Under the pieces are notes generated by a model that was given only the letters and a program-made list of their open reading frames with translations, did not search any database and had not been told where the DNA came from. Below, in pieces: positions 1-64,000 of a stretch of 64,000 bases of DNA. Numbering within the stretch: position 1 is the first letter of the stretch; each line of letters opens with the position of its first letter. Source of the DNA: Natrinema salifodinae (GTDB taxonomy: Archaea; Halobacteriota; Halobacteria; Halobacteriales; Natrialbaceae); contig NZ_FOIS01000002.1 in the NCBI RefSeq assembly GCF_900110455.1, positions 62,001-126,000 on the forward strand, read 5' to 3'. Position numbers and translations under genes: made by a program.

Positions 1-542
1 GCGGACAGAACGGCATCGAGCTCCGCGCCGTCGTCCCCGCTTACGACGAGCGCGTCCGACGAAACGGCGACCGAGGCCGCGTCCCGTTCGAAACGCTCGA
101 ACTCGCCGACCGCGGGCTCCGAGTCGTCGATCGCTCCTGGGTCGAACGAACCGGACAGGACGACGTTCCCGGCCGTCCCCTTTGACCCGAATCTGAGGAC
201 GGCGTCCACGTCCGACTCATCGGCGCTCAACTGCGCGGCGAGCTCGCCGCTCATCCCGTCCGGGAGCGTCGGAATCGTCGCGGCGACCTCGGGGTCGAGA
301 TCGTCCTCGTATCGTCGAACTGCGGCCAGGTCGCGGTAGTGAACCAGCAGTTCCGCGCTTCCTGACGCAGGGACCCAGCGTTCGAGGGGCGTCAGATCGC
401 CGCCGCCGTCGTTCTGTTCGGTCGTCCCGTCGGATTCGTTTCGTGTCTCGTCGTCTCCGGACCCGCCGTCGAGGCATCCCGCGCCGAGCGCGGTGAGACC
501 AGGCCCGGCCGCGAGCAGTTTCCTTCTCGAAACGTCTTTCAT
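1..542 (-). CDS. Tat-exported lipoprotein, unknown function (partial)
   Basis: The reading frame starts with ATG at 542 and runs off the left edge after about 180 codons. The first residues carry a twin-arginine type signal (VSRRKLL) followed by a short hydrophobic stretch and a lipobox ending at Cys (LGAGC), so the product is probably exported folded and lipid-anchored to the membrane. After the Cys comes a Gly/Asp/Glu-rich linker, then a globular part containing a motif such as GSGSAELLVHYRDL-like text that I do not assign to a family. A TATA-like element (tatata, 573-578) lies about 30 bases before the start, which fits a leaderless transcript. The true C-terminus is outside the window. 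Confidence 0.75.
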   Translation of the reverse strand, partial: MKDVSRRKLLAAGPGLTALGAGCLDGGSGDDETRNESDGTTEQNDGGGDLTPLERWVPASGSAELLVHYRDLAAVRRYEDDLDPEVAATIPTLPDGMSGELAAQLSADESDVDAVLRFGSKGTAGNVVLSGSFDPGAIDDSEPAVGEFERFERDAASVAVSSDALVVSGDDGAELDAVLS

Positions 543-713
543 GATGATACGATCGGGTCGTAACTGCTACCGTATATAGCTATCCGGATTCGACCGAGCG
601 AGTTCCCGGCGCGGCTCCCGTCACCGAACGCGCGAGCGCACGGCCGTGTTCGCGCCCGGCCACACCAGCGGCTCGTCGAAGGAACTACCGTCGTCGGCGG
701 TAGACCCACGGAC

Positions 714-1730
714 ATGACACGCGACGTGCTCGTCGCCGGCGAAACGCTGATCGATTTCATTCCCGAACAGGCGGGCCCGCTCGAAGACGTCGCCGGGTTC
801 GAGCGCCGGCCTGGCGGCGCCCCGGCGAACGTCGCCGTCGCGCTCGCGCGCCTCAAGCGGCCGCCGCTGTTCTGGACCCGCATCGGAGCCGATCCGTTCG
901 GCCGCTATCTGGAACGGACGCTGGCCGACCACGGCCTGCCCGACCGTTTGATCGAACGCGACGACGGCGCGAAGACGACGCTCGCGTTCGTCACCCACGA
1001 CGAGACCGGCGACCGGGAGTTCACCTTCCACCGCGAGGGGACTGCGGACACGCGCCTCGAGCCTGGCCGAGTCGACGACGAGACGCTCGCGGACTGCGAG
1101 TGGGTCCACGCCGGCGGCGTGGCACTGGCCAGCGGCTCCTCCCGCGCGGCGACTCTGGACCTGCTCGAGCGGGCTGCGGGCGCGGGCTGTACGATCTCGT
1201 TCGATCCGAACTGGCGGCCCGAGCTGTGGCCCGACGAGGGGGCGTTCGCGAGCGTGGCGGCCGACGCGCTCGCCCACGTCGACGTCTGTTTCGCGACGGT
1301 TGACGAACTCGAACGCCTGGGTTTCGCGGGTGAGACGCCGACGGCAGTCGCGCAAGCGGCGATCGACGACGGGCCGATTCACACCGTCTTCGTGACTCGG
1401 GGGAGCGACGGTGCGGTCGCCGTCGCGGGGGAGGACGCCCCGTGGACCGCGGGATCGGTCGAGCATTCGGGCTTCGCGGTCGACGCCGTCGATGCGACGG
1501 GCGCCGGCGATGCCTTCGTCGCGGGTGGGATCGCGGCCCTCCGAGACGGCGGTGACGGCGGGAACGTCGGAGCCGGCGGAGCCGACGGAGACCGCGGGAT
1601 GCTCGAGGACGCGGTCGCGTTCGCGAACGCCGTCGCCGCGACCGCGACGTCTGGTCGAGGCGCGATGTCGGCGCTGCCGACCCGAGACGCGGTCGCTGCG
1701 CTGCTGGCGGAGCAACGGCGGTACGCATAA
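714..1730 (+). CDS. PfkB-family carbohydrate kinase (fructokinase/ribokinase type)
   Basis: 338 residues, the usual length for the ribokinase/PfkB family of cytoplasmic sugar kinases. The N-terminus has the family's early glycine-rich block (GGAPANVAVALARL, about residues 34-47), and the C-terminal signature with the catalytic base is clear (DATGAGDAFVAGG, about residues 260-272). The family phosphorylates sugars or sugar acids with ATP; the sequence alone does not settle the substrate, although bacterial-type fructokinases are close in layout. A low-complexity Gly/Asp insertion (about residues 277-292) follows the signature, a common kind of haloarchaeal insertion. It stands alone in front of a YihY-type membrane protein. 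Confidence 0.9.
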   Translation: MTRDVLVAGETLIDFIPEQAGPLEDVAGFERRPGGAPANVAVALARLKRPPLFWTRIGADPFGRYLERTLADHGLPDRLIERDDGAKTTLAFVTHDETGDREFTFHREGTADTRLEPGRVDDETLADCEWVHAGGVALASGSSRAATLDLLERAAGAGCTISFDPNWRPELWPDEGAFASVAADALAHVDVCFATVDELERLGFAGETPTAVAQAAIDDGPIHTVFVTRGSDGAVAVAGEDAPWTAGSVEHSGFAVDAVDATGAGDAFVAGGIAALRDGGDGGNVGAGGADGDRGMLEDAVAFANAVAATATSGRGAMSALPTRDAVAALLAEQRRYA

Positions 1731-1798
1731 CCGGCAGCCATCGACGGCGCGTGGTTGCAAGCCCGGTCGCTATCCGCCACTCTAACGGACGAACGGAC

Positions 1799-2974
1799 AT
1801 GGGCCTCAACGTTCGCGGCGCGATCCCCTTCGCGCGGTCCGTCGTGGCGGGCATTCAGGAGAAAAACGTCACGTTCATGGCCGCCAGCATCGCTTACCAG
1901 GCGTTCATCTCGCTGATTCCGCTGCTCGTACTCGTCTTCTTCCTCGTCTCGTTCGTCGGGGACGAGGGACTCGCCACCCAGGTATCGTCGACGACCGAGG
2001 GCTTCCTCCCCGAGAGCGGCCAGATAATCCTCGAGGAGGGCATCGAAGGTGAAACCGGGAGCGTCGGCACGTCGCTGATCGGGCTCGTCGCGCTCGTCTG
2101 GGGGTCGCTGAAAATCTTCCGGGGGCTCGACACCGCCTTCTCGGAGATCTACGCCTCGACGGACGACAATTCCCTGGTCGATCAGGTGCGCGACGGGGCC
2201 GTCGTCTTCGGGACGATCGGCGTCGCGCTGGTCGCCGCGGCGCTGACCACGATCGCGTTCGCGTTCCTCCACATTCCCTTCGTCGGACTGCTGAACCCGC
2301 TCTTGCTCGTGGTCGGGCTGACCGTCGCCTTCCTGCCGATGTACTACTTCTTCCCCGACGTCGACGTCTCCGTTCGGGAGGTGCTGCCGGGTGTCCTCGT
2401 CGCCGCCGTCGGTTGGACGCTCCTCCAGTCGCTGTTCCAGATCTATGTCGCCATTTCGAGCAGTTCCGAGTCCGCGGGCCCGATCGGGGCGATCCTCCTG
2501 TTGCTGACCTGGCTGTACTTCGGCGGCCTCATTCTGCTCGCGGGCGCCGTCGTCAACGCCACTCGCTCGGGGCACATCGATATCGAGCCCGAGGCGACGG
2601 GCGAGCGAGACGAAGCCGACGCCCTGGACGGCATCCCGGCGGACGCGGAGCGCGAGCCGTTCGTCGACTCGGCCGCGCGCGACCGCGAGCGCTTCGAACG
2701 GCAACTTGAGACGCTCCGTCGGGAGCGCGATCAGCTGCAACACGACCGCGACGCCCAGCGGACCCGCCGATACCGGCTCGAGGACCGCGTCAGCGAGCTC
2801 GACGCCCGAGTCGACCGCCTCGAAGCGGAGAACCGGGATCTCACGGCGGAGAACGAACGACTCCGGCGCGAACTCGAGGCGAGCCGGGCGTCTTCGTGGC
2901 GACGGCGGCTGCGCGGAGTCCTGACGCGAGTGCGGACGCTGAACGTGGGTGTCGTCGAACGGCGGAACGAGTAG
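1799..2974 (+). CDS. YihY/BrkB-family membrane protein with C-terminal coiled coil
   Basis: 391 residues from the ATG at 1799; the frame is open further upstream to a GTG at 1751, but the ATG begins the conserved family start (FARSVVAGIQEKNVTFMAASIAYQAF). About six hydrophobic segments follow through roughly residue 250 (for example LIPLLVLVFFLVSFV and ILLLLTWLYFGGLILLAG), as in the YihY/virulence factor BrkB (UPF0761) family. The last 130 residues are charged and heptad-like (repeated ERDQLQHDRD, RVDRLEAENRDL, ENERLRREL), which predicts a cytoplasmic coiled coil not found in the short bacterial members. Function of the family is not settled. Its start is 69 bases after the sugar kinase, so the two may be co-transcribed. 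Confidence 0.85.
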   Translation: MGLNVRGAIPFARSVVAGIQEKNVTFMAASIAYQAFISLIPLLVLVFFLVSFVGDEGLATQVSSTTEGFLPESGQIILEEGIEGETGSVGTSLIGLVALVWGSLKIFRGLDTAFSEIYASTDDNSLVDQVRDGAVVFGTIGVALVAAALTTIAFAFLHIPFVGLLNPLLLVVGLTVAFLPMYYFFPDVDVSVREVLPGVLVAAVGWTLLQSLFQIYVAISSSSESAGPIGAILLLLTWLYFGGLILLAGAVVNATRSGHIDIEPEATGERDEADALDGIPADAEREPFVDSAARDRERFERQLETLRRERDQLQHDRDAQRTRRYRLEDRVSELDARVDRLEAENRDLTAENERLRRELEASRASSWRRRLRGVLTRVRTLNVGVVERRNE

Positions 2975-3066
2975 CCCGGAATCCGGCCGCCGATCGGCCG
3001 GCGTTCGCTTCCCCTCGTCCGTTCCGAGGCGGGACAGCTTAGTGACTCCCCGTTCCACCCCGAATC

Positions 3067-3495
3067 GTGTCCCATCCCCATCCAGTCCGCGACGCCAGGC
3101 GTCGCATCCAGGCCGAGCACGCGTCGGTCATCGAGGGGATCGACGCCTGCGCCGACGCGGTCGCCGAGCCCTGGGATACCTCGCGAACGACCGACCGCGA
3201 GGCGGTCACCGACGGACTGCATCGTACCTTCGAGGAAACCGGGCTTCTCGAGACCCTCCCGGCCGTGCTCGCCGATGCGGTCGCGGCGACGGACTACGAA
3301 CTGCGGGCCAGGCCGGTTCCGGCGCCGCCGTCCGTCGTCGTAACGAGCCGCGGCCCCGTGCTCCGGGCGACGATCGATCCCGGCCGACTCGTGATTCGGT
3401 TCGACGTCTTCGACGTCGTTCGCGATTCTGATCCCGATCGGCGACCCGCGTACCGCCGGTCTAATGGCGTCCGCCTCACCGTATCGCTCGAATAA
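3067..3495 (+). CDS. hypothetical protein, haloarchaeal type
   Basis: 142 residues from a GTG start at 3067. The frame has the acidic composition and third-position GC bias of the neighbouring core genes, so it is likely real. The N-terminal half is helical and charged (RRRIQAEHASVIEGIDACADAVAE); the C-terminal half looks like beta strands (SVVVTSRGPVLRATIDPGRLVIRFDVF). There is no signal peptide or membrane segment. I do not recognise the family. Confidence 0.65.
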   Translation: MSHPHPVRDARRRIQAEHASVIEGIDACADAVAEPWDTSRTTDREAVTDGLHRTFEETGLLETLPAVLADAVAATDYELRARPVPAPPSVVVTSRGPVLRATIDPGRLVIRFDVFDVVRDSDPDRRPAYRRSNGVRLTVSLE

Positions 3496-3610
3496 CGATC
3501 GAAATGCGATACCAACGACGTGCTATCGTCTTCACTACCCTACGGGAATTCGTGTCCCGCCGTCCGGGTCCGGACCGATAATAACTCAGTTCGGTATATC
3601 GCCAGTTCTT

Positions 3611-3685
3611 GTTAACAGTCCCTGATTCCGAATCTGTTAGTTAATAATACACCGTTTTGGGATAATAACCCTTATACCCGGGAGG
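3611..3685 (+). promoter_or_regulatory. promoter/possible operator of the zinc-importer operon
   Basis: An AT-rich island in front of the ABC importer. A TATA-like element (cttatac, 3671-3677) lies 23-29 bases before the ATG at 3700, which would give a leaderless or almost leaderless mRNA. Upstream is an imperfect dyad: GTTAACAG (3611-3618) and CTGTTAGTTAA (3634-3644). This could bind a metal-responsive repressor, but that is inference from position only. Confidence 0.4.
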
Positions 3686-3699
3686 GACTAGCCCCGGAT

Positions 3700-4773
3700 A
3701 TGAACTTGACACGACGCGCGCTGGTGAAAGGTGGCGCCGGCGCAGTCGCCGCCGGTACTCTCGCCGGCTGTCTCGACGACGTCGGGACCGCCAACGCGGA
3801 GCTCGACGCCGGCTACGCTGCGTTCTTCACCCTCCGGGACTGGACCCAACAGGTGAGCGGGGACGCGATCGATTTCGAGGATCCAGTCGGAACCGGCGAG
3901 GCCGGTCACGGCTGGCAGCCGAGCGGGGACCTCACGCGAGACATCGCCGACGCGGGCGCCTTCGTCTACCTCGATACGCCCGAGTTCTCGTGGGCTCAGG
4001 ACGTCGCGGCGACGCTCGAAGCCGACTACGATACCGTGGCTGTGATCGACGGTCTCGCGGATCTGGATGCTGATGACCTCCTCGACTGGGAGCACGAGGT
4101 CGACGCCGGTGACCACGATCACGACCACGACGCGGAGAACGAGTCGCACGAGGAACACGATCACGACGATCACGATCACGGCGACGAGGATGGACACGAC
4201 GACCACGACCACGATCCGTCGTCGATCGATCCGCACGTCTGGCTCGATCCCGTTCTCGCACAGGATATTGTCGATACCATCGCGACCGGCCTGGCCGACG
4301 CCGACCCGGACAACGCCGAGACCTACGAGGACAACGCCGACGCGTACATCGAGGAACTCGACGCGCTCGATCAGACGTTCGAGGAGCTGATCGACGCGGC
4401 CGACCGACGGGTCGCCGTCTTCGCCGGCCACGACTCGTTTACTTACCTGCAGGAGCGATACGGGTTCGAAATTCACACCCCGACTGGCGTCTCTCCGCAG
4501 GAGCAACCGAGCCAGAGCGCCATCTCCGAGACGATCGATCTCATCGACGAGGAAGGGATCGACACGATCCTCTATGGCCCCTTCGAGGCACCCGACGGGG
4601 CGTATCCGCAACTCGTCGAAACGATTCTCGACGACAGCCAGGCCACCGACGCGAAGGCGCTGACGCACCTGTCGGGCACCCTCGCCGAGTGGGAGGACGA
4701 GGAGTGGGGCTACCGCAAACAAATGGAAGAAATAAACCTCCCCGCGCTTAGAGAGGCAGTAGGCGCACAGTGA
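3700..4773 (+). CDS. zinc-type ABC transporter substrate-binding lipoprotein (ZnuA/TroA-like)
   Basis: 357 residues. The N-terminus has a twin-arginine signal (TRRALVKGG) and a lipobox with Cys24 (TLAGC), so it is an exported, membrane-anchored binding protein. The mature part follows the cluster A-I (ZnuA/TroA) layout: a metal-ligand region, a long His/Asp-rich loop (about residues 137-185, many HDHD and HDDH repeats), DPHVWLDP straight after it, then GHDSFTYLQERYG and STSPQEQPS-like blocks near the C-terminal metal ligands. The His-rich loop is typical of zinc rather than manganese binders. Its stop codon overlaps the GTG start of the ATPase gene, so the three transporter genes form one operon. 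Confidence 0.92.
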   Translation: MNLTRRALVKGGAGAVAAGTLAGCLDDVGTANAELDAGYAAFFTLRDWTQQVSGDAIDFEDPVGTGEAGHGWQPSGDLTRDIADAGAFVYLDTPEFSWAQDVAATLEADYDTVAVIDGLADLDADDLLDWEHEVDAGDHDHDHDAENESHEEHDHDDHDHGDEDGHDDHDHDPSSIDPHVWLDPVLAQDIVDTIATGLADADPDNAETYEDNADAYIEELDALDQTFEELIDAADRRVAVFAGHDSFTYLQERYGFEIHTPTGVSPQEQPSQSAISETIDLIDEEGIDTILYGPFEAPDGAYPQLVETILDDSQATDAKALTHLSGTLAEWEDEEWGYRKQMEEINLPALREAVGAQ

Positions 4774-5507
4774 CCGTCGTCAATCTCCAGAACGTGACGT
4801 TCGCCTACGGCGAGCAGCCGGCGGTAGCGGACGTCTCGCTGACGGTCGAGGCGGGCGACTTCCTCGGACTGATCGGCCCCAACGGCTCCGGGAAGACGAC
4901 ACTCCTGCACCTCATGCTCGGCCTGCGCAACCCCGACAGCGGCACGATCGAGCTGTTCGGCGAGCCCGTCGACTCGTTCGACGACGGCGAGCGGATCGGC
5001 TACGTCTCCCAGCAGGCGACCAGCCGCGGCGGCTCGATGCCGGTCACAGTCCGCGAAGCCGTCACCATGGGTCGATTCGCCCACGCGGGCCACGGCCGAC
5101 TGACCGACGAGGACCGCGAGATCGTCGCCGACGCGATCGAGACGGTCGGCATCGCCGACCTCGCGGATCGGCAGGTCAACCAGCTCTCGGGCGGCCAGCG
5201 ACAGCGGGCCTACATCGCGCGGGCGCTGGCCTCCGAAGCGGACCTGCTGGCGCTCGACGAGCCCACCGTCGGGGTCGACGCCGAGTCCCGCGACGCGTTC
5301 TACCAGCTGCTCGAGTCGCTCAACGACGACGGGATCACGATCATCCTGATCGAGCACGACATCGGCGTCGTCACGGATCGGGCTAACCGAATCGCCTGTA
5401 TCAACACGGAACTGTACCACCACGGCGACACCGAATCGTTCGTCGAGAGCGACGCCCTGACCGAGGCCTACGGCGCGACGGGCCAGGTCGTTCACCACCA
5501 CCACTGA
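4770..5507 (+). CDS. zinc-type ABC transporter ATP-binding protein (ZnuC-like)
   Basis: 245 residues from GTG 4770, overlapping the previous stop (GTGA). It has the complete ABC ATPase set: Walker A (GPNGSGKTT, residues 36-44), Q-loop region (YVSQQAT), signature LSGGQRQR, Walker B with catalytic Glu (LLALDEP) and the switch His (LIEHD). It powers metal uptake with the neighbouring binding protein and permease at the cytoplasmic face. The C-terminus ends in a natural run of His (VVHHHH), which could be a metal-sensing or metal-handling tail. The order binding protein, ATPase, permease is that of metal importers of this class. Confidence 0.93.
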   Translation: MTVVNLQNVTFAYGEQPAVADVSLTVEAGDFLGLIGPNGSGKTTLLHLMLGLRNPDSGTIELFGEPVDSFDDGERIGYVSQQATSRGGSMPVTVREAVTMGRFAHAGHGRLTDEDREIVADAIETVGIADLADRQVNQLSGGQRQRAYIARALASEADLLALDEPTVGVDAESRDAFYQLLESLNDDGITIILIEHDIGVVTDRANRIACINTELYHHGDTESFVESDALTEAYGATGQVVHHHH

Positions 5508-5510
5508 TCC

Positions 5511-6530
5511 ATGAGTCAGAGCACTTCGATTCGTCGGCAGACGGAACGGCTCGGACTCGGCCTGACCGCGATCCTTGCGGTTGCGATGATCGGTCTCTTG
5601 ATCATCGACGCCTTGCGATCGTACCCCCTCGTCGGCGGCATCTACGACCAGGCCAGGATCGCGAGCTGGTGGCTGGACCACTACCTCGGGACGAACGTCT
5701 TCTATCACCCGTTCATGTGGCGGTCGATCGCGACCGGCGTGCTGATCGGCGTCGTCGCGCCGCTGGTCGGCACCTATCTGGTCCACCGCGAGATGGCGCT
5801 GATCGGCGAGACGCTGGCTCACACGGCCTTCGCCGGGGTCGCGATCGGCCTGCTCGTGAGCGCGACGACCGGCTGGAGCGGCTCGCTGATGCTCGTCGCG
5901 CTGGTCGTCGGCATCCTCGGCGCGCTCGGCGTCCAGTGGCTGGCCGAGCGGACCGACACCTACGGCGACGTGCCAATCGCGATCATGCTGACCGGCAGCT
6001 TCGCCGTCGGGACGCTCATCATCAGCTACGGCCGCGGCATGACCGGGATCAGCGTCGAGGACTACCTCTTCGGGAGCATCTCCGTCGTCACGCCGTCGGG
6101 GGCGCGACTGATGGCGGTCCTCAGCGTCGTCGTCGTCGCCGTCGTCGTCGCGACCTACAAACAGTTGCTCTTTATCACCTTCGACGAGCAGGCCGCCCGG
6201 GTCGCGCGGCTCAACGTGACCTGGTACAACACCCTGCTGATCGTGATGACGGCCGTGGTCGTCGTCGGCGCGATGCAGATCCTCGGCGTGATCCTCGTCG
6301 CCGCAATGCTGGTCGTCCCCGTCGCGGCCGCGACCCAGATCGCCCGCAGTTTCCGCGAGACGCTCGTCTGTTCGATCCTCTTCGGCCAGGTGGCGATCCT
6401 CGGGGGCTTCGCGCTCTCGATCTCCCAGGGGCTTCCGACGGGCGGCTCAATCGTCGTCGTCGCCATCGCCTGTTACCTGCTCGCGATTCTGGTGTCGGGC
6501 CGCTCGACGGCGGCGATCTCGACGCACTGA
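5511..6530 (+). CDS. zinc-type ABC transporter permease (ZnuB/TroC-like)
   Basis: 339 residues, starting 3 bases after the ATPase gene. It is strongly hydrophobic with about eight to nine membrane segments, and it contains the family's conserved stretches (LIGETLAHTAFAGVAIG, residues about 96-112, and GAMQILGVILVAAMLVVPVAAATQIA near residue 255-280). It is the membrane channel of the metal importer. The N-terminal segment before the first family block (about residues 1-65, with an extra hydrophobic helix) is longer than in many bacterial ZnuB proteins. Confidence 0.92.
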   Translation: MSQSTSIRRQTERLGLGLTAILAVAMIGLLIIDALRSYPLVGGIYDQARIASWWLDHYLGTNVFYHPFMWRSIATGVLIGVVAPLVGTYLVHREMALIGETLAHTAFAGVAIGLLVSATTGWSGSLMLVALVVGILGALGVQWLAERTDTYGDVPIAIMLTGSFAVGTLIISYGRGMTGISVEDYLFGSISVVTPSGARLMAVLSVVVVAVVVATYKQLLFITFDEQAARVARLNVTWYNTLLIVMTAVVVVGAMQILGVILVAAMLVVPVAAATQIARSFRETLVCSILFGQVAILGGFALSISQGLPTGGSIVVVAIACYLLAILVSGRSTAAISTH

Positions 6531-6559
6531 TCGCCCCGTCACGCCCTTCTCTATCGCCG

Positions 6560-7030
6560 TTAGTTCGCGCCGGAGCCGCCGCTGACGCTTCGGACGAACT
6601 GGAGGATCACGCCGAGGCCGGAACAGGCGATACCGACCGGGACGAGCGCGAGTCCGAGACCGAGGGCGTATTCGCTGCCCCACAGCACGGGGCGACCGAC
6701 GAGCGCTCCGAACAGCCGAACGAGCAGGACGGGACCGACGAGCAAGACGACGGCCAGGCCGCCGGCGAGCGCGCCGGCCATGAGCAGCCGTCGCGGTCGA
6801 CCGGTCGGGGCCCACAGCCGCGTGACGAGAGCGAGCAGCCCCGCCTCCGCGAGTGCGAGCGATCCGGCGACACCGTACAGCAGCACGAAGATCCCGGTGA
6901 GCCCGGCCGCGAACCCGTCTCCGGGCGGCTCTTCGGGAATCGTCGTGAAGAGGAACGCCGCGGACAGGAGCCCGATGGCTCCCAGCAGTGCGGTACCGGC
7001 GGCGACGTGACGAGGACGCAGGCGAAACAT
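6560..7030 (-). CDS. small integral membrane protein, unknown function
   Basis: 156 residues from the ATG at 7030 (an in-frame ATG at 7051 is possible but gives an atypical N-terminus). Four hydrophobic segments can be seen: about residues 10-30 (AAGTALLGAIGLLSAAFLF), 45-68, 84-108 (GALAGGLAVVLLVGPVLLV) and 120-143. It converges with the zinc permease gene and diverges from the acetyl-CoA synthetase gene. I do not recognise a family; the composition fits a real haloarchaeal gene. Confidence 0.7.
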   Translation of the reverse strand: MFRLRPRHVAAGTALLGAIGLLSAAFLFTTIPEEPPGDGFAAGLTGIFVLLYGVAGSLALAEAGLLALVTRLWAPTGRPRRLLMAGALAGGLAVVLLVGPVLLVRLFGALVGRPVLWGSEYALGLGLALVPVGIACSGLGVILQFVRSVSGGSGAN

Positions 7031-7199
7031 GTCGATCTCATTTACGTACAAACACGACGTCGATAAAAGTTACCGACACCGGTTCTCGCCGTTCGGCGAT
7101 CGAGATCCGACGGTTCCGGCTGCCGTCGGGCGAATTTCGATTCCCCGACGGCGGGAACACGCTACACGTTTAACTCGCTACTCGAATATCGTTCCTACG

Positions 7200-9317
7200 A
7201 TGGGACGGTTAGCCGAACTCTTCGATCCCGAGACCGTCGCGGTGGTCGGCGCGACCGACCGCGAGGGCGCCGTCGGCCGGGCGATCGTCGAGAACTTACA
7301 GGACGAGTTCGCCGGCGAGATCGTACCGATCAACCCCTCGCGCGACGAGGTCCTCGGGCTCGAGTGTTACTCGGACGCGAAGAGCGCACCGCCGATCGAC
7401 CTGGCGGTCGTCGTCGTACCGCCTGGCGTCGTCATCGACTCCGTTCGCGAGCTCGCCGAGACGGGCACCGAGCACGTCGTCGTCATCACCGCCGGCTTCG
7501 CCGAGACCGGCGGCGAGGGCGCCGAGCGCGAGCGCCGGCTCCGTGAAATCGCCGCGGAGTACGACCTCGACGTCGTCGGGCCGAACAGCTTAGGCGTCAT
7601 GTCCACGCCGAACGGGATGAACGCCACGTTCGGCCCCGAGAGCGCGCTCGAGGGCTCGATCTCGTTTATGAGCCAGTCGGGCGCGTTCATCACCGCCGTC
7701 CTCGACTGGGCCAACGACCAGGGGATCGGCTTCCAGGACGTCGTCTCGCTGGGGAACAAGACCGTCGTCGACGAGACGGACTTCGTCCGCGAGTGGGGCG
7801 ACGACCCGGACACCGACGTCATCATCGGCTACTTAGAGGACATCGACGACGGCCAGGCGTTCCTCGAGACCGCCCGCGAGGTGACCGGCGACACGCCGAT
7901 CGTGCTCGTCAAGTCCGGCCGGACGGACGCCGGCGCGCAGGCCGCTTCTTCCCACACCGGCGCGATTGCCGGCAGCGAGCGGGCATACGAGGCGGGGCTC
8001 GAGCAGGCCGGCGTCCTGCGGGCCCAGTCGGTCCAGGAACTGTTCGACTACGCGCGGGCCCTCGCCGGGCTGCCCGAGCCCGAGTCCGACGGCGTCGCCG
8101 TCGTGACGAACGCGGGCGGTCCCGGCGTGCTCACCACCGACGCCGTCGGCGACTCGACGCTCGAGATGGCCGACTTCGCCGACGAGACGATCGACGAACT
8201 CGCCGAGGCGATGCCCGACGAGGCCAACGTCTACAACCCGATCGACGCGATCGGGGACGCCGACGTCGAGCGGTTCGGCGAGGCCTTGGAGATCGCACTG
8301 GCGGACCCCAACGTCGGCAGTGCGGTCGTCGTCGCCGCGCCGACCGCGGTCCTGTCCTACGACGACCTGGCCGAGACGGTCATCAAGAAGCTCGAGACTC
8401 ACGACACGCCCGTCGTCACGTGCCTGATGGGCGGCGAGCGGGCCCGCCAGGCGGAGGAGACGCTGCGGGAGTCGGGGATTCCCAACTACTTCGACCCCTC
8501 GCGAGCGGTCTCGGGGCTCGACGCGCTCGCTCGCTACCGCGATATCCGTGAGCGGACGGTCGACGAGCCCGAAACGTTCGACGTCGACCGCGAGCGCGCC
8601 CGCGAGATTCTGCAGCGGGCCGCCAGGCGGGACGACAACCGGCTCGGCGTCGAGTCGATGGACTTGCTCGAGGCCTACGGGGTCCCGACGCCGGACGGCG
8701 AGATCGTCGACGACCCCGACCGCGCCCGCGAGGTCGCCGAATCGATCGAGGGCGACGTCGTCATGAAGATCGTCAGCCCCGACATCACCCACAAGTCGGA
8801 CATCGGCGGCGTCAAGGTCGGCGTCTCCGACGACGACGTCTACGACGCCTACGAGGACGTCGTCTCTCGGGCGCGCAACTACCAGCCCGACGCGACGATC
8901 ATCGGCGTGCAGATCCAGGAGATGCTCGACCTCGACGCCGGGACCGAGACCATCGTCGGGATGAACCGTGACCCGCAGTTCGGCCCGCTGTTGCTGTTCG
9001 GACTCGGCGGGATCTTCGTCGAGATCCTGGAGGACACGTCGGTCCGCGTGGCCCCGATCGGCGAGGACGAGGTCCGCGACATGATCGACGAGATCCGGGC
9101 CGCGCCGCTGTTGCGCGGCGCCCGCGGTCGCGAGCCGGCCGACGTCGACGCTGTCGTCGAAACCGTCCAGCGGCTCTCACAGCTGGTAACCGACTTCCCG
9201 TCGATCCTCGAACTCGACGTCAACCCGCTCGTGGCGGGCCCCGACGGCGCACAGGCGATCGACCTGCGACTCACGGTCGATACGGACGAACTCGACACCG
9301 AAACGGACACGGAGTGA
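7200..9317 (+). CDS. acetate--CoA ligase (ADP-forming), fused alpha-beta form
   Basis: 705 residues from ATG 7200; a TATA-like tttaactc about 28 bases upstream fits a leaderless start, although the frame is open further upstream. Domains in order: CoA-binding Rossmann domain (VAVVGATDREGAVGRAIV near the start), succinyl-CoA-ligase-like domains with the phospho-accepting His (SSHTGAIAGS, His252), and an ATP-grasp domain in the last third (EAYGVPTPDGEIVDD, VVMKIVSPDITHKSDIGGVKVG, LELDVNPLV). The enzyme makes ATP from acetyl-CoA or another acyl-CoA, ADP and phosphate in the cytoplasm; haloarchaea use this fused form. Its stop overlaps or abuts the start of the next gene, suggesting translational coupling. 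Confidence 0.93.
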   Translation: MGRLAELFDPETVAVVGATDREGAVGRAIVENLQDEFAGEIVPINPSRDEVLGLECYSDAKSAPPIDLAVVVVPPGVVIDSVRELAETGTEHVVVITAGFAETGGEGAERERRLREIAAEYDLDVVGPNSLGVMSTPNGMNATFGPESALEGSISFMSQSGAFITAVLDWANDQGIGFQDVVSLGNKTVVDETDFVREWGDDPDTDVIIGYLEDIDDGQAFLETAREVTGDTPIVLVKSGRTDAGAQAASSHTGAIAGSERAYEAGLEQAGVLRAQSVQELFDYARALAGLPEPESDGVAVVTNAGGPGVLTTDAVGDSTLEMADFADETIDELAEAMPDEANVYNPIDAIGDADVERFGEALEIALADPNVGSAVVVAAPTAVLSYDDLAETVIKKLETHDTPVVTCLMGGERARQAEETLRESGIPNYFDPSRAVSGLDALARYRDIRERTVDEPETFDVDRERAREILQRAARRDDNRLGVESMDLLEAYGVPTPDGEIVDDPDRAREVAESIEGDVVMKIVSPDITHKSDIGGVKVGVSDDDVYDAYEDVVSRARNYQPDATIIGVQIQEMLDLDAGTETIVGMNRDPQFGPLLLFGLGGIFVEILEDTSVRVAPIGEDEVRDMIDEIRAAPLLRGARGREPADVDAVVETVQRLSQLVTDFPSILELDVNPLVAGPDGAQAIDLRLTVDTDELDTETDTE

Positions 9318-9319
9318 CC

Positions 9320-10516
9320 ATGACTGACACTGACACCGATCCGGACATCGAATCCACGGACAGCGAGCCCGACACTGAGACCGGCACCGACGCCGGAGCC
9401 GACACCGAAACCGGCGCTGCGACCGCCGAACCGACCGCCGCTACCGACGGCGACGCCGACACGCTGCTCGTCGCCTCGCTCGCGGAGAGCACCGGCAAAA
9501 CGGCGATCACGCTGGCGCTTGCCCGCCTGGCGGAAGCCGAGGGCGAGACCGTCGGCTACATGAAACCGAAGGGGACCAGGCTGCAGAGTAACGTCGGGAA
9601 GACCTTGGACGAGGACCCGATGCTGGCCCGCGAGCTGCTCGACCTCGACGCCGAGATGCACGACCTCGAACCCGTGGTCTACTCGCCGACGTTCATCGAC
9701 CAGGCGATCCGCGGCCGCGAGGACCCGGCCGAGCTCCGCGAGCGCATTCAGGAGGCGTTCGGGACGCTCGCGGCCGACCGCGACCGCATGTTCGTCGAGG
9801 GCGGCGGCCGGTACGACGTCGGCGGCATCGTCGACCTCACGGACGCCGACGTCGCGGCGTTGCTGGACGCGCGCGTCCTCCTGGTCGCGCCCTACGAAAT
9901 TCCCGGGGACGTCGACGACGTGCTCGCCGCCGCCGAGACGTTCGGCGACCGGCTCGCCGGCGTCGTCTTCAACGACGTTCCCGACGCGGCCTACGACGCG
10001 CTCGAGACGGACGTGGTCCCGTTCCTCGAAGGCCGGGGAATTCCGGTCTACGGCGTGCTTCCCAGCGAGCGAGAGCTGTCGGGCGTGACCGTTGCGGATC
10101 TGGCGGACGAACTCGGCGCCTCGATGCTCGTCGAGGAGGGGCAAGACGTCTACGTCGAGCGCTTCGCGGTCGGCGCGATGGGGCCCGACAGCGCCCTGCG
10201 GCACTTCCGCCGGACGAAAGACGCCGCCGTCATCACAGGCGGCGACCGCGCCGAGATCCACACCGCCGCGCTCGAGGCCCCCGGCGTCCGCTGTCTCATC
10301 CTCACCGGCGGCCACCGCCCCTCCGGCGCGATCGTCGGCCAGGCGAGCGAGAAGGGCGTCCCGATCCTGGCGGTCCAGACGGATACGCTCACGACCGTCG
10401 AGCGCGCCGAGGACGTCGTCCGCAGCGGCCGGACGCGGGACGCCGAGACCGTCGACCGGATGGAAGCGCTGCTCACCGATCACGCGGCGGTCGACGCGAT
10501 CCTGGGCGACGACTGA
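9320..10516 (+). CDS. P-loop (BioD/CobQ-like) plus DRTGG-domain protein, phosphotransacetylase-associated type
   Basis: 398 residues from ATG 9320; a GTG at 9314 that overlaps the upstream stop is an alternative. After an acidic Thr/Asp/Glu repeat leader (about residues 1-45) comes a P-loop ATPase domain of the dethiobiotin-synthetase-like type (LAESTGKTAITLALA), then a DRTGG-type domain in the C-terminal half (ITGGDRAEIHTAALEAPG, ILTGGHRPSGAIV). The same two modules form the N-terminal regulatory part of long bacterial phosphotransacetylases. Position right after ADP-forming acetyl-CoA synthetase suggests a role in sensing or tuning acetyl-CoA metabolism; this is inference. Confidence 0.8.
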   Translation: MTDTDTDPDIESTDSEPDTETGTDAGADTETGAATAEPTAATDGDADTLLVASLAESTGKTAITLALARLAEAEGETVGYMKPKGTRLQSNVGKTLDEDPMLARELLDLDAEMHDLEPVVYSPTFIDQAIRGREDPAELRERIQEAFGTLAADRDRMFVEGGGRYDVGGIVDLTDADVAALLDARVLLVAPYEIPGDVDDVLAAAETFGDRLAGVVFNDVPDAAYDALETDVVPFLEGRGIPVYGVLPSERELSGVTVADLADELGASMLVEEGQDVYVERFAVGAMGPDSALRHFRRTKDAAVITGGDRAEIHTAALEAPGVRCLILTGGHRPSGAIVGQASEKGVPILAVQTDTLTTVERAEDVVRSGRTRDAETVDRMEALLTDHAAVDAILGDD

Positions 10517-10627
10517 GAACTAAGGCCGTCGTTCGACCGTCCGCGCTCGAATCCTTCGGCCCCGGGACCCCCTCACGTTCGGTTCCGTGACTGTCACGTC
10601 TGACCAAGAATTAAGAGTCCGCCACGC

Positions 10628-10933
10628 ATGGGGCCAGACATGGACGACGCACCTCAAGAAATCACGTCTCTCGTCGGCCGCGAGGTTTACTCGAACAACG
10701 GCGTCTTCGTGGGTGAAGTCGAGGATCTCCGACTGAACGTCGACGGCCAGGCCGTCACCGGACTCGCGCTCGCGAATTTGAACGACGAACTGTTCAAAGA
10801 CGAGGCTCGCAGCGGGCAGGGTATCATCGTGCCCTACCGCTGGGTCCGGTCGGTCGGCGACATCATCCTGATCAACGACGTGGTCGAACGCGTTCGCGAC
10901 CCCGACGAGGAAGAAGACGAACTGCTGGCCTGA
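10628..10933 (+). CDS. PRC-barrel domain protein
   Basis: 101 residues (a second ATG at 10640 may be the real start). The whole protein is one PRC-barrel-like beta domain: ITSLVGREVYSNNGVFVGEV followed by DLRLNVDGQAVTGLAL and IIVPYRWVRSVGDIILI, ending in an acidic tail. Short one-domain PRC-barrel proteins are universal in haloarchaea and have been linked to RNA processing and to cell-division complexes; which applies here cannot be told from sequence. Confidence 0.88.
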   Translation: MGPDMDDAPQEITSLVGREVYSNNGVFVGEVEDLRLNVDGQAVTGLALANLNDELFKDEARSGQGIIVPYRWVRSVGDIILINDVVERVRDPDEEEDELLA

Positions 10934-10952
10934 GTCGGCCTTTTTTGCCGTT

Positions 10953-12404
10953 TCAGCTGCCGTTCGAGCCTTCGCTGCTTCCTTCGACACCCATCGCGTC
11001 GAACAGCGTCCGCTTGACCGCTTCCTCGGTCAGATCGAGCAGCGTGTCGCGCGTGTCCTCCGAAATCTCGATGCCGGTGAAGATGCCCAGCGGAATCTCC
11101 GCGCTGGCCTGGGTGGAGTGACCGGCCGTCTCGCCGATATCGCCGTAGGCATCGTCGAGGACCTTCCCGATGTTGATACGGATGTCCTTCGAGCGGCCCG
11201 CGAGGAAGATCGTCTCGTCGGCGATGCCAAACACCGCCGTCGTCGTGACGCCCTCTAAGTTCAGGAGGTGGCTGGCGGCCTGGGTCAGCGCCTCGCGGTC
11301 GCGGACGAAGCCGGCGTTGGAGACCAGATGACTCCCCTGGACGTCGCGGTTCGTGATCGCCTCCGCGAGCACGTCCAGCGTCTCGGGGGACATCGACGGC
11401 GACTCCACCTGCTCTAAGGTGTCGTGGTTCGCGAACGGGTAGAGGTAGGCGGCCGCGGTCAGGTCGGCGGGGGTAGTGTCGCGTTTGAAATCCAGGGTCT
11501 CCGCGCGGATGCCGTAGAGCAGGGCGGTGGCGACCTCCTCGGAGACGTTCATGTCGAACTCCTGTATATACTTCGTCATGATCGTCGACGTCGAGGACAT
11601 GTTCGGCCGGATGTCGACGAACTCGGGTTCGAACTCCGTCTCCGTCTCGTTGTGGTCGATGACGATGTCGACGGGGAGCTCCATCTCGGTCGACGTCGCG
11701 TGATCGACCAGGGCGACGGTGTCGTAGATCGAGTGATCTTCGATCTCGTCCCACTGGACCAGATCGATGCCCAGCAGGTTGACGAACGCGCGATTCTCCT
11801 GGTGGCCGACGTCGCCCAGATAGATGATGTCCGACTCTATCTCGAGGTGGTCGGCGATCGCCTGCAGAGCCGCCGCGCTGGCGATCGAGTCCGGATCCGG
11901 GCTGTCCTGCGTGATGATCGCCAGGCGGGTCGACGTCTCCTCGACGATCTCGGCGAGCTTGCCCGCGTTGTATTCGAGTTCGCCGGACTCGAGCGCGCGC
12001 AGGGCGGACTCGGCGATCACCGAGGAGGGGTTGATGACGATGTCGGCCCCGAGCTCGGAGAGTTCGTCGCCCGAGACGGGGTCGCTCGCGCGGGCGACGA
12101 CGAACTGGTTGTCCGAGACCGCGCGGATGTGTTCGACCGCGCGCTTGTTCGATTCGACGTCGGAGGCAAGGATGAGCACGACGTCGCGGTCGGCGACCAG
12201 GTCCGCGGCCTTGGGCTCGCGGATGTCGGCCTGGCGGGCGTCCAAGTCCTGATCACGGAGCGATTCGACGCGGCTCTCGTCGCGGTCGACGATGCGGACG
12301 TCTTTGCCCTGCTCGACGAGCTCTTCCGCTACCGCGTACCCCACACTCCCACACCCTAAGATAGCGTAGTCAGAGATCGACGAGATGGTAACCCCCGTAC
12401 TCAT
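10953..12404 (-). CDS. DHH-family phosphoesterase with N-terminal TrkA-N (NAD-binding) domain
   Basis: 483 residues from ATG 12404; TATA-like cttaacgg (12431-12438) about 28 bases upstream supports a leaderless start. Domain 1 (residues about 10-145) is a Rossmann RCK/TrkA-N domain (YAILGCGSVGYAVAEELV, VRIVDRDES). Domain 2 is a DHH phosphoesterase: metal-ligand motifs are visible as QDSPDPDSIASAAAL, LVDHATS and DHNETE. Domain 3 is DHHA1-like (IFLAGRSKDIRINIGKVLDDAYGDIGETAGHSTQASAEIPLG region). The family hydrolyses cyclic dinucleotides, nanoRNA or pyrophosphate; combination with an NAD-binding domain is typical of archaeal members, whose substrate is not settled. Confidence 0.87.
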   Translation of the reverse strand: MSTGVTISSISDYAILGCGSVGYAVAEELVEQGKDVRIVDRDESRVESLRDQDLDARQADIREPKAADLVADRDVVLILASDVESNKRAVEHIRAVSDNQFVVARASDPVSGDELSELGADIVINPSSVIAESALRALESGELEYNAGKLAEIVEETSTRLAIITQDSPDPDSIASAAALQAIADHLEIESDIIYLGDVGHQENRAFVNLLGIDLVQWDEIEDHSIYDTVALVDHATSTEMELPVDIVIDHNETETEFEPEFVDIRPNMSSTSTIMTKYIQEFDMNVSEEVATALLYGIRAETLDFKRDTTPADLTAAAYLYPFANHDTLEQVESPSMSPETLDVLAEAITNRDVQGSHLVSNAGFVRDREALTQAASHLLNLEGVTTTAVFGIADETIFLAGRSKDIRINIGKVLDDAYGDIGETAGHSTQASAEIPLGIFTGIEISEDTRDTLLDLTEEAVKRTLFDAMGVEGSSEGSNGS

Positions 12405-12574
12405 ATGCCCGAGTGGTCGGACCGGTCGCACTTAACGGTCCCGAAGATCCGTACGTCCTGAAGTTTCGTCCCGGACGCGTCGAAGTTCAAGAGCGTCGTT
12501 ATGCGGGTGGATCACTGGCACAGCGCCCGCCAAGGGAAATATATTTTAACGACCGAGCGAAAGTCAGATGCACA

Positions 12575-12648
12575 GGGCCGGTAGCTCAGTCCGGCAGAGC
12601 GTCTGACTCTTAATCAGACGGTCGCGTGTTCAAATCGCGCCCGGCCCG
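12575..12648 (+). tRNA. tRNA-Lys (anticodon CTT)
   Basis: A complete 74-base cloverleaf: acceptor stem GGGCCGG pairs with CCGGCCC (12641-12647) with discriminator G at 12648. The D arm is GTAGCTCAGTCCGGCAGAG-like, the anticodon stem-loop is TCTGACTCTTAATCAGA with anticodon CTT, and the T loop is GTTCAAATC. No intron and no encoded CCA. An A/T-rich TATA element (atatatttta, about 12538-12547) lies about 30 bases upstream. Its 3' end is the left attachment site of the integrated element that follows. Confidence 0.97.
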
Positions 12649-12653
12649 CTTTC
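12624..12653 (+). repeat. attL: left copy of the 30-base direct repeat
   Basis: Overlaps the T arm and acceptor 3' strand of tRNA-Lys and five bases downstream. It is identical base for base to 47049-47078. Because the tRNA stays intact, integration restored the tRNA 3' end. Confidence 0.92.
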
Positions 12654-13174
12654 TGCGCTCGCGTTTTGGAGTACGGACTAATCGCAAGCAGGCGTAGGGT
12701 TGAGCCTGCGCTGACCGGCTTTCTGCGAAGCGTTTCGCAACGTCGGGTTGCTCGGGTCAGGGTCGTCTTGCGATTCGGTGGATTATGTGTTAAAACTGTG
12801 GGCATTGTCACACGATCGCGCGCGCGCCGTCCTGGATTGCGGGTACGTCACCGCGTATCTGCGGGTCCTGCGACTCACTCGCAGTTCGGCTCGGGAGACG
12901 GGGGGTGTCCGCAATTCTTCTTCCATATCGCTACTTGGATTGCCTGCAGCGCCCGCGAGTAACCCGGCGAAACGGTCGTGCTGTCAGCGAACCCACCCCG
13001 CTGTCAATTCGCGCCGTGTTTCCCGGGCAAGGGTCGATGACCGTCGTCCCGTCACGTCACCTGCTCGCCCGCACAACAAAGTGTTTAGATGCGGCGAAGC
13101 GAAATGGGTATGACTTCTGTCCGCATCGTCGTCGGGCCCAGACAACTCTTGATCCTGCTGTTCGGGATCGGATA
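12654..13174. other. gene-free left end of the element
   Basis: 520 bases between the attachment site and the first gene. Only short open frames without convincing composition are present. A G/C-rich dyad (gcaggc/gcctgc type) lies around 12688-12709. No recombination directionality factor gene is recognisable here. Confidence 0.4.
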
Positions 13175-13714
13175 CTAGTCGGAATCGCTGGTCTCGTCTG
13201 GTTCTGATTCTATATCCCGATCGCTCTCGGTTGCGAGTGCAGCGCTGGCAAACGCGAGATTGCGGCGAGTCGTCTGCCACTCGCGGACCGTCTCAGAATC
13301 AATGTCCTCGCTGGTGAGCAACTCCGGTGATTCGGCATCGTATTCGGTTTGGAGGTCCCTGATGCGGTCACGCATCTCCGAGACCCGCGTGCCCAACTCA
13401 TCAGCTGAAACGTGATCTCGTATATCGGATGCTTGTTCGGTGACAAGTGACTCTGGCGAGCGCCGGTAGGTTGTTCCGCCGTTCTCGCTAATCACGGTCA
13501 TGACGAATCCTCCCTCATCGAGGTCGTTGAGGTGTTTCCGGGCTGTCTTCGGTGATGTGCCTGCAGCATCGGCAACAGCATCGGCGGAGACCGGGATGTA
13601 GGCGCGCCCGATGATTTCGCGGACGCGCTCATAGGACGTGGTTTCGGCTTCCCATTCTGCACTGACTGCCTCGTTGACATCGTCGAACTCACCGGGGTCT
13701 CGGTCCTTGGCCAT
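13175..13714 (-). CDS. winged-helix transcriptional regulator (haloarchaeal DUF7342-like)
   Basis: 179 residues. Residues about 25-75 form a helix-turn-helix of the ArsR/MarR winged type (YIPVSADAVADAAGTSPKTARKHLNDL, then a wing FVMTVISENGGTTYRRS). The rest is a helical, charged region (MRDRIRDLQTEYD) that probably dimerises, with an acidic Ser/Asp tail. Such regulators are frequent on haloarchaeal mobile elements. Its upstream region holds an 8-base palindrome (13761-13786) also present, less perfectly, before the small acidic gene at 13788, so it may control itself and that gene. Family name is from memory. Confidence 0.75.
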   Translation of the reverse strand: MAKDRDPGEFDDVNEAVSAEWEAETTSYERVREIIGRAYIPVSADAVADAAGTSPKTARKHLNDLDEGGFVMTVISENGGTTYRRSPESLVTEQASDIRDHVSADELGTRVSEMRDRIRDLQTEYDAESPELLTSEDIDSETVREWQTTRRNLAFASAALATESDRDIESEPDETSDSD

Positions 13715-13739
13715 GTGAGCTTAGTACTGACAACGTTGG

Positions 13740-13786
13740 AATAATTCAAAAGCGCACCCCGCACACCATACCGTCACGTGGTGTGC
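13740..13786 (-). promoter_or_regulatory. promoter with palindromic operator before the winged-helix gene
   Basis: A perfect inverted repeat GCACACCA (13761-13768), 10-base spacer, TGGTGTGC (13779-13786). On the minus strand it is followed by a CTTTTGAATTAT TATA-like element (about 13740-13752). It lies 47-72 bases before the start of the regulator gene, right where a repressor or activator of an archaeal promoter would bind. Confidence 0.5.
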
Positions 13787-13787
13787 A

Positions 13788-13955
13788 TTATTCATCGTCA
13801 GTCTCGACGTCATCGGGCCACGGTTCCTTCCCGTCCTCGTCCTCGCCGTATCCTCCGATGACCGTATCCTCGTCTGCGTACGGTTCGTTCGGCCATCCAC
13901 CCTCAATGTCATCGGGCCACGGTTCCCTCCCGCTGTCCTCGTCATCGTCGATCAT
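13788..13955 (-). CDS. 55-residue acidic protein with an internal repeat
   Basis: A short frame from ATG 13955 to TAA 13788-13790. The protein is almost wholly Asp/Glu/Gly/Pro with two copies of EPWPDD(I/V)E, at about residues 11-18 and 43-50, separated by a related PNEPYADEDTVIGGYG stretch. The duplicated motif is conserved at DNA level too (both copies read ggttcc-cgggccac type on the plus strand). It sits directly upstream of the winged-helix gene in the same direction, with its own look-alike promoter. Function unknown; size and charge would suit a DNA mimic or antitoxin-like partner, but that is speculation. Confidence 0.6.
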   Translation of the reverse strand: MIDDDEDSGREPWPDDIEGGWPNEPYADEDTVIGGYGEDEDGKEPWPDDVETDDE

Positions 13956-13977
13956 GTGCAATTATGCACTAGTATGA

Positions 13978-14023
13978 CTCAAAAGAGTACCGTGCACACC
14001 ACTCACGGTCGGTGGGGTGTGTG
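13978..14023 (-). promoter_or_regulatory. promoter/operator before the 55-residue acidic gene
   Basis: Contains GCACACCA at 13994-14001 with an imperfect partner ggggtgtgtg (14014-14023). On the minus strand the order GGTGTGC, about nine bases, CTTTTGA, T-rich matches that in front of the winged-helix gene, at nearly the same distance from the start codon (39-68 bases). Confidence 0.45.
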
Positions 14024-14249
14024 ATCACTCGTCCCCCGCATCTTGCCGGATCGTTAGCGCCGTTAGAGTCGAAGAACCTCGCGGTCGTATTGAGTACCAT
14101 GAGCGGCAGTCCTCGTCCTGATGGATTCGAACCGAGAGATGTCGGGAATACCACCAACCCGACAAACCGCTACTCCAGGGATTATAAACTATACTTGCAA
14201 TACTACCGAAGGCAGCCTACCCTACGATTCTCGCCAAGGTATATGGAGT

Positions 14250-17200
14250 TCAGTAGCAATCGTTCCGTGCCTTCAGCCATTCACGAAGTGTTCGCTCCGC
14301 CTTGCTATGCGGGGGCAAACTAACATCGAGACTTAGCCGCCGTTCTGATTGAGATGACGCGTAGATGCAGGCCTCAGGTGTGATATGCTCGTGATTCTCT
14401 TGCCAGATCTTGATTCCTAAATCGGATGCTTGACCAAAGAGCTGGGTAATCTCGGGTCTTACGCCACTGCTGATTTCTTGTTGAATCTCACCTAAGATAC
14501 ACGCAAACAGGTCATGCTGTGGTAACGGAATCACAACTGACGGATACCACTCTAAAACCTCAGGATCAAATGAGATCAGTAATTCGTCGTCTTCTGTATA
14601 GAGCGCTTGAACCGTATCCTCGGGAGAATTTGTCGGAATTGGTGGATTGGCTGCATCTGGAATCGTCATGCGGTATAACTTCTTGTAAGGCGCATCTTCG
14701 TCCTCAGTGAGGCGTCGTTCCAGCATTTCGAAACGCCAGCCCTGATCTCTCAGGACTTGGCTTTGGGTGAAGAGTCGTTTCACGACGTCTGGCTCAACCA
14801 TCGGTTCGAACCGCCTGTCGGGATAGCCGATGGAGGAAATGTCGGGATGAGCTTCCGTCCAGCCATCTAATCGTGCCGACTCGATGATTTCCTCCTCAGT
14901 GGCCCCCAGACTTTCTTCGGAAAGGCCGACCCGTTTGGATAGTTCTGCGGCTTCAGCCGCTCGGCTTTTGGCGGAGCTGGCGATCGCTTCACTATCTTGC
15001 TCCGATTCGCCCATCGCTACTCTCTCCACGTCGCTTTCCAGCCCCTCCAAAATGGGACGAAGGGGACCGACTGCTTGCTCGAACAGGTTAATTCGCTCAC
15101 GAAGTCTGTCGTAAATGTCTTCCTCGACGGTGTCGTCGTAAACGTAATTCCAGATGAGAACCTCGTCGTTTACCTGTCCGATTCGGTCGATCCGACCGAT
15201 TCGTTGTTCGACGCGCATTGGATTCCACGGCAAATCATAGTTTACTAGAGCATCACAACTCTGCAAATTAAGGCCCTCGCTTGCAGAATCAGTACATACT
15301 AAAACTGATATGTTTCCATCGGAGTCGGTGAACTCACGCTTTACCCGTTCCTTGCTGGTATTGGTCCACTCACCTGTATCCGAGTCGTAGATCTCGCCCC
15401 CACGACCAGAGTACGTCCCGACATCGGGATGGCTGAGACAGACTTTATTCTTGATCGCATCGAGTGTGTCCGTGTACTGGGTAAAGATGATGACTGTATC
15501 CCGGGCACGGGCGCTGAGTTCGTGGAGGTCCTGGATGAGCTGTTCGAGTTTCGGGTCTTCCGGGACGTCGTACAATTGTGCGATGAAATCCTCTAACTCG
15601 CTCAGCTCATACTCTCGAATCCGTTCGCCTGCGTCACCTGTAGCTCCGATCTCGTCCACTGAAACACCGTATTCCCGCTGCAGGACTTCTTCCCGATCGG
15701 CTAGGGCACCGGTTCGAAGGTCACTGTCAGAAACGTCCGAAATGTCCCGAAGCTCTGATCGAAGGTTTTCACGCCGGCGCTTGAGTGATTGCTCGATCGC
15801 ATGCAGACTGCTGGTCAGCCGCTGCCGATACGTCGTCATCACGAAGCCGACCGCGGTCTTCTCTTTGCCTTCCAGGATTTGCTTGGAACGGTTGTAGACG
15901 TCGCTGATATAGGTCTCGACGCGGTCGTACAGCGGCTCTGCGTCCCCAAGTTCAACTTCTCGTACTTCGATGTCTCGGCGAGGGACAGTCTGATCAAGTC
16001 GGCCAGTCTCCGCGAATTTTCGGAGTGTCTCCCGCGTGTTTCGGAAGACCCGTGACTGAACGGGCGTCGTTTCAGTACCGAGGTCGAGCAGGAACTGAAG
16101 GCTCTCACCAGACAGTTGCGAGAATCGGTCCTCCCAATCGCGGGCACCGATTCGACCGATACCGAGGACGCGCTTGAGTCGTCGGCGTTCGCTAAGCGAC
16201 AACCCGGTATCGTCGATGGCTTCTTCCACCCGCTGGGCGACGTCGTCGTGCGTCTGGACGAACGATTGAATCAACCCCGCCCACGTACGCAGAGTGAGCA
16301 TCCCCTCGTAGGGCTCGACGTGCCACTTTGAGGAGAGGTCGGGGAGGAGTTCTTCTACGGTTTTGGAACGAACACCGCTGATTTCGTCCAGGAGTTCGGG
16401 GAGCTCCTGTTGAACATCGAAGTAGGTGTCAAAGTCCTCACGGTTGTTCCACCCCTCTGGCAGGTCACAGAGACGGAGGAGATCGAACAGCTCCGTGATT
16501 TCGAGCTGCATCGGCGTGGCTGTCAAAACGTACATGCACGTCGTGTCTTTCTTGAGTTCGGTGAGGAGGTCGTAGAGGTTCGTGCCATCACGCCCGTGGT
16601 GTGCTTCGTCTACGAGCGTCAGATCCCACTCGAAGTCATTCTCCTTGTCCCGCACCACTGATGCTGTCCCTTCCTGTCTGTGAACTGTCGGAGAGAACAG
16701 CTCCTTGTTTCCCTCTCTACGAGCCGTGTGCCAGGAGGCGAGCACCACTGTTGGACCATCTCGCTCTGAGACGAATTCACCGATGTGAGATTCATCCCAC
16801 GGATCAGCTGGCTCGTACTCTGAAAGTGAGTGAACGCGTCCATACGCGTCCCGCAGGATGTGCTGCCCGCCACTGTAATCGTACGAGTAGGAGTTGATGT
16901 TGAACTTCTCTAGGAGTTCCTCTTGCCACTGCGGCTGGACTGTCGCGGGCACGAGGAGCAACGCGTCGCTCACTTCACCGATCGACAGTAATCGGGAGAG
17001 TGTGAGTCCGGCTTCGATGGTTTTCCCAAGACCGACTTCGTCACAGAAGAGGAGACTCTCCGGGTAGATGCTTGCGGCCGTGTCAGCAGCGACGCGCTGG
17101 TGTGGCCACGGGGAGATCGAGCTAATGTCCTCGGCCATGTGTAACGCGCCGGGAAGACGCTCTCTGTCAGAGACGATCTGAGCAACTGCTGCCTCCGATG

Positions 17201-17885
17201 CCTGCGGCTCTTTCGTCTTTTGTAGCCGTTCGACATGCATCTGGACTTCCTCGTCGGATTCGGGTTGCCAGTCGAGGATGTCCTCCTCGATCGCCTCGTC
17301 GATATCCGTGACGACGACGTCTTCGTGTTCTTCGTTCCAGAGACGTTCGAACGTCTCGACGTCCTTCTGGATGTAATCTGCCTCGACGTCGTTCCAGGAT
17401 CGATGGACTTTGAACCGCTCGTAATTGCGGTACCACGCGTTGTACGTTTCGTTGATGCTCCCCTCGAAGGAGATTTGATTCCCATCGGAATCAGATGCGA
17501 TCCCGAGCTTCGGGTGGAAGATACCTGCGTCGGTACTGTTCCGGGGCTCACCGATCTTCAGCTGGAGCCGACCCTCGTCCATCATCTGTGCGATGAGGGC
17601 GAGGCGAGATTCACCTTCCTCGGAGAGGGGGGCATCCGTCAGAACTGGCTTGTTCTCCTGCCCGAGTTTCTTCGAGGCGATGATCCTGATCTCCCCTTTC
17701 GTCTCGAACGCAGATTCGATCCCCTGCAGTGCGTCGGCGAGATTCTGGAGGCTCAGGTATCCTGCAAGGCGGTCATACTGTACCGCTTCCGAGAGCATCG
17801 GCTGGTAGAACACAGCAACTAGGGTCTCCTTGCCCCGGAAGTTACTCTCGTACACGCGTTCCCAGCAATGATCTCGGAAGGACAT
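14250..17885 (-). CDS. SNF2/DEAD-type helicase with N-terminal phospholipase-D-like domain (defence operon gene 4)
   Basis: 1211 residues. An N-terminal PLD-like domain carries an HPK motif (His124-Lys126) followed by FEGSINET (140-147), the single-HxK arrangement of PLD nucleases in helicase fusions. Then comes a superfamily 2 (SNF2/RapA-like) helicase: Walker A CDEVGLGKT (281-289), DEAHH (426-430), TATPMQ, and the C-terminal lobe with SASEGLNLQSCDALVNYDLPWNPMRVEQRIGRIDRIGQ motifs V-VI. It would translocate on DNA and perhaps cut it. It is the last gene of a four-gene operon, 14 bases after the DUF1156 methylase gene. Confidence 0.9.
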   Translation of the reverse strand: MSFRDHCWERVYESNFRGKETLVAVFYQPMLSEAVQYDRLAGYLSLQNLADALQGIESAFETKGEIRIIASKKLGQENKPVLTDAPLSEEGESRLALIAQMMDEGRLQLKIGEPRNSTDAGIFHPKLGIASDSDGNQISFEGSINETYNAWYRNYERFKVHRSWNDVEADYIQKDVETFERLWNEEHEDVVVTDIDEAIEEDILDWQPESDEEVQMHVERLQKTKEPQASEAAVAQIVSDRERLPGALHMAEDISSISPWPHQRVAADTAASIYPESLLFCDEVGLGKTIEAGLTLSRLLSIGEVSDALLLVPATVQPQWQEELLEKFNINSYSYDYSGGQHILRDAYGRVHSLSEYEPADPWDESHIGEFVSERDGPTVVLASWHTARREGNKELFSPTVHRQEGTASVVRDKENDFEWDLTLVDEAHHGRDGTNLYDLLTELKKDTTCMYVLTATPMQLEITELFDLLRLCDLPEGWNNREDFDTYFDVQQELPELLDEISGVRSKTVEELLPDLSSKWHVEPYEGMLTLRTWAGLIQSFVQTHDDVAQRVEEAIDDTGLSLSERRRLKRVLGIGRIGARDWEDRFSQLSGESLQFLLDLGTETTPVQSRVFRNTRETLRKFAETGRLDQTVPRRDIEVREVELGDAEPLYDRVETYISDVYNRSKQILEGKEKTAVGFVMTTYRQRLTSSLHAIEQSLKRRRENLRSELRDISDVSDSDLRTGALADREEVLQREYGVSVDEIGATGDAGERIREYELSELEDFIAQLYDVPEDPKLEQLIQDLHELSARARDTVIIFTQYTDTLDAIKNKVCLSHPDVGTYSGRGGEIYDSDTGEWTNTSKERVKREFTDSDGNISVLVCTDSASEGLNLQSCDALVNYDLPWNPMRVEQRIGRIDRIGQVNDEVLIWNYVYDDTVEEDIYDRLRERINLFEQAVGPLRPILEGLESDVERVAMGESEQDSEAIASSAKSRAAEAAELSKRVGLSEESLGATEEEIIESARLDGWTEAHPDISSIGYPDRRFEPMVEPDVVKRLFTQSQVLRDQGWRFEMLERRLTEDEDAPYKKLYRMTIPDAANPPIPTNSPEDTVQALYTEDDELLISFDPEVLEWYPSVVIPLPQHDLFACILGEIQQEISSGVRPEITQLFGQASDLGIKIWQENHEHITPEACIYASSQSERRLSLDVSLPPHSKAERTLREWLKARNDCY

Positions 17886-17899
17886 GGTTGAGTGGAGGA

Positions 17900-20755
17900 T
17901 TAGAAGTCTTGCAGAGTGGTTCGAGTCTGTTCGCTATTGGACTCTCTGCTCAGGAAGTCCGTATCGATGTCCAAGAGCTGTCCAGTCTCACCGGATGCCA
18001 AATTGACGAGCGGGTCGTAGTCCGGATGGTCCTGTGGGATGACTTGGAGCAAGCTTTTCACGGTTTTTGTGAACCAAGAGGAGTTCTGCAGATCGCGTTC
18101 CTTCAGCCAGTTCCAGGTAAAGTCACCACCTTTGGTTTCGAGCACGTTCAGAGCCGCATGTACAGCATCAACATTGTAATCGAACGATGTGTCTTGCGGA
18201 TTCACCGGGTAAGCACGTTCTCGACGTTTTTCACCGGCTTCAAGCGCCGTGTAATCTCGAACTCGGTAATCTTGACCACGAAGTACGAGTGTATCCTTGC
18301 TTTTGCTCCAAATTTTGGTTTTATTCTTAATGTCGTCTATTCGAACACCGATTCCTAATCCTAATTGGCGTGCTTCATCATATGGGATGTTTTCGTCTTC
18401 GTATACCAACCACGAGAGAATGTACCATGTAGAGAGAGCATCGACTGTTTGTAGGTCACCAGATAACTCTCGTTCTATCAGGACTTCAGTGACTGCCGCT
18501 CTTGCCTCGGTGAGAGCTTGTTTCGGTCGGACCTCATTATCTTTATCGTCAACGACCGGGAATTCTTGAGTAAAGACACGTAGCGTTGGTCCGAATGCAC
18601 TAATGATCATATCTGTCTTAGTCAGATTATGGTCGGATTCAAGGAGTTCTGCAGCCTTTTCCCGGGCTACTTCACGTGTTCTATCTTTAATATCACGCCA
18701 AAGAGTAGGGTTTCTATCGGAAGGTTCTCTTTTGGGCTTTCGACAAGTCAATAGTAAGGTACTATCTGCTGATGCGTTCTCTTGCACTCCGACTCGATAA
18801 GGGACTTCACTCGTGATAGTATGGGTTGCTGAAATAATAAATCCAGATTGAATAATCGACATGGTAAGAGAATCCCATGCTTCAATCTCCTTGTCAGTAA
18901 AGTAGATCGTCAGAGTCCCGCCTTGTTCCAGTACTCTATATGCCTCAGAGAAGACCTCACCCATTTTCTCTTCGTAGCGCTCTCTGGCAACCTCCGATGT
19001 AGATTCATCTTCGTCAGGATTGACGATTATCGGATTCTCAACTGCTTCATCTTGCTTATTTGTTTCTTGATCAGCGAAGGTCTCTGAGAATACATCTCCG
19101 AGATATTCACGGAACCAAACGTAAAACGCATCAGAGATCTCAGCATACATGACGTTATCCCCATAAGGAGGATCAATTACAACACTCTGAATGGAGCCAT
19201 CATCGCAAGGGAGATTAGCGGCATCACCCTGATACACGGTAGCCGGTTCCTCTACATGGGAGACGTACTGGACGACCTCCTCATAACTTTCTAAAACGTT
19301 CTTGCTTTCTGACTCATAGCTGTAGGTGCCGACTGTCAAGTTACTCTCACCAAAGTGCCATTGGAAAGAGAAATTATTATTCCCAAGCATATTATCAGGA
19401 GATCCTCGACGTGGTGTAATTGGGTTAAGTCTCGAACTTCTCCTGATCAGCTTTACAGAAATGAACGAAAGGAGTATCAGAATTAGATTTGCTTTCTCCT
19501 CCTCATATTGTGATTGAATTTCAGGCTTTACTTGTTCGAAAGCCTCTAGGTATGTCGCGTGGGCGAGGAGTTGTCGAGGACTATACACATCCCTCCATTG
19601 TTCAATACCGTATGGTACAGCACGGTCGTAATACCCTTCGTACCGATCAGTAGAGAGAATAGTCGATAGTCTTAGGTTTGATGAGACTTTCTCGTTAGCC
19701 TTTTCGATAGCTTTGACATCTTCTTCTGTAGGTGGGTAATATCTTTTACCACCAATATCATCTTCATATCTTACCCCACAAACCTCAAATTCGAAATCAC
19801 CATTTTTGAATATCTTAACTAAGTCTGATCTTTCAGTCACTACACCACAATGGGGACATTCTGCATCTCCCCCACTTACTGTTCCCTGATTTGGATCATA
19901 TCCTTCTCTCGTCTCAGCCTCCTCTGGATCAATTATATCGAAGTTGAGTTCACCATCTTCGACTTTGGGGTAGACGGCGGCGTTCCTTCGTCGATTGAAA
20001 TACCAACGGTTTGAAATTGGTAGAGGATCACCGCAAGAAGGGCAGGTGATACTGTATGCACGGAAGTAGTGGCTTGGAGAAACCCCATTTCGATCGGGGA
20101 AGAAATCGTCTAATTCTTCAGAAGTATACTCCTCAATCGATGACACCCAAGTTTGGATGTCCTCTTCAATTGACCCGACGATCGGTGCATACTCCAAGAT
20201 GACTTTGTTCAAAAGCCAAGCAACAGGATTCAGCTCATTAGAAATGGTTGGAAGACCATATCTTAATGATTCTAAGGGGATTGTTCCTCCTCCAGCAGTA
20301 GGATCCAATACTGTCGGTAATTCTCCATCCCAGTGTTCCTCAATCTGTTGATGGAGATCTTGGAATTTCGATTCGGGAGGGATCCTTCGATGAGGGTACT
20401 CATATCCAAAATGGTCCTCGATTGAACCCTCTCTCTGGTTCTTTGTTGAGAATTTTTCTAAAACATAATCTGAGATGTCTCTGTTTAGATCCTCCTTCGG
20501 ACCGACGCACATTAGTTGTAAGAGTTTGTCATTATCGACATCATCCGGAAGAATGGATGCTAAGATCGCCAACCTCGTAGCTGCTGTAGGACGCCGAGCG
20601 AACCATTTGAAGAGATTACGATGAGGTGACATCGTTTCTGGGTTCGCTTCCTTGAGACACTCGATTCCCACAGTTTTGGTGGGTAACACCGATTCTGCCT
20701 TTACTGGTTTGTAATCAATACCATCCGAAAGTCTTGAATCTTGGTTTTCAGTCAT
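17900..20755 (-). CDS. DUF1156-type adenine-specific DNA methylase (defence operon gene 3)
   Basis: 951 residues. The N-terminus matches the DUF1156 pattern (IECLKEANPETMSPHRNLFKWFARRPT, residues about 31-57). The SAM-binding motif is DPTAGGG (151-157) followed by NELNPVA (about 174-180); two zinc-ribbon knuckles follow (CPSC at 238-241 and CPHC near 298); the catalytic DPPY lies near residue 528 (IDPPYGDNVMYAEI). So it is a large DNA methyltransferase, probably marking self DNA. The C-terminal 300 residues hold a helical domain of unknown role. This is the most A/T-rich gene in the element, suggesting a different recent source. It starts 5 bases after the DUF3780 gene. Confidence 0.92.
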   Translation of the reverse strand: MTENQDSRLSDGIDYKPVKAESVLPTKTVGIECLKEANPETMSPHRNLFKWFARRPTAATRLAILASILPDDVDNDKLLQLMCVGPKEDLNRDISDYVLEKFSTKNQREGSIEDHFGYEYPHRRIPPESKFQDLHQQIEEHWDGELPTVLDPTAGGGTIPLESLRYGLPTISNELNPVAWLLNKVILEYAPIVGSIEEDIQTWVSSIEEYTSEELDDFFPDRNGVSPSHYFRAYSITCPSCGDPLPISNRWYFNRRRNAAVYPKVEDGELNFDIIDPEEAETREGYDPNQGTVSGGDAECPHCGVVTERSDLVKIFKNGDFEFEVCGVRYEDDIGGKRYYPPTEEDVKAIEKANEKVSSNLRLSTILSTDRYEGYYDRAVPYGIEQWRDVYSPRQLLAHATYLEAFEQVKPEIQSQYEEEKANLILILLSFISVKLIRRSSRLNPITPRRGSPDNMLGNNNFSFQWHFGESNLTVGTYSYESESKNVLESYEEVVQYVSHVEEPATVYQGDAANLPCDDGSIQSVVIDPPYGDNVMYAEISDAFYVWFREYLGDVFSETFADQETNKQDEAVENPIIVNPDEDESTSEVARERYEEKMGEVFSEAYRVLEQGGTLTIYFTDKEIEAWDSLTMSIIQSGFIISATHTITSEVPYRVGVQENASADSTLLLTCRKPKREPSDRNPTLWRDIKDRTREVAREKAAELLESDHNLTKTDMIISAFGPTLRVFTQEFPVVDDKDNEVRPKQALTEARAAVTEVLIERELSGDLQTVDALSTWYILSWLVYEDENIPYDEARQLGLGIGVRIDDIKNKTKIWSKSKDTLVLRGQDYRVRDYTALEAGEKRRERAYPVNPQDTSFDYNVDAVHAALNVLETKGGDFTWNWLKERDLQNSSWFTKTVKSLLQVIPQDHPDYDPLVNLASGETGQLLDIDTDFLSRESNSEQTRTTLQDF

Positions 20756-20760
20756 GTTTG

Positions 20761-21399
20761 TTAAATATGTCCTGCAAGGAGTTCGCGTAGTGCTCTTACT
20801 CCGTTGGGATTAGTAGGAGAGCGACACTTTGCGTGCCAATAGTAGCATTCCTCAGAACTCATCCGAGCGATACTGTCTACCACGGTTGTGAGCTTCTCGT
20901 ACTTCTGCAACTCCTTCAGAGCAAGGAAAGCAATTGTGAGCCGAACACCATCACTTTCCGACAGTACTACAGAACCTTCTCCGCGAGTAACTATCGCTGG
21001 ATCAATACCTGCGTCATCAAGAACTGATTTAATCAGGCGGTGAACCGCCTGCTGATGCTTCTCTCGAAGCGTTGTGACTTTCAGCGCACACCACTCGTCC
21101 CAGTTCCAGTTGTTCGGAGTCCGCTCTTTTGGAGAACCGATGTCTGTGAAATCCAATCGACCAACGGAGTCTTCGGTTACGTCCGGAAGTGCTTTCGGAA
21201 TCGACAGCCGCGAAAGTGTATGGTTACTGTTGGCCCGCCGGAGACGCTTTTGGCGGCCATTGGCGAGATCCTCTGGAATAAACTCATAGAGCGTCAGCCC
21301 AGCATCGTCCCCGAGACGCCGAGTCAGGGCGAACGTGGGACGTCCACCATGTATGCTGCTTCCGTATGCGAATGATTCTGCTTCCGATTCGATGCTCAT
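20761..21399 (-). CDS. DUF3780-type protein (defence operon gene 2)
   Basis: 212 residues. No nuclease or ATPase motif is visible. It begins with a beta-rich part (SIHGGRPTFALTRRLGDDAGLTLYEFIPEDL) and ends with a helical region. Size, position between a DUF499 ATPase and a DUF1156 methylase, and these sequence blocks fit the small DUF3780 family that accompanies them. The ATG (21399) overlaps the stop of the DUF499 gene by four bases (ATGA), so translation is coupled. Confidence 0.78.
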   Translation of the reverse strand: MSIESEAESFAYGSSIHGGRPTFALTRRLGDDAGLTLYEFIPEDLANGRQKRLRRANSNHTLSRLSIPKALPDVTEDSVGRLDFTDIGSPKERTPNNWNWDEWCALKVTTLREKHQQAVHRLIKSVLDDAGIDPAIVTRGEGSVVLSESDGVRLTIAFLALKELQKYEKLTTVVDSIARMSSEECYYWHAKCRSPTNPNGVRALRELLAGHI

Positions 21400-24300
21400 C
21401 GAACAACCTCCTCAGTCTCTTCCGTCTTCTCCTTCACCGTCGCGGAGACGACCAATTCAATGTTGTTGATTCCACCGAGACCTTGGAGCGCTTCTTGGAG
21501 CACTTCCAGCGTGTTCTCCCGCGAGTTGTCGTCGAAGGAACCGGCATCGATCATGAGCACAGCTTCTCCTTCTGCCTCCCCACCTCGGCTGATAAAGCTC
21601 TCCGGAATGTGATTCGTACCGAAGTGGTTGGCAAACTCCTCGGCGGAGCCCTCATAACCGGCCTCGAAGATGCTGGTCGATCCTTCTGCGGATTCGGCGA
21701 CGTATTCGAACACGACCGTGGTTTCTTCCCCGATCCTATCTAAATCCTTGACCTTGTCGCTGATGAACCACGCCCGCTCCCAGACCTGGTCTCCTTCGAG
21801 CTCGATCTCGATCGAGTCGATAAGAACTTCGATGTTGCCGCTGGAGACATCGTGGTTGTCCCGCAGTCGCATCTTCTGCTGGTCGATGTCGTTATTCACC
21901 GCGGAGAAGGCTCCCGATATCGCACTCGGAGAGTCAGTTCGTGCAGTGAAGGACAGTTCGGACCACTGAGGGGGTTCGATGATGACGTCATCGTCGTCAT
22001 CGTCTTCCTCAGTTTCATCTTCGACCTCCGTTTCATCCTCCTCTACCTCGTCCTCGTCGAGAGCCGGGAACGTTAGGTCATGCTCGTCGAGTAACGCTTC
22101 GCCGTCGGCGAAGACCACGTGATTGTCGCTGATCAGGACGTCCGACATCGACAGGGCCGTGGACATTTCCTCGGCGTCCACGAGTGGTCGTTCCCCCGTC
22201 GCCGTCGATACGGTGTCCTCTTCCGAGCAGTATCCCCTCTCCGCAGTCCCGTCCCAGAACACGTAGCTCGTCGTGTCACTCGTAGTTACGCTCCGGGTGG
22301 TTTCCCGGAGGGGCTTGGGATCGAGGAGGATACGGACGTCGGTCCGCTTAGCGACCAATTTCCGGATATCCAGCGTCGTCATCGAGTCCGGATCCGACTG
22401 CCAGATCCGATTCGTGAACCACGCCGTACCTAGCGCGCCTTCGTCACGAGTGATGAGTCGATCGAGACTGTCGAGGTTCTCAAAGACGACGTCGTGCAAG
22501 TCGTCGTTCTCGTTGACGGAGTCGATGACTTCGTTCTTCAGTCCGCCAGTACCGGGGTAGTAGAGGTGCCGGTACGCTTGGCGAACAGATTCGCCGAGCA
22601 GCGCTGACGTCTCCTGTAATCGTTCGTCGAGGTCGTCACGCTGAGCGCTGTTGAGTTCCGTCTTCCAGGCCTGCCCGTTCAGAATCCGTTCCATCGCCTT
22701 CACACGGCGTGCGTGGTCCAGTGCACCCTCGATTTCCTGCTCTCCAGCAGCGAGGAAGACGACGTTGTTCCGGTACACGCGCTTCTTCTCGCTCCCTGGA
22801 GAGTTGCCAGTCGTCGTAGCGAGAGTCTGAAGCAGCTCCGGGGGTTCGTCCTGGTCATTCGAGATCGTGACTGCACTGAACCCCATCACGCACAGACGAA
22901 CTGTGTCGTACTCATCCGGCACTTCGTACGGGGCTTGCGGGTCGTAGATCGTGTCGAACTCACCACCCCCGAGCGCGCCACGGATGGTCTGTTCTAGTCT
23001 GTTTCGAGCAACGCCGTCCTCAATCTGCTGTGCCTCGTTCGTGATGAGCTTCGAGATCTTGGGCTCGCCCTTGAACCGGAGAAGCCCGTTCTCAGTTTCG
23101 TAGAGGAAGAACGCCTCTGTCTCCGGACTACTGCCCGTTTCGCTGAGGTTCTTCAGGGCGTCACGGTAGTGGTCGAGTTCCACACTTGGTTCGAGGACCA
23201 TCTCCCACAGTTCCCGCCGCGACAGACCGCGCCCCCGGTTGCCGCCGGAGACGATGCTTTTCCAGAGAATCGTTGTTCCGAGGTGGGTAGCGATTGGCGG
23301 GTGGCCCATTGGCGTCCAGTTCTCGTCCTCGTACTGGCACGCTGCTTTCCCGTCGCTCGTGTAGACGTCGGACTTCGAAGCCGTTCGGAGGTCTTGCTCA
23401 ATCTGCCCGAACAAGTCCAGCAACGTGGACCAGACATACTCGTCGGATGGGTGCATGTCGAATGCTCGGACGAAATTCCGATCCGCGTTTGCTTCCTGGT
23501 TATTCCAGACGCGGTGTACAGCACGCGAAACGAGCTTGAGTGCTCCTCGCGTCCGCTGGAAGTTCGGCAGCGTGTCGATTTCCTGCGCGAGGAGTTCGAT
23601 GAGTGTTGGGTGGAACGGATAGGTCCGTTCCATCTGCTCGTGGAACTCGGCCTTCGTCACGCGGTCCGGTAGATCCGCTTCGTAGTTGCGGTAGAACGAC
23701 TGGAACGCGTCCGCCGCTTGTGCCGCCGCACCTTCGTCTATCGATTTGAAGAGCCGGTGCTTCAGAACCTCAGCTACCTCGTCGTCTTCTGTCGGCGTCA
23801 CCGATCGCTCGGTCCGCTCCGAAATTGCGTCGAGGTCGCTGATGAGTTCTTGAACTTGCTGCGCCTTGTCTTCAAAGGCAGTCGCGGCGACACTCATCAC
23901 GACCGTCACGTCATCGGAATTCTGAGTCGCTCGCATGAGCGACCAGAGGAACGAATTCGTCTGGTCCGCAAGTGTGGAGTCCTCGACCGCAATGGCTGCG
24001 GCCTGTTCGAGGTACTGTGCCACCTCGTCGATGAGTACGAGTCCGGGCTCATCGAGCAGGTCGAACAGTTCCTCGACATCGGACTCTCCAGGGGCAACCC
24101 GATCGGAATCGTAGTCACTAAAAAGCGCATACCCATCAGCGCCAGCGAGCTGGTAAGCCAATTCCCCCCACATGGTCTGCGTGCTGGGGGCAGACGGGTC
24201 GTCCTTGTTACACCTTGCGTCCATCGCACTAACGTGTCCGCCTTCGAAGACGGCCGTCTCCACCGAGAAATCATCTCGAATCTCGTCGAAATCGCTTGCG

Positions 24301-24680
24301 ACCTCGTCGTCAATGATGAACTCCGAGAGATCGTCGATTGCTTCCGGGTTTCGGGAGAAGTGATACGCAGCGATTTGTGAGTGGGTCTTTCCGCCTCCAA
24401 AAACAGTATCGAGAGACAGAAATCCATCCTCTCCACTGTACTCGTCCTCGACTTTACCAACGTAGCGTTTTGCTAAGAGTGTGAGCAGATCCTGAAGCCC
24501 ATCCGTCGCGTATGTCTTCGTGAAGAAGGTCTCAGGATCAGCGTAGATTTCAGGTGCGCTGTCTGGATTGAACACCACTCCGGATAGTTTCGCTGCGAAC
24601 TGGTTCTCCGATAGCGTGCCCTCCAGCACGTCTTCGTGCGGTGTGCACGTATTAAAGAGGGAGGGGACGGAAATCGCCAT
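21396..24680 (-). CDS. DUF499-type P-loop ATPase (defence operon gene 1)
   Basis: 1094 residues from ATG 24680, which has GGTGA four bases upstream as a ribosome site; an in-frame upstream ATG at 24767 lacks one. It has an unusual Walker A, FGGGKTHS (94-101), and Walker B LVLIDEVAQYL (about residues 204-214), followed by an AAA-like sensor region (TVVMSVAATAFEDKAQQVQ). An acidic linker (repeated DEVEEDETEVEDETEEDDDD) separates the ATPase from a C-terminal domain. DUF499 proteins are large ATPases tied to DUF1156 methylases in anti-phage clusters. It is the first gene of the four-gene operon. Confidence 0.9.
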   Translation of the reverse strand: MAISVPSLFNTCTPHEDVLEGTLSENQFAAKLSGVVFNPDSAPEIYADPETFFTKTYATDGLQDLLTLLAKRYVGKVEDEYSGEDGFLSLDTVFGGGKTHSQIAAYHFSRNPEAIDDLSEFIIDDEVASDFDEIRDDFSVETAVFEGGHVSAMDARCNKDDPSAPSTQTMWGELAYQLAGADGYALFSDYDSDRVAPGESDVEELFDLLDEPGLVLIDEVAQYLEQAAAIAVEDSTLADQTNSFLWSLMRATQNSDDVTVVMSVAATAFEDKAQQVQELISDLDAISERTERSVTPTEDDEVAEVLKHRLFKSIDEGAAAQAADAFQSFYRNYEADLPDRVTKAEFHEQMERTYPFHPTLIELLAQEIDTLPNFQRTRGALKLVSRAVHRVWNNQEANADRNFVRAFDMHPSDEYVWSTLLDLFGQIEQDLRTASKSDVYTSDGKAACQYEDENWTPMGHPPIATHLGTTILWKSIVSGGNRGRGLSRRELWEMVLEPSVELDHYRDALKNLSETGSSPETEAFFLYETENGLLRFKGEPKISKLITNEAQQIEDGVARNRLEQTIRGALGGGEFDTIYDPQAPYEVPDEYDTVRLCVMGFSAVTISNDQDEPPELLQTLATTTGNSPGSEKKRVYRNNVVFLAAGEQEIEGALDHARRVKAMERILNGQAWKTELNSAQRDDLDERLQETSALLGESVRQAYRHLYYPGTGGLKNEVIDSVNENDDLHDVVFENLDSLDRLITRDEGALGTAWFTNRIWQSDPDSMTTLDIRKLVAKRTDVRILLDPKPLRETTRSVTTSDTTSYVFWDGTAERGYCSEEDTVSTATGERPLVDAEEMSTALSMSDVLISDNHVVFADGEALLDEHDLTFPALDEDEVEEDETEVEDETEEDDDDDDVIIEPPQWSELSFTARTDSPSAISGAFSAVNNDIDQQKMRLRDNHDVSSGNIEVLIDSIEIELEGDQVWERAWFISDKVKDLDRIGEETTVVFEYVAESAEGSTSIFEAGYEGSAEEFANHFGTNHIPESFISRGGEAEGEAVLMIDAGSFDDNSRENTLEVLQEALQGLGGINNIELVVSATVKEKTEETEEVVR

Positions 24681-25380
24681 GTCACCAAGATGTATCCTAA
24701 GGTATTGTAATCGTTTGTGTTTGTCGAAGGTCTGCTGATTCACAGAAGAATGGGGTGTTTCGACCACTCGCTCTCATTGACACCGCATTTTTCGGCAAAC
24801 CAGGCATTGAGACACCGTCAACACAGCGTTCGACCGTGTCGGAATCTCCGTGTAACCGAGGCTGACGAAGAGGTTGAAAAAGCATTGCTGGGGTATCGTA
24901 GACCGCACACCATTTCCCAGAGTCGGAATGAAATCGCGTTTCTCTCAGCCAATTCATAATCAGATATCAAGATCCCGCTCAACCACCTCCAGTCGCATCC
25001 GTACTGGTTCGCCTTCCTCAGCGGCCTATCACTCGGTGTGTTCGAACGCGTTCTGTACATTATCGTCAAAGACGCGTCTCTCTCCTGGATTCGTGGTAGC
25101 GCCGTGGATGCATACGTTGAACGCATTACTCATCGCCGGGCTCATCTTCCGGTCAGCTGATAGTCTTGAGGGATACCGATTCTTCGGACAGTTGCTCACG
25201 GTCACGGTGCTGGCGATGGCTATCCATGTATTTTTGGAACACGTGGGGTGTAGTCCTGGTTCATCAGGCCTTCACATGACATATAACCACCCAAACCCCG
25301 GTAATGCAGTGCTGGAAACTACCGAAGATTGTGAATGCTAGGTAAACTCCGACCTACCCGGACCACGGTAATTCCAGTGA
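24681..25380. other. 700-base stretch without a supported gene
   Basis: Open frames on both strands here lack start sites and typical composition. One plus-strand frame (about 24963-25155) encodes protein-like text (WFAFLSGLSLGVFERVLYII) but begins at a stop and has no ATG, and another plus frame (about 25107-25245) is hydrophobic (LNALLIAGLIFRSA). They may be pieces of one frameshifted membrane-protein gene. The left part also holds the promoter of the DUF499 operon. Confidence 0.35.
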
Positions 25381-25848
25381 TCACAGAAGCTGACTAACCG
25401 CGTAGATGGAGATAAGGAGGTAGGGGATAGCGAGTACGCCTGGAATTTTTCGCTCTACACGAGTATGAGTGATGTAGGTCCGCCAGTTTTGCCCTTCGTC
25501 AAGGACCTCCCATTCGTCATCGAACGGTTCCGCCGGCAGGTCTTCCTCCATCGAAGTGATGACTTCATACTTCCCGCTGTTCAGTTGCTTATACGAGACG
25601 ATACTGAGATACCAGAGGACGCAGAGTGCAAATCCGAGTAAGCCGGCGAGAAGTAGTCCGGCCTCTTCGATTATCTGGGTATCAGCAAGCACGGATAGTA
25701 TGGCGAGCGTCCCGGAGAGTAGAAGGACGTAAAACCGGTTGTTCCGCATCCGTCGGTTGCTGACGTTCAGCGTCGTGTTCACGTAGGTGGTGTACTGGTC
25801 GATCACCTCAGTCCGATCAGCATCGGAAGAATCATTTTCATCCATCAT
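25381..25848 (-). CDS. two-helix membrane protein, RipA-family-like partner of the TIR gene
   Basis: 155 residues. After a charged cytoplasmic N-terminus with a YTTYVNTTLNVSNRRMRNNRFYV block there are two membrane helices (about 44-60 and 66-86), then a conserved soluble part (SYKQLNSGKYEVITSMEEDLPAEPFDDEW) and a last hydrophobic segment at the end (VLAIPYLLISIYAVSQLL). This resembles small membrane proteins named RipA-family that are often found next to TIR-like proteins (from memory). Its ATG overlaps the stop of the TIR gene by four bases (25845-25848), so the two are translated together. It could be the membrane effector of a TIR signalling pair. Confidence 0.7.
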   Translation of the reverse strand: MMDENDSSDADRTEVIDQYTTYVNTTLNVSNRRMRNNRFYVLLLSGTLAILSVLADTQIIEEAGLLLAGLLGFALCVLWYLSIVSYKQLNSGKYEVITSMEEDLPAEPFDDEWEVLDEGQNWRTYITHTRVERKIPGVLAIPYLLISIYAVSQLL

Positions 25849-26612
25849 GTTGCGTGCTGTTCAATTGCATTCAAGATTGCAGTACCGTCAGCTTCGACAA
25901 GTTCGGTGGCATGTTCCTGAACTAACGCCGGTACGCGGTCATTCTCCGCGGGAATCACCCCGATCATAGGCTTCTCCATCTCGTTCGCCATCTCGATCTC
26001 CTCTTGAATCCAATCGCTGTGTGCGACGTACATTCCAGCCAGTACGAGCACGACAGAGGTTGATCGCATCTGGTCTCGGATCTTCTTCCGGAGGTGGTTT
26101 GGGAGCTGGGCGTCGATTGGATTGTCCGAGGACACGCTATGGTCGAAGTACTCGAATCCGTAGGCGTCGTCGAGGAACTCCTTCACCTCTGTAAAATGGT
26201 TCTCGTAAGTCCAAGAGTGGCTGATAAAGACTCGGTGGGCTTGTTTTGGATCGGGAGCGGTGCTATTTTGTGAGCCTCCGATTGCTTTCCCGATAGCTGC
26301 AGCACCGAGAACACCGAGCCCCAGTGCAGCTAGCCCTTTCAACGCGTTACCGTTCTGGTTCGACTGAGAGGTGGGCTGAGATAGCTGGTTGCCGCTGACT
26401 ACAGGATTGGAGACAGAGACGCGGTACTGGGCAGGGAGTTCCGTGATTTGAATCTGATCGAGACCCTGCCGGCGTTCATAGACTCCCCAGAGTCCGTCGA
26501 TTGTGAGCCCTCGCGCTTCAAACCCAGGAGGGATGGGTCCGACCAATTGCTTATCGACAGCGACCGGGCTCGTTGACCGTTTAGCTCGGTCAAAATAGAG
26601 TTGCCAGCTCAT
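25845..26612 (-). CDS. TIR-like (MTH538/ThsB-type) domain protein with membrane anchor
   Basis: 255 residues from the ATG near 26612; an in-frame ATG 72 bases upstream is less likely because it adds a basic, unrelated stretch. Residues 1-85 form an unknown N-terminal domain; 91-112 are a Gly/Ala-rich hydrophobic helix; 127-255 are a TIR-like domain (HRVFISHSW at 127-134, then DNPIDAQLPNHLRKKIRDQMRSTSVVLVLAGMYVAHSDWIQEEIEMA). The FISHSW start and the WIQEEI block match the TIR-like family that includes ThsB of Thoeris. Such domains make NAD-derived signals during infection. It is coupled to a small membrane protein and diverges from a DUF4238 gene. Confidence 0.82.
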   Translation of the reverse strand: MSWQLYFDRAKRSTSPVAVDKQLVGPIPPGFEARGLTIDGLWGVYERRQGLDQIQITELPAQYRVSVSNPVVSGNQLSQPTSQSNQNGNALKGLAALGLGVLGAAAIGKAIGGSQNSTAPDPKQAHRVFISHSWTYENHFTEVKEFLDDAYGFEYFDHSVSSDNPIDAQLPNHLRKKIRDQMRSTSVVLVLAGMYVAHSDWIQEEIEMANEMEKPMIGVIPAENDRVPALVQEHATELVEADGTAILNAIEQHAT

Positions 26613-26774
26613 TATCAAATGGTTGTATTTTCGGGACAATAAACTTGGCCGGATCGGGGTGAAAGTGGACATGTAAGACGGCATACTGTCATAACTGTTT
26701 TAAATTTCTATTAGTTATAATTGTCCCTCTGAAGAAGAGTGAATCCAAGTTAAGCTTATCAATGATTACCATAC

Positions 26775-27863
26775 ATGTTTAGAAGAATGCCAGAATACCG
26801 AAATCAGCATTATGTGCCTCAGTTCTACCTTACCCGGTTCTCTGATGACGGAGACCGAATCAACCTATATAACGTTCAAGCACAACAAGAATTCAATGAA
26901 CCGATCTCACGTGTTTGCTCACGTAGCTACTTCTACAGCGATGACACCGACGTTGAGATAGCTATCGGCCAAATTGAAGGGTCTCTGGCAGAAGGATTAA
27001 CTGAGATTATCAACGCGGAAGCCGTGAGCGAATTCCAGGTCCAAGATGACCTGAAACCGAACTGGCTGCAGGTTATGCAGTTTCTCACCTTTCAAGAAGC
27101 CAGAACTGCATTATCAAAGGAGGAATTAGAACGTGACAGCGACTTATTCTTCGAGGAGTTCGTTCGAGCGGGTGTCGAAGCGGGCGAACTTGAACCTGAG
27201 TACCTAGACAAGGTTCGAGATGGAGAAATCACATTCGAATGGGATCAAAGCCCGCAAATCCATTCAATGCTGTATCAACTCCACTGCGCTCCATTACTCG
27301 CGGATCTCTATGGCACAATATTTGTTAATGACACTAGTTCAGCGTTTGTTACAAGCGATCATCCGGTGGTTCGGCACAACCCCTACTACGCTGATGAAGG
27401 GTTTTCACAGTTGGCTGGTTGGCAAGCACGAGGTCTGCAGATTTACTGTCCCTTGTCACCAGATCTTTACCTGCTTCTTCACGACCCAGAGTGCTACGAT
27501 GTCAATAGCCGCCCGGAAGGATCTCTTACAATTAATGACGAAGATGTGATTCAGGAGTTAAATCGGTTACAGTTGGTACAATGTGAGAACAATGTGTTCT
27601 ATGGTGAATCTGGAAGGCAGGCTGAAATGCAGCAATTACATGACGAGTTAGAGCCGTTCGTAGACCGGGATCGATCTTCACGTGGTGCATTTGAATCCCA
27701 AAGCGGCATAGGAGTTTATACCCATATCGGAATTCCTGAGTTTCAGCCGGATCTTCCTTTTGTCACAGAAAATCCCGGAGTGGAATTCACTCCAGAACGA
27801 GTTGAGGGCTCACGCAAAGAGCAAGAGAAGTTTTGGGAGGAGCAATTCGGAGACCTCCTTTGA
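26775..27863 (+). CDS. DUF4238 protein
   Basis: 362 residues from ATG 26775 (ATG 26787 is an alternative that begins right at the family motif). The N-terminus has the DUF4238 signature NQHYVPQFYLTRFSDDGDRINLY, followed by helices and a conserved middle (FVTSDHPVVRHNPY, about residues 193-206). DUF4238 proteins are common in defence islands and on mobile elements; their biochemical function is unknown to me. The gene is divergent from the TIR/membrane pair with a short A/T-rich region in between. It may be a third part of that module or an independent cargo gene. Confidence 0.85.
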   Translation: MFRRMPEYRNQHYVPQFYLTRFSDDGDRINLYNVQAQQEFNEPISRVCSRSYFYSDDTDVEIAIGQIEGSLAEGLTEIINAEAVSEFQVQDDLKPNWLQVMQFLTFQEARTALSKEELERDSDLFFEEFVRAGVEAGELEPEYLDKVRDGEITFEWDQSPQIHSMLYQLHCAPLLADLYGTIFVNDTSSAFVTSDHPVVRHNPYYADEGFSQLAGWQARGLQIYCPLSPDLYLLLHDPECYDVNSRPEGSLTINDEDVIQELNRLQLVQCENNVFYGESGRQAEMQQLHDELEPFVDRDRSSRGAFESQSGIGVYTHIGIPEFQPDLPFVTENPGVEFTPERVEGSRKEQEKFWEEQFGDLL

Positions 27864-28196
27864 TAAATGTTTTCAACAACCTAGTTATAGTATCAAATAA
27901 CACAGACACAAATTCATTTGAAGACCCGATACGAAGTGAGGACCGGTGATTGCTGAAATCGCAGCGATCCTGTCTGTAATGGGGTGATTCTACTGGTTAC
28001 TGTTCTACCGGGAGAGCTTAGCAGAGGGTCGCTACGGAATAGAGTGGACGAGAATCCCCCATTGTCACCCAGTCATCCGTGGGTGCGGCGTGAGTGAGTC
28101 AAGAAGCACCCCTTCTATCATGAATTGTTGAGCGAGAAGTGAGATTAACGGACAACCCTGACCCGGTTTATCCGAGCATGTGGGTGATTGCCAAGT
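27864..28196. other. 333-base intergenic region
   Basis: A/T-rich at the start, then mixed composition. No gene, tRNA or strong dyad seen. Confidence 0.4.
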
Positions 28197-28418
28197 ATGG
28201 CAGCAACACTAAGAGGCGAACGAACCGCGACCGTGCACGGTGACACGATCACACCAAGCGACGAACTCCAAGGACTCAGGTGGACGTACGACATCGAGTA
28301 CGTCGCACCCACCGGCGATGTCGTATAGTTAGAGCGAGAAGACGGCGAGGAGAGACAACTCGTGCCCGAAGGAGACGAGTGGTACATTGCTCCGCGGTCA
28401 CGCACGCGGCGGCGCATC
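28197..28418 (+). pseudogene. small ORF broken by an in-frame TAG
   Basis: From ATG 28197 the frame encodes 43 residues ending YVAPTGDVV, then TAG (28326-28328), and then protein-like text continues in the same frame (LEREDGEERQLVPEGDEWYIAPR). The two halves read as one small beta-rich domain, so a single nonsense change most likely killed the gene. Further downstream the frame turns into arginine-rich G/C shadow sequence and the real end is unclear. Haloarchaea are not known to decode TAG, so recoding is unlikely. Confidence 0.5.
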
Positions 28419-28686
28419 GCCTGTGTGCGCCGGCGTCGCGGGCGTCCTTGCGGACCTTGGCGTCTCGCGGGCTTGCTTGCATCGCCACCGTCTCCCCCTC
28501 GCCACTCAAATACATTCCACGGCACAGCGTTCTGCGATACGGTCACTCGCCCGCGCTGTCCCGTAGGGGTCCCCCGGTTCGAACCCGCTCCCGCATTAAC
28601 AGTTGACATGGTAGCGCGCGCCGGGTTCGGGATCGGTCTACTCAATAACGCGAAACGATTAGTCGCACCGCGTTGACCGTCGGATC

Positions 28687-28842
28687 ATGGACATGGTCGT
28701 CACACTCACTGTAGCCCTCACCGCGATCGCCGCGGTCCTGACGATCGTCGGTGTTGCGTCGGGCTCGGTGCTCGGTTTGGCGATCGTCGCTGCTGCTGTG
28801 GTTATTGCGGCACAACTCGCTCTTATCGTTCGTAGACGTTGA
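28687..28842 (+). CDS. 51-residue two-helix membrane protein
   Basis: ATG 28687 (or 28693) to TGA 28840-28842. The protein is almost wholly hydrophobic: two helices (about 4-24 and 28-47) separated by GVASGS, ending with a basic tail VRRR. That is the layout of tiny membrane proteins common in archaeal viruses and elements. Its last 20 bases overlap the end of the convergent gene at 28823. Confidence 0.55.
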   Translation: MDMVVTLTVALTAIAAVLTIVGVASGSVLGLAIVAAAVVIAAQLALIVRRR

Positions 28843-29044
28843 CAACCCACTCGTCGCCGTTGTTCTGCTGTAGGAAATCGCTGATGTCACTCATCTCGAT
28901 CGCGGCTTCGAAGGCTTCCCGGTCGTCGCGCATCGCGTCGATCACGTCGTCACCAAGTCGCTCTCGCGCTTCCTGCTCGGATAAGTCGCCGCGCCGGTAC
29001 TTTTCGCACGTAGCAATTTTCTCAGCGTCACTCATCTCCGTCAT
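28823..29044 (-). CDS. small hypothetical protein, possibly antitoxin-like
   Basis: 73 residues. The middle (EKIATCEKYRRGDLSEQEARERLGDDVIDAMRDDREAFEAAIE) is a helical pattern similar to the small UPF0175-like antitoxins, where a short helix-turn-helix follows a YREG-type segment; the resemblance is loose. An alternative start is the ATG coding MSDAEKI three codons later. It is 39 bases downstream of the acidic protein gene in the same direction, so both may share a transcript. No matching toxin was recognised next to it. Confidence 0.6.
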   Translation of the reverse strand: MTEMSDAEKIATCEKYRRGDLSEQEARERLGDDVIDAMRDDREAFEAAIEMSDISDFLQQNNGDEWVVNVYER

Positions 29045-29083
29045 GGTAATTGGTCACTCGCGGCGGTTGCGGTGTGGTGTGCG

Positions 29084-29578
29084 TTACTCGTCCTGCTCGT
29101 CCCACCAATCCTCCTGATCGATGATCCCGTCCCCGCCGTACCCCGAATCGACTCCATGCGGGCGTATGTCGGTGTCCTCGGTGCTCCCACTGACCATGTA
29201 GTCACCGTTGCCGCTGGACCTGGTCAACGGCTCGGGTCCATCGTCGTTGGTCTCGTCGGTGTTCGGTTCGCCGAGATTACCGTCCTCGCCGTCGGTCTCG
29301 TTACTCTGATCGACGCCGTCGCCGTCGTATCCGAGATCGACACCGCCGTCAACAATCCCGTCTCCATCCCGGTCGTCCCGGTCATAGCGTAACGGGGTGT
29401 CCATGGATCCTCCGTCACTCTGCTCAATCAGTCTCTCGTCCAGCTCCCCATTATCGTCCAAGACGTCGTCTAGGTCCTCAAAATACTCGTTTGATTGCTC
29501 CTCCTCTTCGTTATCGCTGTCCTCATCGGCGAGTACGTCGGCTAAATCATCGAACGTCATCACTCCCGACAAACTCAC
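29084..29578 (-). CDS. highly acidic protein, paralogue of the gene at 32248
   Basis: 164 residues, with more than a third Asp+Glu and no hydrophobic core beyond the start. The N-terminal 60 residues contain a block (EDLDDVLDDNGELDERLIEQSDGG, then TPLRYDRDDRD) that recurs in the plus-strand gene at 32248. The remaining part has Asp/Gly repeats (RDGDGIVDGGVDLGYDGDGVD) that look like calcium-binding or thrombospondin-type-3 loops, though this may only be composition. No signal peptide. Function unknown. Confidence 0.65.
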   Translation of the reverse strand: MSLSGVMTFDDLADVLADEDSDNEEEEQSNEYFEDLDDVLDDNGELDERLIEQSDGGSMDTPLRYDRDDRDGDGIVDGGVDLGYDGDGVDQSNETDGEDGNLGEPNTDETNDDGPEPLTRSSGNGDYMVSGSTEDTDIRPHGVDSGYGGDGIIDQEDWWDEQDE

Positions 29579-29649
29579 TCGGGTCGTATTACCTCACTGA
29601 CTGGGATTCTCCCACCCCGTGGGACAGAATAGTGATGTGATGATGGCGG

Positions 29650-30394
29650 TTACTGGGGGATCTCCTGCAGGGCTTCTTCAACTCGCTCGTCGCCTGCGGT
29701 CGCGTCGAGATACCACTCGCGTCGATCGTCGTCCTGGTGGATTCGGGACAGGGTCTGCCGTGTCGTGTTGAGTCCCGTCGCAGCCTGCCTGTATGACTCG
29801 CCATCCTCAATGTCCTGCAGCGCGTCGCGGATCTCTAAGTAACCGTCCTCGCCCGGGTCCTCTGGATCGATGACTGGTCTGAGGTAGCCCTGCTCGTTCC
29901 ATTCGAATCCGATCGGGACCTCCCCTAGCCATTTCCCTTCCCCTCTCGCTCGCTTCACTCCGGAGTTGACGCGGCTGATGAGCTTCCGTCGCTCTTCTTC
30001 GGCAACAGCTGCGCTGATGTCTGCGATGAGCTTCCCGGTCCCGTCGGGTCGTACGGTGTCGGTCCACCCGTTAGTGATGTTGACAATCGTCTCGTTGTCG
30101 GCTGCAGTCTCGAAGAACTCTTGGTAGATGCTGCCGAGTCTCGCTAACCGGCTGATCTCCCAAACGATGACGCGGTCGTACTCGCCCGCGTCGATCGCGT
30201 CGGTGAGTTCGCGGAATTGTTCGCGTTCCGGATCGCTCCCCGATTGTGCGAGGTCTACGTACCAGTCGATCCCTCCGGGGTCGATGTCGTTATTTTCGGC
30301 CGATGTCGTCTCGCTGGTGCTCGGAGGTTTGTTTGTCGGTGCTCGCGCGGATGTACGCGGCGGCGTTTTCGCCCGTTGTCGGCCCTTCTCTCAC
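29650..30394 (-). pseudogene. serine recombinase (resolvase type), frameshifted
   Basis: Start GTG at 30394. The first frame gives AAAYIRASTDKQTSEHQRDDI, with the catalytic serine of the resolvase family (RAST), then hits a stop at 30290. In another frame the protein carries on: ENNDIDPGGIDWYVDLAQSGSDPEREQF, then REFEELTDAI-type and VIVWEISRLARLG, RKLISRV and a C-terminal DNA-binding part with a helix-turn-helix like end (SYRQAATGLNTTRQTLSRI). The break is at about 30297-30302, where a few codons between DDI and ENNDI are also missing. The length (745 bases) is not a multiple of three. The enzyme would have been a small resolvase/invertase; it is probably inactive. Confidence 0.8.
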
Positions 30395-30410
30395 ACAGGG
30401 TAACCTAACA

Positions 30411-30488
30411 GTCAAATACGTATAAGTAAGGAAAGTCGTGTACAGGGTCGTCGCAACCTGTACACGGTCAGGTGACCGTGTACGGGGG
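30411..30488 (-). promoter_or_regulatory. 20-base-phased GTAC palindrome array and promoter before the serine recombinase
   Basis: Three GTAC cores at 30440, 30460 and 30480 are spaced exactly 20 bases, and a near match (GTAT) sits at 30420. They form two overlapping perfect palindromes: CGTGTACAGG (30437-30446) with CCTGTACACG (30457-30466), and TACACGGTCA (30461-30470) with TGACCGTGTA (30473-30482). Between the array and the GTG start is a TATA-like ttacttatacgtatt on the minus strand (about 30416-30430). This is either a resolution site or an operator. Confidence 0.65.
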
Positions 30489-30555
30489 ATTGTGTAGTGA
30501 TAGTCGAAGTGCTGCAAGGAGTATTCGTGCCTGTCTCCGAGTGCTAAATATTCGC

Positions 30556-30894
30556 TCACATCACAGTGTCCACGGATTCATCAAACTGCTCAAACCAGTT
30601 GCGTGCCTTATCCGGAATGTCGTCAATTGAGTAATGCCCCTTGTTCGCTAATTCTAACGCCTGAACTGCCTCACCTTTGGTGACGCATTCGAAACACAGA
30701 TCCTCAACAGCTTTCTCTCGCGCTCTATGTGTACTCATCGCCTGGTCATCCCTGAGGGCTTGTCGGAATCGGAGCCAGAATATCAAGTGACGGTCCGCTG
30801 GGAGTCTCTCCAGGGTCAGGTCAAGACGGGCAGGTACGAACGGGAATGACGAGACAAGTGCGAGTACACGGAGGTAGGCGCGCCGTCGTAACAT
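30556..30894 (-). CDS. hypothetical protein
   Basis: 112 residues from ATG 30894; a later ATG at 30738 would leave a 60-residue protein. The composition looks like a real gene: basic N-terminus (LRRRAYLRVLALVSSF), then helical segments (DLTLERLPADRHLIFWLRFRQAL) and KAVEDLCFECVTKGEAVQALELANKGHYSI. A minus-strand element like gtaagtaagc about 25 bases before the first ATG could be a TATA box for a leaderless start. It precedes the recombinase operator in the same direction. I do not recognise it. Confidence 0.55.
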   Translation of the reverse strand: MLRRRAYLRVLALVSSFPFVPARLDLTLERLPADRHLIFWLRFRQALRDDQAMSTHRAREKAVEDLCFECVTKGEAVQALELANKGHYSIDDIPDKARNWFEQFDESVDTVM

Positions 30895-31174
30895 GCTGTC
30901 GACACAGACGTTTGCTTACTTACCTCTTCCCCTGCTACCTGTTCATGTGTTTTTCTTGCTGTCCTCGAAAACTACTAACGAGGTATTAGTTTCTGGTGGC
31001 GTGAGCGGTGCGGTCGAGGTGGGCCCGCGGCGGTCTCGTTGACAATTTCGCAACGACCGAACACCATACGCGACCGCGACTGGGCTCATCCGCCCCACTC
31101 TTCGGGACCGACCGAGTCGTGACTGGTTATGCGGGCAGTCGGATCGGGACCTCATCCCGAACGGTTGGACCATC

Positions 31175-31726
31175 TCATATGGCAGCGTCCTCGTCAATCG
31201 CCGAATTATCTGCCGCACACCACGCGGTGAGCGGGGCTTGGTCCGAGTGGTGTGCGGCCTGCTCACGGTCTGAGGGATGGGCCGGGTCCTTTGTCTGATC
31301 TACTTTCCGCTGTTCGATTGATGGATCGGCTGTGTCGCCAGTGAGCGTTTGCTGCTTGTCCCGCTCCGGTGGTCCATTGTATTGCGCTTCCGGTCGGAGT
31401 AATCGCGTCTCCGGATCTCGCACTGCCCCATCTTGGATCTTGTATTGCCCTGTAGCATCTGCCCCGATGATCTCGTCATCTTCTACTTGATTGAAGATGA
31501 ACAGCCACAGGTCCTCGGTCGTCTGCCACTTCTCGTCATCGGAGTCTCGAACGATGAGATCGTGATGCCTCAGGTAATGTTTCAGTCTCTCCGACAGTCC
31601 ACTCTTGCTCCATCTCCACGCGATTCCGGGGGGCGCGAGGTACTGCGTGAGTTCATTCCAGTTTGTGCGGATCGTTGCTTTCTCACCGCGGGTGAGGTTC
31701 GAGTCGATCGGCGTAGGAGCTGCCAT
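31175..31726 (-). CDS. hypothetical protein, possible winged-helix N-terminus
   Basis: 183 residues. The first 90 residues are ordered-looking and contain WNELTQYLAPPGIAWRWSKSGLSERLKHYLRHHDLIV, which could be a winged-helix fold; the rest is polar and probably disordered (PERDKQQTLTGDTADPSIEQRKVDQTKD). Its ATG overlaps the TAA of the upstream gene (TAATG at 31724-31728), so the two are coupled. A perfect CCGCACACCAC/GTGGTGTGCGG inverted repeat lies within its 3' end (about 31213-31256) and may act as a terminator or operator. Function unknown. Confidence 0.6.
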   Translation of the reverse strand: MAAPTPIDSNLTRGEKATIRTNWNELTQYLAPPGIAWRWSKSGLSERLKHYLRHHDLIVRDSDDEKWQTTEDLWLFIFNQVEDDEIIGADATGQYKIQDGAVRDPETRLLRPEAQYNGPPERDKQQTLTGDTADPSIEQRKVDQTKDPAHPSDREQAAHHSDQAPLTAWCAADNSAIDEDAAI

Positions 31727-31971
31727 TACACCTCACCACCACTCGGTAGCAAGCGGTACGCCTCGGTCTCGATGAGGTCTTCCTCAATGGTCATCGATTT
31801 GTAGGCGAACACGAGGCGACGCGGGCGGTACATCCCATCAGCCGAGTAGGACCGGACAGCATCCCGACTACGCGTTACCTCAGCATATGATCGGACCTGT
31901 CCTTGTTCATCAGCGGACCCAGCATTGTTACCGCTGCTATCGGCAGCATTCGGTCTCTTATTGCTTTTCAT
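31726..31971 (-). CDS. small hypothetical protein, first gene of a two-gene unit
   Basis: 81 residues from ATG 31971. The N-terminal 30 residues are polar and low in complexity (SNKRPNAADSSGNNAGSADEQGQ), the rest is ordered (RRLVFAYKSMTIEEDLIETEAYRLLPSGGE). The start is chosen because a clear TATA element (ttttaaata on the minus strand, 31994-32002) lies about 28 bases upstream and GGTG immediately before the ATG; an upstream in-frame ATG at 32073 would place the TATA inside the gene. It overlaps the next gene by one base. No family recognised. Confidence 0.6.
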   Translation of the reverse strand: MKSNKRPNAADSSGNNAGSADEQGQVRSYAEVTRSRDAVRSYSADGMYRPRRLVFAYKSMTIEEDLIETEAYRLLPSGGEV

Positions 31972-32247
31972 CGCACCTGGGGTAAATTCGTGGTTATTTA
32001 AAACACCTTGGCCTCTGAGCACTTGAGCAGCCAAGAAAAGCGACAAATCCACCCAAATTACCCCTGACGGCATTCACTAGCCCCTCAAAAATTCAGAATC
32101 AATGGGTTACACCGCGCGCGCCAGAACAAATCTGCGTCTAAACGGGCCACCAGAACAATGATCTTTCCAAAACTCGCCACCACTGATACCACGGATATCA
32201 CACCCCCAGCCGATGATGTAATTAGACGCGGGTGAGTGGGGAGAACC

Positions 32248-32466
32248 GTGCCACGAGACACTGACGATGACAGTGGAGCTGGTGACGATGCAGAGGCGTT
32301 CAGCGATTTAGACGAGGTCCTTGACAATGATGGGAATCTTGATGAGAGTCGTATTGAGCAGAGCGACGGGAGGACCGTGGATTCTCCGCACTATGACAGA
32401 GACGACCAAAACAGGTTAGCTAACAGTAGTGTCGATTCCCGATACGAAAGCGATCGGGCTGATTAG
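32248..32466 (+). CDS. small acidic protein, paralogue of 29084-29578
   Basis: 72 residues from GTG 32248, preceded at 6 bases by a GGGGAG ribosome site; a GTG at 32236 is less likely. The block EAFSDLDEVLDNDGNLDESRIEQSDGRT matches the N-terminal block of the longer acidic protein at 29084 (about two thirds identical by eye), including the following DSPHYDRDDQN. The rest of the longer protein is absent. So it is a duplicated, shortened and inverted copy, 2.7 kb away. Function unknown; both may be DNA-mimic or structural proteins. Confidence 0.6.
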   Translation: MPRDTDDDSGAGDDAEAFSDLDEVLDNDGNLDESRIEQSDGRTVDSPHYDRDDQNRLANSSVDSRYESDRAD

Positions 32467-32569
32467 CTAGGACAACGACAGCAGCGACGACGAGTAACCG
32501 ACCGTGATGCAGGGCAGCTTCTCGCTGGGTATGGTCACTGACCGCCACTGAAGCTACTCAAGATCATAA

Positions 32570-33076
32570 TCACTCATCTCCAATCTGCTGAACCAGTTGA
32601 TCACGGGTAGCCTCAACTATTTCTTGGTCCAATTCTTCGTGATCGGAGGTGCAGATGAAATCGACCACCTCTCGCTCGTGAATTTGATCCGTTACATGAC
32701 GGCGGGTCAGGGTCGATTCTTCAGCTGGGACACGTACAACTGAGTGAATTTCAAGTCTTCCGAGGGCATGATACCGGACTCTGAGTAGGACTGTCCAGAC
32801 TGGCGGTGGATAGCATGCGACTAGATCAGCTTTTTCGCTGGCATCACTGACATCGATGTATGTCGTTGATTCGTCCCAGTCCCCAAATCCGTCAGCGACT
32901 CGTGTTTGTATCTCCTCCCATGTCCATCGGAATGATGAATTTAAGTCTGTAATGGGAACGAGACAGGGGTGATCGTCTGATTCGGTGGGTGGATCTACTG
33001 GAAAAGCCTCGATATCTAATAACTCGATGATCGTCTCTGCTAATTGGTCGATCGCATCCTTATCACTCACCCGCAT
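32570..33076 (-). CDS. hypothetical protein
   Basis: 168 residues from ATG 33076. The N-terminus is helical (DKDAIDQLAETIIELLDIEAF); the middle alternates short beta strands and helices (CLVPITDLNSSFRWTWEEIQTRVADGFGDWDESTTYIDVSD). There are no membrane segments and no motif known to me. It stands alone between the small acidic gene and a long gene-poor region, and could be cargo of the element or part of a module with the acidic gene. Confidence 0.6.
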   Translation of the reverse strand: MRVSDKDAIDQLAETIIELLDIEAFPVDPPTESDDHPCLVPITDLNSSFRWTWEEIQTRVADGFGDWDESTTYIDVSDASEKADLVACYPPPVWTVLLRVRYHALGRLEIHSVVRVPAEESTLTRRHVTDQIHEREVVDFICTSDHEELDQEIVEATRDQLVQQIGDE

Positions 33077-34151
33077 TAGTCGAACACCGAATTCTCCTGT
33101 AACCGTATTCTGTTAGCGCATGATGCCCATTGATGGGAATGACTGAGGGATTTCTGTGTCATCTTTGCTGGAACCTGTGTCGACACGACTGGTGTCCTAC
33201 TTATATATTTCCGATGTGCTGGCTATGATTGTCCTGACGGATGTGTCGCCAGTCATTTCCATCAAGTCCTGTACCAATGATAGTCAGAGTTTGTGAAGAA
33301 AATCCACCACAGAATGTGGTAGCCCGCACAGCCACCACACTGTGCGGGATCAGGGGGCCGTTCACGCGTGGACGGCAGTGTCGACAGACGCGCCTGCTGA
33401 CTTAAGTCTTAGTAAAGTGAGCGCTCCGAGTTTCCGGTCGAGATCTCTGCAAATCTCTGTTTATACCTGGGTTAGTCAACTCCTCTATCACTGCGATCTT
33501 CTAATTTCGAACAAATACTTCTCTGATATGTCTGATTTCTTAGAGGCGCGGAAAGCATATAAGCTACAATTCGGTTCGAGTGTCTTGAAGCACGCCGACG
33601 CCGGAAGCATCCAATTAGAAAGCAACAGGATGTGCAACCGGGGCTAACTCTGTGGTACCGTAATCTAGGTACCGTTGTAGAAGCCGTTGCGCGCGGCACC
33701 GGCGCGCGTAGCCGAGCGTTGAGCGTGTGTCATGGAGCAAGCAACCCATGTCAGCACGCCAAAACTCGATTAGTCCCTACTGTCAAAGAAGCAGCGGGTC
33801 AAAGAAACATCCCCGAGAAACAGTACAGCCCGGAGTACGAATCAAGAGTGGATCCTTCAGAAACACCGTCTCCCTTATCGAGGGATCACGTCTGTTCTCC
33901 GACTGTAGCTGGAGAGTTAGCTCACCGAATTTAATTTTTGCAGCATCACTTTCCGCGAGTGTACTCCTGATGGAAGTGCGGGTGCTAATTCACCTAGCTG
34001 AACGCTGTAACAGAAGGACTAGAGGGAGCACCCACCCCTGCACTTGCCTCGCCCTACTACTTACTGTTGACAACTACACAACAAACATAACAAATAGGTT
34101 ACTGATCTGTAGTGGGGTTGGATACACCTTCGCTGGAGGGGGGATGGCAGA
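33077..34151. other. 1.07 kb gene-poor region
   Basis: No gene with supporting composition is seen. It contains a strong TATA-like tatata (33202-33207), two adjacent hairpins (33306-33348) and a G/C-rich dyad (about 33688-33711). Short open frames here are interrupted and unlike proteins. The right end holds GGAGG (34134-34139), the ribosome site for the gene at 34152. Confidence 0.45.
33306..33348 (+). other. two adjacent hairpins, candidate small RNA or terminator
   Basis: ACCACA-GAA-TGTGGT (33306-33320) is followed two bases later by CCCGCACAG (33323-33331), 8-base loop, CTGTGCGGG (33340-33348). Both stems are perfect. They lie about 100 bases downstream of the TATA-like element at 33202 in a region without genes, so they could be part of a short structured transcript. 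Confidence 0.35.
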
Positions 34152-35099
34152 ATGACTGAGAGGGAGCGTCTGAACCTTCGTGTCCCTCCTAAGGCGAAGG
34201 AAGCCTTCGACAATGCGCTAATCGATAAATTCGGAAAAAAGACGCCTTACGGAGGGGTTGAACTCGAACGTGAACTTCGAACAGTGCTTGACGAAGGATC
34301 TCTCGCAGAACTACGAGAGACCGTCGAGGAAGTGGCCGAGATATTCGGAAAGGAAAATCGAGAAGAAAAAACTCGGTCACTAAACGGTTCAGGATCCGCT
34401 CTCGTACAGTACCGAATTGCAGAGGATGTTCGTACGAGAATCATGAATCTGGCTGAAAATTCCGATTACCGGTCAGCCGGTCGGTTCGTTGGTGACATCA
34501 TGATGACTTATGCTTTGGAAGATGGCGTGGTTGGTCGTCTCAAGGATAAACTTGAACGAGTAAAGAAAGCTGCTGAGCGAGAGGTAGACTCGACTACTGG
34601 TCCTAAAGAGCGCCGAACCAACACAATTGTTGAAGAACTGGCTGGAAAGAGCCAATTTGACCTCTCCGATTTTGACCAAGCCGTTGATGAGGAGGCTCGT
34701 GGAATCGGTTCTGGCAAACATGCTCGAAAAGAATACCTTCCACGGGTTCTCAATGAGTTAGGGTATACGTGGTCACCCACTGGTGAAGAGATATTCGTAG
34801 ATCCGAGCGCTGCTGACATTCCAGATACCCGTGATCCAACCACAAAGCCATATCATCTGATGGACGAGGAGGATAAGCATCTGGCACTGAAGTTTGAGGC
34901 CTACCGTAACGCGGTCTTGTTGGGAAGAAAAATATTCACTGTAAGCGATGGAAAAGAGACACTCGACGGAAAACCTGCTCGAAACACCGTTAGCCGCTTT
35001 GAGATCCCGTTCTGCAGCGAGATATGTGCCGGTGCTATGCCTCACACTATACCACGTCAACGACTGCCCGCCCATGTTAATACCGGCGTCAGCGCATAA
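34152..35099 (+). CDS. ribbon-helix-helix-like element protein with a chimeric C-terminus
   Basis: 315 residues from ATG 34152 (GGAGG ten bases upstream). The N-terminus looks like a ribbon-helix-helix DNA-binding protein (ERLNLRVPPKAKEAFDNALIDKFG), and a second similar segment occurs at about residues 85-120 (VQYRIAEDVRTRIMNLAENSDYRSAGRFVGDIMM). A C-terminal winged-like part follows (KHARKEYLPRVLNELGYTW). From about residue 279 the frame reads through the antisense strand of a tyrosine integrase remnant, so the last 35 residues are not native: the gene's true 3' end has been replaced. It may still make a functional DNA-binding protein used in element maintenance. Confidence 0.65.
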   Translation: MTERERLNLRVPPKAKEAFDNALIDKFGKKTPYGGVELERELRTVLDEGSLAELRETVEEVAEIFGKENREEKTRSLNGSGSALVQYRIAEDVRTRIMNLAENSDYRSAGRFVGDIMMTYALEDGVVGRLKDKLERVKKAAEREVDSTTGPKERRTNTIVEELAGKSQFDLSDFDQAVDEEARGIGSGKHARKEYLPRVLNELGYTWSPTGEEIFVDPSAADIPDTRDPTTKPYHLMDEEDKHLALKFEAYRNAVLLGRKIFTVSDGKETLDGKPARNTVSRFEIPFCSEICAGAMPHTIPRQRLPAHVNTGVSA

Positions 35100-35427
35100 T
35101 CGCCGGAGTAGGCGGGCGAGCGACCGAGACGAATACGGCGTTCCCTCCCGTGTCAACCAGAGGTGGTCGCTGTCGTCGTACGCGGAGTTCTCAGCGTGCT
35201 CGTCCAATCAATGCTTGAGTGCATCCGTGGTGCGACTCGTTAGGCTCGTACGCCAATTATCGTGTTCTTCGATGAATCCTCGCGGGGATACGGAACAACT
35301 TGTTATCAAAGTCAACCCATTCCGGGCGGGCGCGAGAGACTTCGACCGGGCGGAGCGCGGCGTCAAGGCTCGTCAGTACGATCGTGGTTTCGCGCCAACT
35401 CTCTGTTGCGAGCGTGGCTTCGCGCAT
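34990..35427 (-). pseudogene. tyrosine integrase remnant with two frameshifts and a stop
   Basis: From about 35427 the minus strand encodes an XerC/D-type catalytic domain: TIVLTSLDAALRPVEVSRA (with catalytic Arg), IPA, then after a one-base loss DSSKNT, after a second one-base loss NWRTSLTSRTTDALKH, a TGA (35208-35210, expected Trp), then LDEHAENSAYDDSDHLWLTREG, SLARLLRRLCADAGI, and the box with His-Arg (WYSVRHSTGTYLA). The sequence then breaks off near 34990 before the catalytic Tyr. It is unrelated in detail to the intact integrase at 45875, so it records an older element. Confidence 0.8.
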
Positions 35428-35717
35428 GCGGCTCTTTCGCGGCGCGTCAAATAGTCTCGGGGAGAGTCGTCACCACTCGACGAAAATCGTTGGTCGTGGT
35501 CCCACTCACACCCGGGGTAATTGGCTTCGAGGTACCGGTAGTACCGAGTGAGTGCTTTCGGTTTTCCCTTTCGGGGAAGCTGGCGGAGGTAAACTACAAA
35601 GCGCGGACGTAGCTATCAGTGTTGCCGAGGCCGGGAAGTTTGTGGCAGGATCTGCGAAGGTGGCCCTTGACAGTGTGTTGTAGGATATCAGAATCTAGAG
35701 ACCGATTAGGTCTCCTG

Positions 35718-37019
35718 TTAGTCCCCTACTGATTCGCCTGTGAAGTCCTCGGCTCTCTCTTTACCAATATTTACAACCTCTTCCACTAGAGTTTCTGGAT
35801 CAGCATCATAGAGGTCCTGTGGCGTTTCGATACCGAGATCGTGTAGCTGATCAATGTTGTTTTCCGTAATCCCGTTGAATTGTGTTAGCTCGTCTCCATA
35901 CTGGTCCTGCATCAGTGCGGTTCGGTCGGTGTATTCGCCATACAGATCTACAATAGAGCTTCTGAAGGATTCCCGTGTATTCTCTCGCTTTTCTGGACCG
36001 AGGTTTCCAGGGTCGTAGCCGTCGTCACGTCGCTCATACTCTTCAACGATGGAAAGATCAAAAGTAACTTTAGGACGTTGCTTAAACTTCAGTTCCAATT
36101 CTATCGCGTCTGGTGATTCGGTGTCCTGGAATAGGGCCCTGATCGAATTGAAGTAGAAGCCACTATCCAAGCAGTCCTGCACGAATTGATTCTCCCTCAG
36201 GCTGCTGCCTTTGAATACTGCATCTGTGATGCCTCGGAGTTCCTCATCCAGTTCTTCCTCAATCTCTTCTTCCTCCTCAAACTCAGTTTCCTCTTCCTCA
36301 AGTACGCCAGCACTCTCTCCGCTTTGTTTGATACCTAGCTCAAGCACCTGCTCGAATCTCCAGTCTCCTGGTGTATCACGTAGGAATTTGTTGAACATCT
36401 CCACACTGTCTTCTGCGGGGATCGTTTCTAGGTTGAAGTTGACTCTCTTGATTCCAGGTTTTCTCTCGCTGAGCCTCTTTGACTCCCAATCGTCAAAGAA
36501 GTCGCTGGCGGCATTGAACTCATCAGCGTACCGGTATTCCTGAGTTCCTTGCCAGACCCCGTCTTCGTCTGTCTGTGTGAGGGAAACAGTAATTGAACGC
36601 GTTTGTGTGTTCTGGAGAGGTCGTCGAGAAGGACTACGGTCTTCATACTGTAGATTGATTTCAAATCCATCGTCCGTGTTAACAACACTTTGCACTTCCA
36701 GATCTTTGTTCCCATTATACTGGTAGCCTTTCCCCCTGTTCCTTTCCAAATCTTGTATGAGGTCTTCTTCGTCCGCTTCGCTCTCGAAAATGAACGCTGT
36801 GGCCTTCTTCCTCTTGTCCTTTTCCAGCACGTCTTCTTTCAGCGAATTCGTACGGTCATACCCGATGTACATCCGGCGTGTGAGGTCGGCTAGGTCTTCT
36901 GTTTCGCCGGAATGTACTAGAACGTGCGAATGCCTGCGGAAGAATGCTTGTGCTTTATCACGCCCGTACTTTTCCTCGACAATGGCCTTGTAGTCCTGAT
37001 CGCTGGGGTATTCGTCCAT
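35718..37019 (-). CDS. 433-residue protein of a three-gene nuclease operon, unknown family
   Basis: 433 residues, third gene of the operon and 2 bases after the nuclease gene. The N-terminal 70 residues have KAQAFFRRHSHVLVHSGETEDLADLTRRMYIGYD; then come beta-rich repeats (SITVSLTQTDEDGVWQGTQEYRYADE and KRVNFNLETIPAEDSVEMF), an acidic Glu run (about residues 243-262), and another related strand-rich domain (IELELKFKQRPKVTFDLSIVEEY). The last 50 residues resemble a helix-hairpin-helix pair (ENNIDQLHDLGIETPQDLYDADPETLVEEVVNIGKERAED), which would bind DNA. No catalytic motif is seen. I do not recognise the family. Confidence 0.75.
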   Translation of the reverse strand: MDEYPSDQDYKAIVEEKYGRDKAQAFFRRHSHVLVHSGETEDLADLTRRMYIGYDRTNSLKEDVLEKDKRKKATAFIFESEADEEDLIQDLERNRGKGYQYNGNKDLEVQSVVNTDDGFEINLQYEDRSPSRRPLQNTQTRSITVSLTQTDEDGVWQGTQEYRYADEFNAASDFFDDWESKRLSERKPGIKRVNFNLETIPAEDSVEMFNKFLRDTPGDWRFEQVLELGIKQSGESAGVLEEEETEFEEEEEIEEELDEELRGITDAVFKGSSLRENQFVQDCLDSGFYFNSIRALFQDTESPDAIELELKFKQRPKVTFDLSIVEEYERRDDGYDPGNLGPEKRENTRESFRSSIVDLYGEYTDRTALMQDQYGDELTQFNGITENNIDQLHDLGIETPQDLYDADPETLVEEVVNIGKERAEDFTGESVGD

Positions 37020-37021
37020 AG

Positions 37022-37990
37022 TTAGTCCTCCCTCAGGTCGTCTGCGTATGACTTGTAATCTACCTGCGGCAGTTGGTGGAACTGGAAAGGTGTATCTGGT
37101 GGCAGAATACTTCCCTCAAGTTTCTCAACTGCCCGCTCATACTGCTCGTCTTCCTCCTCACCGGCTTCTATATACGAGTAAATCCAAACCTCATCGGCGT
37201 CGAGCAATTCGTTGTCGCGTAGCGAATAGTACAGGAATTCCAGACTATCTTTGTCTGTACCAGCGGAATTGAACACAATGCTGACATCCCTCGTCTCAAC
37301 GTCCTTATTGTTCAGTTTAGTCTTCTGAAGCTTTGCGTAGACGAAGTCAGAGAACAGGTATTCAAAAGAGATAGTACTCCTTCGGTCAGGAGCGGCCCTT
37401 GGCTCTTGTAGTGACGGATAGTAGAAGTTGAGATCTCCCTCGATAATGTCCTCGCCGTTGGTGTGCGTTTCCTGAATCTCTTTGTACTTTCTTTGTATGC
37501 TGGCGAGACGGTTGAGTTCCCTGTTGCCGAGGATTAGGACGTGGCTGGGACCTCCACCTTTCTTGACTCTGCAGCTTTCCACGTATGCTTGGAATTTTTC
37601 ATGGTCGTATTCGTCGTCGTTAGTGAAGGCTCCGAGAATAGCTGTGTCCCTTCGCCTGTTTTCGTAGTCGTTCAGTTTCTCCTCAAAGTCTTGGGATCTG
37701 GTGGAGCACTCCAGAGCTGTTCGGACCTGTTTTGCATCAGCTTGTAGTGAACTTGGACCCCAACTCCCCCATTGCTTTGACTTGGATTCTACGATGACAC
37801 CCCTCTCGTCCGCGAGATACGAGTCTTTGTAGGCCATATAGCCGTCAATCCCATGCTGGTCTTTGTCATGTTTTCGAGACTTACAGTCAATGTCTCTTCC
37901 ACCGCCGATGTACTCCCAGCCGAACTCTTTCAGCAGGGCGATCAATCTCTTCTCGGCCCTATCACCAGTGTTGCGGACTTCCTCACCCAT
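37022..37990 (-). CDS. PD-(D/E)xK-like nuclease subunit of a three-gene operon
   Basis: 322 residues. The first 75 residues carry the pattern of a PD-(D/E)xK endonuclease fold: an early helix with Glu13 (GDRAEKRLIALL), Asp49 in HGIDGYMAY, and ESK (Glu68, Lys70) on the next strand (GVIVESKSK). The layout recalls the nuclease subunit of the GapS4-type system, from memory and unverified. The rest is alpha/beta with ILGAFTNDDEYD and HVLILGNRELNRLASI. The gene overlaps the first gene of the operon by 8 bases and is followed after 2 bases by the third. It is probably the cutting component of a defence system. Confidence 0.78.
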   Translation of the reverse strand: MGEEVRNTGDRAEKRLIALLKEFGWEYIGGGRDIDCKSRKHDKDQHGIDGYMAYKDSYLADERGVIVESKSKQWGSWGPSSLQADAKQVRTALECSTRSQDFEEKLNDYENRRRDTAILGAFTNDDEYDHEKFQAYVESCRVKKGGGPSHVLILGNRELNRLASIQRKYKEIQETHTNGEDIIEGDLNFYYPSLQEPRAAPDRRSTISFEYLFSDFVYAKLQKTKLNNKDVETRDVSIVFNSAGTDKDSLEFLYYSLRDNELLDADEVWIYSYIEAGEEEDEQYERAVEKLEGSILPPDTPFQFHQLPQVDYKSYADDLRED

Positions 37991-38726
37991 TGTATGCCTC
38001 CCGAGTTATTTCCTTTACTTCAGACCACAGCGGTTCCTCGGATTCCAGGCTGGAGTACAGTCGAACGGTACCACTCTGGAAGAATCCGAAAGTGGCCTCT
38101 TGTGAAGGTGTCTTGATGTTCGCCCGCAGGATGGTAATGTCGCTGCTATGTGAGTCTATTAGTTCTCGGATACGGATATCCCCAACATCTTTGATAGTGT
38201 ACGTCCCCGACAGTCCGCCTTCCGCTTCGAAGTTCTGGATTCGTATGCTGGAAACATCGATAGACCATTCCCTGTCCTGCAAATTGGCATACAGTCTGCC
38301 TATGGGGAGCTGTGTCTCGGTAATTGGGAAGCTGAAGCCGCTGGCTTCACCAATCCTTGAAATCAACTTGCTGGTGTCGCTCTGGTCGGAAAATATGGAA
38401 AGCAAGCCAATGTCAAAATCAAGTTGAAACGGTATCAGTAGTGTCTGCTCTATCTCTCTGTCCACCACTTGCTGTGTAGCTACATCGAAGGTTTCTGTCT
38501 TGACAGGCGTTTTCTCCACAAAGTAGCCGTCAATCGCCATATCACCTGATTCGGAGATATTGAATCCGTATGATCGACTCTCGTCAAACTGGAAGTTCTC
38601 AATCCCCTCAAAGGCTGCCTGGTAATTTTTTTCGCCTGGCTCTAGTATCGCCAGGTTGGCATTGAAAGGTGATTCGGTGATCACGATGGTGAGCAGTAGC
38701 GACGCCTCCTGTATAATTCTTGTCAT
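37983..38726 (-). CDS. 247-residue protein, first gene of a three-gene nuclease operon, unknown family
   Basis: 247 residues from ATG 38726; frames further upstream run antisense to the adjacent HNH gene remnant and are not used. The protein is rich in beta strands (ESPFNANLAILEPGEKNYQ, YGFNISESGDMAIDGYFVE, LLIPFQLDFDIGLLSIFS, IQNFEAEGGLSGTYTIKDVG, EATFGFFQSGTVRLYSSL), with no signal, membrane helix or catalytic motif. It may be a sensor or DNA-binding subunit. Its 3' end overlaps the nuclease gene by 8 bases. It begins only 15 bases from the broken edge of the GmrSD-like remnant on the opposite strand. Confidence 0.7.
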   Translation of the reverse strand: MTRIIQEASLLLTIVITESPFNANLAILEPGEKNYQAAFEGIENFQFDESRSYGFNISESGDMAIDGYFVEKTPVKTETFDVATQQVVDREIEQTLLIPFQLDFDIGLLSIFSDQSDTSKLISRIGEASGFSFPITETQLPIGRLYANLQDREWSIDVSSIRIQNFEAEGGLSGTYTIKDVGDIRIRELIDSHSSDITILRANIKTPSQEATFGFFQSGTVRLYSSLESEEPLWSEVKEITREAYNG

Positions 38727-38740
38727 CAAGGCCGGTGTAG

Positions 38741-39316
38741 GGGCTCCACGGTACGTTCTCCGGGAGTGCTGACTCGGTGTTGAACCGAATTCGGAAGGTA
38801 CTGAAAGAAGAACCGGGCGAGACATTCCCGGTGGCAGCAATCGAGACAGAGATGGCTGATCTTGGGAAGGTGACTGGTTTCAACGAGGAGATGATCGAAA
38901 ACGTTTTGGAGTATACGAAAGGTGGAAGTCGGACGTTCCTCACGCTGACGCTGCTCTACGACCAGATCGACTTCGGGAGTATCCAGTACCATCAGGATCA
39001 CATCTTCCCGAGTTCGCTGCTGGACGAAGACTACCTTCTTGATAATGGGTTCGATCGGGACAAAGCTAAGGCGTTCGATGCGCAGGCAGATCGCCTTGCC
39101 AATCTCCAGCTTCTGACTGGACGGGAGAACGAGGCAAAGCAGGATACACCGTTTGAGGAGTGGCTTGAGAGTCAGGACGAGTCGTTTTACGACCGCCACC
39201 TCATCCCGACTGACCCTGAGACACATCGGATAGAGAACTTTGATAGCTTCCTCGAACAGCGCTCTGAACTCATCAGAGATGAACTCCAGTCGGTCCTCGG
39301 TCCCGTAGAGCACTGA
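38741..39316 (+). pseudogene. C-terminal (HNH) part of a GmrSD-like DUF262/DUF1524 protein, 5' truncated
   Basis: The open frame begins after a TAG at 38738-38740 and reads GTFSGSADSVLNRIRKVL before the first possible start (GTG 38777, 179 residues). It contains the DUF1524-type HNH nuclease site QDHIFPSSLL and its downstream partner ANLQLLTGRENEAK. Full-length proteins of this class have about 400 more N-terminal residues with a DUF262 (ParB-like) domain, absent here. So the gene was cut off at its 5' side, exactly where the three-gene operon begins. The HNH domain itself looks intact and could still be made from the GTG. Confidence 0.8.
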
Positions 39317-39792
39317 ACTGCGCCGGGATACAAGTGGAGCCCTAGGAACAGTAGATTCCCCTGACGATTAGCTGATACGTGCTGTGTATGCAGCAGGTCC
39401 GCTGAAAACGTCATCAAATTAGGCCCAATCTGCTAAAACTCATAACACCCCTCATTTCCGCTCCAAGATGTCTTACCAGCCCCTCTGTGGCCCGATTTCA
39501 CCGAATTAGTGTTTTAGAATTCTGTTTTGGTTCACGGATGTCGGGTGCGCGGATTCCAAATGAGAATCGCACACTGCCTAGCGGTTTTGCTAATTTGTTA
39601 GTTTGAGCGCATTCCAAATGAGGTTATCAAATAAAATATGGGTCACAGCCGCTCCGAACGCGCACACCATGCCAGTGTTGTGTGTAGGTGACAGGGGGTG
39701 TGTGAACTTTCACACTAGGCGAACCCCAGTAGATTCCGCTATTCCGTCAGACACCTGGAAAAGATGCTCGGGTTGCAAGATGAAAGTAGCAG
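39317..39792. other. 476-base intergenic region with a short direct repeat
   Basis: No gene supported. ATTCCAAATGAG occurs at 39553-39564 and again at 39611-39622, each preceded by gcgc-type sequence, 58 bases apart. A GCACACCA word (about 39660) matches the operator motif seen near 13.8 kb. Confidence 0.4.
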
Positions 39793-41151
39793 CTAAGATA
39801 ACTCGATAATCCCATCGATCCTACTGTACTTATTGTCCAAGATCTCACGTCCCTTCTCCCTATCTATACCAGCAGTCTCAAGCAATACCGCAAGCACAAC
39901 AATCCGTACAAGGATCTCAGCCCGAGCAATATCTGTCGTCGAGAGCTCTTCAGGAAGGCTGTGAGCAATGTTATGCCGGACACTCTTAATAGTGCTAAGA
40001 TTCGAGTCGATATCATATGACTCAGGGAACATCTCTTCATGACGGCTAGTGATATCCAATAGTCGGTCCCCGATAGATGGCTCATTCACAATACTTCGGA
40101 ACAAGTCTCTCGCCCTCTCCCAAACAGCCACCTTCGGCATCTGCTCCAGCGTAGATTCCCGGAAACGCCTGTACACACTCTTACTCATCGTCTTCTGGCG
40201 ATCAGGGAAAGCTCTCCGATGATAGGCCTCAAGAGCAAACATCATCGACATAAATTGAGTGTTAACGAACATACTGTCGTTGTATCTGGTGCCGAAGTAG
40301 TTGTCATGCAGACGGCCCACTTTACTTGAACTCTCCAACCACTGACCTACTACCTTCTTAAACTCGACATCTTGAAGAGTGAAGTTCATCTGCAACGAGT
40401 TCGCATCATCCTGTTCACGGTAATACGGCACATCCCAGTGAGCCGAGTGCTTGGAATCATGATGGCCAAACCGGGCAGAGTATAGGTTTAGGAAGGTGGG
40501 GAACACAGCCTCTCCGACCCCAAGTGTAACGAGGTTCTGTAACGGTCTGACATAATCTGAAAGGTATTCGCTGTACGTCAAAGGCTCATCAGGGTAAACG
40601 GTGAAATAGACCCTGCCAAGTCTCCCATCGAAAGCAGAGGACATGTCCTCATGCATGTTTAGAATGATGTCAGCATCGTCCGTGGAGAGTGATTCAGTGA
40701 CAGCAGGGCCAACATCAATATCGTGGTCGCCAGGTGTGGTAACACTTCTAATTCCGGTCCATGTGGCGAGGTTGTTGAATGAGAAAGAGCATTCCCAGTA
40801 CTTTGAATCAGTATCAACTAATCCTCTCCTGATGACGGTCCCCTTCTCATAGGACTCTGTGGTGAATGAAATATCCCTTGTGCTCATGCTGTCGCCAGAA
40901 CACATGCAGTTGAGGATGGTAACGTATTCTCCCTCTGTCGTCACGCCAAAGATGTTGACTGGGCCGTCCTCAGTCTCAGCATTGTCATCATGTCTCTCGA
41001 ACATTCTGTAGAAGCTGCCGAGTAGTTCAAGTTCGACACCGTGTACCGGCGAATAAGTCAGTGTGCCTGCTACAGCCTCGTCAGGGACAAGTTCGTCCTC
41101 TTCATCCATTTCCTCCAACCACCACTTGCCCCCGACGTCGATACTGTCCAT
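39793..41151 (-). CDS. ApeA-like HEPN anti-phage protein
   Basis: 452 residues. The N-terminal domain has the pattern of ApeA NTD (GGKWWLEE, then VAGTLTYSPVHGVELELLGSFY and VNIFGVTTEGEYVTILNC, within residues 8-85). The C-terminal domain is helical and ends with a HEPN RNase motif R-x4-H (RHNIAH, Arg392 and His397). ApeA proteins act alone as abortive-infection type defence, in which the HEPN domain cleaves RNA after infection is sensed. The gene is isolated, transcribed leftwards, and has lower GC than the host core genes. Confidence 0.8.
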   Translation of the reverse strand: MDSIDVGGKWWLEEMDEEDELVPDEAVAGTLTYSPVHGVELELLGSFYRMFERHDDNAETEDGPVNIFGVTTEGEYVTILNCMCSGDSMSTRDISFTTESYEKGTVIRRGLVDTDSKYWECSFSFNNLATWTGIRSVTTPGDHDIDVGPAVTESLSTDDADIILNMHEDMSSAFDGRLGRVYFTVYPDEPLTYSEYLSDYVRPLQNLVTLGVGEAVFPTFLNLYSARFGHHDSKHSAHWDVPYYREQDDANSLQMNFTLQDVEFKKVVGQWLESSSKVGRLHDNYFGTRYNDSMFVNTQFMSMMFALEAYHRRAFPDRQKTMSKSVYRRFRESTLEQMPKVAVWERARDLFRSIVNEPSIGDRLLDITSRHEEMFPESYDIDSNLSTIKSVRHNIAHSLPEELSTTDIARAEILVRIVVLAVLLETAGIDREKGREILDNKYSRIDGIIELS

Positions 41152-41263
41152 ATTATCTTCTTCTGAGGATGGTTCTAAAAACCCCGTGGAGAAATACCAG
41201 AAACCACGAATCCAGATTTTCGGTGAAAAGGCCTTACTGATCGGACTTAGCTGAGATCAGGTA

Positions 41264-41449
41264 TTAGTGATCATACTCCTCAAGGGTTTCAACCTCGATA
41301 TCGTCCAGTCCTAAGGCGTCCTCCAGGCGATCAAGAGAGACCTACGTGGTCACGGTGTCGTCGCTGACATGGACCTCGTCCCGCATCAAGCTCTTGACAA
41401 CGGCCAGTTTCTCTACAGTGGCGCCAGGCCCTGTAGCGGTTGAAGTCAT
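41264..41449 (-). pseudogene. small ORF with an in-frame TAG
   Basis: ATG 41449 to TAA 41264-41266 would give a 61-residue acidic protein, but a TAG (41342-41344) interrupts it after DDTVTT; the frame resumes as VSLDRLEDALGLDDIEVETLEEYDH. Both sides have normal protein composition (ATVEKLAVVKSLMRDEVHVSDD before the stop). Probably a decayed small regulator or antitoxin-like gene. A single base error in the sequence would give the same picture. Confidence 0.45.
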
Positions 41450-41592
41450 CTCTTGAGGCTTTTGTGAAAGACATCGTTGGTGAGTCAGAGGACGATTCGA
41501 CAATTTTCCAAAGAGCGTACTTGTAACTCAGAAATACGGAACAGTCGGTCGAGATATTGATTTGGCGACTGAGAGCAAGGTATAGAGATGTT

Positions 41593-42042
41593 TTACTCTC
41601 TCGGAATGTGGGGTAAGCGTTTTTGAATGACGACATTCACGCTATCATGTCCGTCGGTTGGAGTCAACTCCACCACTTCATAGGTTTCCTCGTCGTAATC
41701 CAGTAGTCGAAGCAAATAGTGCGTGCGAGGATAACATTTCGATTCCTTACCTTCTGAATCGCGGAACAAGATGTGAAACGGTTTTCCAGTACCATCGGGA
41801 TTCCTGTCTACATCGTAGTCGAAATCGACTGTTATAGCCCTATGGCTCTCCTCAAAGAGTCCTCGGTTATTGAGAAAGAACTCATAGGACCACGCGTCGA
41901 TCTCGAACAAGGCGACTAAGAACCAGTCCAACGGTACCAAGTGGTGAAATCGATCAATGCCGAACTGAGTTTGTTCAGTCTCAACAGGTTCGGTGTAGTG
42001 ATGCTCCGTCGTGAACGGTGCGATCGTATCAGGTGGGCCCAT
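41593..42042 (-). CDS. hypothetical protein
   Basis: 149 residues from the ATG at 42042 (an ATG two codons earlier at 42048 is equally possible). The protein is mixed alpha/beta with many aromatic residues (FGIDRFHHLVPLDWFLVALFEIDAWSYEFF) and a strand-rich second half (AITVDFDYDVDRNPDGTGKPFHILF, YEVVELTPTDGHDSVNVVIQ). There are no membrane helices and no motif known to me. The phased GTAC array (42112-42292) begins about 65 bases upstream, so it may control this gene. Confidence 0.65.
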   Translation of the reverse strand: MGPPDTIAPFTTEHHYTEPVETEQTQFGIDRFHHLVPLDWFLVALFEIDAWSYEFFLNNRGLFEESHRAITVDFDYDVDRNPDGTGKPFHILFRDSEGKESKCYPRTHYLLRLLDYDEETYEVVELTPTDGHDSVNVVIQKRLPHIPRE

Positions 42043-42111
42043 AATCAAGCGGATGTACCCCTGCTAAATCAGCGTTGAGAAGGATCTCATCATCAGCTTG
42101 AAAATGTAACT

Positions 42112-42292
42112 GTACCACGGTATGGAGGTGTGGAACGCTCTCGTGTACCTGACTCCTGATCCAGGATCATGGTACTAGAGCAAAGTTCTGTGTCGTGGTA
42201 CAGGATCTTGGTACACTATTCTAGTACTGATCCAAGTACCACGACTTCGTCATAGTTACACGGTACACTACCTTGTTCCTGTTCCGCAGTAC
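42112..42292. repeat. array of nine GTAC-centred motifs, mostly at multiples of 13 bases
   Basis: GTAC occurs at 42112, 42145, 42172, 42198, 42211, 42224, 42236, 42263 and 42289. The steps from the second on are 27, 26, 13, 13, 12, 27 and 26. Two 13-mers, AGGATCATGGTAC (42163-42175) and AGGATCTTGGTAC (42202-42214), differ at one base and are 39 bases apart. A 10-base inverted repeat GTCGTGGTAC (42192-42201) and GTACCACGAC (42236-42245) frames the centre. It fills the intergenic space between two divergent genes and looks like an iteron set or multi-site operator. Confidence 0.6.
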
Positions 42293-42483
42293 CGTTATTC
42301 ACTGGTATTACACACTATTGCAAGCATAGAACTTCAGGAGGAGTTTCTCTGCCCACACTTAGGGCAGGGATCCGCACAACACGGCTAGTTCCGATAATAA
42401 GTCACAGTGGTACCGACCCGAGCATCATTCACATCGTGATCCAATGTCGAATACATTAACAATCATAGATCTAATTAGTAATT

Positions 42484-43398
42484 ATGTCTGACATCGTCAC
42501 GTATGATCCGGAAGATAGAATTGTTTACTTTACAGGAAAAGACGAACCGAAGGAAATTCATCGAGATGTCTCTTCAGCCGAATTCAAGGAGATAGAGAAA
42601 ATCGAATCATACTCCCATGAGTGTATGGCTACTGCCGATCGGCTTCTCCATATACTTGGAAGAGGTGCTATATTCGGCCCCAAAGCGCGAGAAGACCTGC
42701 AACTGTTGAAAGAGGACGTGATCGAACTCTATTCAGAATTTCCGTCGTATAAGTCCCTGGTTGAGGAATCGGAGTATGCGCGAGTACGCGGATATGATGG
42801 CGTCATCTACAAGGTCAAACGGCCGCTGGAAAACGTCTTCGAGTGCATCGGGATTGTCGCGGATCTGATAACCAACGGTCAGCTGATAAAACGATATTAT
42901 CTCGACGGGCACGATCCGTACCATATCCAACACCTGGCCATAAACATCTGTGCCGCACTGGAGCACCTGGGTATCGTTGCTGTCAATCGTCTTGCCCCTG
43001 AAAACGGTGGCATTGATGCCTCCAACCCGCAGTATAACGTGACGAAGGTATACAAGCAGATCATTGAGGAGGGGCTTCACGAGCCAATAAGCGATGACGA
43101 GGATCTAATTAACGACGTTAGTATGTCTGAGGTTGAAAGACTGAAAGAAATGCGTGATCTCATTGCACACAAATCGCTCTATCAGAATATCCCCTCTCAA
43201 GCAATTCCAGAGGGTCTGAAAGAACAGGCTTACCTCTATGATGCTTCTGACACCAAGGATCTTACACTAATAGCACTGAAACTTCAGATGGTTGCACTAG
43301 TAGTGCTCACGAATTATGTATATGACCACGTCAAAACGGGTATTGAACCGTACGTGGAAGCTATTTACCAGAGTAAAGAGAATTCGAAAAATAGCTGA
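42484..43398 (+). CDS. protein with HEPN-like RxxxxH motif
   Basis: 304 residues from ATG 42484; a TATA-like element (tacattaaca, about 42452-42461) lies 25-30 bases upstream, fitting a leaderless start. The protein is mostly helical (SAEFKEIEKIESYSHECMATADRLLHIL; EYARVRGYDGVIYKVKRPLENVFECIGIVADLI). In the C-terminal third EMRDLIAHKS gives the R-x4-H pattern (Arg224, His229) typical of HEPN ribonucleases and HEPN antitoxin-toxin pairs, followed by a long helix. There is no obvious nucleotidyltransferase partner next to it. Together with the ApeA-like gene it makes two HEPN-type proteins within 4 kb. Confidence 0.65.
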   Translation: MSDIVTYDPEDRIVYFTGKDEPKEIHRDVSSAEFKEIEKIESYSHECMATADRLLHILGRGAIFGPKAREDLQLLKEDVIELYSEFPSYKSLVEESEYARVRGYDGVIYKVKRPLENVFECIGIVADLITNGQLIKRYYLDGHDPYHIQHLAINICAALEHLGIVAVNRLAPENGGIDASNPQYNVTKVYKQIIEEGLHEPISDDEDLINDVSMSEVERLKEMRDLIAHKSLYQNIPSQAIPEGLKEQAYLYDASDTKDLTLIALKLQMVALVVLTNYVYDHVKTGIEPYVEAIYQSKENSKNS

Positions 43399-43399
43399 G

Positions 43400-44299
43400 T
43401 CAGTCAAGCAGGTTCACCTGTAGGTCGGCTTCTTTTGCTAGGTTTTCCAACTCTCGCTGCACACGGTCCAGCTTACGATTCAGGTTCCGTCTCTGTTCTT
43501 TGTAGAATCGTTTATCTGATTCCTCGTATTTTGGTGCGTACCCATTCATCGCTCGTCCGAAATATACCTCGTTATCCTCTACTTCTCTCAACGCTCGGAA
43601 TACTTTGCTAACTGCTTCTTGTACATCTTCGTCGCTGTAGAGATGGGTGTTTTCCCGAAGTACTTCTTTCAACGATTCAATATTTAACAGGTGGTAGTTG
43701 GGAGGGTTTTCTGATCGGATTGAGAACCGATTCTCTTGACCATTGTAGATGTCGTCGAACCGGTTAATCTCCATTTCTAATTGCCTGACGGCTTGTTGTC
43801 TACGATCGTGTTCCACGAACAGTGACTCCATTTGTTCGCGGCTCATCGGTTCTTTCCGATCGTTGATTCGTCGGTATACCGCTGCGTCTCCGGTCAGTAC
43901 AGGTTTTCTTTTGGCTTCCGGGATTCGAACTGGGAGAATGATCCGGTCTGTGTTGTCGCTGGGTGATTCAATCGGGCTAGGGATTTCGATGTTTACCAGT
44001 GGACGAGTATTCTGAATCAACCGGGTTACTGACTGTTTGACCTCATGGCTTGGTGGTTCGAATGGTGAAGGATTTCCGTCGTCATCTACTCCGAATACGA
44101 TGATTCCGCCGTTAGCGTTCGCAAATGCGGTGATTTCTTTTTCCAGTTTTCGTTGCCATTCTTTTTGAACGGGTTTGATTTCATCTGGTGGGTGGAGAGT
44201 CTCTTTGTATTCGAGGTACTGGTTTTCGCTATGTTGGGAGAGTGATGTGACGGTGTCCCAAGTCCATGCGTTGACGTCAGTGGTGAATGGAAGTTCCAT
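43400..44299 (-). CDS. AlbA_2 (Schlafen-like) domain protein
   Basis: 299 residues from ATG 44299; a minus-strand TATA-like ttttaaaac about 30 bases upstream supports this start over longer ones. The AlbA_2 domain is clear: LEYKE (29-33), EITAFANANGGIIVFGVDDDG (55-75), and VYRRINDRKEPMSREQM after a metal/nucleotide-binding strand. The C-terminal 120 residues form a long coiled coil (YKEQRRNLNRKLDRVQRELENLAKEADLQ). AlbA_2 proteins range from DNA-binding regulators to Schlafen-type nucleases; in a defence island the latter is plausible. It converges with the HEPN-like gene, with stops 1 base apart. Confidence 0.82.
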   Translation of the reverse strand: MELPFTTDVNAWTWDTVTSLSQHSENQYLEYKETLHPPDEIKPVQKEWQRKLEKEITAFANANGGIIVFGVDDDGNPSPFEPPSHEVKQSVTRLIQNTRPLVNIEIPSPIESPSDNTDRIILPVRIPEAKRKPVLTGDAAVYRRINDRKEPMSREQMESLFVEHDRRQQAVRQLEMEINRFDDIYNGQENRFSIRSENPPNYHLLNIESLKEVLRENTHLYSDEDVQEAVSKVFRALREVEDNEVYFGRAMNGYAPKYEESDKRFYKEQRRNLNRKLDRVQRELENLAKEADLQVNLLD

Positions 44300-44401
44300 A
44301 TGAGGTGTCAGAGATGTTCTGAGTTTTAAAAGTTTGACAAACTGATTTGCCATCCAATGATATGGCTTCTCATGATGACCTGCTATAAGCACAGATCAGT
44401 G

Positions 44402-44632
44402 TCATCCCCGCAGAAGAGACACTCCATCCTCCAAATCATCAATTAGGCCTAGAAGCAGGGCATCCAGATGGACAAGTGATTTAACCCACAGGTTCCGCAA
44501 CGACTCTTTGTGTACTTTTCTTTCTCTTGACCCCATATGTGCATATCCATCTAAGAAGCGTCCGTTCTTCGACGGTTTTGCTAAATTGGTCGTAGAACCG
44601 CCTTCCAGATTCTTAATAAGTCCCTGTTCGTC
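44402..44632 (-). pseudogene. 3' remnant of an unidentified gene
   Basis: A frame without a proper start (TAA just upstream at about 44633) encodes protein-like text: ITFNASGLEDEQGLIKNLEGG, GRFLDGYAHMGSRERK, LRNLWVKSLVHLDALLLGLIDDLEDG, then TGA at 44402-44404. An internal ATG at 44536 could give a 44-residue product. The composition suggests the end of a larger, deleted gene. Confidence 0.4.
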
Positions 44633-44708
44633 CTCCAGACCACTTGCATTGAAAGTGATGCTATATTAGCGTTGGGTGGCTGTTTCACGGCTTACTGATG
44701 TGGCACGA

Positions 44709-45710
44709 TTACCAGCCATCATCGGGGACATCGTAGTTTCCCTTAGCAAGATCCTCAATGTTCACAAACTCCTTATCAAGAAGTTCGGCATACAGCTCAT
44801 CTGGATCCAGATCTACTGCGGGTTTCGCTGGCGTATCAGCCACGTCCAATTCAGACTCATTCACAGGTTTGTTGACATCTAGCTCATCATTGAGGAGGTT
44901 TTCTACTGTTTTCACCTCCCAAGAACTGGCATGCGGGGACAGCCGTATCTCCTCGATGAGTGTGTCTAAATTGACAGAGACAATAATCGGGTCCTCCCGA
45001 TAGTCGTCACTGTATCCGCCAATTGTTGGCTGAGAGCCGCGTCTATACTCCTGATAATCATCGAGGTCTTCAACCAAATCGTTGTATTTCAGCGTTTCAT
45101 ACGCTGATGGATCGAACGGCTCTTCAAATACGATCGCACGAATTTCCTGTTCAGTTGTGTACTCACTATCCTTGTAGCTGAATGGGGCACGTGCATATTC
45201 GCGTAGAGAAGACCCATGGTCGTTTGCGAAGTCACAGTAGATAACACGCTTGATTGCCAACTGATCCTCACTGAGATCTTCAATCGCTTCGATTAACTGC
45301 CCGACAGTGGATTTAATGACGACACCCTCCCCACCGGGTGTGTAGTCTTCCCATTGCTCTATTGCTTCGTGATCAAGGCCAGTCCAACAGCTAAGGAACG
45401 CACATTTGTTCTGTTCCTGAATTACCTCAACTGGGTTCTTGTCCAGCAGACCTTCCACCAAATCAACTTCATCACCCCAATCCCATGCTTTCGTCCACTC
45501 CTGATTTGTTTTCTCTGCTTTATTGGCGCGTCTCAGCATTGATTTCAAGGGTAAATATCCCTCCAGTGGGTCAACAAAATGATCAGCTCGTGTGAATCGG
45601 AGGGACTCTGAGTCAATCAGGCTCAGCAGCTTGGGGTACGATAAATATCGCCAGATGGGCTGTTCTCGGGCGACAGTGTTTTCGAGATCCGTAAACTGTG
45701 ACTTGTGCAC
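44709..45710 (-). CDS. DUF2971 protein
   Basis: 333 residues from ATG 45710. The DUF2971 hallmarks are present: WRYLSYPKLLSLIDSESLRFTRADHFVDPLEG (residues about 20-51), a middle FLSCWTGLDHEAIEQWEDYTPGGEGVVIKST and EQEIRAIVFE. The acidic C-terminal 80 residues (ELDVADTPAKPAVDLDPDELYAELL) are outside the family core. DUF2971 genes are widespread in defence islands and next to toxins; molecular function is unknown to me. It is the last cargo gene before the integrase, transcribed in the same direction. Confidence 0.85.
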   Translation of the reverse strand: MHKSQFTDLENTVAREQPIWRYLSYPKLLSLIDSESLRFTRADHFVDPLEGYLPLKSMLRRANKAEKTNQEWTKAWDWGDEVDLVEGLLDKNPVEVIQEQNKCAFLSCWTGLDHEAIEQWEDYTPGGEGVVIKSTVGQLIEAIEDLSEDQLAIKRVIYCDFANDHGSSLREYARAPFSYKDSEYTTEQEIRAIVFEEPFDPSAYETLKYNDLVEDLDDYQEYRRGSQPTIGGYSDDYREDPIIVSVNLDTLIEEIRLSPHASSWEVKTVENLLNDELDVNKPVNESELDVADTPAKPAVDLDPDELYAELLDKEFVNIEDLAKGNYDVPDDGW

Positions 45711-45874
45711 AGTCGAGTCATTGTGGTATATTACTTGAATCTATCTTACTTGATTATCACCTCCAATAGAATGCTGAGTTACCATAGAAGGGGTTGGATG
45801 GGGGTGCTCATTCGCCGCGTAGCTTTGCTCGCCACGCCGGACCCGCGACATTCGCTCATTGAGTCGTTGAGAAC

Positions 45875-46897
45875 CTAGACGTTGTCGAGATACCGTCTTC
45901 TCACCTCCATCGATTCCATCTCACTAAGCCGGTCGTAATGCTCATCAAGCACATCGTGGGATACGTCCGTTTTATCCGCCACCACGGACAAAGGAACTCC
46001 TTCCCGAAGGTGATGCGTGATCGATCCTCTCCGAACTGGGTGCGGACTCACGCTCGACGGGCACGTTGACGCGGATTCCCAATCGTTACTCTCGCACGTG
46101 TCTGGATTCTCTCCGTGTGGACACTCGTTGTTGATCCTGCACGGGCACGTCCAATAGTACACGGTCGCTCTAATTGACTGGATCGAACGTCTCCCGTGAC
46201 TCGTCGCAAATAGTGGTTGACGGGCGTGTTCATCGATGACGTCGGGTCGATGCTCATCGATGTAGTCGTCGAGGATCATGCACGTCCGAGGTTTGATAGC
46301 GACGTGACGGTTCGCTGCACCTTGGTTCTTCAGCGGAGTCTCTGTATCGGGTCGATGCCTGATCCGGAGGGATTGGTTCGCTTCGTCGTAGTCTCGCAAG
46401 TCGAGTCCTCTGAGTGTCCCTGCTCGAATCCCGGTTTCCCATAATACACGAATAATCGCGTGTGCGGCGCTGGCATACTCGAACTTCGACAAGTGCGATA
46501 GGATTTGTTCGGCGTGCTCGGTTTCGAGGAGTACGTCTCGGGACCGTTTCGCTTCTTTTGGTAAGATGAGTCTCTCATGTAGATCGGGTTCGATTGCGCT
46601 GATGCTCGCGGCGAAGCGCAAGTACACGCGTAGCGTCAACAGAGCTGATCGAAGAGTCTCGGGTGAGATCTTTTCTTTACGAACGCCTTGTTGTCGCCAC
46701 ACGCGGTACTCGTGTAGATCGCGGACTGTGAGTTCGTCTAGAGTGTCGATGCCTTCCTCGTCGCACCATTCAACGAATAAGGAGAGACGTCGTCGATGGG
46801 CTTCGAGGGTTGAGTTTGCGAGCTCGCTTTGCCTGGATTGCAGGTACATGCTGAGCACTACTTTGGGGTCGATTTGATCGAGTTCGTCGTTCGTCAT
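45875..46897 (-). CDS. tyrosine integrase of the tRNA-Lys element
   Basis: 340 residues from ATG 46897; the frame is open further upstream through the attachment site but with non-protein composition. An N-terminal core-binding domain (residues about 10-105, NSTLEAHRRRLSLFVEWCDEEGI) is followed by the catalytic domain with Arg158 (ETGIRAGTLRGL), the His286-xx-Arg289 box (HPVRRGSITHHL) and nucleophile Tyr321 (EHYDRL). A Cys-rich insert just before the box (Cys251, 253, 259, 268, 279) looks like a zinc knuckle, a feature of haloarchaeal integrases. All catalytic residues seen, so it should be active. It starts 150 bases inside attR and reads inward. Confidence 0.93.
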   Translation of the reverse strand: MTNDELDQIDPKVVLSMYLQSRQSELANSTLEAHRRRLSLFVEWCDEEGIDTLDELTVRDLHEYRVWRQQGVRKEKISPETLRSALLTLRVYLRFAASISAIEPDLHERLILPKEAKRSRDVLLETEHAEQILSHLSKFEYASAAHAIIRVLWETGIRAGTLRGLDLRDYDEANQSLRIRHRPDTETPLKNQGAANRHVAIKPRTCMILDDYIDEHRPDVIDEHARQPLFATSHGRRSIQSIRATVYYWTCPCRINNECPHGENPDTCESNDWESASTCPSSVSPHPVRRGSITHHLREGVPLSVVADKTDVSHDVLDEHYDRLSEMESMEVRRRYLDNV

Positions 46898-47048
46898 GGT
46901 TGTGTGCGTGACTCGACCCGGAGCCTGACGCGTGCGAGAGAGCTGTAGCTCCACTTTCGACAGTGGTTGACTCTTCAATTTTTGGTCCAGCTTTTGCGAG
47001 CAGGAACGGCGGCGTAAGCCGCCGCACGCCCGCGCAGGTAAAAGGTGG

Positions 47049-47078
47049 GCGTGTTCAAATCGCGCCCGGCCCGCTTTC
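47049..47078 (+). repeat. attR: right copy of the 30-base direct repeat
   Basis: Identical to 12624-12653, the 3' end of tRNA-Lys. Only the T arm and acceptor strand are present, so this is not a tRNA gene. It marks the right end of the integrated element. Confidence 0.92.
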
Positions 47079-47167
47079 CTGTCGCGAACAAGTTCGTGAG
47101 CGACAGGTAACGGAACCGGCGGAATTTGAACGCAGGGAGAGCGCAACGGAGCGAGTGCGTTCGACCG

Positions 47168-47200
47168 CGTGTTCACATCGCGCCTGGCCCGCGTTCTGCC
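47168..47200 (+). repeat. third, diverged copy of the tRNA-Lys 3' end
   Basis: cgcgtgttcacatcgcgcct and the following bases match the attachment repeat with three differences, and continue with ttctgc as beyond the intact tRNA. It lies 119 bases to the right of attR, outside the present element. It looks like the right end of an earlier integration event. Confidence 0.6.
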
Positions 47201-47340
47201 GATGACGGCATTCGTGCGGTAGTGATATCAAACCCAACTCGGTAGAATCGTCGAACCACGGCTCGGATGACGAGTGAGAAAGTGGCGGTGACCGGTTACG
47301 AAACCCGAATAGCCGAGACGCTACACGCCAGCTACCGCCG

Positions 47341-48840
47341 TTATCGGTCGTCCCGTACGCCGTCGGGGAACTCGTTGTTCGTCAGGGAGACAGCACCGGA
47401 ATCGTCGATGATGTGCAGCGAGTAGCCGTCCTCCTCGGAGCGGGCGACACAGCCCTCGATCCGGACGTCGTCCGCGCCGTTAACGACGAGCGGCGTGTGG
47501 GTCGTCTCGAATTCGCTGTCGGCGACGCGGTAGTCCTCGCCCCGTAGTTCGAGCCCGCGGCGTTCGTTGGACCCCTGTTGCTCGATAGAGAGGCCATCGA
47601 AGCGACACCCGTCGCGCTCGCAGTAAATCGCGTGGCGCATCGTCGTGCCCGGCGCATCGCCGGTGATCCGGACGTCCTGCAGGGCGACTTCTCCGGCGTC
47701 ACTGCCGAGGATCTGGACCGCGTTGGCGCTTCCGTCGATCTCGATGTCGACGTCTTTGACAAACGTCTGTCCGGCTCCGGCGTCGATCTTGATTCCGTTG
47801 TTCGGGCGGTCGCCGACACTGATTTCGGCGTTCGAGATCGTCGTGGCATCGACGCCGTTCATGATCCTGATCGCGTCGCCGTTCGGCTGCGGCACGTCGA
47901 TCGTGACCCCCTCGACGTCGAACCGGTCGCCGTGATCGAGTCGGATCGGGTGCTGGCCCGCCGAATCGTGGGGATTCTCGTCGACGACGACGACCGCGTC
48001 CCTGATCTCGCCGCTCGTCCCGCTGAGCCGGATCGATGCGGTCCCGCTGTTCCAGAACCGGCCGCCGTCGACGCTGACTCGGCCGTTCTCGCCGGAGGCG
48101 TACAGCCCGTTGTCCGGGAACCCGCCGAGCGCGCAGTTGCTGAAGACGAGCGTCCCGCGATGGTTTTGATCGATGGTGATACCGGTCGGCCCGCGCCACA
48201 TGTTCCCCTCGTTCGGCGTCTCGTCGACGTGGCGCCCGCCGTCGGCCGCGCGGAAGCAGTCGACGACTCCGCGCCCATCGGAGTCGGTGATGTTGAACAG
48301 GCCCGGGCCCCACGTACCGCTGTCGTGGACGCCCCGAACGGTGACGCGCTTGACGACCAGGCCGTCCTCCACCTGGGCGCTGATGACGCGGATGCCGGTG
48401 TCCGGCGCGGCCTGGTCGACGTCGAACCCCTCGAAGCGGAGATTCCGTCCCGGATTGTCGCTCGTCCCCAGCCGGAACAGGCGGTACTGCGGCCCGTCGA
48501 ACTCGTGGTAGTTCGCCGGGACTAGCGTCGCGTCCTCGCCGACGAAGCCGACGTTCTCGAATCCGGTGAGCCGGAACTGTTCGTCCATGTAGTACCGCCC
48601 GTCGGGGAACTCGAACAGCGTGTCATCGCCCGCATGCTCGCGCAAGACGGGCGTGATGGACTCGTTCCCCTCGGGGTCGGCGCCGGCCTCGACGACGTCG
48701 ACAACGGTGTCGTACTGCGCTTCGGGATCGTCGGCCGCCGCGACGCCGGTGGCCGAGAGCGTCGCCCCAAGACCGACGAGACAGTGTTTCAGGTACGATC
48801 GACGACGGTACTGCCGATTGTGCGACTCGGTCGAAGTCAC
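47341..48840 (-). CDS. exported right-handed beta-helix protein
   Basis: 499 residues from GTG 48840, chosen because GGAGAGG lies eight bases upstream and the frame upstream has non-protein composition. A twin-arginine-type signal (YRRRSYLKHCLVGLGATLSATGVAAA) predicts export through Tat. The mature part is a run of short strands with Gly, Asn and Val at regular spacing (VGFVGEDATLVPANYHEF, NLRFEGFDVDQ, GVTIDVPQPNGDAIRIMNG, VALQDVRITGD, LEQQGSN), the pattern of pectate-lyase-like parallel beta-helices. Such haloarchaeal proteins are surface or secreted carbohydrate-active candidates; no catalytic residues can be assigned. Confidence 0.85.
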   Translation of the reverse strand: MTSTESHNRQYRRRSYLKHCLVGLGATLSATGVAAADDPEAQYDTVVDVVEAGADPEGNESITPVLREHAGDDTLFEFPDGRYYMDEQFRLTGFENVGFVGEDATLVPANYHEFDGPQYRLFRLGTSDNPGRNLRFEGFDVDQAAPDTGIRVISAQVEDGLVVKRVTVRGVHDSGTWGPGLFNITDSDGRGVVDCFRAADGGRHVDETPNEGNMWRGPTGITIDQNHRGTLVFSNCALGGFPDNGLYASGENGRVSVDGGRFWNSGTASIRLSGTSGEIRDAVVVVDENPHDSAGQHPIRLDHGDRFDVEGVTIDVPQPNGDAIRIMNGVDATTISNAEISVGDRPNNGIKIDAGAGQTFVKDVDIEIDGSANAVQILGSDAGEVALQDVRITGDAPGTTMRHAIYCERDGCRFDGLSIEQQGSNERRGLELRGEDYRVADSEFETTHTPLVVNGADDVRIEGCVARSEEDGYSLHIIDDSGAVSLTNNEFPDGVRDDR

Positions 48841-49041
48841 GTGAGGTACCTCTCCAGCGGATCCCTTACGTATGAGCGACGTAATCCAGTTCGGGACTAT
48901 CACGGTATCTGAACTGTACCGAAATCGTCTCGAATCCGAGTAAAGTGACGGTTCGAACAGTTGTACCGACCGGGAGCGACGCGCAAAGCCGACCGACCGC
49001 CAGATCGCGGGAGTTCCCTGACGGACCAAATACCGCTTCGG
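48841..49041. other. promoter-side intergenic region
   Basis: Holds the upstream sequence of the beta-helix gene. No gene seen. Confidence 0.4.
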
Positions 49042-49271
49042 ATGGTCCGTCCGACGACAGACGTGCCATCGCGGACGGACGAAGAGACCAGGCGAGCGGT
49101 CGTCGATCGCGTTCGGGTCGAGGCCGCCGGCTCGGAGCCCCCGAGACGGGGTTGCCGGTCTCTGGCGTCGACTCGATCATCGCCGTCGGAACTGCAAGGG
49201 GCGGCGTCGAAAAGACGACCGTGGCCGTCTCGCTCGCACGGACAGCCGCCGACGTAAGCGATTTTAGTTAC
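49042..49271 (+). pseudogene. fragment of a ParA/Mrp-like P-loop ATPase
   Basis: One frame from ATG 49042 reads RTDEETRRAVVDRVRVEAA; after a shift of frame near 49150 the text becomes VDSIIAVGTARGGVEKTTVAVSLARTAAD and stops at 49287 after unrelated A/T-rich codons. This is the deviant Walker A region of the ParA/MinD/Mrp family, with Glu where the second Gly of GGVGKTT is expected. Everything after the first helix is missing. It is a remnant, not a working gene. Confidence 0.5.
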
Positions 49272-49325
49272 TTATTCACAAAATAGGAACCAATACCAGT
49301 TGTATTTACCCTGGATACCGAACGG
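49262..49325 (+). promoter_or_regulatory. promoter region of the molybdate/tungstate-type operon
   Basis: A sharp A/T-rich patch inside high-GC DNA with TATA-like ttagttacttattc (49265-49278). A GGGAGGT ribosome site (49323-49330) touches the ATG at 49331. Confidence 0.4.
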
Positions 49326-49330
49326 GAGGT

Positions 49331-50290
49331 ATGCGCACACGCGACGGCCGCGGCGGGACGACTTCGAGGAGCCGTCGGGCGGTCCTCGCCGCGACGGGCG
49401 GACTAACGGCGGGCGTCGCCGGACTCGGCGGCTGTCTCGCCGGCACCGACGGCGTCCGCGTCCTCGCCGCGGGCAGCCTGGCCGGCGCATTCGAAAACGG
49501 CGTCGGGTCGGCCTTCGAGTCCGAGGTCGACCTGCGGTACGAGGGCGAGTACTACGGAACCAACGCCCTGTTGCGGCTCGTCGAGGAGGGGACGAAGCAC
49601 CCGGACGTCGTGATCGGTGCCGACGTCGACCTTCTGCGGGAGCGACTCTATCCCGACCGGGCTGACTGGGACGTCGAGTTCGCGGCCAATTCGGTCGTGC
49701 TCGTCTACGCGCCCGAGACGGCCCTCGGGGCGCGCCTCGACGCCGGCGAGCCGTGGTACGAGGTCCTTCTCGAGGCCGACGACGGTGCGATCGCGATCGG
49801 CGATCCCGACCTCGATCCGCTCGGCTACCGGGCACTGCTCATGTTCGAACTCGCCGCGGACGAGCACGGGCTCGACGGCTTCCGCGACGCGATGGCCGAG
49901 ACGGCGTCCCGAGAGCCAGACGAACCGCAGTTGCTCGCCGGTGTCGAGGGCGGCGACCGGGCCTGTGCGGTCGCGTACCACAACATGGCCACCGAACGCG
50001 ACGTCGCCGTCCGCGAACTGCCGGACGCGTACAACTTCGGCAATCCCGCGTACGCGGACCGGTATGCGACGGCGACCTACACCACGGACGACGGCCACGC
50101 GGTCGCGGGCTCGCCGGTCGTCTACAACGCCGCGGTCCCGACCGACGCCGACGACCCGGCCGCGGGCCGGGAGTTCGTCTCGTTTCTCCTCGAGAACGGT
50201 GACCTGCTCGCCGATCACGGCCTTCGCGTCGACGACTCGCTGCCGCTGCCGCGAGTCCACGGCGATCCGCCGGCGGTGATCGATCCGTGA
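49331..50290 (+). CDS. molybdate/tungstate-type ABC transporter substrate-binding protein
   Basis: 319 residues. It has a Tat-like signal (SRRAVLAATGG) and a lipobox Cys (LGGC, about residue 36), so it is a membrane-anchored binding protein. The mature part follows the WtpA/ModA-type pattern: VRVLAAGSLAGAFENG, then DVVIGADVDLLRERL, ANSVVLVYAPET, AIAIGDPDLDPLGYRALLMFELA and the closing SPVVYNAAVP region. The anion-binding residues lie in the ASL and NxxVL blocks. Its stop overlaps the GTG of the permease gene. Confidence 0.87.
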   Translation: MRTRDGRGGTTSRSRRAVLAATGGLTAGVAGLGGCLAGTDGVRVLAAGSLAGAFENGVGSAFESEVDLRYEGEYYGTNALLRLVEEGTKHPDVVIGADVDLLRERLYPDRADWDVEFAANSVVLVYAPETALGARLDAGEPWYEVLLEADDGAIAIGDPDLDPLGYRALLMFELAADEHGLDGFRDAMAETASREPDEPQLLAGVEGGDRACAVAYHNMATERDVAVRELPDAYNFGNPAYADRYATATYTTDDGHAVAGSPVVYNAAVPTDADDPAAGREFVSFLLENGDLLADHGLRVDDSLPLPRVHGDPPAVIDP

Positions 50291-51144
50291 GCCGGGTCGA
50301 GCAGCGTCTCGAGGGCGATTCCGACGGTACCGCGCGAGAGCGACCGCGGATCGGCGCGGGCCGCGATCGACTGCCCGGCGGCCTGGCCGTCCCGGCGCTG
50401 CTCGGGGCCGTCCTGCTCGCGTACTTCGTCGTGCCCGTCACCGTCTTCCTGGCGCGGACGCGTCGCGTCGACGTCGCCGCCGGCCTGGCCGACCCGGCGA
50501 TCCGGGACGCGATTACGACGTCGCTGGTGACGGCGCCGGTTTCGACGGCCATCGCGACCGTCTTCGGCGTCCCGCTGGCCTACGTCCTCTCGCGGGCCTC
50601 GTTCCGCGGCAAGCGCCTGGTCGAGGCCGCCGTCTTGCTCCCGCTGGTCGTGCCGCCGATCGTCGGCGGCGTAATGGTGGTGACCATCGTCGGCCGGTAT
50701 TCCCCGGTCGGGGCCGCGGCCGCGGCGCTGGGGATGCCGCTGACGGACAGCCGTGCCGGCGTGATCCTCGCCCAGACGTTCGTCGCCGCACCGTTTCTCG
50801 TCGTCACCGCCCGCGCGGGCTTCGACGGCGTCGATCCCCGACTGGAGGAGACGGCCCGAACGATGGGCTACGGGCGGCTCCGAACGATCCGCCTGGTCTC
50901 CCTGCCGCTGGCGCGCAACGCCATCGCCGCCGGGATCGTCTTGACGTTCGTGCGGGCGATCGGCGAGTTCGGCGCGACGATGCTGGTCGCGTACAGCCCG
51001 CGGACCATGCCGATCCAGATCCGCGTCTCGTTCATTTCCGGCGGGATCGACGCGATCGTGCCGATCGCGCTCGCCTTGCTCGCGATCGCGGTTATCGTCG
51101 TCGTCGCCGTCCAGTTGCTGGTCGGCACACCGCGACGATACTAA
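50287..51144 (+). CDS. molybdate/tungstate-type ABC transporter permease
   Basis: 285 residues from GTG 50287, overlapping the previous stop (GTGA). It has six membrane helices and the EAA-like cytoplasmic loop for the ATPase (EETARTMGYGRLRTIRLVSLPLARNAIAAGIVL), matching binding-protein-dependent permeases of the ModB/WtpB class. A charged extra N-terminal stretch of about 30 residues precedes the first helix. The cognate ATPase is not next to it: the following gene is a regulator. The transporter must use an ATPase encoded elsewhere. Confidence 0.88.
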   Translation: MSRVEQRLEGDSDGTARERPRIGAGRDRLPGGLAVPALLGAVLLAYFVVPVTVFLARTRRVDVAAGLADPAIRDAITTSLVTAPVSTAIATVFGVPLAYVLSRASFRGKRLVEAAVLLPLVVPPIVGGVMVVTIVGRYSPVGAAAAALGMPLTDSRAGVILAQTFVAAPFLVVTARAGFDGVDPRLEETARTMGYGRLRTIRLVSLPLARNAIAAGIVLTFVRAIGEFGATMLVAYSPRTMPIQIRVSFISGGIDAIVPIALALLAIAVIVVVAVQLLVGTPRRY

Positions 51145-51276
51145 CCGCCGCGTCAGCGGCGCTGCACGAGCAACGGCTCGCGAACAAGTCAAAACTCATG
51201 TAATTCTCGATAACCGGTTCTAAGTGGTTTGGAAGTGGGGTTATGGATATCCTCGTTCTACCGTGGAACGAGATTC

Positions 51277-51945
51277 ATGACTTCCATCGCAGACATCGAG
51301 ATTCCGGCGGACGGAACCGGGACCGGGCAGTTGTTCGAGGCCGTCCCTTCGCTCACGTGCGAGATGGAGCGAGTGATCGCCTCGAGCGGTCACGGACTCT
51401 GGCTCTCGGGTCCTTCCCAGTCCGAAGTCGAGGACGCGCTCGACGAGGCCGACGCGATCGGCTCCTACTCGCAGATCAGTAGCGACGAGGACCGCTGGCT
51501 CTACGACATCGAATTCGAACCCGACACCATCGATCCCTTCGAGCTCGTCCTCGAAGAGGGCGGCACCGTACTGAGCGCCTCGGCCTCGAACGGTACCTGG
51601 CTGCTCAGCGTCCGCGTCGTCGACCGCGAGAGCGTCAGTTCCCTCTACGACCGCCTCGACGACAAGGACATCACGCCCACGATCGTCCGCCTCTTCGATC
51701 TCGCGGAAGAGACCCACTCCCAGTGCGGTCTCACCGCCCGCCAGTACGAGACGCTGGTCGCGGCGATCGATCACGGCTACTTCGAGATTCCCCGCGAGGT
51801 CTCGATGCAGGAGCTCTCCGAGGAGCTCGGCATCTCCCACCAGGCGCTCTCGGAACGGCTCCGCCGGGCCTACCGTGCGCTGGTGACGTCCGAGCTCAAC
51901 GTGACCGAGGAGGAAACTGCCGCACCGCCCGTTCCGACGAACTGA
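51277..51945 (+). CDS. bacterio-opsin activator-type HTH_10 transcription regulator
   Basis: 222 residues from ATG 51277 (an upstream ATG at 51229 is possible). The N-terminal domain is the alpha/beta sensor-like region found in short Bat-type regulators (ADIEIPADGTGTGQLFEAVPSLTCEMERV). The C-terminal end is the HTH_10 domain (LTARQYETLVAAIDHGYFEIPREVSMQELSEELGISHQALSERLRRAYRALV). Such proteins control small regulons in haloarchaea; the target cannot be told from here. It is unlikely to belong to the upstream transporter, from which it is separated by 132 bases with its own A/T-rich stretch. Confidence 0.88.
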   Translation: MTSIADIEIPADGTGTGQLFEAVPSLTCEMERVIASSGHGLWLSGPSQSEVEDALDEADAIGSYSQISSDEDRWLYDIEFEPDTIDPFELVLEEGGTVLSASASNGTWLLSVRVVDRESVSSLYDRLDDKDITPTIVRLFDLAEETHSQCGLTARQYETLVAAIDHGYFEIPREVSMQELSEELGISHQALSERLRRAYRALVTSELNVTEEETAAPPVPTN

Positions 51946-52087
51946 GCCGTCACTCGTCGACCGATCGAAGACCCTCGATCGAGCACCGGACTCGAAATCG
52001 GAATCCCGCTCGACCCGACGCGATATTTTCACCGTTCGACGCCCGAGCGCCGACAGTAGCAGCACCCGGTTCGGAAACTACGTATGC

Positions 52088-53659
52088 TTAATTACCAGGT
52101 TCGTCCGTCGCCGGAAGGGTGAATAAAAACGTCGTCCCTTGGTCGGGTTCGGACTCGACCCGGATCTCGCCGCCGTGGCGCTCGACGATGCGTTCACAGA
52201 GCGCAAGTCCGATCCCCGTCCCCGAGTGCTCGTTGTTCGTGTGGAGGCTCTGGAAGACCTCGAAGATGCGGTCCGTGTCGTCGGGGTCGATGCCGATCCC
52301 CTCGTCGCGAACGGTGATCGCCCACATACTCCCGTCCCGTTCGGCGGAGACGTATACTCGCGGCGGTTCGTCACCGCTGTATTCGATCGCGTTGTCGAGC
52401 AAATTCTGGAACACCTGTCGGAGCTGATCCGCATCACCCTCGACTCGGGGGAGGTCCGCTACCGTGATTTCGGCGTCGGTCTTCTCGATCGGTAGCTTGA
52501 GATCCGTTTGAACCTCCGTCAACACGCTATCGAGGTCAACCGGTTCAAAGGGGTCGCCCTGCGTTTCGACCCGGGAGTACTCGAGTAGTCCCTGGATCAT
52601 GTTTCGCATTCGCTCGGCACCGTCGACCGCGAACTCGAGGAACTCGTGGCCATCCTCGTCGAGCTCGTCGGCGTAGCGATCCTCGATAAGCGTTAGGTAA
52701 CTCGACACCATCCGAAGGGGCTCTTGGAGATCGTGCGAGGCCGCGTAGGCAAAATGTTCCAGCCGTTCGTTCGACTCCTCTAGCTGCTCCTCGTACGCTT
52801 TGCGGGTGAGTTCGTTGCTCAGCCAGTTACTGAGTAGATCGATAAACGTCACTTCCCAGTCGGAGAACTCCTCGATTCGCGCCTCCATCCCGTAGAAACA
52901 GAAGGTTCCGTACACGTCCCCGTTCACGATAACCGGGGAGCCGAGATAACAGGAGATTCCCCATTCGGGATCGGCTAATTCTGGGGCCTCCGCCTCGACG
53001 TCCTGTAGCACGAGCGTCTCTTCGGTCTCGACGACGTGCGAACAGTTCGGCAGGGTCTCCAGCGGCGTCGTGTCGCCGGGTCCGAGATCGACCCCTTCCG
53101 GCACGGCCACGTGTTCGAAGTGGTACTCGCCCGCGCTCGTATCGACGCGCGAGAGCGTCGCGTAGTCCGTCCCGATCGCCGTCCGGACCACTTCGAGGAG
53201 GGAGTCGATCCGCTGAGAAAGCGGCCGATCCGAGTCCGCTAACACCTCGTAGGCACGCCGGAGGGCCTGTTCGCGCTCCTCGAGTTCCTGCTGTCGCTCG
53301 TCCGGATCGGTGACGTCGCGCGCGTACACTGAAATGCCGGTTTCGGACGGATAGACGCGCACCTTGTGCCAGCTGTCCTGCGGCGGGTAGTACGTCTCGA
53401 ACGTGACGGATTCCTGGGTCTCCATCGCACGTTCGCACTCCCACTTGAACATCGAGTCGGTTATCCCGGGAAACTCCTCCCAGATAACCGTCCCCTCGAG
53501 ATCGGTTTGCTCGCCCCGAAGCATAGCTTCAGCTCGGTCATTGAGATACGTGAACCGCCACTCCTCGTCAAGCGCGAAGATAGCATCGGTTACGCGCTCC
53601 AGGACACCTCTCGGAGAGTCTTGCTTCGGATTTTTACTCGACGTCTCAGACCCGGTCAT
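52088..53659 (-). CDS. sensor histidine kinase with PAS and GAF domains
   Basis: 523 residues, no membrane segment, so cytoplasmic. Domains in order: PAS (about 15-130, DAIFALDEEWRFTYLNDRAEAML), GAF (about 155-300), HisKA with phospho-acceptor His in YAASHDLQEPLRM (about residue 310), and HATPase with N box (NLLDNAIEYSG), G1 (RDEGIGIDPDD), F and G2 (GTGIGLALCERIVERHGG) boxes. This is the common soluble haloarchaeal light/redox/unknown-signal kinase layout. No response regulator is adjacent. Confidence 0.92.
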   Translation of the reverse strand: MTGSETSSKNPKQDSPRGVLERVTDAIFALDEEWRFTYLNDRAEAMLRGEQTDLEGTVIWEEFPGITDSMFKWECERAMETQESVTFETYYPPQDSWHKVRVYPSETGISVYARDVTDPDERQQELEEREQALRRAYEVLADSDRPLSQRIDSLLEVVRTAIGTDYATLSRVDTSAGEYHFEHVAVPEGVDLGPGDTTPLETLPNCSHVVETEETLVLQDVEAEAPELADPEWGISCYLGSPVIVNGDVYGTFCFYGMEARIEEFSDWEVTFIDLLSNWLSNELTRKAYEEQLEESNERLEHFAYAASHDLQEPLRMVSSYLTLIEDRYADELDEDGHEFLEFAVDGAERMRNMIQGLLEYSRVETQGDPFEPVDLDSVLTEVQTDLKLPIEKTDAEITVADLPRVEGDADQLRQVFQNLLDNAIEYSGDEPPRVYVSAERDGSMWAITVRDEGIGIDPDDTDRIFEVFQSLHTNNEHSGTGIGLALCERIVERHGGEIRVESEPDQGTTFLFTLPATDEPGN

Positions 53660-53855
53660 CGGAGATCGTTACCATCTCGAAGGGGATGGTAGTTACGCAG
53701 ACTGGCTTGCTCACTGTCCGCTGAACGCGAGTCTTACGGCTCGCTCTAATACCGAAGCCGTGCCGCTATCCACCGGTACCGCGACGTCGGTTCGCAACTC
53801 GCGCCGACCCATCAACCACCCAATCGTTAAGCGCCGCGGCCGCGACGCTCACCGC

Positions 53856-54620
53856 ATGGAGATCGACAGCGACGACGGTGTCCTGCGACTGACGTTCGAT
53901 CGACCGGACGCACACAACGCGCTCACGACGGAGACGGCGGCCCGCCTGGCCGACGCGATCGAAGGCGCGACCCCCGAGGAAGACGACGCGATCATCATCA
54001 CCGGCGTGGGCGAGGCCTTCAGCGCCGGCGGCGACCTCGATTCGTTGGCGGAGACGCCGGACTCCTCGCAGGCGGCCTACGAGGAGGTCACCGCGACCTT
54101 CGGCCGCGTCGTCGAGGCGATGCTCGAGTGTCCCGTTCCCGTCGTCGCGAAGGTCAACGGCGACGCCATCGGCGCGGGGCTGTCGATCGTCGCGCTCGCC
54201 GATATCGCCTACGCCGCCGCCGACGCGACCTTCTCGTGTGCCTTCGTCCGGGTCGGACTGCTCCCCGACACCGGCGGGACAGTCATGCTCCCCCACATCG
54301 TCGGGCTGCGAGCCGCGAAGCAACTCGCCTTCACCGGCGAGTTCTTCGACGCCGAGCGCGCGGCCGACCTGGACCTGGTCAATCAGGCCGTCCCCGCCGA
54401 CGAACTCGACGAGCGAGTCGACGAGACCGTCGAGCAACTCGCGAGCGGTCCCACGGCCACGATCGGGATGATGAAACAGGCGATGCACGAGAACCTCGGC
54501 CGGTCGTGGGAGGAGGGGCTGGACTACGAAAACCTGTTGCAGGCGCAGGCCCGGACGACCGACGCCCACGAGGAGGGCGTCACCGCGTTCCTCGAGGGCC
54601 GCGACCCGGAGTTCGAATAG
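53856..54620 (+). CDS. enoyl-CoA hydratase/isomerase family protein
   Basis: 254 residues from ATG 53856 (a much longer frame is open upstream but with shadow-like composition). Crotonase-family blocks are clear: LTFDRPDAHNALTTET, GEAFSAGGDLDSLAE (oxyanion-hole GAGGD type, here AGGD), GDAIGAGLSIVALADIAYA and FSCAFVRVGLLPDTGGTVMLPHIVG, with the catalytic-Glu region ambiguous (LLPDTGG). It acts on acyl-CoA thioesters in the cytoplasm; exact reaction not fixed. It stands alone, divergent from the kinase gene. Confidence 0.9.
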   Translation: MEIDSDDGVLRLTFDRPDAHNALTTETAARLADAIEGATPEEDDAIIITGVGEAFSAGGDLDSLAETPDSSQAAYEEVTATFGRVVEAMLECPVPVVAKVNGDAIGAGLSIVALADIAYAAADATFSCAFVRVGLLPDTGGTVMLPHIVGLRAAKQLAFTGEFFDAERAADLDLVNQAVPADELDERVDETVEQLASGPTATIGMMKQAMHENLGRSWEEGLDYENLLQAQARTTDAHEEGVTAFLEGRDPEFE

Positions 54621-54722
54621 CCTCCGCAGTCCGCGCGTTCGGTCCGCTTCCCGCACCGTATTCGGTCGCAAGCGCCCGCAAGCACCACGGCCTTGCGCGG
54701 ATAGACCGTCAATAAAAACGCA

Positions 54723-55427
54723 ATGTCCCCAGAGTTTACCGACGACGACATCGGCAAACGAGTCGTCAACGCCGAGGGCGAGGAGGTCGGTCTGGTCGCC
54801 GACGTCGAGCACGGCACGGCCCATGTCGAGCCCGATCCCGGTATCACCGACACGATCAAGGCGAAGCTGGGTTGGGGCGGCGCCGACGACGATACCTACC
54901 CGCTCCAGAACCAGGCGGTCGCCGGCGTAACCGACGACGAGGTCCGTCTTCAGAGCGATCTGTCCGGTGCCGGGTCGAGCGGTGGAACGACGGTCACAGA
55001 CACGAATACGACCGGAACCACGGAGACGGGCACGACAGGTACCGGCGCGACTGATACCGACGTCGGCACTGATACCGGCACCGACACCGGGATGACGGAC
55101 ACGGAACCCGGTGCGACGGACACCGACGTCGGCACTGATACCGGCACCGACACCGGGATCGCCGACACCGACATCGGCAGCGACACCGGTACGGACAGGA
55201 ACCGCGGTATCGATCGCGACGAAAACGACATCAGCGGTAACGACGACGAAGGCCTCATCCGCGACGACGAGGACGACGAACTCATCGGCGACGACAATGA
55301 CGACGACGGGCTGATTCGTGACGATGACGATGACGAACTCATCGGCGACGACGATGACGACGAGGGCCTGATCCGCGACGATGACGACGACGAGCTCATC
55401 GGCGACGACAACGACACCGGCCGTTAA
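54723..55427 (+). CDS. PRC-barrel-type protein with Thr/Asp and Asp-rich tandem repeats
   Basis: 234 residues. Residues 1-70 form a short PRC-barrel-like domain (TDDDIGKRVVNAEGEEVGLVADVEHGTAHVEPDP). After it the protein is low in complexity: a TDTDVGTDTGTDTG-type repeat (about 98-155), then an Asp-rich part with three near-identical units of the form GLIRDDDDDELIGDDDDD (about 178-232). The tail is extremely acidic and surely disordered. Similar repeat tails on haloarchaeal PRC proteins vary in length between strains, so strand slippage is likely. Confidence 0.82.
   Translation: MSPEFTDDDIGKRVVNAEGEEVGLVADVEHGTAHVEPDPGITDTIKAKLGWGGADDDTYPLQNQAVAGVTDDEVRLQSDLSGAGSSGGTTVTDTNTTGTTETGTTGTGATDTDVGTDTGTDTGMTDTEPGATDTDVGTDTGTDTGIADTDIGSDTGTDRNRGIDRDENDISGNDDEGLIRDDEDDELIGDDNDDDGLIRDDDDDELIGDDDDDEGLIRDDDDDELIGDDNDTGR
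55247..55415 (+). repeat. in-frame tandem repeat coding for GLIRD(D)n-ELIGD(D)n units
   Basis: Three copies of a roughly 51-57 base unit (ggcctcatccgcgacgacga type, start to start about 51-54 bases) encode the acidic end of the PRC-barrel protein. Copies differ in a few third positions and in the number of Asp codons, as expected of a slippage-prone repeat. Confidence 0.7.
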
Positions 55428-55582
55428 TCCCGTCACCGTTCTCCGCACCGCTTCGAATCGGCGGCCGCGGCCCGTCCGAATCCCGTTTTCCTTTCGGCGA
55501 CACCACCGTGGAGCGCCACCGCCTGGTCCGCACCCCGGGGCTCGGGATCGGGCGGTGGCTTCCGCCAGTGCTGCGTCCGCGC

Positions 55583-56848
55583 TTACTCCTGGTTCGATCT
55601 GCGGTCGCGATCGCGGTCACGCTCGACCTCCCGCTGCGTCTCCCCGGACGACTGCCGTGAGCGGTCGATATCCACCTCTTCCATCCCGCGCGTCTCGTCG
55701 CGGGTGCGATTCATCTCACCGCGTTCGTGCTCGCGGTCAGGGCCGCGTCTCTCGGCCGCCCCCGACCCCGATTCGGAGCCGCGAGATTCGCCGCGCATGG
55801 GCGGTTGTCTGTCGCGCCCCTGCCCGGTCTGGGGCCCGCCCCTGTCAGATTGCTGCCGTCCCGTCGGCCCTTCGAACTCGCGACCGCGCTGTCCCTGATC
55901 ACCGCGTTGGCCCTGATCGCTTCGTTGAGGGGGCTGCGGGCCGGGTTCTCGCCCCGCATGCCCCGGCTCCTGCTCGTGCTCTCGCGACCCGGCCTGGCCC
56001 GTCGAGTGCGTCGGCCGGGCCGTCATCGGCTGTCGATCGTAAGTGGCGTCGCCGGCCGGTTCGCCGCCGTACTCCCCCGGCGAGACCCACTCGCCGGTCT
56101 CCGGATACTGCCCGGTGTCGGAGGGGCCGCTCGGCCCGCCGCGACCGCCGGTCCGTTCCGGTCCGCGTCCCGGTTGCGTCTGGGGGCCCTGTTCCCGTCC
56201 GCCCGGCTGCTGGATGCCGGGTCGCTGTCCGCCGGTCCGGTTCCCGATCGGGCCCTGCTGACTCATCCTCGCCTGGCCGGTCATCGGGGCACGGGCACCC
56301 GGTTCCTGCTCCTGCTGTCCGAACCGTTGGCCGCCTGCTTGCTGGCCGCTCATCTGCTGGCGGTCCATCCCGCCAGCCGACCCCTGTTGACGCTGCGGTC
56401 CCTGCTGTCCCATTTCCCGTCCGCGGTGGCCCATTCGACCCATCCCCTGCTGACCCGCCCTCGCCTGGTCGCTCATCTGTCCGCCCATCTGTTCCATCTG
56501 GCTGCCAAGTTGCCCCATGCCCTCCATCTGGGGCTGGGCGGCGGCCTCCATGCCCTGCTCCATCATTCGTTCCATCTGGGGCATCATGGCCTCCATTCCC
56601 TGAATGTAGCTCTGCATCATCGACTCGGTCATCTGCTGGCCAGGCGCGTTGTCGAGCATCGACTTCGTCATTTCGAGCCCCTGCTGCTGAGCGGTCTCCT
56701 GCCACTTGAGCGCGCTCAGCGTCATGCGGGCCATGTTGCGCTGGAGGTCGAGCAGCTGTTCGATGGCCTGCTGCCCCTGGTTCATCGACGATTCCGCCAT
56801 CTGCTGTGTGTCCGCGGACTGTTGGGACTGGGTTTGATTCTCTCGCAT
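55583..56848 (-). CDS. Gln/Met/Gly-rich protein with phasin-like N-terminus
   Basis: 421 residues from ATG 56848. The first 110 residues are helical and amphipathic (NQGQQAIEQLLDLQRNMARMTLSALKWQETAQQQGLEMTKSMLD, then MMQSYIQGMEAMMPQMERMMEQGMEAAAQ), a layout like small polyhydroxyalkanoate granule or gas-vesicle-associated helical proteins. The remaining 300 residues are disordered, rich in Gln, Gly, Arg and Pro (GQGRDRQPP, QRGDQGQRG). No signal or membrane segment. It resembles haloarchaeal PhaP-like proteins only in the helical part; no pha genes are next to it. Confidence 0.75.
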   Translation of the reverse strand: MRENQTQSQQSADTQQMAESSMNQGQQAIEQLLDLQRNMARMTLSALKWQETAQQQGLEMTKSMLDNAPGQQMTESMMQSYIQGMEAMMPQMERMMEQGMEAAAQPQMEGMGQLGSQMEQMGGQMSDQARAGQQGMGRMGHRGREMGQQGPQRQQGSAGGMDRQQMSGQQAGGQRFGQQEQEPGARAPMTGQARMSQQGPIGNRTGGQRPGIQQPGGREQGPQTQPGRGPERTGGRGGPSGPSDTGQYPETGEWVSPGEYGGEPAGDATYDRQPMTARPTHSTGQAGSREHEQEPGHAGREPGPQPPQRSDQGQRGDQGQRGREFEGPTGRQQSDRGGPQTGQGRDRQPPMRGESRGSESGSGAAERRGPDREHERGEMNRTRDETRGMEEVDIDRSRQSSGETQREVERDRDRDRRSNQE

Positions 56849-57142
56849 GGTACTCACCTGAGGATCGTCGGTCACCGGTAGCGATCCTCGGTTACGACTG
56901 AGCGAGTCAGTGACACAGATAAAGGCCAGCGTCGGTTCCGATCGGTAGCACGATCCCAACTGGTCGTAACCGGGCCGAACGCGGGTAAATCGGCCGACCA
57001 CGCGGTCGTGAGCCTGGTTGCGTGACGCAGTGAGATGCCGGTATCGTCCCGGACACAGAGCCGATAAGAACTCTGTACGGAAGTGTAATAGCTGCTTAGG
57101 AACCGCCGTTTGGAGAAACGGCGTCGGTCGAGCCGACCGCGG

Positions 57143-58000
57143 TCAGGCGTCCGGACCGGAATTCGAACCCGAACTCGGTTCGCCGTGGGTCACGCCCTCG
57201 CGCTCGTCGGCGCGTCGCCGCCGCAGCGCCGCGCGGGCGTTGCTCGCCTCGTAGCCGAAGAAGACGTCCTTGGCGTACGCCTCCGCGACCTCGGTCGCGT
57301 GGATCAGGTTGTCGACGTCGACGTTTACCGCGTACAACTCGATGTTAAACGGCGTGTCGAGCGCGCTGTCGAAGCCCTTGGCGATCGTCTCGAGCCAGTA
57401 GGTCGTCTCGTAGGCCGTGTCGTACAGCGGAACGACGAACTCGTCGACGTACTCCGCGACGGCGTCGAGGTCGATGCCCGCGCGCTCGTAGAGGTGGCCG
57501 GGGTAAGGGTCGGGGTAGAGCGTCATGTAGACCGTGCCAGGGATGCGATCGGCGGCCGCCGCGACGAAGTCGGTGATGACGTCGGCCCGCCAGGCCATCC
57601 GATCGTCGAACTCGCTCTCCTCGAACGCCCGTTCACAGACGCCACACCGACAGTACTCCGCGCGCGGGAAGCCGATGTCGTCGAGGCGCACGTCCTCGTT
57701 TTCGGCGACGCAGTCGTCGATGATCTCGAACAGGCCCTCGCGGTAGTCCTCCCTGGAGGGGCAGACGTAGGCCCAGTCGAAGTACGCGCGTTCGCGATCG
57801 GCCGGCCGACCCATGTCGTCGACGGGGATCAGCGACGGGTCGGCGTCGGCCGCCGCGTTGTCGCCGAAACAGGAGACCATGTTCACCCCGTCGGCGATCG
57901 GTTCGGCAGACCGGCCGGTCACGTCCTTGACTTCGTAGAAACCGCGATCGAACTCCGGCCAACGGACTTCCTCGGCGTTCCGGGTGACGACGCCGTACAT
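57143..58000 (-). CDS. putative TIM-barrel glycoside-hydrolase-like haloarchaeal protein
   Basis: 285 residues. The pattern DWAYVCPSREDYREGLFEIIDDCVAENEDVRLDDIGFPRAEYCRCGVCERAF, followed by WRADVITDFVAAAADRIPGTVYMTLYPDP and EYVDEFVVPLYDTAYETTYWLETIAKGF, resembles the strand-helix repeats of GH-like (alpha-amylase/DUF4015-type) barrels, with a CRCGVC knuckle that may bind metal. No signal peptide. The C-terminal 25 residues are disordered. Family assignment is uncertain; the gene looks conserved and real. Confidence 0.7.
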   Translation of the reverse strand: MYGVVTRNAEEVRWPEFDRGFYEVKDVTGRSAEPIADGVNMVSCFGDNAAADADPSLIPVDDMGRPADRERAYFDWAYVCPSREDYREGLFEIIDDCVAENEDVRLDDIGFPRAEYCRCGVCERAFEESEFDDRMAWRADVITDFVAAAADRIPGTVYMTLYPDPYPGHLYERAGIDLDAVAEYVDEFVVPLYDTAYETTYWLETIAKGFDSALDTPFNIELYAVNVDVDNLIHATEVAEAYAKDVFFGYEASNARAALRRRRADEREGVTHGEPSSGSNSGPDA

Positions 58001-58065
58001 AACTCAGCATATGCCGCCGTCCCCGTAAGCCGTTCGGATGCGGACGAACCTCGGGACGGGCGGCC

Positions 58066-58176
58066 CTATTCGGTCGGTTCGTAATCGACTTCGACCTCGG
58101 ACGAGCCGCCGAAGGCGACCTTCCAGAGGACGGCGATGACGACCAGCGCGAGCACGATCTTGATGGTCCGTGACAT
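58066..58176 (-). CDS. 36-residue single-helix membrane peptide
   Basis: ATG 58176 to TAG 58066-58068. The product is one membrane helix (IKIVLALVVIAVLWKVAFGG) with a short acidic tail (SSEVEVDYEPTE). The position between two annotated-type genes, the acidic tail and the GC-rich third positions favour a real gene. Small membrane peptides of this kind occur throughout haloarchaea; function unknown. Confidence 0.6.
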   Translation of the reverse strand: MSRTIKIVLALVVIAVLWKVAFGGSSEVEVDYEPTE

Positions 58177-58271
58177 ATCCATTCGGAGAATCGGGCGGCG
58201 AATACTTAGCTATTCGGGATGGTCGTCTCAGCGAGAAAATCCGCCGACGGCGGCGACGACCGCGGGCACGC

Positions 58272-58757
58272 TCAGGTGTCGATCAGCGACGCGATCTCGT
58301 CGCGGACGATCGTCTCGCAGTACGAACACCGCACGCCGTCTTCGAGCACCGTAAATCGGGACGTGACGGGTTCGCCGTCGGTCGTGATACAGCCGGGGTT
58401 GGGACAGGACAGGACTCCCTCGACGACCCCGGGTCGCTCGACGCGGTGTTTCTCCACGACGTCGTAGTCCCGCACGATGTTGATCGTCGCGTCCGGCGCG
58501 ATCAACGAGAGCACGTCGACCTCGTCCTGGCTCAGCTCCCGACCCTCGACCTTCACGATGTCCTTGCGCGCGAGCCGGTCGGAGGGGACGTTCATCCCAA
58601 CGGAGACCCCTTCGCCTTTGCTGCCGTCGATACCGAGGATCGCCAGGACGTTCAGCGCCTGGCCGCCGCGGACGTGGTCGATGACGGTCCCGTCGCGGAT
58701 CTTGCTGACGCGGAGTTCGTGGTTGTCGGTGCCGTCGTGGTTTCGATCGTTACTCAT
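58272..58757 (-). CDS. pyrI: aspartate carbamoyltransferase regulatory chain
   Basis: 161 residues from ATG 58757. The N-terminal nucleotide-binding domain begins [31 protein letters not shown], as in PyrI. The C-terminal zinc domain has its four Cys in two pairs: CPNPGC and CSYC. It binds ATP/CTP and regulates the catalytic chain encoded just upstream, whose 3' end it overlaps by 8 bases. Together they make the first committed enzyme of pyrimidine synthesis. Confidence 0.95.
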
Positions 58758-59718
58758 CGGTCTCACCTCCGCGCACACCGGTTTCGGCTCCGGCCGCCTC
58801 GGTCTCGTCGCTCAACAGCAGATCCAGCAGCGCCATTCGGACCGGGACGCCGTTGTGCGCCTGGTCGAAGTAGGCCGCGTAGTCGGTCTCGTCGACTTCG
58901 GGCGCGATCTCGTCGACGCGGGGCAGCGGGTGCATCACCGTCAGATCGTCGCTCGCAGCCGCGAGCGTCTCGGTGTCGATCTGGTATTCGCCGGCGACCT
59001 TCCGGTACTCGTCCTCGTCGGGGAACCGTTCGCGCTGGATCCGGGTGACGTAGAGGACGTCAAGCGACGGCAGGACCTCGTCTAGCGTGTCGTGCTCGCG
59101 GATCTGCGTCCCGTCGCCCTGCTGGTGGAGGTCGTAGACGACCTCCCGCGGAAGCTGGAGGCTCTCCGGACTGATGAAGTGCTGGCGCGTGTCGAAGTTG
59201 GTCAACGCGTAGGCCAGGGAGTGGACGGTCCGGCCGTACTTCAGGTCGCCCATGATCCCGATGGTCAGGTCGTCCAGACCGGCGTTCTCCCGGATCGTGT
59301 AGAGGTCGAGCAGCGTCTGGGTCGGGTGGTGGCCGGCCCCGTCGCCCGCATTCAGCAGCGGGACATCGACGAACTCGCTGGCCATCGTCGCCGCCCCCTG
59401 CTTAGGGTGGCGAAGCACCAGGGCGTCCGTGTACCCCTCGATGACGCGAACGGTGTCGGCGAGCGTTTCCCCCTTCTTCACGCTCGAGGACTCGACCGAG
59501 CCCATGTCGACGACGTCGCCGCCCAGCCGTTTCATGGCGGTCTCGAAGCTCATCTTCGTCCGCGTGCTCGGTTCGAAGAAGAGCAGTCCGAGCAACGTCC
59601 CCGCGTGTCGGTCGGCGACGGCCGACAGGTCGGCGTCGATCTCGGCCGCGCGGTCGAGGACGGTCTCGATGTCCCCCTGCGAGAGCTGTTTGCTCGTGAT
59701 GATGTGATCGTGGCGCAT
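58750..59718 (-). CDS. pyrB: aspartate carbamoyltransferase catalytic chain
   Basis: 322 residues from ATG 59718 ([12 protein letters not shown]); an ATG at 59763 would add 15 residues. The carbamoyl-phosphate-binding [20 protein letters not shown] block (about residues 48-67) is exact for the family, and [12 protein letters not shown] and [10 protein letters not shown], the aspartate-site and closing loops, follow. It joins carbamoyl phosphate and aspartate in the cytoplasm. The gene pair pyrB-pyrI is transcribed leftwards and overlaps by 8 bases. Confidence 0.96.
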
Positions 59719-59882
59719 CCGTTCGTGTAGGCTGGTGCGTCCCCCTTGAATCTCTCCATTCATCCCGGAGTACTCGCGGCGATCCGCACCGATTCGGCGT
59801 CGATCGGTCGCGTCGGGCCCACGGCGGGTGACCCGAAGGCAAAGAATTATACAGGCACTACAGCAATTGATCACAATCGTAT

Positions 59883-60509
59883 ATGGTCGGTCGGCTGGAC
59901 ACCGGAATCAGCGTGCTGGATCGGAAGCTCGACGGCGGGCTCCCACCGGGTTGCATCGTCGCGTACACCGCCGATCCGGCCAGCCAGTCCGAACTGCTCC
60001 TCTACGAGCTCACGGCCGCGCGCGGGACGCTCTATCTCTCGACGGAACGCTCCGACGACGCCGTCCGCCACGCCATCGAGGCCTCCCCGTCCTCAGTGGG
60101 CAGTCCGACGGTCAGACACGTCACCGGCGACGCACCCCTCGAGGAGGCGACGCGGCTCGTCGGTGCCCTACCCGACGGAGCGAACCTCATCATCGACACG
60201 ATGGACGTCCTCGAACGGACCGAGACCGTCGACTACGTCGACTTTCTCAACGACCTCAAGGCACGAATGCTCGAGACCGGGAGCATCGCCGTCCTCCACT
60301 GCCTGAAAAGTGCCGACGAGCCCACGAACCGCACGCGGACCTACCACGCCGCCGACGCCGTCTTCGATCTCCGGACCGAGATCGCCGGCACCGAACTCGA
60401 GAATCACCTGACGGTCCCCAAGTTCCGCGGCGGCAGCCAGCCGACCGACGCGATCAAACTCGAACTCACCGAGGAAGTGGCGATCGACACGAGCCGCGAC
60501 ATCGCCTGA
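59883..60509 (+). CDS. RecA/KaiC-superfamily protein with degenerate Walker A
   Basis: 208 residues from ATG 59883. The start [29 protein letters not shown] is the KaiC/RadA-like N-terminal pattern, but where GxxGxGKT should follow the protein has ADPASQSE, so ATP binding is doubtful. A Walker-B-like strand ([10 protein letters not shown]) and IAVLHCLKS follow. Such short haloarchaeal paralogues (HTR-like or KaiC-like without enzymatic loop) are thought to be regulators. It diverges from pyrB with a gaattatac TATA-like element in the gap. Confidence 0.82.
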
Positions 60510-60548
60510 CGGCGCGACGATTCCGTACAACCCTGCCAGCCCGGCGAG

Positions 60549-61544
60549 TCACACCTCCTGCTCCGGCGTCGTAAACGGCGTGATCGCGGCGGTCCGTTCG
60601 GTGACCGTCGCCGTCCGCAGAATGTACGAGAACAGCAGCGCGAGCGGGAACGTGCCCACCGCGACGGCGGCGGGAAAGACGACCGCGCGGACCGAGCGGC
60701 CAAGGGGCGGCCCGGACAGCCCCGTCAGGACGAACAGGGCACCGAGCGCGACGCCGACGGCGGGAATCCCGGCGTAGAACAGGTACCGCGAGAGCCTGGA
60801 CAGTTCGACCTGCAGGTACACCGACTTGAAGTACTGCCTGGCGATGTCGAGCTCGCGCAGGCGATCGAGCAGGTCGTCGATGGCCGCGTCGGCCTCCGCG
60901 GACAGCGCGTCACCGTTGGTCCGCCGGACCTCGTCGAGCCGCCGTATCTCGTGAGCGAAGTTCGTCTCGAGCATCGTCGAGAGGGTATTGAAGATACCCG
61001 AATCGGACTCCTGTACGAGTCGGTCGATCCGATCGAACTCGTCCGTGAGGTCCGACACGATTTCGTCGATCTCGTCGCCGGCGTCCGCCGGCGCGGTCGT
61101 CGTCGCGATCCCGCCGAGCCGCTGGGCGTCCCGCCTGGCACTCTCGACGACGAGTCGAAGGAACCCCGAGGGCTCCGCCGGCGCCGTCCGGTTCGCGACC
61201 GACTCGATCTCCTGCCGGTAGTCGACGGTCTCCTCGATATCCGACTCGAGTTCGCCTGGCGATTTCAACTCCCGGGAGAGCAGGAGTTGGTTGATCGAGA
61301 CGACGACAGTGATCAACGTGAAATTCCCCGAGATCAACCCGCTGAAGGCGTAGAACAACGACTGGAGATCGGTCAGCGGGGCGACGCCGCCGAGCGAAAG
61401 CGCCATGTACGTCAGCCAGAACGCGACCGCGAGGACGATGGCGACGGCGAACCGGTTGCCGTCCAACAGCAGCCACTGTTTCAGCCGACCGGTCTCGCTG
61501 TCGGAGACCGGCTTCGCCTGGTCCTCGCTCGTCGACTCGACCAT
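60549..61544 (-). CDS. membrane protein with four helices and a long soluble middle, unknown family
   Basis: 331 residues. Two helices near the N-terminus (about 33-55 and 64-92) and two near the C-terminus (about 240-262 and 275-300) flank a soluble, helical middle of about 150 residues rich in charged residues (VSDLTDEFDRIDRLVQESDSGIFNTLSTMLETNFAHEIRRLDEVR). The two-pair layout resembles membrane proteins that form cytoplasmic bundles. I do not recognise a named family. Confidence 0.8.
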   Translation of the reverse strand: MVESTSEDQAKPVSDSETGRLKQWLLLDGNRFAVAIVLAVAFWLTYMALSLGGVAPLTDLQSLFYAFSGLISGNFTLITVVVSINQLLLSRELKSPGELESDIEETVDYRQEIESVANRTAPAEPSGFLRLVVESARRDAQRLGGIATTTAPADAGDEIDEIVSDLTDEFDRIDRLVQESDSGIFNTLSTMLETNFAHEIRRLDEVRRTNGDALSAEADAAIDDLLDRLRELDIARQYFKSVYLQVELSRLSRYLFYAGIPAVGVALGALFVLTGLSGPPLGRSVRAVVFPAAVAVGTFPLALLFSYILRTATVTERTAAITPFTTPEQEV

Positions 61545-61642
61545 CGTAGCCGGTCAGGACCTACGGTCTCGCGGGCGAAAAAGTCGGTCCGCGCACCTGC
61601 ACGGTCGCGATCTCGGTCCGAAAACGAGGGGAGTATCGAGTG

Positions 61643-62596
61643 TTACTCTTCGGCGCCTTCGAGCTCTTCGACGATCTCGTCGGCATCGACGTCGGCGTCT
61701 TCGAGGGCTTCCTCGATGTCGCCGCCGCCCATACCGCCCATGCCGCCCATCATGCCGGGCATGCCCATGCCGCCCATACCGTCGATGACTTCCTGGACGA
61801 TGACGCGGTCGACGCCGATCTGGTCGATGACGTCCTGACCGATCTGCTGCTTGCCCATCATCCACTGCTGGTTCATCGTCATCTGGGGCGTGGCCTCGAG
61901 GTAGAGCGTCTCCTTCTCGACGACTTCGGTCTCGAACTCGGGCTCGGCGTCTTCGTCGTCCTCGTCGGGCTCGACGGGGACTTCCTCTTCGACTTCGTCC
62001 GTCTCGATCCAGAGTTCGGGCTCGAGACCGAGGTACATCTCGAACAGGCCGGCGGCCTGCTGCTCGCGGTCGTCGACTTCCTCGACAACCTCGTACTCGT
62101 ACTCGACGTCCTCGCCGGCCAGCGGGTGGTTGAAGTCGACGCGGGCGCGGCCGCCGATGATCGTGCTGATGTAGCCCTGCTGGCCCTCGATCTGGACGTT
62201 CGCGCCGGGATACCGGTCATCCTCGTCGATCTTCTCGGCGCTGACGGTCTGGACGTCGTCGGGGTCGTACTCGCCGAAAGCGTCCTCGGCGGAGACCGTC
62301 ACGGTGCCTTCGTCGCCGGGTTCGGAGCCGATGATCGCCTCTTCGACGGCCTCGAAGATGTGGCCCTCGCCGAGGACGATCGTCCGCGGCTTGAACTCCT
62401 GACCCTGGTCGTCGACGCCCTCTTCCTCGGCGACTTCGGGGTCGGTCGTGTCGACCAACTGGTCGCCGTCGGCGGTGTAGGCGGTGTATTCGATTTCGAC
62501 GAAATCGCCTTCCTGAAGTCCCTCTGCTTCGTCTTCAACCTCCTCTTCGACGTCATCGGCCTGCTCGTCGAGCTCGGCCTCTTGTTCCTCGGTCAT
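61643..62596 (-). CDS. FKBP-type peptidyl-prolyl cis-trans isomerase (SlyD-like, archaeal long form)
   Basis: 317 residues from ATG 62596; a minus-strand TATA (about 62618-62628) 26 bases upstream indicates a leaderless mRNA. FKBP blocks: FVEIEYTAYTADGDQLVDTT at about 33-52, then GEGHIFEAVEEAIIGSEPGDEG and the insert-in-flap domain with YPGANVQIEGQQGYISTIIGGRARVDFNHPLAGE. C-terminal acidic and GMGGMGMPGMMGGMGG runs end the protein. It is a folding helper in the cytoplasm. Confidence 0.93.
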   Translation of the reverse strand: MTEEQEAELDEQADDVEEEVEDEAEGLQEGDFVEIEYTAYTADGDQLVDTTDPEVAEEEGVDDQGQEFKPRTIVLGEGHIFEAVEEAIIGSEPGDEGTVTVSAEDAFGEYDPDDVQTVSAEKIDEDDRYPGANVQIEGQQGYISTIIGGRARVDFNHPLAGEDVEYEYEVVEEVDDREQQAAGLFEMYLGLEPELWIETDEVEEEVPVEPDEDDEDAEPEFETEVVEKETLYLEATPQMTMNQQWMMGKQQIGQDVIDQIGVDRVIVQEVIDGMGGMGMPGMMGGMGGMGGGDIEEALEDADVDADEIVEELEGAEE

Positions 62597-62752
62597 ACGT
62601 GGTACGTCCGCCCGTCCACATTTAAACTAATCGCTAGCAGAATGGCTGCGGCCGTCCTTCTTGTGAACAAACCGCACGATATTCGCCTTCGAGCGACGGT
62701 TTTCGCGACGTGAAACGACCGATACTTACGACCGCCCCTCGTGCTCTCGGCC

Positions 62753-63295
62753 ATGTACGAGGTCGAAGTGAAGGTCCCGGCCGACCTCGAAACCGTCCGA
62801 GAGCGGCTCGCGGACCTCGACGCGGCGTCGCGAGGCGGTGTGGTGCAGGTCGACACCTACTACGACGCGCCCCACCGCGAGTTCGCCGAAACCGACGAGG
62901 CGCTGCGGATCCGCGAGGAGCGGCCCGCTGACGGGCCCGACGAGACCCGCGTCACCTACAAGGGTCCGCTCGTCGACGACGAGTCAAAGACCCGCAAGGA
63001 GGTCGAAACCGCCGTCGTGAATGGCGAGAAATTCGACGCCGTGCTGACGAACCTCGGCTTCGAGGCCGCCGCCACGGTTCGCAAGGACCGCGAGCGGTTC
63101 GAACTCGACGGCTATACGATCACCCTCGACGCGGTCGACGACGTCGGCGAGTACGTCGAAGTCGAGACCGAGGTCGAGGCCGAATCCGACCTCGAACCGG
63201 CCCGCGAGGGCGCCTACGACGTCCTCGAACGCCTGGGACTCGATCCCGACGATCAGATTCGAACCTCCTATCTCGGCCTGCTGCTCGCGCCCTGA
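62753..63295 (+). CDS. CYTH-domain (class IV adenylate cyclase-like) protein
   Basis: 180 residues from ATG 62753. The N-terminal EVEVKVP is the ExExK signature of the CYTH fold, and further acidic/basic strands follow at family spacing (TYYDAPHREFAETDEALRIREE, DETRVTYKGP, RKDRERFELDGYTITLDAVDDVGEYVEVE). The protein binds a triphosphate and metal ions; archaeal members may be cyclases or thiamine-triphosphatase-like. TATA-like gatacttacg lies 22-31 bases upstream. Confidence 0.92.
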   Translation: MYEVEVKVPADLETVRERLADLDAASRGGVVQVDTYYDAPHREFAETDEALRIREERPADGPDETRVTYKGPLVDDESKTRKEVETAVVNGEKFDAVLTNLGFEAAATVRKDRERFELDGYTITLDAVDDVGEYVEVETEVEAESDLEPAREGAYDVLERLGLDPDDQIRTSYLGLLLAP

Positions 63296-63379
63296 GGATG
63301 CGACCCATTACCAGTAAACATTTTCTGGGCCGTATCTGTTTCCGCAAGTTATAGAACCTCGCTCGCTCAAGTGCCGGCA

Positions 63380-64000
63380 ATGAGCGACCGGAACATCCGG
63401 ATCGAATCCATCGACCGCCAGGCGGTCGAGGATCAGGAAGTCGAGATCGTCGAACGAAAGGGCATCGGCCACCCGGACTCCATCTGCGACGGCGTCGCCG
63501 AGAGCGTTGCCGGGGCTCTGGCTCGCGAGTATATCGACCGCGTCGGCGAGGTGCTGCACTTCAACACCGACGAGACACAACTCGTCGCGGGCGAGGCGGC
63601 GCCGGCCTTCGGCGGCGGCGAGGTCGTCGATCCCATCTATCTACTGATCGTCGGCCGCGCGACCAAACACTACGAGGGCCAGACCATTCCCGCCGAGACC
63701 ATCGCGCTGCGGGCCGCCCGCGAGTACCTCGAGTCGGAGATCCCCCAGCTGACCGTCGGCGAGGACGTCGTCGTCGACGTCAAACTCGGCGAGGGCAGCG
63801 GGGACCTCCAGGAGGTCTTCGGGGAGGACGAGGTCAGCGTGCCGATGGCCAACGACACGAGCTACGGCGTCGGCCACGCGCCGCTGACCGAGACCGAGCG
63901 GATCGTCCGCGAGGCCGAGCACCGGCTGAACGGCGAGTACGCCGACGAGAACCCCGAACTCGGTCCGGACGTGAAGATCATGGGAAAGCGCGAAGGCGAC
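63380..64000 (+). CDS. S-adenosylmethionine synthetase, archaeal type (partial)
   Basis: Starts with ATG 63380 and runs off the right edge after 207 codons (about half the usual 400). The sequence NIRIESIDRQAVEDQEVEIVERKGIGHPDSICDGVAE and GAGEAAPAFGGG-type, VGHAPLTETERIV blocks are those of the archaeal MAT family, not the bacterial MetK. It makes SAM from Met and ATP, which also supplies the element's own DNA methylase. The 3' end lies outside the window. Confidence 0.95.
   Translation, partial: MSDRNIRIESIDRQAVEDQEVEIVERKGIGHPDSICDGVAESVAGALAREYIDRVGEVLHFNTDETQLVAGEAAPAFGGGEVVDPIYLLIVGRATKHYEGQTIPAETIALRAAREYLESEIPQLTVGEDVVVDVKLGEGSGDLQEVFGEDEVSVPMANDTSYGVGHAPLTETERIVREAEHRLNGEYADENPELGPDVKIMGKREGD

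What the first reader, a model, noticed from the sequence alone, without database searches (positions are those of the whole stretch)
35718..38726. Compact three-gene operon with a PD-(D/E)xK-like nuclease and two unrecognised partners
Seen: three minus-strand genes in tight order (8-base overlap, then 2-base gap): a beta-rich 247 aa protein, a 322 aa protein with Glu13, Asp49 and Glu68-x-Lys70 in PD-(D/E)xK spacing, and a 433 aa protein with a helix-hairpin-helix-like end. There is no methylase or ATPase in the operon. Known: nucleases with small accessory subunits are typical of recently found anti-phage systems; the nuclease resembles a GapS4-type subunit only by memory. Inference: this is a defence module in which the partners sense or recruit the target; I do not know an existing system with this gene set.
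Basis: partly seen in the sequence, partly recalled or inferred. Interest (0 to 1): 0.8.

Follow-up and report, generated by a model that had tools for sequence, protein, structure and literature searches.

The report
Archaeal 3HP defence operon with DNA clamp
Three overlapping genes in a salt-loving archaeon are a distant, previously unrecognised relative of the bacterial "3HP" anti-phage system; one protein is predicted to be a DNA-cutting enzyme and another to have the fold of the ring-shaped DNA clamp RdgC, which suggests how this so far unexplained defence works.

Summary
The three genes are real, tightly arranged and conserved: homologous triples were found in 9 of 391 haloarchaeal genomes. 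All three proteins hit the three PHROG families that also hold the proteins of the bacterial anti-phage system 3HP; a Vibrio phage record labels such genes Rst_3HP Hp1/Hp2/Hp3, and 3HP protects E. coli against P1 (PMC9122126). Archaeal and bacterial profiles match subunit by subunit at 98.6-99.3%. Differences: order Hp3-Hp1-Hp2, a C-terminal helix-hairpin-helix (HHH) on most archaeal Hp2 proteins, and scores too weak for PADLOC's models. B is a PD-(D/E)xK nuclease: D49 and D/E68-x-K70 are kept in 86 of 86 archaeal and 3HP proteins, and its model resembles FokI, XisH and HamA; E13 is not conserved. New here: the confident model of A has the fold of the DNA-encircling ring protein RdgC, whose chains are the only PDB hits at E<=1e-3. 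B is also related to GapS4a, linking 3HP with GAPS4. Most likely mechanism (inferred): an RdgC-like clamp and an HHH-bearing partner place a nuclease on invading DNA.

The parts
37983..38726 (-). Gene A = Hp3-like subunit (247 aa; probable true start GTG at 38684, 233 aa). Predicted RdgC/RexA/Iml3-type DNA-clamp fold.
   Evidence: phrog_5850 E 2.6e-6 (57); hhalign vs bacterial Hp3 98.6%, E 1e-15 (119); model pLDDT 86 (131); Foldseek RdgC 3.7e-7 (135); VIA Z 11.2 (136)
37022..37990 (-). Gene B = Hp1/GapS4a-like PD-(D/E)xK nuclease (322 aa); D49, E68, K70
   Evidence: phrog_7059 E 2.6e-17; NCBIfam GapS4a E 6e-17, below cut-off; hhalign vs Hp1 99.3%; invariant residues; model and PD-(D/E)xK fold matches
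35718..37019 (-). Gene C = Hp2-like subunit (433 aa; about residues 1-375) with a C-terminal helix-hairpin-helix (about 376-424)
   Evidence: phrog_6531 E 2e-11; hhalign vs bacterial Hp2 98.9%; HHH_5
12624..47078 (.). Integrative element that carries the operon: 30-bp direct repeat of the tRNA-Lys 3' end, low G+C, integrase at 45875-47176

Best explanation
The operon is an archaeal, divergent branch of the three-gene anti-phage system 3HP. Gene B is the effector, a PD-(D/E)xK endonuclease. Gene A is an RdgC-like protein that probably dimerises into a ring or horseshoe around double-stranded DNA. Gene C is a partner that in most haloarchaea has gained a helix-hairpin-helix for non-specific or structure-specific DNA binding. 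Proposed mechanism: A and C load on, or recognise, a state typical of invading DNA (free ends, replication or recombination intermediates) and hold B there; B then cuts the invader's DNA, or all DNA in an abortive response. Shown here: homology of all three subunits to 3HP, obligate co-occurrence, conserved nuclease residues, the predicted fold of A. Inferred: dimer or ring formation, complex formation, trigger, and cleavage. Taken from the literature: anti-phage activity of bacterial 3HP.
For: Same PHROG families as 3HP for all three proteins; record-level Rst_3HP labels; profile-profile 99.3/98.9/98.6% with cross-pair controls at or below 1%; 3HP protects against P1 (58, PMC9122126); every locus long enough to tell has all three genes: 68 of 68 viral contigs and 9 of 9 archaeal genomes; D and D/E-x-K invariant in 86/86 (92); nuclease fold matches; RdgC fold of A in two libraries; RdgC, RexA and Iml3-Chl4 share a DNA-binding fold, and RexA is itself a phage-exclusion protein (139, PMC11077077); defence-rich integrative element.
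Against: No functional data for the archaeal operon. RdgC likeness of A is by predicted fold only; sequence profiles do not detect it (1%), and no member of A15 hit an RdgC family in Pfam. The model of B has moderate confidence (pLDDT 74.7) and no Foldseek hit at E<=1e-3. C was not modelled. No tool here can predict a complex.
Confidence: 0.6

Rival explanations
1. Abortive variant: B is a DNA-shredding toxin kept silent by A and C, which release it when infection is sensed; A's RdgC fold serves to sense DNA ends or to inhibit, not to target the invader.
For: Obligate three-gene operon with tight or overlapping junctions; RexA, a fold relative of A, belongs to an exclusion system.
Against: No toxicity data; nothing in the sequence separates toxin control from targeting.
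Confidence: 0.25
2. DNA repair or recombination module of mobile elements (RdgC-like protein plus nuclease), with any anti-viral effect secondary.
For: RdgC is a recombination protein; phage RdgC proteins are the nearest folds in BFVD; carriage on phages and plasmids.
Against: Bacterial homologue was shown to protect against P1; rare and patchy (9 of 391 genomes); sits in a defence-rich element.
Confidence: 0.1
3. A GAPS4 system with an extra gene rather than 3HP.
For: B matches NCBIfam GapS4a E 6e-17 (7) and GapS4a profiles at 98.1% (119).
Against: Far below the GapS4a cut-off (61.8 vs 270 bits); C does not match GapS4b (0.2%) while it matches Hp2 (98.9%); A has no GAPS4 counterpart; GapS4a proteins carry S-x-K where B has E-x-K.
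Confidence: 0.05

Closest known systems
3HP (Rst_3HP; Rousset et al. 2022, PMC9122126)
   Same: Three homologous proteins always together; catalytic D and D/E-x-K; on mobile elements
   Different: Gene order Hp3-Hp1-Hp2 instead of Hp1-Hp2-Hp3; HHH tail on most archaeal Hp2; about 7-21% identity to bacterial members; missed by PADLOC models for Hp2 and Hp3; separate archaeal branch
GAPS4 (GapS4a/GapS4b)
   Same: GapS4a-related nuclease; partner gene directly downstream
   Different: Two genes only; no RdgC-like subunit; S-x-K motif; GapS4b not detectably related to C (weakly to bacterial Hp2, 89%)
RdgC (2OWL, 2OWY), lambda RexA, Iml3/CENP-L
   Same: Overall fold of A (Z 11.2 over 216 residues for RdgC, about 8-9 for Iml3/CENP-L); RexA by literature
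   Different: No sequence similarity detectable; tied to a nuclease operon; shorter (233-247 vs 303 aa)
Hachiman HamA, Shedu, XisH, FokI nuclease domains
   Same: PD-(D/E)xK core of B (Z 6.8-9.3)
   Different: Different partners (helicase in Hachiman, none in Shedu; own knowledge); no sequence similarity

Membership tests
3HP (Rst_3HP) | Homologues of Hp1, Hp2 and Hp3 all present | tested here: met
   phrog_7059/6531/5850 hits; hhalign 99.3/98.9/98.6% (119)
3HP (Rst_3HP) | The three genes form one operon | tested here: met
   same strand, adjacent or overlapping in all 9 archaeal loci
3HP (Rst_3HP) | Gene order Hp1-Hp2-Hp3 (usual, in my view not defining) | tested here: not met
   Order Hp3-Hp1-Hp2 in all archaeal loci; Hp1-Hp2-Hp3 in all bacterial ones
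3HP (Rst_3HP) | Recognition by curated PADLOC models (a detection rule, not a biological one) | tested here: not met
   Hp1 E 0.002 only, no Hp2 or Hp3 hit: filed as a divergent variant
3HP (Rst_3HP) | Protection against phage | not testable with these tools
   Shown for the E. coli system against P1 (58)
GAPS4 | GapS4a at or above the curated cut-off | tested here: not met
   61.8 vs 270 bits
GAPS4 | GapS4b partner | tested here: not met
   No NCBIfam hit; archaeal C vs GapS4b 0.2% (119)
PD-(D/E)xK nucleases | Conserved D and D/E-x-K on adjacent strands of the core | tested here: met
   86/86 (92); D49 lies between strands 45-48 and 50-56, E68-K70 in strand 61-71 (120)
PD-(D/E)xK nucleases | Core fold | tested here: met
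   XisH Z 9.3, AF1548 9.1, FokI 8.8, HamA 8.3 (127); individual Z values are moderate, but most top matches to the N-terminal half are nucleases of this fold
PD-(D/E)xK nucleases | DNA cleavage | not testable with these tools
   Needs an enzyme assay
RdgC/RexA/Iml3 fold | Overall fold of the base and centre domains | tested here: met
   Foldseek E 3.7e-7 prob 1.00 (135); Z 11.2 (136); viral RdgC top hits
RdgC family proper | Sequence family membership | tested here: not met
   hhalign 1% (119); no RdgC family among Pfam matches of 35 members
RdgC/RexA/Iml3 fold | Ring or horseshoe dimer, DNA binding | not testable with these tools
   No complex prediction available

The most novel reading that the evidence does not exclude
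3HP and its archaeal branch are a clamp-licensed nuclease: an RdgC-like ring (Hp3), alone or as a heterodimer with Hp2 in the manner of Iml3-Chl4, encircles invading DNA and activates a GapS4a-type nuclease. This would be a new way of recognising foreign DNA by topology or by ends, shared by archaea and bacteria and related to GAPS4.
Probability: 0.35. Interest if true: 0.75.

Novelty: new variant of a known kind. Interest (0 to 1): 0.55.

Why it matters
[quoted passage not shown] This work assigns a nuclease fold to one component and an RdgC fold to another, extends the system to archaea with an added DNA-binding tail, and relates it to GAPS4. Together these give a directly testable mechanism: a DNA clamp with a nuclease. 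The archaeal branch also shows that present defence-finding models miss it.

Tried and rejected
GAPS4 membership: rejected on cut-off and partner. RdgC homology by sequence: negative, kept only as a fold relation. Solved structures by sequence for A, B, C, GapS4a and GapS4b: none meaningful. Glu13 as a catalytic residue: rejected, not conserved. The search for published GAPS4 mechanism papers found none held; the Mahata et al. 2024 paper is not held, so GAPS4 statements rest on NCBIfam names and own knowledge. PADLOC Hp1 search of the own genome gave nothing because the model is too distant. Single-sequence scan of viral contigs with Aliarcobacter Hp1 found nothing; the alignment query found 75 loci. 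The C-terminal half of B resembles the RPB5 N-terminal domain (Z up to 8.9), not pursued. The lambda RexA structure did not appear among the fold matches listed; this is no evidence against it.

Full report
What is there. Three minus-strand genes lie at 38726-35718: A (37983-38726), B (37022-37990) and C (35718-37019), with an 8-base overlap and a 2-base gap. The probable start of A is GTG at 38684 (233 aa): several relatives begin there (Halobacterium DL1, Halocatena, G240, N. daqingense), the AlphaFold model has no confident structure before residue 17 (131), and an AATTATAC sequence about 30 bases upstream of that GTG would suit a leaderless haloarchaeal transcript (the promoter reading is inference). 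The operon lies in a low-G+C stretch within a 34 kb element bounded by an exact 30-bp repeat of the tRNA-Lys 3' end (12624 and 47049) with an integrase beside the far repeat (4, 124, 125).

Conservation. Searches with B and then with a B/Hp1 profile found 9 of 391 haloarchaeal genomes (7 of 86 genera), on chromosomes and on plasmids. All nine have the complete triple in the order A-B-C. The three closest relatives are about 80% identical to the window in B; the others are 33-37% or less. Neighbouring genes differ between the loci read in detail, so the triple itself is the conserved unit.

Identity. In PHROGs, B hits phrog_7059 (2.6e-17), C phrog_6531 (2e-11) and A phrog_5850 (2.6e-6). The same three families contain the three adjacent proteins of an Aliarcobacter plasmid, which also hit PADLOC Hp1 (5e-63), Hp2 (5e-30) and Hp3 (6e-8). 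A Vibrio phage record labels its copies Rst_3HP Hp1, Hp2 and Hp3. Rousset et al. [quoted passage not shown] that this is the system later named 3HP follows from the name, the gene number and the DefenseFinder naming, not from an accession check. Profile-profile comparison of archaeal against bacterial sets gives 99.3% (Hp1), 98.9% (Hp2) and 98.6% (Hp3), E from 1e-20 to 1e-15, while the cross-pair controls give 1% or less (first versions in 83, 84). In 75 viral contigs found with the bacterial Hp1 profile, all 68 loci long enough to tell carry Hp1-Hp2-Hp3. The archaeal loci differ in order (Hp3-Hp1-Hp2) and in the HHH tail of C, present in 8 of 9 archaeal Hp2 proteins (absent in L055) and in none of the bacterial tails inspected.

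Relation to GAPS4. B matches NCBIfam GapS4a (6e-17, far below cut-off) and a GapS4a profile at 98.1%; bacterial Hp1 matches it at 97.5% and bacterial Hp2 matches GapS4b at 89% (119). In the maximum-likelihood tree, archaeal B, bacterial Hp1 and GapS4a each form one side of a branch with strong support; the root is unknown. So 3HP and GAPS4 appear to be related systems, GAPS4 lacking the A/Hp3 subunit. I found no statement of this relation in the papers held, but the main GAPS4 paper is not held.

Nuclease. Across 9 archaeal and 77 3HP proteins, D49 and K70 are invariant and position 68 is always E (archaea) or D (3HP); E13 is not conserved. GapS4a has S-x-K at the corresponding place (seen in the sequences; the columns in 92 are shifted by two). 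The model of B (pLDDT 74.7) has the order of the PD-(D/E)xK core, with D49 and E68-x-K70 on neighbouring strands. The best structural matches of its N-terminal half are XisH (Z 9.3), AF1548 (9.1), FokI (8.8), AspBHI (8.6) and HamA of Hachiman (8.3), nucleases or nuclease-fold proteins. Foldseek alone is weak (best 3.4e-3), so the assignment rests on residues plus fold together.

Clamp. The model of A (pLDDT 86) gives only three PDB matches at E<=1e-3, all RdgC (3.7e-7, 6.2e-6, 6.9e-6, probability 1.00). VIA-align gives Z 11.2 and 10.8 over 216 residues for RdgC, then the kinetochore proteins Iml3 and CENP-L at Z 8-9 (136); named RdgC proteins and phage 'exonucleases' lead the viral library as well. 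A Pf-phage record independently calls its Hp3 'RdgC-like exonuclease', and one Hp3 protein had a weak Pfam hit to CENP-L. Sequence profiles do not see this relation. Adams et al. (PMC11077077) state that RdgC, RexA, IML3 and CHL4 share this scaffold, that RdgC and RexA bind DNA non-specifically, and that DNA is thought to pass through the basic central pore of the RdgC ring; RexA is itself part of a phage-exclusion system.

Interpretation. The parts point to a DNA-binding clamp (A), a partner with DNA-binding tail (C) and a nuclease (B). The most economical mechanism is that A and C place or license B on invading DNA. Whether the trigger is a free end, a replication structure or a protein, and whether B cuts only the invader, is not settled by sequence. 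Confidence: homology to 3HP about 0.95, defence function about 0.85, nuclease about 0.85, RdgC fold of A about 0.9, the clamp-licensed nuclease model about 0.35-0.5.

Verdict. A real, conserved, three-gene defence operon; a new archaeal variant of a known but mechanistically unexplained system. The interest lies mainly in the fold assignments and the link to GAPS4, less in the gene set, which is known.

Noticed in passing
12575-12653 and 47049-47078, 45875-47176: Exact 30-bp repeat of the tRNA-Lys 3' end beside a tyrosine integrase: the ends of a 34 kb integrative element.
   Followed up: partly
14250-24767 (-): Four-gene system with helicase (PbeA, HmaA and DrmD-like), DNA methylase (HmaB-like), a 212 aa gene without hit, and ATPase (HmaC-like): Hma-like or mixed modification-dependent defence.
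   Followed up: no
25381-26684 (-): TIR protein (ThsB-like) overlapping an 8xMP octameric membrane protein: probable TIR plus membrane effector pair.
   Followed up: no
26775-27863 (+): DUF4238 protein (8e-45), a family with a member validated against T7 in the same paper that reported 3HP (PMC9122126).
   Followed up: no
38777-39316 (+): C-terminal third of a HEC-05/GmrSD-type protein (PADLOC profile positions 418-594 of 600) directly upstream of the operon: a remnant of an older defence gene.
   Followed up: no
39793-41151 (-), 43400-44392 (-), 44709-45710 (-): ApeA-like HEPN protein (PDC-S58), Schlafen AlbA_2 protein, DUF2971 protein: further defence-type cargo.
   Followed up: no
L036, L037, L039, L009, L010: GapS4a proteins carry S-x-K where 3HP and archaeal B carry D/E-x-K; the missing acid may be supplied by another residue such as the conserved E94.
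   Followed up: partly
37022-37990, residues 154-310 of B: C-terminal half of the B model resembles the N-terminal domain of RNA polymerase subunit RPB5 (Z up to 8.9).
   Followed up: no
L042, L044: 3HP carried by two filamentous Pseudomonas phages with 13 kb genomes, next to the phage repressor and excisionase.
   Followed up: no
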